This document shows, one piece after another, positions 1 to 38,122 of a stretch of 38,122 nt of DNA. The DNA comes from a virus. Numbering within the stretch: the first letter of the stretch is position 1; each line of letters opens with the position of its first letter. The position numbers and the translations under genes are program-made. The notes beneath the pieces are model-generated. The model saw nothing but the letters and a program-made list of their open reading frames with translations. It did not search any database and was not told where the DNA came from. Location of the stretch: the IMG/VR virus record IMGVR_UViG_3300025759_000244, positions 1 to 38,122 of that record. The stretch is one strand, 5' to 3'.

Positions 1-58
1 TATGATTGAGCACGGAATTGAGGTTGCAAGTTTATATAAAAACACAGCATGGAGTTAA
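1..58 (+). CDS. C-terminal end of an upstream gene (partial)
   Basis: A reading frame enters from the left edge and stops at TAA 56-58. The visible 18 residues read MIEHGIEVASLYKNTAWS, the first Met probably being internal. It sits 24 bases before the next plus-strand gene, as expected of a preceding member of the same operon. The fragment is too short to name. Confidence 0.4.
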   Translation, partial: MIEHGIEVASLYKNTAWS

Positions 59-82
59 TTTTTAACCACATAGAGCAAACTT

Positions 83-580
83 ATGAACAAATTATTAATA
101 ACAACTATAGCAATAAGCTTAGCGATGCCAAAGAGCAACACGAGTAATGTTATACACAAGTCCTTTCCGACAGACGAGCAAGTAAAAGTAACGATCGAGT
201 CCGCTCCGACAGACGAGCAAGCAAAAGTAACGATCAAGTCGTCATTGGAAGATCTAATCAACGCGATCATTTATGTAGAAAGTAGAGGCGATGACTCTGC
301 GATAGGTGATAATGGTTTAGCTGTAGGTTGTTTACAAATACATCCTATATGCATCAGGGAGGCCAATAGAATCATCGGGTTTGATTCTTTTTGTCTAGAT
401 GACAGATATAATAGGCAACAGTCTATAAACGTATTTAAGACCATTAAAAAACGTTATGCAAATAAGTCGAATGAAGCTATAGCGCGCAACTGGAATGGCG
501 GACCACTTGGTTATAAAAAGAAATCAACTATTAAATATTGGAATAAAGTCCAAACACGTTTACAAAATAAATACGAATAA
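83..580 (+). CDS. Secreted lytic transglycosylase/lysozyme-like protein
   Basis: 165 aa. Residues 1-16 form a short hydrophobic signal-like segment (MNKLLITTIAISLAMP). Residues 29-54 are two tandem 13-residue repeats (PTDEQxKVTIxSx). Residues 55-165 look like an SLT/lysozyme-like fold: the sequence ..IIYVESRGDD..GLAVGCLQIHP.. puts a candidate catalytic Glu at 66, followed by the G-x-LQI motif of goose-type lysozymes and soluble transglycosylases. Such enzymes cleave the glycan strand of peptidoglycan. It lies in the plus-strand arm, far from the lysis cassette at 12.3-13.5 kb, so a role other than holin-timed lysis (entry, exclusion or a lysis helper) is possible. The fold call is from motif recognition; export and activity are inferred. 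Confidence 0.65.
   Translation: MNKLLITTIAISLAMPKSNTSNVIHKSFPTDEQVKVTIESAPTDEQAKVTIKSSLEDLINAIIYVESRGDDSAIGDNGLAVGCLQIHPICIREANRIIGFDSFCLDDRYNRQQSINVFKTIKKRYANKSNEAIARNWNGGPLGYKKKSTIKYWNKVQTRLQNKYE
166..243 (+). repeat. Tandem 39-bp duplication inside the transglycosylase-like gene
   Basis: Two adjacent 39-bp copies (166-204 and 205-243) differ at only a few bases. They encode PTDEQVKVTIESA and PTDEQAKVTIKSS. The low divergence points to a recent in-frame duplication that lengthened the spacer between the signal segment and the catalytic domain. Confidence 0.9.
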
Positions 581-597
581 CTAAAGATAATAAATAC

Positions 598-1122
598 ATG
601 AATATATTTTATTTAGACGCAGATCCAGATACGGCTGCTAGGTTACAGTACAACAAACACGTTGTAAAAATGGTTCTTGAGTCAGCTCAAATGTTATGCT
701 CGGCGCATCATTTTCATGGCAATGGTGACAACGTTCCATACAAAGTAAGCCACATTAACCATCCAAGCACTATCTGGACTCGTTCTAATACTAAGCATTA
801 CAATTGGTTATACAACCATATGATGGCTTTAGGAGACGAATATACTAATCGTTATAAGAAAACACATCTTACAATAATTAAATGCAAAGATGCTCTTAAA
901 TGGCCTCCTATGGGTATGACTACGTCAGATTTTAAGCAACCTCCACAGGCAATGCCAGACAAATATAAAAGCGAATGTAGTATTAAGGCTTATTGGAAAT
1001 ATTATATAGCGGAAAAACACACAGTGGCTAATAAAGACGAAAAAATTTATGAAGAATATCCTATTAACTATTCATTAATAAGATTATTTAAACGAAAATT
1101 GAATATGAATTATACAACTTAA
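598..1122 (+). CDS. Conserved phage protein of unknown function
   Basis: 174 aa, starting MNIFYLDADPDTAARLQYNKHVVKM. This opening, the ExAQMLCSAHHFHG segment, the HPSTIWTRSN..NWLYNHMMALGDEYTNRY segment and the AMPDKYK..AYWKYYIAEK segment match a type of protein I recall as common in marine phages and usually left hypothetical. Conserved His, Lys and aromatic residues suggest a nucleic-acid or nucleotide-acting enzyme. The general layout recalls pyrimidine-dimer glycosylases (T4 DenV), but I see no convincing match to DenV itself, so no function is assigned. It starts 17 bases after the preceding stop with an A-rich leader. Confidence 0.6.
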   Translation: MNIFYLDADPDTAARLQYNKHVVKMVLESAQMLCSAHHFHGNGDNVPYKVSHINHPSTIWTRSNTKHYNWLYNHMMALGDEYTNRYKKTHLTIIKCKDALKWPPMGMTTSDFKQPPQAMPDKYKSECSIKAYWKYYIAEKHTVANKDEKIYEEYPINYSLIRLFKRKLNMNYTT

Positions 1123-1140
1123 ATATAAAAGCATAAAACA

Positions 1141-1183
1141 TGACATTAGCCCTATAGGTTCCTTAAATAATAGGCTATTGTCA
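1141..1183. repeat. 43-bp imperfect palindrome, copy 1
   Basis: Left arm TGACATTAGCC, right arm GGCTATTGTCA, 21-base centre; total 43 bp. The arms are complementary except for one central T-T mismatch. It lies 18 bases after the preceding stop and about 50 bases before the start at 1233. It shares the outer arms, the length and the upstream AAAACA with copy 2 at 1924-1966. The right flank is CCC, with no U-run, so it is not a textbook terminator. Confidence 0.85.
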
Positions 1184-1232
1184 CCCTGAGTAATTCAACA
1201 CATGTAAAAATAAACAAAGTAAATATTTAAAA

Positions 1233-1628
1233 ATGGAAAAAACACAAACAAAATTAAAGCAAGAACTACAAGCAAGCCTAGAGTCACTTGAGAGAATTAA
1301 CAAAATGAATATGCGGCTAAACCAGGATCAAATTAATGCAGCTAAATTAGAAATTGAAGCAGCTAAAGTTAAGCTAAATGAAATAGATTGTAGACCAGTG
1401 TTGGGACGTCAAGATGTTGATGCTATTGATAAAGCAATAAGTGAAGCTTTTGAGGAGTTTGACTTCGAAGATCCTCGTGGCTATGATTTTCAATACTCAA
1501 TAGATTACGATAATACTATATATGTTGATTCTATGGAAACAAATAAAGTTCAAGATGTTATGTACGAAATATCTAGTGCTATTCTTAAACTATTTAAAAT
1601 CGAAGAACATGGAGAAAATGAAGAGTAA
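1233..1628 (+). CDS. Small acidic coiled-coil-like protein, unknown function
   Basis: 131 aa. Residues 1-55 are predicted to be helical and charged (TQTKLKQELQASLESLERI..LEIEAAKVKLNEID), consistent with a coiled coil. Residues 70-110 are acidic and aromatic (AFEEFDFEDPRGYDFQYSIDYDNTIY). I do not recognise the family. The gene follows palindrome copy 1 and its ATG has an AT-rich leader (AATATTTAAAA). The downstream gene overlaps its end by up to 20 bases, indicating co-transcription. Confidence 0.6.
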   Translation: MEKTQTKLKQELQASLESLERINKMNMRLNQDQINAAKLEIEAAKVKLNEIDCRPVLGRQDVDAIDKAISEAFEEFDFEDPRGYDFQYSIDYDNTIYVDSMETNKVQDVMYEISSAILKLFKIEEHGENEE

Positions 1629-1845
1629 AATAATGTCTATAATATTTAGTGATTCATCAGTAGTTAGTGGAGCATCGTTTGATAAGTTCAAAAAGAAACT
1701 ATCAATACAGTTTAAGTCCAGAGAAGAACCTTACGTCTTTGATAACGTACCATTTTCGATCTTTAATAAGCTTCGTAATGCTGAATCTAAAGGTGTATTC
1801 ATAAATGAGGAGATCCTTGGAGTATATAAGAATGAGGCTAAATAA
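1609..1845 (+). CDS. Small protein, unknown function
   Basis: 78 aa if started at ATG 1609 (MEKMKSKIMSIIFSDSS). ATG 1618 and ATG 1633 are also possible; the last has GAAGAG seven bases upstream. The frame is open further upstream, but that part only shadows the previous gene. The body ends RNAESKGVFINEEILGVYKNEAK. No family is recognised. The 20-base overlap with the preceding stop fits a small phage operon gene. Confidence 0.55.
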   Translation: MEKMKSKIMSIIFSDSSVVSGASFDKFKKKLSIQFKSREEPYVFDNVPFSIFNKLRNAESKGVFINEEILGVYKNEAK

Positions 1846-1893
1846 GCTGCAAAGCAAGTAGGAAATATTTTTTTTAAAAAAAAATAAAACAAG

Positions 1894-1926
1894 ATGAAGA
1901 TTAATGTTGCGGCATTTAAAACATGA
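1894..1926 (+). other. Possible 10-codon leader ORF running into palindrome copy 2
   Basis: ATG 1894 opens MKINVAAFKT and stops at TGA 1924-1926, and that TGA is the first three bases of the 43-bp palindrome. The ORF is preceded by a T8A9 tract (1868-1884). Position and overlap recall leader-peptide attenuators, but ten codons can arise by chance in such DNA. Confidence 0.2.
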
Positions 1927-1966
1927 CAATAGCCTATAAAGATCCTTAAGTAATAGGCTAATGTCA
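1924..1966. repeat. 43-bp imperfect palindrome, copy 2
   Basis: TGACA-A-TAGCCTAT, a 15-base loop, then ATAGGCTA-A-TGTCA: 5 bp, an A-A mismatch and 8 bp of pairing. Apart from a few loop bases it is identical to the reverse complement of copy 3 (13554-13596). It ends 26 bases before the ATG of the HTH protein at 1993 and is followed by TCCCCCC, not by a U-run. Confidence 0.88.
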
Positions 1967-1992
1967 TCCCCCCTAGATATAAAGTAATAACG

Positions 1993-2613
1993 ATGTCACA
2001 AGAAAGAAAAATACAATGGTTACATAGTAAACGCGTAATAACCCGCTGTATCCCTTGGAGTGACGAACCTAGTGAGGAAACTGATATATACATGTACTAT
2101 AAACACGGAACACACCAATGTTATACATTGTTTGCTAGTAAGGCAAAGATTACAACATATAGGTCTCTTAAGTGGCATTTTTTAGCAATATACTTTTTAA
2201 ACCAAGAGTACTCCGATGATAAATTCTTAGAACATGTCTTTAGATTTATAGCTGACAAAGAAAATGGTTTTACAACTTTTTTTATAAGCAAAAAAACACT
2301 GAACGATATAATAGAAGATGTGTTTGCACAAGGCGGTGAGCCTCCAGTAAATAAGATACGTAAGGTTATATTTAAACCACCTGCTTGGCATTTTACCTTA
2401 AGTGAAAAACTAAGTATTGTGGGTAGGTTAATCGGCAGGGTGAAGTTGGACAAAACTATATTATACCAGTGCATGTTAGATATAAACGATGCTGGTCAAA
2501 AAATAACAGTTAAAAGGCTATCGTCACTACTCGGTGTTACACCTAGAACAATTTATCGCCACATGTGCGACACTTTAAAACAAGAAAAAACAATATTAAA
2601 TGAAAAGCTATAA
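1993..2613 (+). CDS. HTH DNA-binding protein, putative phage transcription regulator
   Basis: 206 aa. The C-terminal 50 residues form a helix-turn-helix: ..INDAGQKITVKRLSSLLGVTPRTIYRHM.. has the helix, turn (LGV) and recognition helix (TPRTIYRHM) of a MarR/GntR/HTH_11-like reader. The N-terminal 150 residues, with several Trp, Tyr and His, are not recognised. It overlaps the sigma factor gene by 14 bases, so the two are translated together, and palindrome copy 2 ends 26 bases before its start. I infer a regulator that could bind the palindromes and control its own operon. A replication-initiator role for such an HTH protein cannot be excluded. Confidence 0.6.
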   Translation: MSQERKIQWLHSKRVITRCIPWSDEPSEETDIYMYYKHGTHQCYTLFASKAKITTYRSLKWHFLAIYFLNQEYSDDKFLEHVFRFIADKENGFTTFFISKKTLNDIIEDVFAQGGEPPVNKIRKVIFKPPAWHFTLSEKLSIVGRLIGRVKLDKTILYQCMLDINDAGQKITVKRLSSLLGVTPRTIYRHMCDTLKQEKTILNEKL

Positions 2614-3352
2614 TGTAGATAATTATATTAGATATAAAAAAGACGTAGATCGATCAATAATCGATGGTAAATTCTGGGACGAATATTCTAGAGATGAACT
2701 AATAACAAAGTTTTTACCGTTAGTAGAAAACTTAGCCAAGAAATTTTCAACATCACAACAAGCATCTGGTGTACTTAGCATAAATGATCTAATACAAGAA
2801 GGATCTGTTGGTCTGGTTGCTGCTGTAGATAGGATTGATTGGGAAAAGTTACTAGCCTCTAACGATATTGAGAAAACAATAAAGTCTTTTTTAAGTAAAA
2901 GAATTAAAGGAGCAATAAGAAGAGCTGTAGACACACACAGAGGTAACATACGCATACCAGAGCATAAGCTAAATGAAATACGAAAAGATTTCGGTAAAGA
3001 TAAGAGAATGGTTGAAATGTTCTTTAATAGTATATTTTTAAGCACCGATGCAAAACCTAACCAAGACGAAAACTTAGCTTACCAGATAGCTGACGAGTCA
3101 GAGCCATACAATGTAGAGCTATTAAACGCATATCTAAAAAGCTTACTTAAAAAACATCTTAACGAAAGAGAATATGAAGTTTTAAGATTGAGCTACGGGT
3201 TGGACTGTGATAAGCACAGCGCTAAGCAAATAGCAGAAGAACTTAATATAAATGGTTCATCTGCTTATGTCCGCGTATCACAACTAAAAAAGCAGGCTGT
3301 TGATAAACTAATAGACAAAGTAGACCACTCGCAAGTGCTTGACTATCTTTAA
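2600..3352 (+). CDS. Phage RNA polymerase sigma factor (sigma-70 family)
   Basis: 250 aa. Residues about 30-115 are sigma region 2: ..FLPLVENLAKKF..SINDLIQEGSVGLVAAVDRIDW.. carries the core-binding DLIQEGxxGL motif. ..FLSKRIKGAIRRAVDTHRGNIRIPEHKLNEIRK.. gives the -10 recognition helix and the RIP turn into region 3. Residues about 185-245 are region 4: LNEREYEVLRLSYGLDCDKHSAKQIAEELNI.. with a -35-type HTH. It should redirect host RNA polymerase to phage promoters, consistent with no phage RNA polymerase in this window. Start ATG 2600 lies inside the end of the HTH gene. Confidence 0.88.
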   Translation: MKSYNVDNYIRYKKDVDRSIIDGKFWDEYSRDELITKFLPLVENLAKKFSTSQQASGVLSINDLIQEGSVGLVAAVDRIDWEKLLASNDIEKTIKSFLSKRIKGAIRRAVDTHRGNIRIPEHKLNEIRKDFGKDKRMVEMFFNSIFLSTDAKPNQDENLAYQIADESEPYNVELLNAYLKSLLKKHLNEREYEVLRLSYGLDCDKHSAKQIAEELNINGSSAYVRVSQLKKQAVDKLIDKVDHSQVLDYL

Positions 3353-3412
3353 GTTAAGTATTAAATTTCAATAAAAACATGTAATTATAATTAAACATAC
3401 CAAGATACCAAA

Positions 3413-3946
3413 ATGACAATTAATGAAAAATTAACAGAAATTCAAACAAGGTTTAAATCTAAAAAATCAAGATTTAACTCTTTCGGCAAGTATTATTTCA
3501 GGAGTGCCGAAGACATTCTCGAAGCAACAAAACCCTTTTTAAAGGAGTTAGGAGTAACAGTTATAATTAACGAAGAATTAATAGTAACAGATCCACCTAT
3601 TTTTAAAACAACTGCATCTGTGAGCGATGGCAAGAATGCTATACATGCGACAGCTGTGGTTGGTGTCGATCTAGATCAAAAAGGTATGCAGATGCCACAA
3701 AAATTTGGATCAGCCTCTAGTTATGCTAAAAAATACGCGTTAGGTAATCTATTTCTAATAGATGACACGCAAGACAGTGATGCTGCTAATACACACGGTA
3801 AAGACAAAAAAGAGACGATAACATCAACTAAAGATCCAGCATACGAAAAAGCAAAAAACTATATAAGGGAAGGCGGAACAGTAAGTGCAATAAAGAGTAA
3901 ATATGCACTTAGCCCAGAGATTGAAAAGTCTCTGTCTACACTATAA
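3413..3946 (+). CDS. erf: ERF-family single-strand annealing recombinase
   Basis: 177 aa. The N-terminal part (LTEIQTRFKSKKSRFNSFGKYYFRSAEDILEATKPFLKELG) and the block MQMPQKFGSASSYAKKYALGNLFLIDDTQDSDA are the hallmarks of ERF proteins, the P22 Erf group that anneals homologous single strands. Residues 140-177 look like a small separate helical C-terminal domain. The stop is immediately followed by the ATG of the nuclease gene (TAAATG), so recombinase and exonuclease are coupled like Red beta/exo or RecT/RecE. Confidence 0.85.
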   Translation: MTINEKLTEIQTRFKSKKSRFNSFGKYYFRSAEDILEATKPFLKELGVTVIINEELIVTDPPIFKTTASVSDGKNAIHATAVVGVDLDQKGMQMPQKFGSASSYAKKYALGNLFLIDDTQDSDAANTHGKDKKETITSTKDPAYEKAKNYIREGGTVSAIKSKYALSPEIEKSLSTL

Positions 3947-4678
3947 ATGAACAAAAAACAAATTATAGACAAACTACGTGAAGATGAGCACTATTATGGA
4001 CAGTTCGGTAAACAGTACTTAAGTAATAGTGACATCATAACGTTACTAACAAACCCTTTATGTTTTGGTAATCAAAGCAAACCGTCGCCAGCATTGTTGG
4101 TTGGTGGTTATTTTCACACGGCAATACTAGAACCTCACAAATTAAAGAGCTTCAAGATAATACAGTCGTCAACTAGGAATACCAAAGTTTACAAAGAGAT
4201 GTCAGGTGGCGAATTATGCCTGTTACAAAAAGAAGTTGATAATATAGAATTACTTACTGAAAAAGTATTATCTAATACTATATGTAAAGATCTTATACGT
4301 AATGGCGATACAATATACGAAGAACCTGGCATTAAGGAGATAAACGGTTATATGTGGAAAGGTAAAGCAGATATAATAAACAAAAGCGAGAAACTAATAA
4401 TAGATCTTAAAACCACAAACGACATTAACTCGTTCAAATCTTCAGCTTGGAAGTACAACTATGATAGCCAAGCTTACATTTACAGTCAAATATTTGGTTA
4501 TGAGTTGATATTTATAGTTATAGATAAAAACACACACCAAATAGGAATATTTGATTGCTCAACAGAGTTTATAGAACGCGGAATTGAAAAAGTACAGAAA
4601 GCCACAGAGGTTTATGAACTATTCTACGAAACAGAACACTTTGACAGAGATCAATATTTCATCAACAAAACTCTCTAG
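3947..4678 (+). CDS. PD-(D/E)XK exonuclease, RecE/Cas4-like
   Basis: 243 aa. N-terminal YLSNSDIITLLTNPLCFG and LLVGGYFHTAILEPHK are typical of the RecE C-terminal/PDDEXK phage exonuclease group (DUF3799-like). The nuclease core is GKADII.., then LIIDLKTT: D142, D153 and K155 are the metal-binding triad, followed by YDSQAYIYSQ as the conserved QxxxY helix. It would resect double-strand ends to make 3' strands for the adjacent ERF protein. It begins directly at the ERF stop codon. Confidence 0.82.
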   Translation: MNKKQIIDKLREDEHYYGQFGKQYLSNSDIITLLTNPLCFGNQSKPSPALLVGGYFHTAILEPHKLKSFKIIQSSTRNTKVYKEMSGGELCLLQKEVDNIELLTEKVLSNTICKDLIRNGDTIYEEPGIKEINGYMWKGKADIINKSEKLIIDLKTTNDINSFKSSAWKYNYDSQAYIYSQIFGYELIFIVIDKNTHQIGIFDCSTEFIERGIEKVQKATEVYELFYETEHFDRDQYFINKTL

Positions 4679-4707
4679 GTTTACAAACTAAATACGATTA
4701 ACCTAGG
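4675..4707 (+). terminator. Possible weak hairpin after the exonuclease gene
   Basis: CTAGGTT (4675-4681) pairs perfectly with AACCTAG (4701-4707) across a 19-base AT-rich loop, and the left arm includes the TAG stop codon. It is followed by an A-rich region and not a clear U-run, so termination is uncertain; a transcript-end or processing hairpin is possible. Confidence 0.3.
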
Positions 4708-4731
4708 ATAATAATAAAACAAAAAATAATA

Positions 4732-4907
4732 TGAGAAAAACCAAAAGAAGAGGAGTAAAAGTTTGCACAGTAACCGGAATGAAAACCAAATTAGACAACT
4801 TTTACCCAAAACAAACGCACGTAAAAGCTGTTGACAATTTAAGGAGAAACACCGGAGCAACTAAAAACCAATTAATTAGAATGTTTAAACAGTTAAGTAC
4901 TTATTAA
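4732..4907 (+). CDS. Small basic protein with an out-of-frame start
   Basis: One frame is open from 4731 to TAA 4905-4907 and encodes TKRRGVKVCTVTGMKTKLD.. then NFYPKQTHVKAVDNLRR.., ending QLIRMFKQLSTY. This looks like a real conserved small phage protein (basic, CxVTG then NFYPxxxHVKAVDNxRR). The natural ATG at 4732 (ATGAGAAAA) is in another frame and stops after eight codons. Adding one A to the A4 run at 4737-4740 would join it to the body. Without that, the first in-frame ATG is 4779, giving 42 aa and losing the Cys segment. Either an assembly indel, a real mutation, or a -1 slip explains this. Confidence 0.5.
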
Positions 4908-4910
4908 AAA

Positions 4911-5234
4911 ATGGCAAGTATAATAGCAACAAGTATCGATCTTAGTAAGATTACTAAAGACAAAATTATTAACGGAAAAAAAGGTAAGTATTTACCTATT
5001 ACTATCACGTTAAACGATGAACTAGATCAGTTTGGCAATCAAGGTCCAGTAGTTATTCAGCAGACAAAAGAAGAACGCGAAGCTAAAGTAGGCAAAACTT
5101 ACTTAGGCAATGCGAAGGTTGTTTGGTCTAATGGAGTAAACGTTGAACCAGCCCCTAGAGACGGGCAACAACAGAGATCACAACCGATGACTGTTAACAC
5201 CACAGTTGTTGATGCTAACGATCTTCCATTTTAA
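4911..5234 (+). CDS. Putative single-stranded DNA-binding protein, SSB-like
   Basis: 107 aa. A compact domain (SIDLSKITKDKIINGKKGKYLPITITLNDELDQFGNQGPVVI.., then YLGNAKVVWSNG) has the alternating pattern of an OB-like barrel. It is followed by a Gln/Pro-rich flexible stretch and ends DANDLPF. The acidic tip ending in PF is the classical SSB tail that recruits replication proteins. Its place between the recombination pair and the primase-helicase supports the role. Sequence identity to known SSBs is not obvious, so the name rests on tail and context. Confidence 0.6.
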   Translation: MASIIATSIDLSKITKDKIINGKKGKYLPITITLNDELDQFGNQGPVVIQQTKEEREAKVGKTYLGNAKVVWSNGVNVEPAPRDGQQQRSQPMTVNTTVVDANDLPF

Positions 5235-5235
5235 T

Positions 5236-5328
5236 ATGGAACAATGTGAAATGTGTGGACAAGATATGTCACAGGAGGAATATGACTTCTGTGACATATG
5301 TCCAGATTGTAGAGACGGCCAACACTAA
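5236..5328 (+). CDS. 30-residue zinc-ribbon-like mini-protein
   Basis: ATG 5236 starts one base after the previous stop and reads MEQCEMCGQDMSQEEYDFCD followed by ICPDCRDGQH, ending at TAA 5326-5328. CxxC at 4-7 and the cysteines at 19, 22 and 25 could bind one zinc ion. The tight packing between the SSB-like and primase genes and the regular Cys spacing support a real gene. Similar tiny CxxC proteins occur in many phages without known function. Confidence 0.6.
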   Translation: MEQCEMCGQDMSQEEYDFCDICPDCRDGQH

Positions 5329-5340
5329 TTAAAAACTAAA

Positions 5341-7074
5341 ATGCAAACAACCGAGATAAATGGATTCACGATTGACCGGTTCAATCAATATGGCTTAAAA
5401 GAAGGGGCAAGTCAAGGTATATGTCCTCTTTGCTCACATAATAGAAAACCAAAAAACCAAAAAGCAAAATGTTCGTCTTATGATTGGGACAGAGGAATAG
5501 GTACTTGTCATAACTGTAACACATCGTTTCAATTACACACATACCAAAGAAAGGGTGCTAGTGAACGAAAGTATGTTAGACCAGAAACAAAACTAATGAT
5601 GCAGGGTTTAACTCTGAGGAGTAAAGATACACCAACAACAGATAAAGTTTCGGAATGGTTCGAGTCTAGAGGAATATCTCAAAAGACATTAAACGAACTA
5701 CACGTTGGTCAAGGTGCTGAATATATGCCTCAAACTGGTAAAGTAGAAAACACCATACAATTTAACTATATGATGGGTGATCAACTTATCAATGTTAAAT
5801 ACAGAGATGGTCGTAAAAACTTTAAGTTATACAAGGGTGCTGAAAAAGTATTTTACAATATAAATAGCATAATAGGTTATGATAGCTGTATTATAACCGA
5901 AGGCGAGATGGATGTGTTAGCACTTCATGAAGCTGGTGTTAAGAATGTAATATCGGTACCAAACGGTGCAACATTAAATAACAACAATTTAGATTACTTA
6001 GACAACTGTATAGATTACTTCGAAGATAAAGAAAGAATACTGTTAGCGGTTGATAAAGACGAACCGGGTCAAATGCTACAACAAGAGCTTGTCCGTAGGT
6101 TAGGTGCTGAGATCTGTTTCATAGTTGACTTTGATGATTGTAAAGATGCTAATGAGTATTTAATTAAATACGGTGCGGAAAGCTTATCAGAATCAATAGC
6201 AAAAGCTAGACCATATCCACTAGAAAACGTAACAACGTTCAAAGATATTGAGAACGATATAACAGACTTTGTTAAGAATGGCTTTAAGCCAGGTTTTCAA
6301 GTTGGTCTATCTAATTTTGATGATATATTTTCAACATACACTAAACAGTTTATAACAGTAACGGGTATTCCTAGCTCTGGCAAGTCAGACTTTGTTGATC
6401 AAATGGTTGTTGGTTATAACCAAAACTATGGTTGGAAAACAGCGTTTGCCTCACCGGAGAATCAACCAACGTATTTGCACGCACATAAACTAATGCGTAA
6501 AGTATGGGGTGATATGCCAAATGTGGGTGATATAGGTGGTGCAAAATGGAACGAAGTAGCTGAACACGTTAACGATCATTTTTTCTTCATAGATATGGAT
6601 AAATATGATTTAGACTCAGTGTTACGTAAAGGTGCAGAATTAGTTAAGCGTAAAGGTATCAAATGCTTAGTAATTGATCCATACAACAAAGTGCGAGATA
6701 TAAATGCTAAGACTGACGATGTAAATCGTTACACGATGGATTACTTAATGAAGATAGAGATGTTTGCAAAAAAGTATGACTGCTTAGTTTTTATAGTAGC
6801 GCATCCAACTAAGATGTATAAAGGTAGTGATGGTAAAATTGAAGAACCAACTATGTATAACATTAAAGGTGGTGGTGAATGGTACGACGCTAGTTATCAC
6901 GGGTTACTGGTACACAGGGATTATGAAGCTGGTACAACTAAAGTTAAAGTTCTTAAGGTTAAGTTTCAAAACCTTGGAGAGAACGGTGCTGAGGCTTTGT
7001 TTACTTGGGATCCAGCCTCTGGAAGGTTTATACCTGAAATATCTATAAAATCTAATGACTTGCCGTGGGAATAA
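5341..7074 (+). CDS. DNA primase-helicase, T7 gp4/Twinkle type
   Basis: 577 aa. Residues 28-59 carry a zinc-binding domain (C28-x2-C31 .. C56-x2-C59) used to recognise the priming site. The TOPRIM domain starts with EGEMD at 187-191 and has the Asp pair VDKDEPG near 235-241. The RecA-like helicase domain has Walker A GIPSSGKS (342-349), Walker B LVIDPY with D446, and a later VAHPTK sensor motif. It would unwind DNA and lay down lagging-strand primers in one polypeptide, as in T7. The C-terminus SNDLPWE is acidic with aromatic residues, as in T7 gp4, which contacts the DNA polymerase. Confidence 0.93.
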   Translation: MQTTEINGFTIDRFNQYGLKEGASQGICPLCSHNRKPKNQKAKCSSYDWDRGIGTCHNCNTSFQLHTYQRKGASERKYVRPETKLMMQGLTLRSKDTPTTDKVSEWFESRGISQKTLNELHVGQGAEYMPQTGKVENTIQFNYMMGDQLINVKYRDGRKNFKLYKGAEKVFYNINSIIGYDSCIITEGEMDVLALHEAGVKNVISVPNGATLNNNNLDYLDNCIDYFEDKERILLAVDKDEPGQMLQQELVRRLGAEICFIVDFDDCKDANEYLIKYGAESLSESIAKARPYPLENVTTFKDIENDITDFVKNGFKPGFQVGLSNFDDIFSTYTKQFITVTGIPSSGKSDFVDQMVVGYNQNYGWKTAFASPENQPTYLHAHKLMRKVWGDMPNVGDIGGAKWNEVAEHVNDHFFFIDMDKYDLDSVLRKGAELVKRKGIKCLVIDPYNKVRDINAKTDDVNRYTMDYLMKIEMFAKKYDCLVFIVAHPTKMYKGSDGKIEEPTMYNIKGGGEWYDASYHGLLVHRDYEAGTTKVKVLKVKFQNLGENGAEALFTWDPASGRFIPEISIKSNDLPWE

Positions 7075-7337
7075 AAAAAGTACCAGAAGGCTATGCTATG
7101 ACTGAGTATGAGATGGAAGCAAATAAATGGTGTGTTAACAATAATATTACCATAACAGTAAGACAAGTTACTTGGAGGGAAAAGAAATACTATGTTGATA
7201 TAGAAACAGGTAGGTTCCCTAATAGAAAGCTTATTGCAACGTCTCCAGAGAAATATAATTACAAAACTGCACAAAAAAAGGCAGCAGAATACAGAGTTTA
7301 TTACTATAATAAAAGAGAAATAAAAGATGAGGACTAA
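7065..7337 (+). CDS. Small conserved phage protein, unknown function
   Basis: 90 aa from GTG 7065, which overlaps the primase stop; ATG 7098 (MTEYEMEANKWC) is an alternative start. The pattern KWCVNNNITITVRQVTW..YYVDIETGR.. ends in a Tyr/Lys-rich helix (AAEYRVYYYNKRE). I recall this type of protein from phage replication modules but know no function. It overlaps the next gene by 11 bases. Confidence 0.6.
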   Translation: MGIKKVPEGYAMTEYEMEANKWCVNNNITITVRQVTWREKKYYVDIETGRFPNRKLIATSPEKYNYKTAQKKAAEYRVYYYNKREIKDED

Positions 7338-7968
7338 ATTTGAGAATGCTAACGAAGCATATGAATACTTTTACGATAAGATATTAGTTGAAGGTATTGA
7401 GTTTGATAACACGAGAGCGCTATTTAATGTTGGCTTTTATATTACTAATCCAGGCATGAAGTCTATAACAAATATAGAACGTAAATGGAAATTACACTAC
7501 GCTTATGCTGAATGGCAATGGTACTTATCTGGCGATCCTAATATAAGCAAGTTAGGATATATATACGGTAAAGTCCCTAAAATATGGAAACGTATGGCTG
7601 ATAAGTATGGTGATGTTAATTCTAACTATGGGTACCAATGGCTAAGAGGTGATCAACTTGAAAAAGTAATTAATCTTTTAAAAGAAAATCCAAAAACAAG
7701 ACAGGCTGCGATAAGTATATATGATGGCAAAGAAATAGACAAATATGATAACGACACGCCATGTACTTATGCGATACAATTTACGATAATAAACAATGAG
7801 CTGTGTATGTCTGTCTATATGCGATCTAATGACCTCTGGTATGGTTTCTGCAACGACCAATACCAATTTGCATCATTGCAGCAATTAGTTGCAGACGAAC
7901 TGTCTATGGACACCGGGTGGTACTACCACCACGCACATAATTTACACTTATATAATGATAAGATTTGA
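7327..7968 (+). CDS. Thymidylate synthase-fold pyrimidine methylase; predicted dCMP hydroxymethylase-like
   Basis: 213 aa. By coincidence of length, numbering matches E. coli ThyA across the active site: C146 (nucleophile, in TPCTY), Q151, R166-S167-N168-D169, H207 and Y209 (HLY). E62 in EWQWYLSGD corresponds to the general-base Glu. The position of ThyA N177, which selects dUMP, is Asp (D177, in FCNDQY). T4 dCMP hydroxymethylase also has Asp there, 31 residues after its Cys, and the same Asn-to-Asp change is known to favour dCMP. I therefore predict action on dCMP (methylation or hydroxymethylation with methylene-THF). The chain ends four residues after Y209, about 50 short of ThyA; T4 gp42 is also shorter than ThyA but not by this much. 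The C-terminal folate-closing tail is absent. Confidence 0.75.
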   Translation: MRTKFENANEAYEYFYDKILVEGIEFDNTRALFNVGFYITNPGMKSITNIERKWKLHYAYAEWQWYLSGDPNISKLGYIYGKVPKIWKRMADKYGDVNSNYGYQWLRGDQLEKVINLLKENPKTRQAAISIYDGKEIDKYDNDTPCTYAIQFTIINNELCMSVYMRSNDLWYGFCNDQYQFASLQQLVADELSMDTGWYYHHAHNLHLYNDKI

Positions 7969-8783
7969 AATATAAAATATACCACATTTTTAATAAAAAG
8001 ATCGGAGTAACACGTGATCTTTATAAGAGAGTTACGGAGCAACAAGGTTATGCTCCAGGAGAATATGAAGTTCTACTCGAGTCAGATGATATAGATTTAG
8101 TATCAGACTTAGAGTTAGAACTTCAACAGTCTTATGGCTATAATGTTGATAGTAAACCATATAACCAATTGTACAAAAACCAAAAACCAAATAATAATAA
8201 TAATAATATGAAAATAAACGCAACAGAACAAACATCAACCTTTCCATGTCCAGTTAACAAGTTAAAAGGTAGGCTTATGGATAATAAAGGTTTGACTTGG
8301 GAAACAGACCACGGTGAATTTGAGATTAACAGTGAAACAATACCTTGGATAGTAGCTAACGCCAAGACATCTATGTATAACCCAAATAGATGTTATATCT
8401 ACAACAAAGCTTATAACTATGTTTTCTTAACAGAAGATACTTATCCACAAGCCTACAGTCCATCAAACCACAGTATAATATACACACATATTGCACGAAC
8501 ATTTGAGCTTATAAGAAATTGGGCTCAAGAACGAGGGCTTTATGACTCTGGTGATTTAAAGACACAGTATGTCAAGTTAATAGAAGAAAGTGGTGAATTA
8601 GCTAGAGCTATATTAAAACACGACGATGATGAGTTTGTAGATGCTATAGGTGATATGGTTGTAGTATTAACCAATTTAGCACATCTAGGTGGTACAACAA
8701 TAGAACGTTGTATTGACTCTGCATACAACACTATAGCAAACAGAACTGGTAGCATGATAAACGGAACATTTGTTAAGGATTAA
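7965..8783 (+). CDS. Fusion of a GIY-YIG-like domain and a MazG-like pyrophosphohydrolase
   Basis: 272 aa from TTG 7965, overlapping the previous stop (TTGA). Residues 1-70 (YKIYHIFNKKIGVTRDLYKRVTEQQGY..ELELQQSYGYNVDS) resemble a GIY-YIG nuclease-type module. Residues 76-81 are six Asn encoded by (AAT)6, and Met82 (ATG 8208) directly follows. Residues 82-185 are unassigned. Residues 190-250 are MazG-like: KLIEESGELARAI gives the EExxE motif and DEFVDAIGDMVVVL the ExxD metal site, typical of all-alpha NTP pyrophosphohydrolases that remove unwanted dNTPs. The MazG part may also be made separately from ATG 8208. The catalytic state of the GIY-YIG part is uncertain. Confidence 0.7.
   Translation: MKYKIYHIFNKKIGVTRDLYKRVTEQQGYAPGEYEVLLESDDIDLVSDLELELQQSYGYNVDSKPYNQLYKNQKPNNNNNNMKINATEQTSTFPCPVNKLKGRLMDNKGLTWETDHGEFEINSETIPWIVANAKTSMYNPNRCYIYNKAYNYVFLTEDTYPQAYSPSNHSIIYTHIARTFELIRNWAQERGLYDSGDLKTQYVKLIEESGELARAILKHDDDEFVDAIGDMVVVLTNLAHLGGTTIERCIDSAYNTIANRTGSMINGTFVKD
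8190..8207 (+). repeat. (AAT)6 microsatellite at the domain seam
   Basis: Six perfect AAT triplets end directly at ATG 8208. In frame they encode six Asn joining the GIY-YIG-like and MazG-like parts. The tract also resembles the A/T-rich leaders seen before other starts in this window. Confidence 0.9.
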
Positions 8784-8998
8784 TGGCTATACGAGATCCA
8801 AAAAGTACTCACTACGAGTTATATAAAGGTACACAAGCTATCGACGTTATTGAGGCTGCTTTAACTAAAGATGAATTTATAGGTTTTTTGAAAGGCAACG
8901 CTTTGAAATATCAGCTACGTCTTGGTAAAAAAGATAATATGAGTAGAGAGTTTGAGAAAATAGAGTTTTACACTAAAGAAATAGAAAGATTAACATGA
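8783..8998 (+). CDS. DUF3310 (SaV-like) protein
   Basis: 71 aa. STHYELYKGTQAIDVIEAALTKDEFIGFLKGNALKYQLRLGKKDN.. matches the DUF3310 pattern (HYxxG..DvIe..lt.eef.gFlkGNaiKYllR..kK) found in many phages near nucleotide-metabolism genes. It ends in a charged helix (EIEFYTKEIERL-like). The biochemical role is unknown, although it is sometimes labelled nucleotide kinase. The ATG shares a base with the previous stop (TAATG). Confidence 0.75.
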   Translation: MAIRDPKSTHYELYKGTQAIDVIEAALTKDEFIGFLKGNALKYQLRLGKKDNMSREFEKIEFYTKEIERLT

Positions 8999-9252
8999 GA
9001 AATTACGTAACAAGAACACGAGATCAAATAGTGCTAGATGTTATTGAGAAAATAGATAACAGAAGCGTTATGGGTAACGACAAATATGGCGGAACCATGA
9101 TGAAAGAGATAGAAAATGGTGAAAAAGATTTAAAAGACTTCATCATCGATGTACAAGAAGAATTAATGGATGCTTTATTATACCTTGAATCTGCAAAACA
9201 TTGTCTAAACGATGCTATACAAGATGCTGCACTACGAATGGTTGCCGAGTAA
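8995..9252 (+). CDS. Small MazG/dNTP pyrophosphohydrolase-like protein
   Basis: 85 aa and mostly helical. GNDKYGGTMM..LKDFIIDVQEELMDALLYLESA has the arrangement KYG..(linker)..D.qeEl.Da..YL seen in phage dATP/dGTP pyrophosphohydrolase and MazG-like helical domains, with EE(x)2D as a candidate Mg site. It overlaps the preceding gene (ATGA) and, with the MazG fusion 200 bases upstream, would give the phage two dNTP-cleaning enzymes. It is short for a full MazG fold, so function is tentative. Confidence 0.5.
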   Translation: MRNYVTRTRDQIVLDVIEKIDNRSVMGNDKYGGTMMKEIENGEKDLKDFIIDVQEELMDALLYLESAKHCLNDAIQDAALRMVAE

Positions 9253-9707
9253 TGAAGAATCGATCAAGAAAAAAAAGAGGCCCTGTCAGAAGTAACAAAG
9301 TTACCTATGACGGGGTGACTTTTGCCTCTGGTTTAGAAAAATATATGTATCGAGCGCTTAAAAAAGCTAAGATAAAATTTGAATATGAGCCAAGAACATA
9401 CCAACTGTTAGAGTCATTTGAGTTTAGTAGTTGCGCTATAGAAAGACAAGCTAATGGTAAGGGTGACTTTAAAGACCGAGGAAACAAAAAAATACTTGGC
9501 ATTAAATACACACCAGATTTTGAAGGCGTTGGTTGGACATGTGAAACAAAAGGTAGAGCAAATGATAGCTTTCCTATTAGATACAAGTTATTTAAACATT
9601 GGGTTCAGAATAATGATCCTGGTAGGTTGCTTTTAAAGCCACAGTGTCAACGCGAGTGTGACGTAGCAATTGAATTAATACTACAATTAAAGAATGAAAA
9701 GGAATAA
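9252..9707 (+). CDS. DUF1064/endonuclease I-like PD-(D/E)XK nuclease (junction resolvase)
   Basis: 151 aa from ATG 9252 (TAATG overlap with the previous stop); a longer frame from 9201 only shadows the upstream gene. It has a basic N-terminus (KNRSRKKRG), then VTYDGVTFASGLEKYMYRALKK with E29, KYTPDFEG with D89, and TCETKGR with E98 and K100. This E..D..ExK set is the nuclease core of T7 endonuclease I and DUF1064 proteins, which cleave branched DNA. It fits with replication and recombination in this arm. Confidence 0.78.
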   Translation: MKNRSRKKRGPVRSNKVTYDGVTFASGLEKYMYRALKKAKIKFEYEPRTYQLLESFEFSSCAIERQANGKGDFKDRGNKKILGIKYTPDFEGVGWTCETKGRANDSFPIRYKLFKHWVQNNDPGRLLLKPQCQRECDVAIELILQLKNEKE

Positions 9708-9855
9708 TAAGATCGTAACCGCACAACAAAAAAGACTAGCACGAATAAAATATGGTGAACGTCAAGTTGACAAATGGATAAAATGGAGATTGCAGCGATT
9801 TGGCTGTGTAAAGTATAAAGATTTAATAAAACAACAAGAAAAAAACGGAATATGA
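9694..9855 (+). CDS. Small basic protein, unknown function
   Basis: ATG 9694 lies inside the end of the resolvase gene and the frame ends at TGA 9853-9855, overlapping the next ATG (ATATGA). The 53 residues are rich in Arg, Lys and Gln: MKRNNKIVTAQQKRLARIKY, then GERQVDKWIKWRLQRFGC, ending KQQEKNGI. Overlap with genes on both sides supports translation. It is probably nucleic-acid binding; no family is recognised. Confidence 0.55.
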   Translation: MKRNNKIVTAQQKRLARIKYGERQVDKWIKWRLQRFGCVKYKDLIKQQEKNGI

Positions 9856-10034
9856 GAACAGACTGGAGTTTAAGTATCGGGCTATATCCTGGTATGTTGT
9901 TCGGATTTAGAACATACGAACACGAAAGTGAAACCTTTAATAAGGTAACACATGTATTTTATTTGCCATTTGTAGATTTGGCTTTAGAAATAATGAGAAT
10001 AAATAACGAAGAAGAAAACAATGACGAAGGATAA
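9852..10034 (+). CDS. Small protein, unknown function
   Basis: 60 aa. It starts MRTDWSLSIGLYPGMLFGFR, continues with THVFYLPFVDLALEIMRI and has an acidic tail (NNEEENNDEG). It overlaps both neighbours by 4 and 14 bases. The pattern LSIGLYPGxLFGFRxY..V.YLPF.Dl.l is one I recall from other phages upstream of ribonucleotide reductase or nuclease genes, with no known role. Confidence 0.6.
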   Translation: MRTDWSLSIGLYPGMLFGFRTYEHESETFNKVTHVFYLPFVDLALEIMRINNEEENNDEG

Positions 10035-11892
10035 AAAGTTGTTAAGTGATATAACTGTGCACAATAAGTATGCGCGTTATTTAAAAGATGAAAACCGTAG
10101 AGAGACATGGTTAGAGCTAGTTACCAGGAACAAGGATATGCACATAAAAAAATATCCAAACTTAAAAGATAACATTGAGGAACTATATGTTAAATACGTA
10201 ATACCTAAGAAAGTATTACCTTCGATGAGATCGTTACAGTTTGGTGGTAAAGCAATAGAGCTAAATAACTCTAGAATATACAATTGTGCATTTATGCCTG
10301 TTGATAGTATACACTCTTTTAGTGAAGCTATGTTTTTATTATTAGGTGGAACAGGTGTTGGCTATTCTGTGCAAAATCACAATATAGAAAAACTACCTGA
10401 GATACGTAAACCTAACTACAATAGACACAAGAGATACATAGTACAGGATAGCATAATGGGTTGGGCTGACGCTATTAAAACGTTATTTAAGTCCTACACC
10501 GGAAAGCTAACATCGCATATAACATTTGATCTATCTGATATTAGAGAAAAAGGTGCTGCGTTAGTAACAGCTGGAGGTAAAGCTCCTGGACCTGAGCCAC
10601 TTAGGTTGTGCTTAGTTCAAATTGAAGCCATACTTAGACAGAAAAAAGATCGACATCAATTAACAGATATAGAGTGCCACGATATAATGTGTCATATAGC
10701 TGATGCTGTTTTAGCTGGTGGTATAAGAAGAGCAGCTATGATCTCGTTGTTTGATTTAAACTCAGAAGCAATGCTTAGCGCTAAGGTTGGAGCTTGGTGG
10801 GAAACAAACCCACAGAGAGGTCGAGCTAATAATTCAGTATCATTATTAAGACACAAGATCGATAAAGAGACCTTCTTTAATCTAATGGAAAGAGTAGAAG
10901 CATCTGGATCTGGTGAACCTGGTATATACTTAACCAACGATAAAACCTGGGGTACAAATCCATGTTGCGAAATAGCTTTAAGACCATATCAGTTTTGTAA
11001 TTTGACTGAGATTAACATGTCTACAATTAAAGATCAAGAGGACTTTGATAACTGTAGTTCTGCTGCGGCATTCTTAGGAACGTTACAAGCTGGTTATACA
11101 GACTTTCATTATCTAAGGGATATATGGCAAAGGACTACAGAAAAAGATGCGTTAATCGGCGTATCTATGACGGGTATAGCTGATAAAAATGTTTTAGGTT
11201 TAAGCTTCAACAAAGCCGCAGAGACTGTTAAGAGCACAAATGCTTTTTATGCTAATAAAATAAATATAAACCAAGCGGCAAGGGCTACTTGTGTTAAACC
11301 AGCTGGAACAACTAGTTTAGTTTTAGGTACTAGTAGTGGGATTCATGCTTGGCATAGTGAATACTATATTAGAAGAATGCGTATAGGTAAAAATGAAGCT
11401 ATATATAAATACTTAAACGCTGTGTTACCAAAAGGGTTTTTAGAAGACGAGTTCTTTAGTCCAACAACAACAGCAGTTTTATCTATTCCACAAAAAGCAC
11501 CAGATGGAGCTATAACTAGAAAAGAGTCTGCATTAGATTTGCTTGAAAGAGTTAAACAAATATCTAAAGATTGGGTTCAACCAGGCACAGTTGATGGTGC
11601 TAATACACACAATGTGTCTTGCACTGTTACAGTTAAACCTAGTGAATGGAAAGAAATTAGTAGCTGGATGTGGGAGAACAAAAAATACTATAATGGTCTA
11701 TCTGTATTACCAGAAGATGGTGGAACATATAAGCAGACACCGTTTGAAGACTGTTCTAAGGAAACATATGAGAGAATGATGAACGATTTATTAAGCGTTA
11801 ATCTTGACATGTCATTAGTTTCAGAGGATTTTGATGCGACGTCGTTCTCAGAAATACTTGCTTGTGCTGGTGGTGCTTGCGAAATCAAATAA
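10021..11892 (+). CDS. nrdJ: Class II (adenosylcobalamin-dependent) ribonucleotide reductase
   Basis: 623 aa. Cysteine spacing fits the monomeric Lactobacillus leichmannii RTPR: C89 (YNCAFMPV) and C326 (QFCN) are the reducible pair, and N313-P-C315-C-E317 holds the thiyl radical Cys and its Asn/Glu partners (C315 to C326 is 11, as 408 to 419 in RTPR). C615 and C620 (CAGGAC) form the C-terminal shuttle pair. KPAGTTSLVLGTSSGIHAWHS is the phosphate-binding loop. It converts ribonucleotides (probably triphosphates) to deoxyribonucleotides and needs B12 from the host or medium, but no oxygen and no second subunit. A strong hairpin follows at 11914. Confidence 0.93.
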   Translation: MTKDKKLLSDITVHNKYARYLKDENRRETWLELVTRNKDMHIKKYPNLKDNIEELYVKYVIPKKVLPSMRSLQFGGKAIELNNSRIYNCAFMPVDSIHSFSEAMFLLLGGTGVGYSVQNHNIEKLPEIRKPNYNRHKRYIVQDSIMGWADAIKTLFKSYTGKLTSHITFDLSDIREKGAALVTAGGKAPGPEPLRLCLVQIEAILRQKKDRHQLTDIECHDIMCHIADAVLAGGIRRAAMISLFDLNSEAMLSAKVGAWWETNPQRGRANNSVSLLRHKIDKETFFNLMERVEASGSGEPGIYLTNDKTWGTNPCCEIALRPYQFCNLTEINMSTIKDQEDFDNCSSAAAFLGTLQAGYTDFHYLRDIWQRTTEKDALIGVSMTGIADKNVLGLSFNKAAETVKSTNAFYANKININQAARATCVKPAGTTSLVLGTSSGIHAWHSEYYIRRMRIGKNEAIYKYLNAVLPKGFLEDEFFSPTTTAVLSIPQKAPDGAITRKESALDLLERVKQISKDWVQPGTVDGANTHNVSCTVTVKPSEWKEISSWMWENKKYYNGLSVLPEDGGTYKQTPFEDCSKETYERMMNDLLSVNLDMSLVSEDFDATSFSEILACAGGACEIK

Positions 11893-11913
11893 CTATTTAA
11901 TTTAAAACTATAC

Positions 11914-11944
11914 ATGAGCCATAAATACAACTTTTATGGCTCAT
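11914..11944 (+). terminator. Strong intrinsic-type hairpin after nrdJ
   Basis: ATGAGCCATAAA (11914-11925) and TTTATGGCTCAT (11933-11944) form a perfect 12-bp stem with a 7-base loop, starting 21 bases after the nrdJ stop. The stem runs into TTTAACC, a weak U-tract. It probably ends the plus-strand nucleotide-metabolism operon. Confidence 0.8.
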
Positions 11945-12009
11945 TTAACCAACAAAAATGATCTATTAAATACTACTTTTTTAGAGATACAGATAACGAA
12001 AGCAACCTT

Positions 12010-12234
12010 TTGGATGGGAAAACTTACCACGCAGCAGGTTATGTTGAAAAACTATATTGCGAAATAGGAAAGCCGAACAGGAGTGGGAAAGACCTTGCAG
12101 TAATTTTTTTTGAACCATTTGAAGGAACAATAACAAGTGCTTGGAGAGCATTGGATGAAGTTGAACTATTTGAGGTTGCTGAATGGGAATACAAACAACT
12201 GATTGAAAAGTTTGATATGTTCTTTGATTATTAG
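12010..12234 (+). CDS. Small conserved protein with uncertain start
   Basis: From TTG 12010 the frame gives 74 aa, LDGKTYHAAGYVEKLY.. ending ..EYKQLIEKFDMFFDY. The frame is open back to 11962 and encodes SIKYYFFRDTDNESNL just before, which reads like the genuine N-terminus. The nearby ATG 11958 (ATGATCTATTAA) is out of frame by one. So the natural start seems broken by a small indel, or a non-ATG start such as ATT 11965 is used. It is the only plus-strand gene after the nrdJ hairpin and lies 19 bases from the convergent lysis operon. Function unknown. Confidence 0.5.
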   Translation: MDGKTYHAAGYVEKLYCEIGKPNRSGKDLAVIFFEPFEGTITSAWRALDEVELFEVAEWEYKQLIEKFDMFFDY

Positions 12235-12253
12235 CAACTGTTATGCTTTCGTT

Positions 12254-12628
12254 TTAATGCAGCAACCCAAACAACAAAGCAATAATAACCCCTCCTAACG
12301 CAATCTTACGTGTTCTAAGCAACTTTCTATTTTTCTGTATTGTTTCATCTTTATAGTAAATTAGAGAGTCGTTTAGAATGCTTGAGATATTCTCCCAGTT
12401 CTTTATTTCCATTTTATATGTTAGCATCTTCTTGTCTTGTAAACCAATGACAGCACCTTGTTCGCTCCTAGTGTTAAGTAAATCAACAATCATTATGTTG
12501 TCTAACCTATATTGGTCAACTGTTGTACACACACTATCTCTCTTGAGCGTATCTTGTGCGCAAGCTATCCCTGATAATAAGCTGAACGCTGTCGTTACTA
12601 AGATAAATATACTTAATCTCTTTTTCAT
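12254..12628 (-). CDS. Lysis-cassette membrane protein with signal peptide and C-terminal TM
   Basis: 124 aa. Residues 1-24 are a signal sequence (KKRLSIFILVTTAFSLLSGIAC), cleaved at A-x-A or, less likely, lipid-modified at the Cys. The middle is helical and charged. Residues 108-123 (IALGGVIIALLFGLL) are a C-terminal membrane anchor. It starts 95 bases inside the preceding gene in another frame, an arrangement that recalls overlapping Rz/Rz1 spanin genes. It is the last gene of the minus-strand operon. Likely roles are an outer spanin-like or holin-like protein; which one is undecided. Confidence 0.55.
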   Translation of the reverse strand: MKKRLSIFILVTTAFSLLSGIACAQDTLKRDSVCTTVDQYRLDNIMIVDLLNTRSEQGAVIGLQDKKMLTYKMEIKNWENISSILNDSLIYYKDETIQKNRKLLRTRKIALGGVIIALLFGLLH

Positions 12629-12845
12629 TCTTTATTCTCCATTTCATAACTACCTCTCGCTCTATTATAGTTAAAGTATCCCTAACGTTTCTTATAGAGT
12701 CTATTCGAGAGTATAAATTGCTTAATGTTTCTTTTTCACCTTTGTCTTTAACGGTTAAAAACAATATATTACCAATACTTATAGCTAGTATACAGACTAA
12801 TACAATTACAAAGGTTCTACGCACTGATCTTTCTGGCAAACTCAC
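12534..12845 (-). CDS. Inner-membrane spanin-like (Rz-like) protein
   Basis: 103 aa. It has a short basic N-terminus, one transmembrane helix at about 11-32 (TFVIVLVCILAISIGNILFL), then a periplasmic charged region with coiled-coil character (LYSRIDSIRNVRDTLTIIEREV..SNDSVQLIIRDSLRTRY). This N-in type II topology with a helical ectodomain is what i-spanins show. It overlaps the amidase by 29 bases and the downstream TM protein by 95 bases. No similarity to Rz is claimed beyond layout and context. Confidence 0.55.
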   Translation of the reverse strand: MSLPERSVRRTFVIVLVCILAISIGNILFLTVKDKGEKETLSNLYSRIDSIRNVRDTLTIIEREVVMKWRIKNEKEIKYIYLSNDSVQLIIRDSLRTRYAQER

Positions 12846-13335
12846 TTATTAAATCAGCATACTTGCAAACATCTTTGAATTTGTTTGCTTCTAAATTTGT
12901 CCCAAAAAAAGGCTCAACTAACAAGCCAGTTGGGATACCACTTGCTACAGCCCAGTAACCTCTTTGATTACTATTACTTAGTGGCTTAGCACCCCTATTT
13001 CTACTGCCATATTCATCGGCAACCATATCACAAAACAATTTAGAAAATCTTTTACCCTCTTCGTTTGTGTGAAAGTATAAGCATTCAACACCACTCGCTT
13101 GTGGGATTGCAGCATTAAAATGTAACTCTATAGTTAGATCATAGTTAGATAATTTACCGTATGTGGCTTTCATCTTTCTACGATAACTGCTGTTGGGTTT
13201 ATGTACAAAATAATCTAAACCAGTTTTCTTAGCAACCTCGATATTATAATTATATTCAGACTTACCTATATAGCTAGACTTAGCACCTTTGCTAATCCAA
13301 TCATGTCCAACAACTAGTGCTATATCTCTTTTCAT
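12817..13335 (-). CDS. N-acetylmuramoyl-L-alanine amidase (Amidase_3), endolysin
   Basis: 172 aa. Zinc ligands are H11 (VVGHD), E27 (GKSEYNYN) and H72 (IELHFNA), and the catalytic Glu is near 141 (LLVEPFFGTN), the Amidase_3/AmiC set. The segment ASGVECLYF and the NRGAKPL loop are typical of phage members of the family. It cuts the amide bond between muramic acid and the stem peptide. No signal peptide is visible, so release would need a holin or membrane collapse. It begins within the stop of the lipoprotein gene (ATGA). Confidence 0.88.
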   Translation of the reverse strand: MKRDIALVVGHDWISKGAKSSYIGKSEYNYNIEVAKKTGLDYFVHKPNSSYRRKMKATYGKLSNYDLTIELHFNAAIPQASGVECLYFHTNEEGKRFSKLFCDMVADEYGSRNRGAKPLSNSNQRGYWAVASGIPTGLLVEPFFGTNLEANKFKDVCKYADLISEFARKISA

Positions 13336-13508
13336 TTCACTAGTTTAATTGTATCCACAACCATTGAGTCTTTAACACATATAAAGCTCGTATCAAACTT
13401 AACAACTACAGAATCAGCTATATAATTATCTACTAAAAACGAATTGCTTTTTTTAACACAAGAAACCATTGCTAACAACGTTAACGATGCTATAATTACT
13501 TTTTTCAT
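13332..13508 (-). CDS. Small lipoprotein, candidate outer spanin
   Basis: 58 aa from ATG 13508 (MKKVIIASLTLLAMVSCVKK). A GTG at 13523 would add five residues, but the ATG follows a typical A/T-rich leader. The signal ends LLAMVSC, a Bacteroidota-style lipobox with acylated Cys at 17. The mature part is about 40 residues and rich in Val, Asp and Ser. First gene of the lysis cassette, transcribed leftwards; its leader contains palindrome copy 3 and an extra half-site. A small lipoprotein beside an Rz-like protein suggests an o-spanin. Confidence 0.6.
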   Translation of the reverse strand: MKKVIIASLTLLAMVSCVKKSNSFLVDNYIADSVVVKFDTSFICVKDSMVVDTIKLVK

Positions 13509-13553
13509 ATTTATTATTATCACTTATTAGCCTATAAATCTAACACTGTTGTA

Positions 13554-13596
13554 TGACATTAGCCTATTACTTACTTATCTTTATAGGCTATTGTCA
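13554..13596. repeat. 43-bp imperfect palindrome, copy 3, with half-site
   Basis: Read on the minus strand: TGACA-A-TAGCCTAT, a 15-base loop, ATAGGCTA-A-TGTCA. Both arms are identical to copy 2 and the loops match at most positions. It lies between the end of the 2714-aa gene (7 bases away) and the lysis lipoprotein start. Fourteen bases or so further on, TTATAGGCTAATA (minus strand of 13528-13540) repeats the right-arm core as a half-site. Confidence 0.88.
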
Positions 13597-13603
13597 CCCT
13601 TTA

Positions 13604-16600
13604 TTACTTTTTAGTTTTTATTTCGTATTTTTTACCATCAAAGATATATGATGTCTTACCTGCGGCTTTAGCTTCTTTTTTAGCTTTAGCTTTAGCTTTC
13701 CTTTTTTCAACTTGCTTTTCTTTTTTTAACCTTTTGTATACAATCTTTATGTAGTCTTGTTCTTCATTTTTAACATTAACATCCCAAGTCCTCCAACCAA
13801 GACCTAAAGCCATTCTTTGGTATGCATTATTCCTGCTATCTAAAGCTTCTGATACACCTTTTACTTCTACTAAAGCTCTATCTAGTGGTAGGTTTAAAGC
13901 TGCTGAAGCTACACTAGCCCATTTTTGATATACAGGAGATGGATTTAATTTTCCGTCTAAGGTAACATCCCAACCCATTGCGTTTATAACATCTTTTTCG
14001 TACCTATCGGTTTGTATTGCACTATATATTTTTCTAAACTTAGACCCAATAGGTGGAGACACATTCATTAATTCTAAAATAGTTTGTGTATGATCTGCAG
14101 TATAACCTTTCTCTTCTTCTTTGTAATATCTAAGTATACCGTTTTTTAATGTTGACACAACTGCACCAGCTAATCCACTACCTCTTAATAAAGTATCAAT
14201 CATGTTGTTTATTATTTTTTCGTACTTTTTATCTAATACTTCTTTTCTTTTTTCGTCATCATCATCTGGGTTAAACTCAGGTAACATAGCAAATAATGCA
14301 GTTTGTAACGATGCAAATATAAGGTTCTGTATAAACCCATAATAGGCTATTTTACTTAGGTTTGTTTTCCAATCACCTCTACCAGCAATTAAGTCTTGTC
14401 CAGCTTTCTTTATTAACCTAGTATATTGCATCGGAGTATTTTGAAAAGCTAATATTAAACGTCCTAAATGACTAGCTTGTTGCTTAGATACGAGCATAGG
14501 ATCTCCAGATTGCTGTGTTTCATCTGATATTGTACTAAAGTCCTCAAACGCCTTAGCTTCTGCTTGAGCATCAGACATCCCTTGTTTTTTGTATGTCTTA
14601 GTTCTATTTATTAAGAATGATGCACCACCTGTTGCTATTGCAAAACTATCAGCTATTTGTGTTGGCTTGAAACCTATCTTGAGTAAGTACGCTATAACAG
14701 CAGAGGCTTTGTCTTTTGCATTTATTGCTTGACTAGCAATTTCAGCTTCTTGAATATCTGACTTTAAACCAGCACGTCTTTCTTTTAGTTTGTCAGAGTT
14801 AAATATTTTAGCCCAAGCTTTCCAATAAGCTGGTTGGTTAGCAAAAGCTGCACCCGCTTTCAATGGATTGTTATCACTCCAGTTCATGAAGTTAGTAAAA
14901 GATAACATCTGAAGCAATGCGGATCTTCTATTGAAGAACATTATAGTACCAACTGAGTTGTTCACCCAGTTCAACCATCTTTGTTCTATATCTCCAGATC
15001 GTCCAGGTCTGTTACTACCAGATTTCATTCTATCTATAGAGTTAACTAAAGCTTTGACATAGTTGGTTCCATATACAGCTTCTAACTTGTTCAGGTTTGT
15101 TTTACTAAATATCTCGTCAGCATTTTCTATAAACTCTGCAAGGTACTCCTTTCTGTTTATGTTGTCACTTATGTCGTTTAAGTCTTTTAATATACTACCA
15201 ATATCCCAGTGTTCTTTTGGTTCAACCCATGCTTCCTTTTTAGATAGAGCCTGCAGTCCTTCTGCAAAGCCAACTAAGTCTGGGTCGTTTTCAACGAGTT
15301 TACTTATTTTTTTCTGAGACCTCTTGTATACACCAGGTATAGTTTGTCCTTGTTTATTCCAGAGATATATCCTAATTGCTTGATCTATAGTATAATCAGT
15401 GTCTGCGATCTTATCACCAAGTCTATTTCTAATATCATACATCTCTAGAAGAGCCTTGTAATCCTTTTTTAGAGCTTGACTAGCTTGCTCGAGTGCTGCA
15501 ACACCACGCACATACGGTCTAACGAGGTTCGTTTCGAAAAACTCTTGATCTGCTTCACCTTGTTTACCTTTGCCAGCTAAAGTATAAGATGTTAAACCTC
15601 TAAAGTCTTCTGCACTAGGAGGAATAAAGTATTTGTATTTACCTTTACTAGCGCCTTTCTTTCTAGCTATAACCTGCGAATAAAAAGCTTTAGCTTTAAC
15701 ACCCTTATTACGCTCTACCATTTTGTTAAGATCAGAGCTCATGCTTTTTTTCCTACTGGCTACAGCTTGTTGTACTTTGCTTTTTACATCAAACGTCTCT
15801 AATACTTCTTTAACAGCAGTTACATTTTTAATAGCATCGTCAACAAAATAAAAGTCATTATATCCTTCAGCAACTTTACTAACCATCCAATCAGCTTTAG
15901 CCTGAGCAGTGCTGTTAGCTAAACCTGTTATGTTTTTAATAGGTATTTCTAAACCTAAACCTTTCATGAAGGCATGTATAGCACGCTCTGAAGCCTCAGG
16001 TCTAGCCGTTAATATAAAGATGTTTTTGTTACCAAATTTATCTATAGCTTTTTTAATTCTAGGAATCAATGGACCTGGAGTACCTTGAACCACTTTGTTA
16101 AATTCGCTAAAATCAAAAGTAGCACCCTCCTCTAGTAATGATTCTCCATTGCTAGCAAACTCAGCTGGCGTTATCTTATAGGTTTCGTCATCTTGGTTTA
16201 CTATAACTTTGCTTTCACTAAAAGCTAAAGTATCATCAAAATCATACACACTTATACCTTTTGGGTTTTGGTGGTAAGACATGCTTCTAGATTTGGCAAT
16301 AGCTTTTTGTTGAGCGTTTATTTTTCTAGCCTCTAATAGCTTGTTGGTTTTGTTTGTTAGTTCTTTGTTGTACTGCGTTAGCGTTTTTGATTCACTGAAC
16401 TTTTGTAGCTTTATTTCTGGTAACTTGGTTTTAACAGCATTTGAAGTACTGTCCATAGCAGAGACAACACTAGGGTCGGCATACCTAGCCACGTATACGG
16501 CATCTTCTAAGTAAGCTTCTTCGTTGAAAAATATATTACCACCAGGCATACTTGATCTATAGAAATCACTTAAAACACGGTCGTGTATTTTAGGTATTAT

Positions 16601-19600
16601 AGCTACTTTATAGTTTTTAAATATTTCATCAAGTGTTCTTGTATAGTTGTCATAAGTTATATACCTAGCAACCTCCTGTAGTATTTCAACAGCTGGTATC
16701 GTATGCTCATATCTATAGTCTTTATCACCTAAATTTTTCGTTTTAAAGAAATAAGATGGAATTGCTGCTGTTCTAACCAATCCTCTTATGCTAGAGTTAA
16801 ACCAATTTAAAATCATGGTTAAGTCTTCTTTGCTTAATTCTTTTTTGTCGTATTGCTCTTTAAGCTTATTTGCTATCTTTAAAAACCCTTTTCTTTGGTT
16901 GATAGCATAATCTTGCCTCTCGCTTAAAGTCCATTTAGTATTGTCCCAGTCGCTAAAGTTGTTTGCAGTTTGTCCTGGTGAAGCTTTTATTTTAAATTTC
17001 TTATCATCAAATTCATAAGTTCTAGAGGTTTTATCATATTTAACGTCGTAGCCATTGCTACGTAGAAAACCAAACCAATCGTCCCTGCTTAAGAAAAGAA
17101 AACTCTGAGTAATAGGTTTTAGCTCTCCATTTTTACCATAGTAACCAACAAACTCATCTGCAACTTGGTTTTCAAAGTCAGCTTTTTCAAACTTAACAGG
17201 TACACTGTACACCTTACCCCACCCAGCACTTATTGTTGGCATTAGTGTATCTATAATTTCAGAAAAACCAAAATCTTCTACTAGCGGTGTAAAAACATTT
17301 TTAACAAAAGATGATCTAACTCTGTTAACATTTTCTATGTTCGAGAACTTTGATTTAAACGGATTGCTATCAACAACGACACCAACCTTAGTTATCCATG
17401 TCTTATATTTGGTCGAGTAGCTTTTCATTATGTCACGCTTACCAGATGCAGCACCAGCAATTTCGCTTTTAGAAAACCCTGATACACGCATCTCTTGTCT
17501 AATGAAAGTGTTAGCAGCTAAAGATGAATATGTTTTAGCCATACCTTTGAGTAACTGTCCAATGGGACTACGTAATTCTCCTTTAGGCAACACATTTGGA
17601 ACCCCCTTTGGTGTAATACCTATAGCAGTTTTTAGGTCTTCTAATGTCTCCTTAGATATACTGCCGATAAACTCAGGTTTAAGCTTTCTAACATTAGTTT
17701 GACTTGTTAAACCTTTACTTCTACCTTTTGGACTGGTTAATTTACCGGTTGGGTCGATGTGTGGTTCATAAAAGTAGTCAAGTACTCTTTTCGGTAAACC
17801 TAGAGCAGTACCTTTTATGTTTTTTGGTACATCTAGTGTTTCTTTACCTATAACTGCTTCTGGTAAAGCTATATTGTATTTAGGGAGTATTTTAACAAAC
17901 TTTGCTAAGTTGTCTGCTTTAAAGAAAAACTGTTGTATTGTTCTAGCTTCCACTATAGAACCTAAGTTTGCTGCGGCTTCATCTATTTTTTTAGCGGGTA
18001 TACCTATTATTTGCTCACCTATTTCACCAGCATACTGCTTAGCTATATTTTTAAACGTAGGGCTACCTTCAGGTTCTTTAGTTATAGTTATATTCTCTGG
18101 TGCGCCAGTAAACCCAAGGGGATTTATGGTTGGTCTTTCTTTTACACCAACAGTCTCTTGCACGGGAACATCAACACTATCGTCAGCTACTTGTCTAGCT
18201 TCTTTAACATCTAAACTCTCGGCTCTTCTCTCTGCTTCTATTGCTAGCTTTTTCTTAGCGTCTAGCTTACTAAATCTAGTGTTAGCAAATATAAACTCAC
18301 CAAATGTAATTGGTTCACCACCCTCTGTTTTTCTAACAGCAGCTGGATCATAGTTTATCATTCTATCTACTACACCTTCAAGCATTAGTTCTGCTTCTTC
18401 TTTTGATATAGCCCTAGAGTTTACATAATTATATATTGCCCCGCCTGGCAAGGTTGATTCATACGCTTTGTTGAACACGTCTCTAGATAAGAAGTCTTCC
18501 TTTGTTTTTATGCTTTCTGGAACTAGTGAATTTATATCACTAAGAACACTTTTAGATGGCTTAACGCCTCTTGTTGTTTTCTCTGCATCGGTTTTAAGCT
18601 TTTTAAACATCTCACTTTCTTCTACAGACTTTAAGTCTTCTTTGTTAAAAGTGCCATCGTTTATTTTTTTAGCCATATCAGAAATAAACTTAACTACAGC
18701 TGGTTGTGTTGAAATATCTGAAGGTATGTTTGCTTTATTCTTAAATAAACTACCTAGATTATATAAGAATGTTCTACTTACTTTTTTGTCTTTTTTAATC
18801 CTACCAATACGCTCTATAAAACCAACAATTATCTCCTCAGAGTTAAACATTATATCATCAGTCTCGCTAACTGTTTCAACAACTTGTGCTGGATCTACAA
18901 ATCCAAACATTTCTTCAGCTATGTCTGGATGTGTTTCCTCTAAAAAGTTCTTTATTTCTTTTGCTACAACATCTACGTCAAACCCGTTGTCAATCCAATC
19001 CCATAAAACTAAGTGACTAACTTCGTGTGTTCCTGTGTTAGCTCTTTCGTTCTTGATTTGTGACTCTTTTACTGTTATGTATGTATATACACCGTCTATT
19101 TTAGATGCTTGGCCATTAAGTGCGCCACCATCTTCAATTACACCCCTCCAAAACTTCTTCTCCGAATCACTAGTTTTTTCATCATCTATTTTTTTGTTTG
19201 CAAAATCAGTGGCTTCTTTTTCTGTTTCAAAGTTATAACCTTTGCTTTTTTTATCTTTAACACTTTTCAAGACAGCATTAGCCGCTTTATTGTTTTTATC
19301 AACTTCCTCTGCTAGATATATCTCGTAAGCTTCTTTGTTTAACGCACCTTCGTTTGGATCTAAACCTTCGCTAAGTAACTTATCTTTTGCTTGCTCTGTT
19401 ATTTTGTTATATCGTGCCTCATCATTAACTTTAAGTAATTCAAACTTATTACTACTCTGCTTAAATGCTTCTATAGATACTTGACTTATAGCATACTGTT
19501 CTGCTAGTTCATTTATTTTTGTTTTTTTGTACCTATTACTTGCTTTAGAGTTTTGCACCGCTACAGCCTCATTTCGCAGTTCACTTTGTTTAGCAAAGGC

Positions 19601-21748
19601 TTTTTTGTATGCGTTAAAAGCACTATAACTCATATTTTTTCTAAATATAGCTTCGTGCTCCTCTATTTTTTTATATATATCGTTGTTGGTCTTTTTTATA
19701 TCGTCTTTTATCCTTGCAACATCATTATTGTCAAGTTCTGGATTCAGCAATTCTTCTTGTAAACCGAGCAACCTCTTTGATAGAGCGTCAACCTCTGTTT
19801 TACTAGATTCAGGCATCAAGGTTCTAACAGCTGCACCCATCGCTACGCTACCACCACCTAAAAAACCGCCGAAGAACCCACCAGAAAATGTGGCATGGTC
19901 AACACCTTCCCATATGTTGTCGTTTCCAGATATAATATTTTGAGTTAACTGTGTTAGTCCTTCCGTTATAGCTTCACTAGAAGTACCAATAGCGAACTCT
20001 TTTGCTATCTTTGTTGCATAAAACCTGTTCGCAGCATTACCTGTTAACAGATCACCCATTGCTTCTTTCTGCATAGTCTTGGTTGCATTCTTAAAAAACC
20101 TTGCACCAAGTATATATGTTGGTGCAGTACCAAGTAAGCCCTCAGCTGCACCATAGCCTGTAGCTACTAGAAATTTATCTAAATCAGACCTGCGCTTATC
20201 ATTAAACTCTAAGTTCTCACCATACTTCATTACGTCGTCGTATTGGTCTAAGAACTCTTCATAGTTCATTTCGTTAAGTTGTTGACCAGCAGACATTACA
20301 CCCATTGACGTACCAGACATAGCAGCAGCGGCTCTAGTACTTAAACCAGCTACAGAACCAGCTCCACCAGTGGCAGCCATTACAGCAAATATAGGTAGTT
20401 GTCTAAATGTTTCCTCTGCTATAAACCTACCTAAATTTTCTGGACTAGAGAAAGCATTATCAAAAGCTACATCGGGTCTATACTCTTCCCTTGCTACCTC
20501 AACTCGTTTCTTTCTCTCTAAAGCGTACTCACTTATGTCACCACCCATAACCTTAGCATAAGGGTCAAACATTTCATATCCAGCTTCAAAATACTGTGCA
20601 GCACCAACGAACAAGTCTCCAAAAACATTAGCAGAAGTAAAAGCACCTTTCCTGAGTAGGCTATAGTCTTTTTTTAGTAAAAACGCTATATCCTCAAACT
20701 CTTTTAACTTATCGTATTCAATGCTTAAGTCCTCATAATCGCTGTTTATTGCTTTTCGACCTTCTTTAAACTCTTCTACTCGTTGATTGTGTCTCTCTAG
20801 TTCAATTGGATCTACAACTTCTCCAGCTTTTTGTCTTGCTAGTATATTTGCGTGGTTTTTCTCTATGTTATTACCTTCTAATTCTAAGATTGACCACTGC
20901 TTTTCTATCTTCTTTATATCTTCTGATACACCAGTTTCTAAGCTACCAAGCAACTCTTCCGCTGCTTGCTTCTCGCCACGCTCTAAGCCAGCAACAAATT
21001 TATCACCTATGGATAACTTTAAATCTAGCATATCCTTAGCTTTTAGTCTCTTAGCTAGTAAGTCTTCAACTATTTCTTTCGGTGGCTCTATACTACTCCA
21101 AGGTTGAACACCTTCTGGTAGTTTTAATCCTTTTTGTTTTATTTCTGCTAGCTCTTGTCTTATCTTATTCTTTTCGTCAGCATACGGATAGACTTTTTTA
21201 TAATCTGTTCCGACTACACGACCTGTATTATCTTTTACAGCTACAGGTGTTTCAACAACAGAAAACAAAGCATTTTTGTCGGCATACTTATTGTATATCT
21301 CTAATTCGCCTTTCTTATAATCTGGGTTTTTAAAAGGGTCGAACAACTCAGAAAATGCGATATAGCTCTCGCTACCATCATCCCATCTTACTGGTATATT
21401 GCGCTCATTAGGTTTAAAGGTTTCTTTTTTATCAACATATCCAGCTTGTGCACCTTTGGATTTATCTAGCATATCTTTACCACGTGTACTAATATACTCG
21501 TCTGGTAATCCAGTTTCTGCTTTAGATCCTTTTTCATAGACGCTTAGGTAGTCTTCTGGACTGTAAACCGGAGCTCTACCATCTCTATAGTCAACATCTG
21601 GCGTAAAGCTTTGTTCAGGTTCATATAAAGACACCCCTGAGTAGTCTTGTAGTTCTTTTGCCGTTGGGTTTTGAGTAAAAAAATAATTACGCTCTTCTGG
21701 CGTAAACCCGCTTATGTCGTATATATCACCTTCTTCTGTTTCGAACAT
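13604..21748 (-). CDS. Giant virion (ejection) protein with HExxH and HAD motifs
   Basis: 2714 aa, far longer than any neighbour. Residues about 440-640 are Gly/Ala-rich and hydrophobic (PIFAVMAATGGAGSVAG.., FSGGFFGGFLGGGSVAMG), suited to membrane insertion. HEVSH at 908-912 inside TGTHEVSHLVL is an HExxH zinc-peptidase motif. About 1832-1990 is a HAD phosphatase-like domain: motif I D1836-F-D1838 (YDFDDTLAF), motif II FILTARPE near 1911, motif IV FVDDA near 1967. Near 2425-2450, HLGRLILAFQNTPMQYTRLIKKA is a sequence type of large podovirus internal proteins (PLxRFG-like). The end is Lys/Ala-rich. Last of the structural genes, as T7 gp16. Enzyme activities are motif-based predictions. Confidence 0.75.
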   Translation of the reverse strand: MFETEEGDIYDISGFTPEERNYFFTQNPTAKELQDYSGVSLYEPEQSFTPDVDYRDGRAPVYSPEDYLSVYEKGSKAETGLPDEYISTRGKDMLDKSKGAQAGYVDKKETFKPNERNIPVRWDDGSESYIAFSELFDPFKNPDYKKGELEIYNKYADKNALFSVVETPVAVKDNTGRVVGTDYKKVYPYADEKNKIRQELAEIKQKGLKLPEGVQPWSSIEPPKEIVEDLLAKRLKAKDMLDLKLSIGDKFVAGLERGEKQAAEELLGSLETGVSEDIKKIEKQWSILELEGNNIEKNHANILARQKAGEVVDPIELERHNQRVEEFKEGRKAINSDYEDLSIEYDKLKEFEDIAFLLKKDYSLLRKGAFTSANVFGDLFVGAAQYFEAGYEMFDPYAKVMGGDISEYALERKKRVEVAREEYRPDVAFDNAFSSPENLGRFIAEETFRQLPIFAVMAATGGAGSVAGLSTRAAAAMSGTSMGVMSAGQQLNEMNYEEFLDQYDDVMKYGENLEFNDKRRSDLDKFLVATGYGAAEGLLGTAPTYILGARFFKNATKTMQKEAMGDLLTGNAANRFYATKIAKEFAIGTSSEAITEGLTQLTQNIISGNDNIWEGVDHATFSGGFFGGFLGGGSVAMGAAVRTLMPESSKTEVDALSKRLLGLQEELLNPELDNNDVARIKDDIKKTNNDIYKKIEEHEAIFRKNMSYSAFNAYKKAFAKQSELRNEAVAVQNSKASNRYKKTKINELAEQYAISQVSIEAFKQSSNKFELLKVNDEARYNKITEQAKDKLLSEGLDPNEGALNKEAYEIYLAEEVDKNNKAANAVLKSVKDKKSKGYNFETEKEATDFANKKIDDEKTSDSEKKFWRGVIEDGGALNGQASKIDGVYTYITVKESQIKNERANTGTHEVSHLVLWDWIDNGFDVDVVAKEIKNFLEETHPDIAEEMFGFVDPAQVVETVSETDDIMFNSEEIIVGFIERIGRIKKDKKVSRTFLYNLGSLFKNKANIPSDISTQPAVVKFISDMAKKINDGTFNKEDLKSVEESEMFKKLKTDAEKTTRGVKPSKSVLSDINSLVPESIKTKEDFLSRDVFNKAYESTLPGGAIYNYVNSRAISKEEAELMLEGVVDRMINYDPAAVRKTEGGEPITFGEFIFANTRFSKLDAKKKLAIEAERRAESLDVKEARQVADDSVDVPVQETVGVKERPTINPLGFTGAPENITITKEPEGSPTFKNIAKQYAGEIGEQIIGIPAKKIDEAAANLGSIVEARTIQQFFFKADNLAKFVKILPKYNIALPEAVIGKETLDVPKNIKGTALGLPKRVLDYFYEPHIDPTGKLTSPKGRSKGLTSQTNVRKLKPEFIGSISKETLEDLKTAIGITPKGVPNVLPKGELRSPIGQLLKGMAKTYSSLAANTFIRQEMRVSGFSKSEIAGAASGKRDIMKSYSTKYKTWITKVGVVVDSNPFKSKFSNIENVNRVRSSFVKNVFTPLVEDFGFSEIIDTLMPTISAGWGKVYSVPVKFEKADFENQVADEFVGYYGKNGELKPITQSFLFLSRDDWFGFLRSNGYDVKYDKTSRTYEFDDKKFKIKASPGQTANNFSDWDNTKWTLSERQDYAINQRKGFLKIANKLKEQYDKKELSKEDLTMILNWFNSSIRGLVRTAAIPSYFFKTKNLGDKDYRYEHTIPAVEILQEVARYITYDNYTRTLDEIFKNYKVAIIPKIHDRVLSDFYRSSMPGGNIFFNEEAYLEDAVYVARYADPSVVSAMDSTSNAVKTKLPEIKLQKFSESKTLTQYNKELTNKTNKLLEARKINAQQKAIAKSRSMSYHQNPKGISVYDFDDTLAFSESKVIVNQDDETYKITPAEFASNGESLLEEGATFDFSEFNKVVQGTPGPLIPRIKKAIDKFGNKNIFILTARPEASERAIHAFMKGLGLEIPIKNITGLANSTAQAKADWMVSKVAEGYNDFYFVDDAIKNVTAVKEVLETFDVKSKVQQAVASRKKSMSSDLNKMVERNKGVKAKAFYSQVIARKKGASKGKYKYFIPPSAEDFRGLTSYTLAGKGKQGEADQEFFETNLVRPYVRGVAALEQASQALKKDYKALLEMYDIRNRLGDKIADTDYTIDQAIRIYLWNKQGQTIPGVYKRSQKKISKLVENDPDLVGFAEGLQALSKKEAWVEPKEHWDIGSILKDLNDISDNINRKEYLAEFIENADEIFSKTNLNKLEAVYGTNYVKALVNSIDRMKSGSNRPGRSGDIEQRWLNWVNNSVGTIMFFNRRSALLQMLSFTNFMNWSDNNPLKAGAAFANQPAYWKAWAKIFNSDKLKERRAGLKSDIQEAEIASQAINAKDKASAVIAYLLKIGFKPTQIADSFAIATGGASFLINRTKTYKKQGMSDAQAEAKAFEDFSTISDETQQSGDPMLVSKQQASHLGRLILAFQNTPMQYTRLIKKAGQDLIAGRGDWKTNLSKIAYYGFIQNLIFASLQTALFAMLPEFNPDDDDEKRKEVLDKKYEKIINNMIDTLLRGSGLAGAVVSTLKNGILRYYKEEEKGYTADHTQTILELMNVSPPIGSKFRKIYSAIQTDRYEKDVINAMGWDVTLDGKLNPSPVYQKWASVASAALNLPLDRALVEVKGVSEALDSRNNAYQRMALGLGWRTWDVNVKNEEQDYIKIVYKRLKKEKQVEKRKAKAKAKKEAKAAGKTSYIFDGKKYEIKTKK

Positions 21749-21770
21749 TTGTTATTTTAACTCGTTTTTA

Positions 21771-23063
21771 TTATTTACCCTGCATGTTTCTTACGAATTC
21801 TTCGGAAACACCATGCTTTTTAGCCTCTGCTTTTATCTCAGCTTCGGTCATAGTTTTCTTGCCACTAGTATTACTACTTGTTGTTTTGTTGTATTGTGTC
21901 TGTGGAGTATATGTTGGCTCATATTTAGACACGCCTGGGCGATAGCCAGGTGTTACAGACCCAGGCTCAGATAGAATATTGCCATTCATATCTTTTATAA
22001 TTGTTTCGTCATTCAAGTCATATGGAATCCAAGCAGTCACTCTTTGATTATATTTTTTGCTAAAGTAAGTTTCCGGTGTTTTATATTTACCCTTTTGAGA
22101 ACGGTAGCCGCCACTATAACCTCTACTACCTCTCTTTGATTGTTTCTCTTTAGCTTTAAAGCCCTGTTTAGACATATCAGATATAACACCCATATATTGA
22201 TCTACTACAAGGTTTTTTAGTCCTTCAAAACTCAATTCGTTATTGTAATAAGCTTTAACATTCTCAGCAACATATGGGTCATCTATTAGCTTCTTATTAC
22301 CAATCAACCCATCGTGTATTAGTGACATTAGGGTGTTTTTACCACCTTGGTCTATACCTATACTGATAGCATTTTTAGAGCTGTTGTAAACAGGGTCACC
22401 TGGTTGCATATCGATACCTCTAGTATATGCTCTTTCAGACATTTTAACAATAGCTTCAGCTGCTTTATAAGACTTTAATTCGTATCCTGGAGCATCGTCA
22501 TAAAGTATAGTACCATCATCTCCTGAGAAATTTATTCTACCCTGGTCATCTATTGATAAGTCTAACTCTTCGTTGTACATAGACCGCAACAAGTTAACAT
22601 TAGCTTGGTTTTCACCATATAATGATGTTGCATTTGACTCTATATCTTCTATAATCTTCCCTTTGTTTTCTCCGTATTTTTTAAACTGTGCATCAAGATT
22701 TACAAACGAATTTTTAATATTATTCATCTCTTGTTGCATAAGTAAATACTCATCACTACCTACTTCATAATCGTCTAAATCCCTAGCTATCTGAACATAG
22801 TTTTGCTTTTGCTTTATTAAGAAGTCTTGTATTTGACCTCTGTATCTATCTGGTATCGCTGTTAAGTCTGTTCCTTCAGGGAGCTTATTTAAGTATGTTT
22901 GTAATCTTCTTTCGTAGTCGTTTTTTACTGCACCGATTGGGTTTACTGTAGCATTAATACCAGCTTCTGCAGCAGCCATCAAACCTTTATTAAATGCCGC
23001 ACCGACATCTACAAATCTCTCATATGGATTAGCTGCTCTTCTCTTTGTTTGTTTATTAGCCAT
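21771..23063 (-). CDS. Putative internal virion/ejection protein
   Basis: 430 aa. A basic N-terminus (ANKQTKRRAANPYERF), then a long helical region rich in Glu, Asn and Gln (YERRLQTYLNKL..YLLMQQEMNNIKNSF). Near 310-340 there is a Gly/Ser/Tyr/Arg-rich linker (KRGSRGYSGGYRSQKGKYK), followed by a C-terminal part ending AKKHGVSEEFVRNMQGK. No enzymatic motif is seen. It lies between the 224-aa and 2714-aa proteins, the position of T7 gp15, and its ATG touches the stop of the previous gene. Confidence 0.55.
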   Translation of the reverse strand: MANKQTKRRAANPYERFVDVGAAFNKGLMAAAEAGINATVNPIGAVKNDYERRLQTYLNKLPEGTDLTAIPDRYRGQIQDFLIKQKQNYVQIARDLDDYEVGSDEYLLMQQEMNNIKNSFVNLDAQFKKYGENKGKIIEDIESNATSLYGENQANVNLLRSMYNEELDLSIDDQGRINFSGDDGTILYDDAPGYELKSYKAAEAIVKMSERAYTRGIDMQPGDPVYNSSKNAISIGIDQGGKNTLMSLIHDGLIGNKKLIDDPYVAENVKAYYNNELSFEGLKNLVVDQYMGVISDMSKQGFKAKEKQSKRGSRGYSGGYRSQKGKYKTPETYFSKKYNQRVTAWIPYDLNDETIIKDMNGNILSEPGSVTPGYRPGVSKYEPTYTPQTQYNKTTSSNTSGKKTMTEAEIKAEAKKHGVSEEFVRNMQGK

Positions 23064-23737
23064 TATCCTAAGTTTAAAAAATCCTCTCTGTTACCCATAA
23101 AACCAGTAATAGCTCCACCTGCTATCTGTCCAAGTCCACCCATTATAGCTTCTGTAGCTTGTTGTCTAGCCAGTCTAGCGCTTGCTAATCTATCTTGTGA
23201 CATGCCTAACAATAAGTCTCCTTTTTGTTGCTCCATTCTTCTTGAAAGTAACTCTCCTTGCATTTCTTGTTGCTGTATTTGAGATGCCATACCTCTTTCT
23301 GCCATTAGGTTTGATCTCTCTTGCTTTCCTATATCAACAGACGCCGTTTGTGCATTAAGTGCTTGCTGGTTTGCCATAGCTTGAGCTAACGCAGCAATAC
23401 CACTACCACCAGCTGCACCTTTAAGTTGGTCCAGTGTGTTAGCCATACCTTGGCTCTGTTGCTGTGCAGTAAAATCAGCAGCCTGTGTATTAACTGTTAA
23501 GTCTTCATACACGTTTTCCATACCAGTAAAAGGATTTGAAGTATCTCTTTGCTCTAATTGAGACATATACTGGTCAAATTGCCGTCTTGCCACTCTCTCT
23601 TCCTCCTTTCTTCGCTTACTGCCAACAATAGCTCCACCAATCTGAGCTAAACCACCAACTCCAGATATTATCCCCATTGTTATTGGGTCAAACTTCAGTG
23701 GTGAGGCATTTTTATTTAAAGGTTTTTTGTCTTTCAT
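23063..23737 (-). CDS. Putative internal virion protein, T7 gp14-like by position
   Basis: 224 aa. Residues 18-42 (MGIISGVGGLAQIGGAIVG) and 200-215 (AIMGGLGQIAGGAITGFMG) are Gly-rich hydrophobic segments able to insert in membrane. Between them lies an Ala/Gln-rich helical stretch (IAALAQAMANQQALNAQT..QIQQQEMQGELLSRRMEQQ). This composition and its place as first of three ejection-type genes match T7 gp14, which forms a pore in the outer membrane. Direct homology is not claimed. Confidence 0.6.
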   Translation of the reverse strand: MKDKKPLNKNASPLKFDPITMGIISGVGGLAQIGGAIVGSKRRKEEERVARRQFDQYMSQLEQRDTSNPFTGMENVYEDLTVNTQAADFTAQQQSQGMANTLDQLKGAAGGSGIAALAQAMANQQALNAQTASVDIGKQERSNLMAERGMASQIQQQEMQGELLSRRMEQQKGDLLLGMSQDRLASARLARQQATEAIMGGLGQIAGGAITGFMGNREDFLNLG

Positions 23738-23763
23738 TTTACTTCAATTAATATAGTTACATG

Positions 23764-24135
23764 TTATTTACTGCTTTCAAACATCTCTGTTCCAACAGTA
23801 TAAAGCTCTACTTTTTCAGTAGAATTATTTATTACTTCAACTTCAGCATAGTAACCGAGTAAACTTGTCATGTTAGCTCTGTTATCTTTACTAAAGAATA
23901 TATAGTCGTTTACAGCTGGTAGTATTGTTGTAGTTTCTAGACTACATGTTATCTGTTTATTTGGATAATCTATAGCAATTATAGGGCCAAGCTCTACAAA
24001 CTCGCTAGCGTTACTAACTGTTGATCCATTAGCTAGCGTATAGTCTTGTATATCAGCATAATAAGCTACATCTGTTGTACCAGGTTGTATTGCCTGATTT
24101 AGTGTGTGTGATAGTGTGAATGTTATATCTGGCAT
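23764..24135 (-). CDS. Small structural protein, unknown function
   Basis: 123 aa, beta-rich, Thr/Asn-rich and with almost no basic residues (TFTLSHTLNQAIQPGTTDVAYYADIQDYTLANGSTV..ITCSLETTTILPAVNDYIFFSKD). It lies between the 822-aa protein and the ejection proteins, 10 bases from its upstream neighbour, so it is a likely virion component. No family recognised. Confidence 0.5.
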   Translation of the reverse strand: MPDITFTLSHTLNQAIQPGTTDVAYYADIQDYTLANGSTVSNASEFVELGPIIAIDYPNKQITCSLETTTILPAVNDYIFFSKDNRANMTSLLGYYAEVEVINNSTEKVELYTVGTEMFESSK

Positions 24136-24145
24136 ATTTTATTTG

Positions 24146-26614
24146 TTAATACGATGCTAGTGGTGTACTTTGTGGTTCAGGTACGGCATCTTGTTCTGCA
24201 ATATCAATTACTTTGTACTGGTCGCTTAATCTATGTATGATTTGTGCATTAAAAAAGTAATCCTCAGTTATAACAGCTGGGTTTAAGTTAACACCAAAAT
24301 CAAATGTTACATACATAGTAGCTATAGCAAGGTTCCTGTTTAAGTCACTACCATTCGTTAGCGTAACTGTTGGTTGTATTACTTCTATAGTGTCGGCTTC
24401 AAAACTATTATCCGGATCTACTTCTACGGCTAGTGTATAGTCTGATGTATTAAAGTCTACAGGCAAAGCATCTTCGGCGGTTAAGAAAGCACCAGATATT
24501 GCGAATTGTACATGAGTCGTACTTGTTGTTATATTTTCTTTAGCAAAAGTTACACCGTCGGTAGACGTGGTCATTGCTATTGAGTAGGAAGGATCATTTA
24601 CATAAGAAACAGAGCGTAATATATCATTTATATATTTTTTAAGCCCTTGCGTTATACCAAAAGACAACGTTAGTGTATTGTTAGACGCTGGAGCTGCGGT
24701 GTAAGTAAATGTATTGAGGTCGTGTTGGAAGTCCATATCGCTGTCTCCCCATTCTCTAATAGTTAACCCTGTACCTGTTATATAAAGTTTTTCCCTATCT
24801 AAAGGCGGTGATGCTATTGATGTGGTATTTTGTTGTCCATCTGCTCCACCTTCAACTTGAAAATCAGAATATATGTGTATAGTTTGACTAACGTAATCCA
24901 TAGTGCCTGTAATATCACTCCAAAAGTAAATCTTAAAGTATTGACTTGCACCTGATACAGCAAAAGAGTCGTTAAAACTCTCCGCACTAAAGCCAGCCAT
25001 ATTAGTTAAGGCTTTTCTTTGTTTGTCTGTTATAACTATATCAACAGTTGGTTCAATAGCATCGGCAGCAGTATGACTAGCTTGGCCGACTGGAGACATT
25101 TTAGCGTGGTTAAAACCGCTAGGGTAAGCTCTAATATCTGCTATTACAGTTGGTTCATTTATTAACCCATTATTGAGTGTCGATGTATAGTTTTGATTTA
25201 TTAGAGTATACGACTCAGTATCATTTGGTAGGTAAAAATCAGTAACTGTATCTGTTATAACGATGTTATACGAATATGTGTTTAATGTTTGATTAGCTTC
25301 TTCTCCATCTAAACCACTTGGAGCTGTACTACCAAGTGAGTCTCCGTTATGATCAAAATACTCAATTGTATCAGTTGTTGTTCTAGTAGTATCGTATGTT
25401 GCATCTAAGTCAACCTGTGTTCTACTTGATATAGTAAATGTTATTTCATCTGGATCAGGAGTGGTATTAATATCTGGTGCGTTTAAATCTATTGTTGTAG
25501 TGTTTTGTGGTATTATAGTAAACCTATAAGCTCTTTTGTTACCACCACCTGGATCAGTATCTTCTGGTATTATAATATCTTTATAAAACACACCAGAGCT
25601 GTTTATTTCGTATGGATCAGTTGCTGGATCATATGTACCATCACTCTGTATTTCAGATGGATATGTTGTAGTAGAGGTACTCGGTTCAAATGCTTCAGCT
25701 GTTGTTTCACGCGTGTTATCAAAAACGTATATACCATCTGTAGTATCTATTGTAAACGTACTACCAGACAGAGAGCCTCTCTCCATTTTAATTCTAAATT
25801 CAGAACCTTCATCTCCATATATTTCTAACCTTCTGTTTGTTCGCCCAAGATTAGTTGGAGTTGTGTCCATTTCGTAGTTGTATATCTTACTACTAATACT
25901 AGGTAGATCTTCACCAGCACCTGTAAATGTTATTAAATCGTCACTTCTACTTACCTTAGGTAGTGTTATTGTTATTACATAAATAACCTGTGTTAGTCTT
26001 AGTTCGCTGTCATAAGTATTTGTTCGTGCAATATGTGTGTAATCCAAACTAGCTGTAGTATCAGACACGTTTGTTATCGCAATAGTTGGATCTTCATCTA
26101 TAAAATCACCAGCAGTGGCGTCTATAGTCATAGTCATTAATTCAACTTCACTACCTGGAGTACCAAGCACAGAAAAGTCTGTTGTAGATACGCTCGACAA
26201 GTAATCAACAACACTTGATGGTGTAAACGTTGTTTTAACTGGACTACCAGGAACAGCAAAAGTTCCTTGCACTAACACTGGAACTAAATGCTTGGCGACA
26301 GCTGAGCCAACAGGCTCTATATCTATAGTGGTGTCTTCTGCAAAAGCATAAGCATCTACGAAGTCTACGGTGATTAACACTGTATTATTATCGCTGTACG
26401 CGCCGTCGTTTAGCGGACCACCAGTTACTTCGGAGTTTGAAAAAGTCAAGCTCTGTATTATAAGTGGATCAAGGGTATTCGATTCCTCAAAGTCACTAGC
26501 AGCAACAACGAACCCTTCGTTGGGTGTTATTGTTAGCACCATGCTAGCCACATTTGTTGAACCAGCAGGTATTATTACTTCTTGTGCTTCAAAACTGCAA
26601 TTTATTAATGCCAT
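24146..26614 (-). CDS. Large beta-rich virion protein, putative tail or receptor-binding protein
   Basis: 822 aa, very rich in Thr, Ser, Asp and Ile and poor in Cys and Lys. Several segments look like repeated Ig- or fibronectin-like strands (ISNVSDTTASLDYTHI.., VTLTNGSDLNRNLAIATMYVTFDFG). No signal peptide, enzymatic or autochaperone motif is seen. It lies directly after the 1476-aa tail protein (4-base gap). Adhesive or decoration function is inferred from composition and position. Confidence 0.5.
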   Translation of the reverse strand: MALINCSFEAQEVIIPAGSTNVASMVLTITPNEGFVVAASDFEESNTLDPLIIQSLTFSNSEVTGGPLNDGAYSDNNTVLITVDFVDAYAFAEDTTIDIEPVGSAVAKHLVPVLVQGTFAVPGSPVKTTFTPSSVVDYLSSVSTTDFSVLGTPGSEVELMTMTIDATAGDFIDEDPTIAITNVSDTTASLDYTHIARTNTYDSELRLTQVIYVITITLPKVSRSDDLITFTGAGEDLPSISSKIYNYEMDTTPTNLGRTNRRLEIYGDEGSEFRIKMERGSLSGSTFTIDTTDGIYVFDNTRETTAEAFEPSTSTTTYPSEIQSDGTYDPATDPYEINSSGVFYKDIIIPEDTDPGGGNKRAYRFTIIPQNTTTIDLNAPDINTTPDPDEITFTISSRTQVDLDATYDTTRTTTDTIEYFDHNGDSLGSTAPSGLDGEEANQTLNTYSYNIVITDTVTDFYLPNDTESYTLINQNYTSTLNNGLINEPTVIADIRAYPSGFNHAKMSPVGQASHTAADAIEPTVDIVITDKQRKALTNMAGFSAESFNDSFAVSGASQYFKIYFWSDITGTMDYVSQTIHIYSDFQVEGGADGQQNTTSIASPPLDREKLYITGTGLTIREWGDSDMDFQHDLNTFTYTAAPASNNTLTLSFGITQGLKKYINDILRSVSYVNDPSYSIAMTTSTDGVTFAKENITTSTTHVQFAISGAFLTAEDALPVDFNTSDYTLAVEVDPDNSFEADTIEVIQPTVTLTNGSDLNRNLAIATMYVTFDFGVNLNPAVITEDYFFNAQIIHRLSDQYKVIDIAEQDAVPEPQSTPLASY

Positions 26615-26617
26615 TAT

Positions 26618-29600
26618 TTATTCTACTCTTAGTTTTATTTCTGTTCCACCAACACCAGAAGCAGCTGTAACTAAACCTAAGCCTTGTACAGAGTATTCTC
26701 TTGTATCTAGGTTTGTTGGTGTTGTTTCAGTGCCTAGTATGTTGTAAAACCACTTACCTTCTTTGTTTTTAAATGTCTTAACTTGACCACTCTGTAGGTC
26801 TGACTCTATTGAATCAACCCACCAACCACTTTTTGCTGCCCTGTTTTCGAACTTATTATCTGTATCTGGGTTATCAACAAAAACTCTAGCTTGCGATCCT
26901 TCATAGTTTAATGTCTTGAAAGATTTTATAGAACCAGGTGCTTCGTTGAATATAAACTTAACAGATGAGTTATATTGAACACCATAAAAATTATTCCTTG
27001 TTTCATTATCGTGTGACCAAAGATCTCCACCACTGAACGTATAATATTTGTTATTCAACGACAACCCTTCTTCTTGTATAAAACTCTTTCTAGATGTCCA
27101 ACTATTTGTATCTTCTCTAAAAGCAACCGTGTCGTTATACTGAGCGGCGTTCTCTAACTTCTTAACAGTTAAATTATATTCATTCTTGTTTTCGTCGTAA
27201 CTACCTATAACTTGCTCAGCCTCAGATAGTTTGTCCCTGAAGTAATCCTCAAGTCCATACCTAGATATTGGTTCTAACCCATTACCTGACAATCTAAGAA
27301 TAACACCCCTGTTTTTATCCGAAAAATATGCTCTATTACCATACCTAGAATATGATTCTGGATTTTTGCTTATACCATAATCGCCGGCATACGGCCTTAC
27401 TGCTCCAAGCACCTTGCTACTTGATACCACGTTAATACTACCATCGGCATTAAACAGTGCATCTTTGTCAGAGAAAATCTTCACGACGTTATCTTCTAGG
27501 TATACATCTAAATCTCCAAGCCTAAATTGCATTAACTGAATAGAACCATAAGCTGGGTTTATTGATTTTGTTATCTTTTCAGCTTGTATAAACTGGTTTA
27601 ATCTATTAACACCAGACGTAGCATTATATATACCGGAGTATATTATATCAGACTTTTTTCTAACCTCCTTATATTGCTCCTCTGTAACCGAGGAAGCTTT
27701 AACTCCTTTACCTATTATTGGTGCATTGAAATCATCTCTAATTCTATCTGATTCAACGCCATTACCAAAGCTATAACAATTACTGTAGTCTATATCATTT
27801 ATAAGACCATGCTCGTTATCAACACCAGCAACGCAGCTATATGTTCTACCAGTTTCGTAGTATATATCTAATTCTGCAACCTCTTTAGGTTCTGTCTCAA
27901 AAACTGCTGGATTTTCTGTAAATTCACCACTTTCTTCATCGTAAAATGTCTCTACTATTTCAATATTAGTTTTGCTTGGCTCTGTTGTTCTTAGTTGACC
28001 ACTACTATAGTTGAAACTATTGCTTTCTGGAGCCCATACTATTTTTTTATCTAACTTTAACGTAAACTTTATAACCCTTTGCTGTGGTAGTTCACCTTCT
28101 TTTTTAGCCCTAGAACTATCAGTGAACGCCACCATATATGATTTTGCCCAATTGGTGATAGTATAAGTGTTGTTTTCTTTATCAGGGTCATCAGCAAACC
28201 TAAACCTAGTACCAATTCGCGTTAGTTTTGAAACTAAGGTGTTATATTCGAAGAAATACTCGTCGCCAGCGTTGGTGGCAAATTTGTCATATTCTTCTAT
28301 TATATTTTCTGTACCAGTAACGTCTTTACCAAAACCATGAAACGCAATCTCTACATAGTTGTTTTTTTCTTTTGCTCCCCAGCCATACGTGTTGTGTGGT
28401 CTTTCGTTTCCATTTTGAGTGAATAAACTGTGTACAAACCTTAGTGGTCCAGTTGTACTAAGTGTTTTATGGTACAATAAGCCACACCAGAACCACCCAA
28501 ACCCAAGCGGTTCTCCAGTGTAACCCCTAAAAGGGGCCAACCAAATATCTCTAGATGGTTGTATGTTGTCGCCAAAGCTAAACGTTGGTGTTGAAGCTGT
28601 TGTTTTTAAGCTTGTTGACGAGGTGCTACTAGCCATTATGGATTCTTCTAAAACTGCATCTCTCTGCAGCTTTGTAAAAAACCTTCCGTAGTATTCTGGT
28701 TTTATCTTTGTCTTTTTTTGGAATATTTCTATAGACAAAGTAGGGGTAGTATCTTCTTCGGAAATAGTTCCCATAAAAGACACGTCTTCTGAGTCTAAAG
28801 ATCTTTCCATATTTAACCTGTATAGATCTACACCGGAGTACTGTACGTATGCTACGCTTAGTATTTCGTATTTTTTAGTCTTATTTTTGGTGTTAAACAA
28901 CGAAAGACTTAAGTTGTCTAGCTGGTGCACTGGCTTGCCACTAGATACTTCTGTACCACTTCCGCCAAACATGCTTTTCCAATCGTCAGCTTTTATGTCT
29001 ATGTAGTTATTACCAGACACTGGATAACCTTCACTTGAACCAAATATACTAGTAGTAGTTCTACCTAATAGTTCGGCGCTTAAAACACCTTGAGATACGT
29101 ATTCTTCTTTTATAAATTCTGGAGCTTCATTATCAACAGCAAGAACCTTATATCTTGCTTGTTCTTTTACAAAAGCATCAGAATCATGTTCTTTTTTTAA
29201 TATTAAGTATGTGTCGTCCTGTATTTTGTTTCTATCAGATGATGAAAAAGAAACCCAAACATTACCGTCTTCAGCGTTGTAATGTCTATCTATGGCTAAG
29301 TTGTAATACGGTTGAGATGTTTCTTTTATAAAATATTTATAACCAACAGCCCAATCAGGTGGATACGACTGTAGTCTTACTGATATTGTATTGCTGTTCT
29401 CAGCATAACCTTTGTTTAGTTTTACAGAACCACTTGGGTGTGTTAGCACCGGTGTTTCTCTTCCGTGCTTATCAACATATACAACACCTATTTGATATGT
29501 TCTTTGAGACTTAATTGATTTAACGGGTTGATTAGATGTAACTTTCTCACTCTTAACGACGACAGAGAACTCTGGTGTAACAACACCTCCGTTATACTCT

Positions 29601-31048
29601 AAGTTATAGTTTTCTAAATAGTTACCAAACAGCAATCGATTACCAGCTGTAGATAGCGCTTTAGCTCTTCTTGGTACGTTATCATAAGGTCTAAGTAACT
29701 GATTAGACGGAATTAACTTGTATATAGTTTCAGATACTAACTCTAATCGTCCTTCGTAAAAACCAGTTGGAGAAGGTACTGTATTATCTGTAAACTCGCT
29801 ATCAGTTGACTTCACAGTTTGAACTACATATATATTATTAGATACTGAATCCTTGTATAAGATGTCTATTTCTTCGACACCATAAGGAACATCATAAGCC
29901 CAATTTAATATCTCTAATTTTCTAAGTTGATTAACCATACCAAGGTTATACCCCTTAGAGTGATTATAATCAAATGCGTCACCTATAAAAGCAACCTCAC
30001 TGTACGGTGCTATAGTTGAATATTGACCATCTGTGTACTTATATCTATAAGAAAACCTAACAAACTTATCTTCAAACAAAGCCGGTGTTTGTATTAACTC
30101 TATTTTCCAGTTTTGTACGTTCTGTTCTATGTTTTCATTTATAGAATCAATATTAATCTTGAATACGTTAGGATTAGTAGCGTACACATTTAAAACAGAA
30201 ACTATAACAGACACGTCAGCATTTACATTACCATCATTATCTATTAACCTTATCTTTAGTTTATCACCAATTCTAAAATCAGGGGCAGTACCACTAACAA
30301 GTATCTGACTATCAACTGGATCTGGTAAAACACCAGTGCTAGAGTCAGAGGCATCATCACCGTCTTGGTTGGTGTATGCTCCAGTAGGCACTAAATTCCA
30401 TGTTCCATCAGCATCTAAGAATGTAAAAGAATAACCAATAAGTGTACCAGATACTGCACCATCTCTAGTTGTGTTAGACATATTCAGTACTGGCGGTAGC
30501 TTTGGTGCCGGTTTTATAACTGTACAATGTTTCTCTTCAAAGTTACCACCGTCAACCTGTGTATGTGTCCAATTACCGTCAGTGTATGCTTTCCAGTCTG
30601 TTATGTTTATTATCTTTGGCTCTGTTTTGTCGTCTGTCCAAATAAGGAAATCATCTAATATTTCCACTCCCGTTATTAAGTTATCCCTAGAGAAATTAAG
30701 AACTCTCAAGGTGTCAACTAAAACTGGTGTTACTGTTTCTTGTTTTTGATTATATTCTACTATAGAGCTTTTAGAATCGCTCTCTACGAACCAATATATG
30801 CACTCTGTGTCATCTTTTCTTATAGCACCAATACATATAGCATTTAAGCCTAAGCGATAAAAGTCGCTCAAAGCTGGAGAGTAGGGTATCTCGTTACCCA
30901 GTATATTTTGTAATGTCCCAACATCTGCACCTTCTGATGTTGATACCTGCACATTTAAAGCATCTCTGTATTGACCATTTGGAACTAGTCTTTCATCGAG
31001 ATCTTTGTTCATAGCCCCGCTACTGAATGTCCTTTTTAGTTCTGGCAT
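26618..31048 (-). CDS. Large tail protein, nozzle/muzzle-type
   Basis: 1476 aa. The N-terminus MPELKRTFSSGAMNKDLDER is followed by a segment rich in NGQYRDALN and SEGADVGT motifs, a highly recognisable start shared by large structural proteins of many marine phages. Repeating beta motifs (LITGVEILDDFLIWTDD, FSYRYKYTDGQYS) suggest a propeller-like or barrel tail component. Its place after the two adaptor/ring genes matches T7 gp12 (nozzle) and the muzzle of crAss-like phages. Naming is from order and style, not a proven match. Confidence 0.6.
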   Translation of the reverse strand: MPELKRTFSSGAMNKDLDERLVPNGQYRDALNVQVSTSEGADVGTLQNILGNEIPYSPALSDFYRLGLNAICIGAIRKDDTECIYWFVESDSKSSIVEYNQKQETVTPVLVDTLRVLNFSRDNLITGVEILDDFLIWTDDKTEPKIINITDWKAYTDGNWTHTQVDGGNFEEKHCTVIKPAPKLPPVLNMSNTTRDGAVSGTLIGYSFTFLDADGTWNLVPTGAYTNQDGDDASDSSTGVLPDPVDSQILVSGTAPDFRIGDKLKIRLIDNDGNVNADVSVIVSVLNVYATNPNVFKINIDSINENIEQNVQNWKIELIQTPALFEDKFVRFSYRYKYTDGQYSTIAPYSEVAFIGDAFDYNHSKGYNLGMVNQLRKLEILNWAYDVPYGVEEIDILYKDSVSNNIYVVQTVKSTDSEFTDNTVPSPTGFYEGRLELVSETIYKLIPSNQLLRPYDNVPRRAKALSTAGNRLLFGNYLENYNLEYNGGVVTPEFSVVVKSEKVTSNQPVKSIKSQRTYQIGVVYVDKHGRETPVLTHPSGSVKLNKGYAENSNTISVRLQSYPPDWAVGYKYFIKETSQPYYNLAIDRHYNAEDGNVWVSFSSSDRNKIQDDTYLILKKEHDSDAFVKEQARYKVLAVDNEAPEFIKEEYVSQGVLSAELLGRTTTSIFGSSEGYPVSGNNYIDIKADDWKSMFGGSGTEVSSGKPVHQLDNLSLSLFNTKNKTKKYEILSVAYVQYSGVDLYRLNMERSLDSEDVSFMGTISEEDTTPTLSIEIFQKKTKIKPEYYGRFFTKLQRDAVLEESIMASSTSSTSLKTTASTPTFSFGDNIQPSRDIWLAPFRGYTGEPLGFGWFWCGLLYHKTLSTTGPLRFVHSLFTQNGNERPHNTYGWGAKEKNNYVEIAFHGFGKDVTGTENIIEEYDKFATNAGDEYFFEYNTLVSKLTRIGTRFRFADDPDKENNTYTITNWAKSYMVAFTDSSRAKKEGELPQQRVIKFTLKLDKKIVWAPESNSFNYSSGQLRTTEPSKTNIEIVETFYDEESGEFTENPAVFETEPKEVAELDIYYETGRTYSCVAGVDNEHGLINDIDYSNCYSFGNGVESDRIRDDFNAPIIGKGVKASSVTEEQYKEVRKKSDIIYSGIYNATSGVNRLNQFIQAEKITKSINPAYGSIQLMQFRLGDLDVYLEDNVVKIFSDKDALFNADGSINVVSSSKVLGAVRPYAGDYGISKNPESYSRYGNRAYFSDKNRGVILRLSGNGLEPISRYGLEDYFRDKLSEAEQVIGSYDENKNEYNLTVKKLENAAQYNDTVAFREDTNSWTSRKSFIQEEGLSLNNKYYTFSGGDLWSHDNETRNNFYGVQYNSSVKFIFNEAPGSIKSFKTLNYEGSQARVFVDNPDTDNKFENRAAKSGWWVDSIESDLQSGQVKTFKNKEGKWFYNILGTETTPTNLDTREYSVQGLGLVTAASGVGGTEIKLRVE

Positions 31049-31050
31049 AC

Positions 31051-32139
31051 TTAATGTTTGATTACTTTTGATTTATTCTTCATTACAAGGTTTATCTCTT
31101 CTATCTTTAGGTTAGATAACCTTAGCTTCGCTTGCCTGGTTGCAGCTCTTTTCTCTTTCTTAAATCTATTTATAACATATTCAGGAGTACCCATTTTAGT
31201 AGCTAATATTGCGTGTGCTATATGTTTATACACAGCTTCTTCTGCAAACTTATGTACGCGCATTTCTTCTTCTGTACCCAAGCTGTCGCTAATATATTTC
31301 ATTGTAACAACTTTACCAACCAAACCAGAGCTAAAAAAAACAAAACCTCTAGCGTTATCTATATAGAAAACACCGTTAGATTGAGTGTGTTCTGGGGTAG
31401 CACCATACCTAGCACCCTCTGATAGACTCATGTCTGCGTCTATTTCGGTAGAAGTGTTTAAAGTCCCGTTATCTGATGTTGCACTTTTAAAATCAATCCA
31501 AGTCTCAGAATCACTAGATTTAAGCAGGGTATCATCATTGTCATACAAGTAATCGTAATCACCATCCTGCATTATAGCTGTTGGGTTACTTGTTTTTCTA
31601 GCTGGATATATTATTCTCTCAATACCAGAGCTGTCTTTCCACGATAACTGTACATAACTTACATAGTCATGTGGAAGTTTCATTTTTAATGTTGGTGGTA
31701 TGTCTATTTCTTGTGATTTTTTAGATCTTAGAGTATCGTAGCTTAACTCTGCTATAGCTCTTTGTGCGTGAAAATTTATATCTGGTATCTTTACTTTGCT
31801 TATTATTTTACCTTCACCAACATACGCAACTCTAAAATTGTTTACGATATCATCTATTGATATGTATTGGTAGCTACCTAATTGTTCATTTGTTAGTATT
31901 TGCTTAACAATTATTACAGCGCCTTCGCTTGGTGCAGATAAAAATGTTACAGTGCCAGTACCTCCATCATACGTGTACAACGAGCTAACTTGCTCACTAC
32001 CATCTATATAAACTTCTAGTTCAGCCTTTGCTGATGGTGTTGGGTTAAGCGTTAATATAAAACCAACTGTTACACCGTCGCCGGTAAACTTTTGACTATT
32101 ATCATAATATTGTCTTTGTGTACCTTTAAATAGTGCCAT
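31051..32139 (-). CDS. Tail adaptor/ring protein with fibre-type N-terminal domain
   Basis: 362 aa. Residues 1-85 (YYDNSQKFTGDGVTVGFILTL..LEVYIDGSEQ..FLSAPSEGAVIIVKQ) are the beta domain often found at the N-terminus of podovirus tail fibres and connectors. After it comes YISIDDIVNNFRVAYVGEGK, then IPDINFHAQRAIAELSYDTL and LPHDYVSYVQLSW, a series characteristic of neck or tail-tube proteins in marine phages. The C-terminus is a basic helix (RFKKEKRAATRQAKLRL). Stop and start of the neighbours lie within 4 bases on both sides, so translation is coupled. Confidence 0.62.
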   Translation of the reverse strand: MALFKGTQRQYYDNSQKFTGDGVTVGFILTLNPTPSAKAELEVYIDGSEQVSSLYTYDGGTGTVTFLSAPSEGAVIIVKQILTNEQLGSYQYISIDDIVNNFRVAYVGEGKIISKVKIPDINFHAQRAIAELSYDTLRSKKSQEIDIPPTLKMKLPHDYVSYVQLSWKDSSGIERIIYPARKTSNPTAIMQDGDYDYLYDNDDTLLKSSDSETWIDFKSATSDNGTLNTSTEIDADMSLSEGARYGATPEHTQSNGVFYIDNARGFVFFSSGLVGKVVTMKYISDSLGTEEEMRVHKFAEEAVYKHIAHAILATKMGTPEYVINRFKKEKRAATRQAKLRLSNLKIEEINLVMKNKSKVIKH

Positions 32140-32142
32140 CTC

Positions 32143-32871
32143 TTATTGTTTTTCTTGTTGATTGTTCTTAGCGTCTTCTGCTGCGGCTATTTGATATAGT
32201 TGTGGATCTTTTATTGTTATGCCAGAAAGCATTAATATTTTTATAACTAAGTCAGTTTCTTCTGACTCGTGTAATTGGAAGTCTACTGATGTAGTTGGAT
32301 TGTATAGGGCTTCGTCGTTAATCATGCTATAACCCCAATAAACGTCTGCGGGCTTTGCTATGAAGTTGCACGTTACATTATCTTCTATTGTTGTTGGATA
32401 AACCTGTATTGCTGTCTCCGATGTTTTAATGTATACAGGTCTCTTTGTTGTTGGCTCTGTCAGTGGTGAGTTCAAGTATTGTCGTAACTCATTCTTATTT
32501 AGATGCTCTGCCTCTACTATTTGCGTTACATTGTTAACAGATGCTTGGCAATAAACAGCTCCTAATCTATATATATCGTTAGCGCCAGCGTTGGTTAAAT
32601 CACCAACACCGCCAGTGGTCATTGCTACTGTTTGATTAAACTTATCAAATATTTCTATCTTTTCCTCAAGTATATCAACAGTATCAGCGTGAATAGTATC
32701 ATTACCTTGTAGTCTTAAAAATTGGTTGAGATCATAAAAATATTGTTCAAAAATATCTAACTGTGCTTGATTAGCAAGCGTATTAAATTCTTGTGGAGTT
32801 ATATAGCCTCTTTGCTCTTTATTAGCTATAGCTAAAACTCTTAGATAAACTGTATTTACATTTACTGCCAT
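32143..32871 (-). CDS. Head-tail adaptor/ring protein
   Basis: 242 aa, mostly helical at the start: VNTVYLRVLAIANKEQRGYI, TPQEFNTLANQAQLDIFEQY, FYDLNQFLRLQG. The middle is beta-rich (VYCQASVNNVTQIVEAEHLN) and the end is acidic and Gln-rich. The TPxEFNxxAxxAQxDxFE signature recurs in adaptor proteins between capsid and tail genes. Position corresponds to T7 gp11 (adaptor). Confidence 0.6.
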   Translation of the reverse strand: MAVNVNTVYLRVLAIANKEQRGYITPQEFNTLANQAQLDIFEQYFYDLNQFLRLQGNDTIHADTVDILEEKIEIFDKFNQTVAMTTGGVGDLTNAGANDIYRLGAVYCQASVNNVTQIVEAEHLNKNELRQYLNSPLTEPTTKRPVYIKTSETAIQVYPTTIEDNVTCNFIAKPADVYWGYSMINDEALYNPTTSVDFQLHESEETDLVIKILMLSGITIKDPQLYQIAAAEDAKNNQQEKQ

Positions 32872-32878
32872 AATTTTT

Positions 32879-33112
32879 TTATTTCTTTACGCAGCTACCG
32901 TCACTGAATTGTTTAGTGCCAGGTTTTCTTTTATATCCTTTCCAACATTTTAATGCTGAAGGGCTAGGTGTCATTTTAAATGGAGACTTCATTTTAGCAG
33001 CCGAGTCTTTTAAAGCTTTGTCTGTTGGGTAATCTTTATCACCAGGTTTTGCCGGTGCTTCACCCCTTTTTCTTTTAGCGTGCATATTTGCCCACAATCC
33101 TTTTTTTCCCAT
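32879..33112 (-). CDS. Small basic protein of the capsid module
   Basis: 77 aa, about a quarter Lys/Arg. KKGLWANMHAKRKRGEAPAK followed by PGDKDYPTDKALKDSAAK is a recurrent motif of small proteins in marine phages. The end has CWKGYKRKPGTKQFSDGSC. No enzymatic motif. It may bind DNA or be packaged; the function is unknown. Confidence 0.62.
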   Translation of the reverse strand: MGKKGLWANMHAKRKRGEAPAKPGDKDYPTDKALKDSAAKMKSPFKMTPSPSALKCWKGYKRKPGTKQFSDGSCVKK

Positions 33113-33123
33113 ATTTTATTTAT

Positions 33124-33555
33124 TTAACAGTTCCATCTACGTCTAGCAGCTCGACCTCTTTCACTAGTCCAACCTTTTGATCTAGCGCAAAACGATTTTC
33201 TTCTTTTAGCATCTTTACTACCGGGTTTAAGCTTTGATGGCTTAGTTGTTACTGCTGTTTTCAGCTTACTACCAGGATTATTTCTTTTATATTCATCTAC
33301 TCCTTTCTGAGTCATACCACCACCAGCGGCAGCACCTGTTCCGGTAGGATTAGCTTTGTTAAAGTTTTTACCTCTACCTATAGTTCTTCTTGGATCGGCT
33401 TTTTTTAACGGTGAACATTTGGCTTTTAACGGTGAACATTTGGCGCACATACCACAGTTACAGCTGTCTCCACAATTACATTTACCTACGCATCCGCAAG
33501 AATTTGTAAATGGGTTATTTGATTGCTTATATCCAGTTGATCCTTGAAATTTCAT
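33124..33555 (-). CDS. Cys-cluster and Arg-rich protein of the capsid module
   Basis: 143 aa. Residues 20-47 hold nine cysteines in 28 positions (SCGCVGKCNCGDSCNCGMC, then KCSPLK twice), a metallothionein-like pattern able to bind several metal ions. Residues 65-105 contain GMTQKGVDEYKRNNPGSKLK. The C-terminus AKRRKSFCARSKGWTSERGR, then AARRRWNC, is the K/R-K-SFCAR..RRWxC motif seen in many small phage proteins of unknown role. A 21-bp tandem repeat encodes KCSPLKA KCSPLKK. It follows an intergenic hairpin at 33594. Confidence 0.6.
   Translation of the reverse strand: MKFQGSTGYKQSNNPFTNSCGCVGKCNCGDSCNCGMCAKCSPLKAKCSPLKKADPRRTIGRGKNFNKANPTGTGAAAGGGMTQKGVDEYKRNNPGSKLKTAVTTKPSKLKPGSKDAKRRKSFCARSKGWTSERGRAARRRWNC
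33404..33444 (-). repeat. 21-bp tandem repeat encoding AKCSPLK
   Basis: TTTAACGGTGAACATTTGGC occurs at 33404-33423 and again at 33425-33444, period 21 bp. It codes on the minus strand for two KCSPLK units in the Cys-rich protein. Confidence 0.9.
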
Positions 33556-33593
33556 ATGTCTTTATATTCTGTTGTATTATTCTTTATATAGTT

Positions 33594-33619
33594 TGTGGCC
33601 ACCTATACAGATGACCACA
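33594..33619 (-). terminator. Intergenic hairpin upstream of the Cys-rich gene
   Basis: On the minus strand TGTGGTCA and TGGCCACA pair over 8 bp (one G-U) around a 10-base loop. It starts 17 bases after the 284-aa gene's stop. It is followed by AAACTATATAAAGAATAATA and so has no U-run. It may be a partial terminator, a processing site or a 3'-end stabiliser. Confidence 0.5.
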
Positions 33620-33636
33620 TCCCTATAAGTGACTAA

Positions 33637-34491
33637 TTATTTTAATCGTTTTTCTACGTTTTTAAATACCTCTACACCTTCATCTGTTTTAAACCAAGCA
33701 GCTAGCGCTGAATATGGGTTTTCATCAAATGGAATTGTAAACAGCTTTCTTCCGGTTGAGCTCCAAGAAAAACTTCTTTGATCTTGTGCTAACTTTATGA
33801 ATCCTTGCTCAACAGCTCTAATTCCAATATTACGTAGTTGAACATTATCGTCTTTAGCTAACGATATAAAGGTTTCGGGGTTTCTTCTAGCGTATATTAA
33901 AGCATCTCTCTTTAGTTCTTTAGATGTCATACTAGATACTTTATTACCAAATTCTACACGTAGTATTGCTTCTAGCATATCAACATCAAGTTCTCTAGCT
34001 AGGTTTAACGCATCAATCTCTAACTCTATGTCTTCCAAATCGAAACCAGCGTTTTCAACTGCATCGAATTCATAGTATAGTTTATCTTTTAATGGATGAT
34101 ATAAAGAGAGTAGTTTTTGTAAGTTCTGTTTTACTGCAGGAACTGTTAGCGAACCATTTCTAAAAATAATATGATCTAGTGTTACTGGTCCTTCTTGTTC
34201 GTCTACAAACGGACTTGGTTGGTTAGTTGCATACCTCAGTTCTCTTTGGTGACCTTTATCTGGGTCAAACCAAAGCAAACTTCTTTTTGTAGAATGCTTA
34301 CCAGGTATTGTGGTTATGATTGGTCTTTTACTACCTAAAGTATAATAGGTTCTATCCTTTATTTCCCACTCTGGTTTTTTATTTTCTCCTGCTATAATCG
34401 TAGGAGCATCTTCTTTCTGCATGATAGCAGGTTCTTTTTTGCTTGATTGTGCTGTCGTTTTTGGCTTAGCACTTGTTTTCTTTGTTGTCAT
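33637..34491 (-). CDS. Conserved virion-module protein, unknown function
   Basis: 284 aa. Residues 1-40 are Lys/Ser/Thr-rich and disordered. The core begins WEIKDRTYYTLGSKRPIITT then LLWFDPDKGHQRELRYATNQ and SPFVDEQEGPVTLDHIIFRNG. The second half is helical (LYARRNPETFISLAKDDNV.. with SMTSKELKRDALIYARR). It lies just downstream of the capsid gene, separated by the UUCG hairpin. Possible roles include capsid decoration, head completion or assembly; no motif decides. Confidence 0.5.
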   Translation of the reverse strand: MTTKKTSAKPKTTAQSSKKEPAIMQKEDAPTIIAGENKKPEWEIKDRTYYTLGSKRPIITTIPGKHSTKRSLLWFDPDKGHQRELRYATNQPSPFVDEQEGPVTLDHIIFRNGSLTVPAVKQNLQKLLSLYHPLKDKLYYEFDAVENAGFDLEDIELEIDALNLARELDVDMLEAILRVEFGNKVSSMTSKELKRDALIYARRNPETFISLAKDDNVQLRNIGIRAVEQGFIKLAQDQRSFSWSSTGRKLFTIPFDENPYSALAAWFKTDEGVEVFKNVEKRLK

Positions 34492-34526
34492 GATATAATA
34501 AAATTAAAAAGTTTAAAATAGGGTGG

Positions 34527-34546
34527 TAGGGCTCCGAAGAGCCCTA
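34527..34546 (-). terminator. UUCG-tetraloop terminator after the capsid gene
   Basis: On the minus strand TAGGGCTC-TTCG-GAGCCCTA gives an 8-bp perfect stem capped by the very stable c(UUCG)g tetraloop, 27 bases after the capsid stop. Downstream the transcript is U-rich (CCACCCTATTTTAAACTTTTT), though the U-run is not immediate. It probably raises capsid mRNA relative to downstream genes. Confidence 0.8.
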
Positions 34547-34573
34547 AACCCTTAGTAGTGTTAAGCTTAGTTA

Positions 34574-36013
34574 TTAACTAGCTGTATCCTTTAGTAATAC
34601 AAAGTTGTTAGCTCCTTGAACGCATAAACATCTTTCAGAAAGCATGTTAACATTCATTTCATCAACATCAGAAGTGTAGTTACCTCCAACTGAGCCAGTA
34701 ATCCAAGACTTCATTCTTCTATCGTCAGCTTCAGAAGCTCTGTATCTAACGTGTAAGAAAGGTCTAGAAATATTCTTACCTAGTGTTTGATCGTAAACAG
34801 TAGAAGTTCCAGCTGGAACAATAACACCATCAAGATCATCTGTAAGTCCTCTAGTAGCAGCATCGTTAAGGTATTTCCAGTCGGTTTTGTAGAAGTCATA
34901 AGAACCTCTTCTGAAACCCGAAAAACCTAAGTTAAGAGCCATATCTTCAGAGTTGTTAAACACACCATATGAAGTGCCACCAGTTCCATAAGAATTAGCT
35001 CTTGCTAGCATGTTGTCAATAGCCAAAGAAGTATCGCGATCTAAGAACATCATGTTCTCTTCAATAGCTCCTTGTTTGTCTAATTCTGCTAATATAACAT
35101 CAAATTCAGCTAAACCAGTAAGACCAGTTGCATTGTCAAAGTCGTGATCATTGAACACTAACCCTCTACTTTCGATGGCAGCAAAAAGACCTTCAGTACC
35201 TCTAACTGTATCAGAGTTAGCATCTGTGATAGCTGTAGTTGCTGTAACTTTTTCAGATTCTACCATTGACATTTCAAGATAGTCTTCAAAACGCAATCTA
35301 GCTTCATGCTCAGACTTTAAGTACCATAGGTAGCCAGAAGCACCGTTTTCACTAGTAACTTCAACCCAACCAATTTGAGAGGCGTCAGAACCAGATACGC
35401 TATACTTGTCCTTTAGTATGATAGGACTGTTTGAGAATTTCTGAAATCCAGCGTCTACTGAACCAGTCATTCCTGCAGTACCTTTACCAAACTCAGAACC
35501 GTATACAAATACTTTAAGATCTGGGTTTGTAACAGCTGCAGCAAAAGATGCTGGCCACGTGTCTGAATCAAGCGGGTAAGCTTCGATTGAGTCAGTAGTA
35601 ACGGATTTAACAAAAGCTCGAACAGTAACAAATCCATTAGCAACAATGATAGTTTGGTTAGCTCTAATAGCGTGACCAGTAATATTAATTGTGTTATCAG
35701 CTAATGTAGCAGTAAAAGGAGTTGCAGATACTGTAGCAATTTTTGCGTTGTCATAAGCAATGTGAAGACGACCTTGTTCGCTCCATACTACTTCATCAGA
35801 AGCCATTGGCATTTCAGCACCAACCATACGTAAGAAAGAAGAGATAGATCTATTTCCATATCTTTCCACTTCTTTTTCATATACTTCTGGTAAGAACTGT
35901 TTTGTAAAATTAAAATCGTTGCTACCTATAGCAAGGTAGTTTCCATTGAATAACGATTTAGTCGGTGCAGGAGTTAAACCTGCGGGGAATGCTCCCCCTG
36001 TTGCAAAACTCAT
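34574..36013 (-). CDS. Major capsid protein
   Basis: 479 aa, the usual size of HK97-fold capsid proteins. The N-terminus MSFATGGAFPAGLTPAPTKS leads to YLAIGSNDFNFTKQFLPEVY and a long helix-like stretch. GYLWYLKSEHEARLRFEDYL is typical of marine podovirus capsids. Residues about 90-155 are beta-rich and Thr-rich (VSATPFTATLADNTINITGH..), which could be an inserted domain. The gene follows the acidic scaffold-like gene by 21 bases and is followed by a strong terminator, as expected for the most highly expressed protein. Confidence 0.82.
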   Translation of the reverse strand: MSFATGGAFPAGLTPAPTKSLFNGNYLAIGSNDFNFTKQFLPEVYEKEVERYGNRSISSFLRMVGAEMPMASDEVVWSEQGRLHIAYDNAKIATVSATPFTATLADNTINITGHAIRANQTIIVANGFVTVRAFVKSVTTDSIEAYPLDSDTWPASFAAAVTNPDLKVFVYGSEFGKGTAGMTGSVDAGFQKFSNSPIILKDKYSVSGSDASQIGWVEVTSENGASGYLWYLKSEHEARLRFEDYLEMSMVESEKVTATTAITDANSDTVRGTEGLFAAIESRGLVFNDHDFDNATGLTGLAEFDVILAELDKQGAIEENMMFLDRDTSLAIDNMLARANSYGTGGTSYGVFNNSEDMALNLGFSGFRRGSYDFYKTDWKYLNDAATRGLTDDLDGVIVPAGTSTVYDQTLGKNISRPFLHVRYRASEADDRRMKSWITGSVGGNYTSDVDEMNVNMLSERCLCVQGANNFVLLKDTAS

Positions 36014-36034
36014 AGTTTTTTAATTTTTAAATTT

Positions 36035-37237
<1,203 letters not shown>

Positions 37238-37268
37238 AATAAAATATTATAAAATTAAATAATTGTTG

Positions 37269-38122
37269 TTATCTTGGATCAAAGGCATTTAACCCAAATC
37301 CACCACCCATTATATCATTACCTGATGACTCGAAGTTTTTAGGCGGGGTTTCTTTTTTTCTTTGATCTATTAATTCAGACTGTTGTGTGGCCTGTATTTT
37401 TGTTCTTTCGTCTTTTCTGTCTTCCTTTTGGCTCTCTCGTTCTTTAAGAATTTCAGTTTCCATTTGTTTTAACTGCATGTTAAGTTGAAACTCATAGCTC
37501 ATCAACTCTTTCTTTAACGCGGCCTCTTGTTGCATTTTTTGCATTTCAAGTTGAGCAGAACCTTTTTCAACCATCATCTTACTTTGAGACAATACTTGTT
37601 GTTTTTGAATTTCTGCTTGTGCTGCAACCTGCTGTGCTTGAGCATTAGCTTGTGATTGCATTTGAATATTTTGCTGACTTATCAGTTGATCTTGTTTGGC
37701 TTTTTTCTTTCTGCGTATCTTAAGTAGCTGATTAGCTAGTTTTACATTTTTTATCTCTCTAATGTCTATAGCGTCTTCAAGCTCTATTCCATTTTTAGAC
37801 AATGCTACCTGAATGTTATTCTCAAGCGTCTGTTTTTCCTCTTCATCTGGAGCTAACTCTATAAAGATACCAAAATCATATAAATGTAAATCTGCCATCT
37901 CTGATAGTGTTGCCACATTATGACCACCTATCTTTTGAATAAAAGCGTCTCTAGTTGGCGAATATTCTATTACATCTGATATTCTAAGCGATATACACTC
38001 TGCTAATTCCGCAGTTAAAAACAAACCACTTTGTAATATATGTCTAGTAGCTGTATTCGAGTTTGCCGCCGCCATTTTTTGTACACCAACTAATGCGTTC
38101 TTGTCTGGAGTACTACCATCAC
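37269..38122 (-). CDS. Portal protein, C-terminal part (5' end outside the window)
   Basis: The frame runs past the ATG at 38075 to the right edge (minus strand, reading ..GSTPDKNALVGVQK before MAAANSNTATRH), so that Met is internal. GLFLTAELAECISLRISDVI, IGGHNVATLSEMADLHLYDF and a helical stretch resemble the distal part of podovirus portals. Residues about 130-240 of the visible part form a Gln-rich coiled coil (QAQQVAAQAEIQKQQVLSQS..), suited to the portal barrel. The end FESSGNDIMGGGFGLNAFDP is a motif I associate with marine phage portals. Followed by scaffold and capsid genes. Confidence 0.68.
   Translation of the reverse strand, partial: DGSTPDKNALVGVQKMAAANSNTATRHILQSGLFLTAELAECISLRISDVIEYSPTRDAFIQKIGGHNVATLSEMADLHLYDFGIFIELAPDEEEKQTLENNIQVALSKNGIELEDAIDIREIKNVKLANQLLKIRRKKKAKQDQLISQQNIQMQSQANAQAQQVAAQAEIQKQQVLSQSKMMVEKGSAQLEMQKMQQEAALKKELMSYEFQLNMQLKQMETEILKERESQKEDRKDERTKIQATQQSELIDQRKKETPPKNFESSGNDIMGGGFGLNAFDPR

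Follow-up and report, generated by a model that had tools for sequence, protein, structure and literature searches.

A gene in a 38,122-nucleotide viral DNA sequence (the whole stretch is referred to below as the window) very probably encodes a minimal folate-dependent dCMP hydroxymethylase (dCH) that would work like T4 gp42, a prediction that draws on its residues, a structure model, and analogy with the T4 enzyme. Judged by its sequence, the protein would be a member of the already known T4-type dCH class. It has a thymidylate synthase (TS) fold and a conserved residue signature, it lies in a clade of short proteins, and its gene shows a conserved link to a MazG-type gene.

Identification of the gene

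As the sequence-only reading of this DNA had proposed, positions 7327 to 7968 of the forward strand form a TS-fold ORF (213 amino acids [aa] plus a stop codon; Table 1). The ORF matches PF00303 (E value, 1.5e-28; 100.1 bits, cut-off 24.3), and it is therefore not a chance ORF; the PHROG thymidylate synthase families also match its protein. The residues C146, T147, R166, S167, D169, D177, H207, and Y209 (the window's own numbering) are invariant in an 11-row alignment. All eight carry the numbers of their E. coli ThyA counterparts, as the earlier reading had stated for C146, R166, D169, H207, and Y209; the counterpart of Asp177 is Asn177 in ThyA and an Asp in T4-like gp42. The reading had also noted that about 50 C-terminal residues are missing relative to ThyA, and this part stands (4 residues follow Y209 in the window protein, compared with 55 in ThyA and 28 in T4-like gp42). 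Its description of the short C terminus as a second oddity does not, because T4 dCH also lacks the TS tail (PMC6400193).

Table 1. Features of the window around the TS-family gene and residue codons within it
Feature	Position	Strand	Evidence or remark
3' end of a dCMP deaminase-family gene whose remainder lies outside the window	1..58	+	via record G001
Primase-helicase	5341-7074		upstream of the TS-family gene
90-aa ORF, 11-base overlap with the TS gene	7065..7337	+	in 58 loci, window included
Predicted dCMP hydroxymethylase (folate-dependent, short TS fold), 213 aa plus stop	7327..7968	+	PF00303, signature residues, AlphaFold2 model
Ser99 codon, two before Tyr101 (T4 dCH Ser94-X-Tyr96)	7621..7623	+	Ser in 74/74 window-type and 151/151 viral proteins
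Asp143 codon, three before catalytic Cys146 (T4 dCH Asp145; Leu in TS)	7753..7755	+	Asp in 74/74 window-type and 151/151 viral proteins
Catalytic Cys146 codon	7762..7764	+	invariant in alignments
Asp177 codon, dCMP/dUMP selector	7855..7857	+	Asp in 151/151 viral proteins (BF-type and AG-type counts partly built in); Asn in 115/117 ordinary-TS control loci
MazG-type NTP pyrophosphohydrolase (C-terminal) with GIY-YIG-like N-terminal domain	7965..8783	+	PF03819, PF01503
DUF3310 protein, overlaps the MazG gene	8783..8998	+	PF11753, 3.8e-16
85-aa protein, MazG-like by eye only	8995..9252	+	in 64 loci, window included
DUF1064/resolvase-like gene	9201-9707		
Class II (B12-type) ribonucleotide reductase, dNTP supply	10021..11892	+	phrog_367, 6e-131; PF02867, PF21995

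Sequence sets

A scan of viral contigs gave 385 relatives of the window protein in 387 pattern matches, and the best 80 of the 385 were taken. Together with the window and its own copy (L081), these 80 loci make up 82 entries, which correspond to 74 distinct proteins (the window-type set). The set around Bacteroides phage BF503P2 (BF-type; 511 relatives in 512 matches, best 80 of 511 taken) contains 64 distinct proteins, and that around an Agathobaculum phage (AG-type) contains 13 loci with 13 distinct proteins. The three sets amount to 151 distinct viral proteins, the window included. From a set of genome contigs, 63 of 65 sequences were tabulated (L199, which is shorter than 120 aa, and L246 were left out). 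The ordinary-TS controls comprise 117 loci, including three second copies (L351, L352, and L366 on the contigs of L305, L277, and L347, respectively). Residue 177 was absent from the scan patterns used for the window family and for the genome contigs. The residues three before the catalytic Cys (Cys-3) and two before the catalytic Tyr (Tyr-2) were located by stepping back residue by residue from these aligned positions, because many rows are gapped at ThyA column 143.

Residue signature

The 74 window-type proteins (best-80 set) are 212 to 218 aa long, with the stop 4 to 9 residues past the HxY motif in all of them. Twelve positions (E58, W80, Y94, R126, C146, T147, R166, S167, D169, D177, H207, and Y209; ThyA numbering) are invariant in this set, and G173 is also kept. 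Asp177 and the early stop are traits of the whole type and not local accidents. Across all 151 viral proteins (the best-80 sets plus the 13 AG-type proteins), D177, T147, Asp at Cys-3, and Ser at Tyr-2 are present without exception, although the AG-type scan and the BF-type scan each used one pattern that includes residue 177, so that the D177 counts there are partly built in. The genome-contig set (63 rows) includes 47 rows with D177, 15 with N177, and one masked at this site; T147 accompanies D177 in 47/47 rows. Most of these 47 rows have Gly at Tyr-2 (with Asp or Glu, and in rare cases Asn or Ser, at Cys-3), and the Ser mark is therefore not common to all D177 enzymes. At the 117 control loci, residue 177 is Asn in 115 and a gap in 2, Cys-3 is Leu in 116 and Val in 1, and residue 147 is His in 116 and Ala in 1.

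As described in the T4 dCH ternary structure paper (PMC6400193), the hydroxymethylation signature consists of an Asp three residues before the catalytic Cys and a Ser two residues before the catalytic Tyr; the dCMP selector is Asp179, and the C-terminal tail has been lost. In T4 dCH, the D145N change abolishes the formation of hm-dCMP (PMC6400193). In the window protein, the selector Asp is present as D177, the Asp/Glu at Cys-3 (T4 Asp145) as D143 ahead of C146, and the Ser/Thr at Tyr-2 (T4 Ser94-X-Tyr96) as S99-N-Y101, and a TS-like tail past the HxY motif is absent. E58, D169, and Y209, which belong to the folate site, are also present. The first phosphate-binding Arg (of the T4 Arg123/Arg124 pair) is Arg in 74/74 window-type proteins (best-80 set), and the second (ThyA Arg127) is Gln in the window and Gln, His, Arg, or Lys in 51, 14, 6, and 3 of the 74, respectively. 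Gln127 counts against the hydroxymethylase reading, but since SPO1-like and ViI-like proteins also have Gln at this site, it is not fatal to it.

The residues at Cys-3, 147, and 177 sort the compared proteins into a grid. The combination Leu/His/Asn is found in E. coli ThyA, T4-like td, and the phage TS of RHph_I1_9, Shagrat, and 000TH008; Asp/Asn/Asn in Adastra (SPO1-like), Mutine (ViI-like), Ab18, and Rhodoferax phage P26218; Ile/Met/Asp, together with a full tail, in Microbacterium phage Icarian and Curtobacterium phage Teagster; and Asp/Thr/Asp in T4-like gp42 and the window. Bacillus phage G is off pattern (Leu/Val/Asn), and Gordonia phage Sixama has Asp/Thr/Asp but Gly at Tyr-2 and a 78-residue tail. 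We take the Adastra, Mutine, Ab18, and P26218 homologs to be dUMP hydroxymethylases (SPO1 gp29-like), and the residues of the Icarian- and Teagster-type proteins suggest that these may be dCMP methylases. From this distribution we infer two axes, in which residue 177 with residue 147 would reflect the base and Cys-3 with the tail would reflect the product. By its residues, the window protein falls in the T4 corner of the grid. In the MetaGPA study, residues 177 (Asp) and 147 are associated with cytosine-modified contigs (PMC8670742). The use of dCMP, which the sequence-only reading had predicted, is supported by Asp177 and Thr147 (i.e., cytosine-user residues) and by the superposition on MilA with dCMP described below. 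Between hydroxymethylation and methylation, which that reading had left open, the residues favor hydroxymethylation. Among the Asp-bearing relatives encountered, several are annotated as thymidylate synthases, and none was met as a proven one. A literature search of open PMC papers found no paper on the window's clade.

Structure model and phylogeny

The AlphaFold2 model of the window protein (input of 36 rows, i.e., the window and viral contigs) has a mean pLDDT of 96.3 and a pTM of 0.92 and shows the TS fold. By VIA-align, it superposes on MilA with a Z score of 25.6 (1.5 A over 208 residues), on AfhB with Z scores of 25.5 (9iqc; 2.0 A over 206 residues) and 24.9 (9iqu), on T4 dCH with a Z score of 23.5 (1.9 A over 197 residues), and on the best E. 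coli ThyA form with a Z score of 21.7 (2.0 A over 199 residues). Superposition on the MilA structure with dCMP (5jp9) gives 1.5 A for 206 residues. Identities to the window protein in the structural alignments are 27% for MilA, 23% for T4 gp42, and 20% for AfhB. Since MilA and AfhB tie in the fold comparison, the fold match alone cannot settle the product.

A careful tree of 71 rows, from which columns 147 and 177 were excluded, places the window inside a 23-row short clade (support, 100/99), apart from the ordinary TS (grouped at 100/100) and from the dUMP-type enzymes (grouped separately at 100/100). T4 gp42 lies beside the short clade, but this adjacency has no support (39/24); the AfhB row is long, and its placement is unsure. 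In a larger quick tree, residue 177 needs just three changes.

Alternative activities

Two other activities on dCMP have to be weighed. A dCMP methylase, in which hydride transfer would yield 5-methyl-dCMP and place 5mC in phage DNA, is improbable. An Asn-to-Asp change alone is reported to convert an ordinary TS to a dCMP methylase (PMC8670742), and Icarian and Teagster offer natural candidates with D177; however, in these proteins Cys-3 is Ile, Tyr-2 is Pro, residue 147 is Met, and the tails are 62 and 65 aa long, whereas the corresponding residues of the window protein are Asp, Ser, and Thr and its tail has 4 residues, and the methylase-type set as a whole (Leu/Ile at Cys-3, Pro at Tyr-2, TS tail) is absent from it. 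Moreover, a DHFR gene adjoins the Icarian gene, while none of the ORFs scanned gave a DHFR-named family. Slightly less probable still is an FAD-dependent hydroxylase of dCMP resembling AfhB (phage HY126), which would supply 5-hydroxy-dCMP for arabinosylated hydroxycytosine. AfhB, an unexpected but serious rival whose gene was located in phage HY126 and encodes the crystallized protein, ties with MilA in fold; it is another short protein, with Asp at residue 177 and Thr at residue 147. Nevertheless, the one AfhB sequence compared has Asn169, Phe209, Val173, Val80, Glu at Cys-3, and Thr at Tyr-2, residues that may define its family, whereas the 74 window-type proteins (best-80 set) have D169, Y209, G173, W80, Asp at Cys-3, and Ser at Tyr-2, and its structural identity to the window protein is below that of MilA. 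Trp80 is also missing from SPO1-like, ViI-like, and Sixama proteins and from 2 of the 13 AG-type proteins; given this loss in some folate-type relatives, D169 and Y209 carry the argument, and because the window type keeps both, a folate enzyme is favored over the AfhB type.

That the gene encodes a divergent TS or a dUMP hydroxymethylase for thymine metabolism is very unlikely. It would be the only TS-like gene as far as the records go, as the 48 relative records carry one TS-family gene apiece and ThyX is found in 1 of the 48; yet in that one record (G036) ThyX lies beside the TS-family gene, all TS marks (Asn177, Leu143, His147, and the C-terminal tail) are missing from the window protein, the dUMP-type pair Asn147/Asn177 is replaced by Thr and Asp, and the tree sets the window apart from both groups. 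Lower again, and level with each other, we rank a CMP (ribo) hydroxymethylase like MilA, serving a small molecule or RNA, and an inactive gene that is truncated or decaying. Among solved structures, MilA is the best match in both sequence and fold, but its ribose preference is ascribed to Lys133 and Ala176, with Arg and Ser as the deoxy-type residues (PMC5175136), and these sites are Arg126 and Ser167 in 74/74 window-type proteins (best-80 set); in addition, the large C-terminal region of MilA is absent from the window protein. Decay would fit the deficit of about 50 residues relative to ThyA, but not the type-wide length, the catalytic residues that are invariant in 74 distinct proteins, or the high-confidence fold.

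Gene neighborhood and the MazG link

The IMG/VR record G001 derives from nearly the same phage (99.8% over 16 kb) and serves as a sister record. Its positions 13639 to 14500 are 100% identical to window positions 1 to 862, and its ORF L181 (13265 to 13696) matches PF00383 (9.0e-26) and, under the cut-off of that model, ComEB (1.3e-25); the window therefore starts within a dCMP deaminase-family gene. The TS-family gene sits in a tight run of overlapping genes from 7065 to 9707, in which the 90-aa ORF had no family match in our family scans. Of the two MazG-like enzymes that the sequence-only reading had counted nearby, the one encoded directly downstream of the TS-family gene is confirmed by PF03819 (2.5e-06; 28.1 bits, cut-off 22) and PF01503 (22.3 bits, cut-off 21.3). 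The other, the 85-aa protein, has no Pfam match at an E value of 0.01, none in NCBIfam, and matches only PHROGs of unknown function.

In 69 of 79 loci, the window among them, the gene directly downstream of the TS gene is of the MazG type; two more loci end at this point. Because close co-inheritance could explain this adjacency, other sets were also counted. With one HMM, which favors the window-type and BF-type sets because it was trained on them, MazG was found within 5 kb in 76/80 window-type, 55/80 BF-type, 0/13 AG-type, 0/117 ordinary-TS, and 0/4 Icarian-type loci (one of these four being of the Asn type). The Pfam model provides a neutral comparison: PF03819 was detected in 47 of 48 window-type records (48 of the 80 loci, mostly longer records) versus 4 of 50 Asn-type TS records (the first 50 of 80 Shagrat-type controls), and over the cut-off in 45 versus 1. 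For one of its two genes, the MazG remark of the sequence-only reading is backed by this control. Of the 64 distinct BF-type loci, 41 have a MazG relative no more than 3 kb away, with a median position upstream; as it lies downstream in the window type, the link has survived a change in gene order. It is not general to D177 enzymes, as the AG-type loci show.

According to the MetaGPA paper (PMC8670742), PRA-PH (PF01503) and dCMP deaminase domains co-occur with TS, often only on cytosine-modified contigs. The same two domains are found here, as the MazG protein of the window passes the PF01503 cut-off and its phage has a dCMP deaminase. Neighbor clusters of the BF-type set (64 distinct loci; scanned members) include dUTPase (19), dCMP deaminase (16), and carbamoyltransferase (6, with one member of the cluster confirmed by Pfam). 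A carbamoyltransferase-family enzyme makes 5-carbamoyloxymethylcytosine from 5hmC (PMC8670742). A search of 48 window-type records for the carbamoyltransferase C-terminal family gave no match, and hydroxymethylcytosine may therefore be the end product in the window's phage or may be altered by the product of some other gene; the ORFs scanned (part of all ORFs) in the window and G001 included no recognizable hypermodifying transferase. Both negative results count against the hydroxymethylase reading. In 10 of the 80 window-type loci, a gene of about 310 aa lies upstream of the TS gene; its reading as a beta-glucosyltransferase was considered and rejected: PF09198 matched one member weakly (19.3 bits, cut-off 27; residues 30 to 95), and its structure model (pLDDT, 77) matched SGNH/GDSL hydrolases, mostly over residues 130 to 315 (best Z score, 13.6). 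This gene is absent from the window and is fused to the next gene in L068.

The CpG observed/expected ratio is 0.69, and base composition is uninformative on modification. The terminase of the sister record shows 46.5% identity to those of Flavobacterium phages, also matches Cellulophaga, Tenacibaculum, and Maribacter phages, and has one uncultured record at 62.5%. These matches suggest that the host is likely a member of the Bacteroidota.

The N-terminal part of the MazG-type protein resembles T5orf172/MUG113 domains (a weak match, below the cut-off, on the L036 homolog), which we take to belong to the GIY-YIG group. The long form (at least 240 aa) accounts for 70 of the 75 MazG-cluster members (64 distinct sequences); four of the five shorter members (97 to 100 aa) consist of MazG alone, and the fifth is cut by a contig end. 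In 64/64 distinct long homologs (L001 numbering), Y6, K12, G14, R22, and E50 are invariant, as are the MazG acidic residues E200, E201, E204, D219, and D223. None of the 1,023 matching phage records covers 80% of the long MazG protein. In T4, a dCTPase clears dCTP (PMC6071114), and endonuclease II, a GIY-YIG enzyme, degrades host DNA while the phage's own modified cytosine is spared (PMC1564403). By analogy, and as a rather doubtful proposal, the gene pair at 7327 to 8783 might condense the T4 cytosine takeover, combining a dCMP hydroxymethylase with a dCTP-removing MazG/GIY-YIG nuclease directed against unmodified host DNA.

Proposed mechanism and significance

The activity, mechanism, and product proposed here for the window enzyme follow those of T4 dCH as given in PMC6400193. 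Cys146 would attack C6 of dCMP, with Asp177 reading and protonating the cytosine ring, and methylene-tetrahydrofolate would donate a one-carbon unit to C5. Given the lack of a C-terminal tail, solvent would not be shut out; Asp143 and Ser99 would position a water molecule, and water, not hydride, would quench the exocyclic methylene to yield 5-hydroxymethyl-dCMP. On the same analogy, this product would be phosphorylated and then replace part or all of the cytosine in phage DNA, so that virion DNA would be modified, and the adjoining MazG enzyme would lower the dCTP pool by using dCTP as its substrate.

If this prediction is true, a large group of uncultivated phages, whose nearest isolates (by the sister record's terminase) are Flavobacterium and Cellulophaga phages, relies for its hydroxymethylcytosine on an enzyme with about 30 fewer residues than the T4 one. 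The modification would then shape which bacterial defenses can see these phages, and chemistry-based sequencing or restriction of such viromes would be biased. The residue grid (Cys-3, 147, 177, Tyr-2, and the tail) could serve as a simple reader of substrate and product for TS-family genes of phages; several of these genes currently carry no label beyond thymidylate synthase.

Comparison with known systems

Among phage proteins that share the window's signature, that of Enterococcus phage VPE25 (35% identity) differs in its length (281 aa, with a 75-residue tail) and in having a beta-glucosyltransferase two genes downstream. VPE25 DNA resists bisulfite conversion, EcoRI, and MspI, and PvuRts1I cuts it incompletely (PMC4999554); this phage, which has the nearest Asp-bearing relative with DNA data, thus shows cytosine modification in a carrier of a relative, as distinct from the activity of the window protein itself. 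The closest match in the phage collection is WAX07047.1 of Bacteroides phage BF503P2 (43% identity, 93% covered), which is annotated as a dCMP 5-hydroxymethyltransferase. It has the same signature and belongs to the same short clade, but it is longer (226 aa, with a 17-residue tail), and BF503P2 also has a second, longer TS-like gene without Glu58.

Among solved structures, MilA (PDB 5jnh and 5b6d) is the best match of the window protein (sequence, 3e-21; fold, 1.5 A), from which it differs in its CMP preference via Lys133/Ala176 and in its helical C-terminal region (PMC5175136). AfhB (PDB 9iqc and 9iqu) shares the short TS fold, D177, and T147 and, according to the PDB titles, has dCMP as its substrate; unlike the window protein, it lacks D169, Y209, and W80. 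T4 gp42 (PDB 1b49 and 6a9a) has the Asp selector, the Asp at Cys-3, the Ser-X-Tyr motif, and Thr147, and it lacks the TS tail, as does the window protein. Glu58, Arg126, and Ser167 are likewise shared with T4-like gp42 (the proteins of the T4-like phages ime09 and S16 were compared), and ime09 gp42 is 31% identical to the window protein over 82% of the query (tblastn). The two differ in the tail (28 residues in T4-like gp42 and 4 in the window) and in the Arg that T4-like gp42 has where the window has Gln127, and, unlike in T4, no glucosyltransferase was recognized beside the window gene. Furthermore, the dCTPase and endonuclease II of T4 are separate proteins, whereas the MazG and GIY-YIG-like domains of the window are joined in one. 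The partner gene with its GIY-YIG-like domain is perhaps the more novel part of this system and the place to look for something new.

MazG partner and nucleotide-supply genes

Judging from its sequence, the product of the MazG gene downstream of the thymidylate synthase (TS)-family gene is a single protein in which a GIY-YIG-like domain is joined to MazG. Arg22 and Glu50 of this domain showed no variation among 64 distinct long (at least 240 aa) homologs of the gene, and none of the 1,023 matching phage records reached 80% coverage of the fusion. In one relative (L032), a 2OG-Fe(II) oxygenase gene (PF13640; 1e-09) lies between the TS and MazG genes.

Comparison with the sister record G001 revealed that the window starts within a dCMP deaminase-family gene; this family was present in 5 of the 48 window-type records (G001 counted). 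A class II ribonucleotide reductase (RNR) was found in 14 loci altogether, including the window, while class I clusters (NrdB, 44 of 81 loci; NrdA, 41 of 81) occupy the corresponding place. Terminase and portal genes lie close to the GroES-like co-chaperonin gene of G001.

Locations of the features discussed (L-numbers, loci)
Feature	Location	Strand	Record
dCMP deaminase-family gene, cut by window edge	window 1-58; L181 13265-13696	+ (window part)	
GIY-YIG-like domain, N-terminal part of MazG gene	window 7965-8162	+	
Class II RNR	window 10021-11892	+	
2714-aa ORF	window 13604-21748	-	
GroEL-like chaperonin (PHROG 5725)	L181 5001-6599	-	G001
GroES-like co-chaperonin (PHROG 13932)	L182 5740-6336	-	G001
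2OG-Fe(II) oxygenase	L032 2892-3590		
Cassette (examples; others besides)	L036 519-3545; L051 2134-5157; L066 5001-7975		
Longer TS-like protein	L082 5121-5927		
Asp177 TS, Microbacterium/Curtobacterium phages	L254 1342-2274; L253 1492-2367		
Agathobaculum phage protein annotated deoxyuridylate hydroxymethyltransferase	L086 3838-4500		

Upstream cassette and second TS-like protein

Eleven of the 80 window-type loci (the best 80 of 385 relatives) carry a cassette 5' of the TS gene, which comprises DUF6378, an SGNH-fold-like protein (10 loci), a 300-aa protein without assignment, and a PALP-like PLP enzyme. Among the 64 distinct loci related to Bacteroides phage BF503P2, the respective counts were 47, 18, 21, and 19. 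The cassette possibly represents a hypermodification pathway.

An additional, longer TS-like protein is encoded near the short TS in L082, with paralogs in four other loci (L102, L108, L111, and L128), where its gene lies directly 3' of a carbamoyltransferase gene. In the BF503P2 copy, Glu58 (ThyA numbering) is replaced by Leu.

Asp177 enzymes under other annotations

The TSs of Microbacterium phage Icarian and Curtobacterium phage Teagster have Asp177 within an otherwise TS-like site (Ile three residues before the catalytic Cys, Met147, and a full tail). DHFR adjoins the TS gene in Icarian. Three IMG/VR relatives were also recovered (L386 to L388), and one of the four Icarian-type loci is of the Asn type. 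The Asp177 proteins of these phages, annotated as thymidylate synthases, are candidate dCMP methylases. Since the Agathobaculum phage protein carries the dCMP-type pair Asp177/Thr147, its deoxyuridylate hydroxymethyltransferase label is probably wrong.
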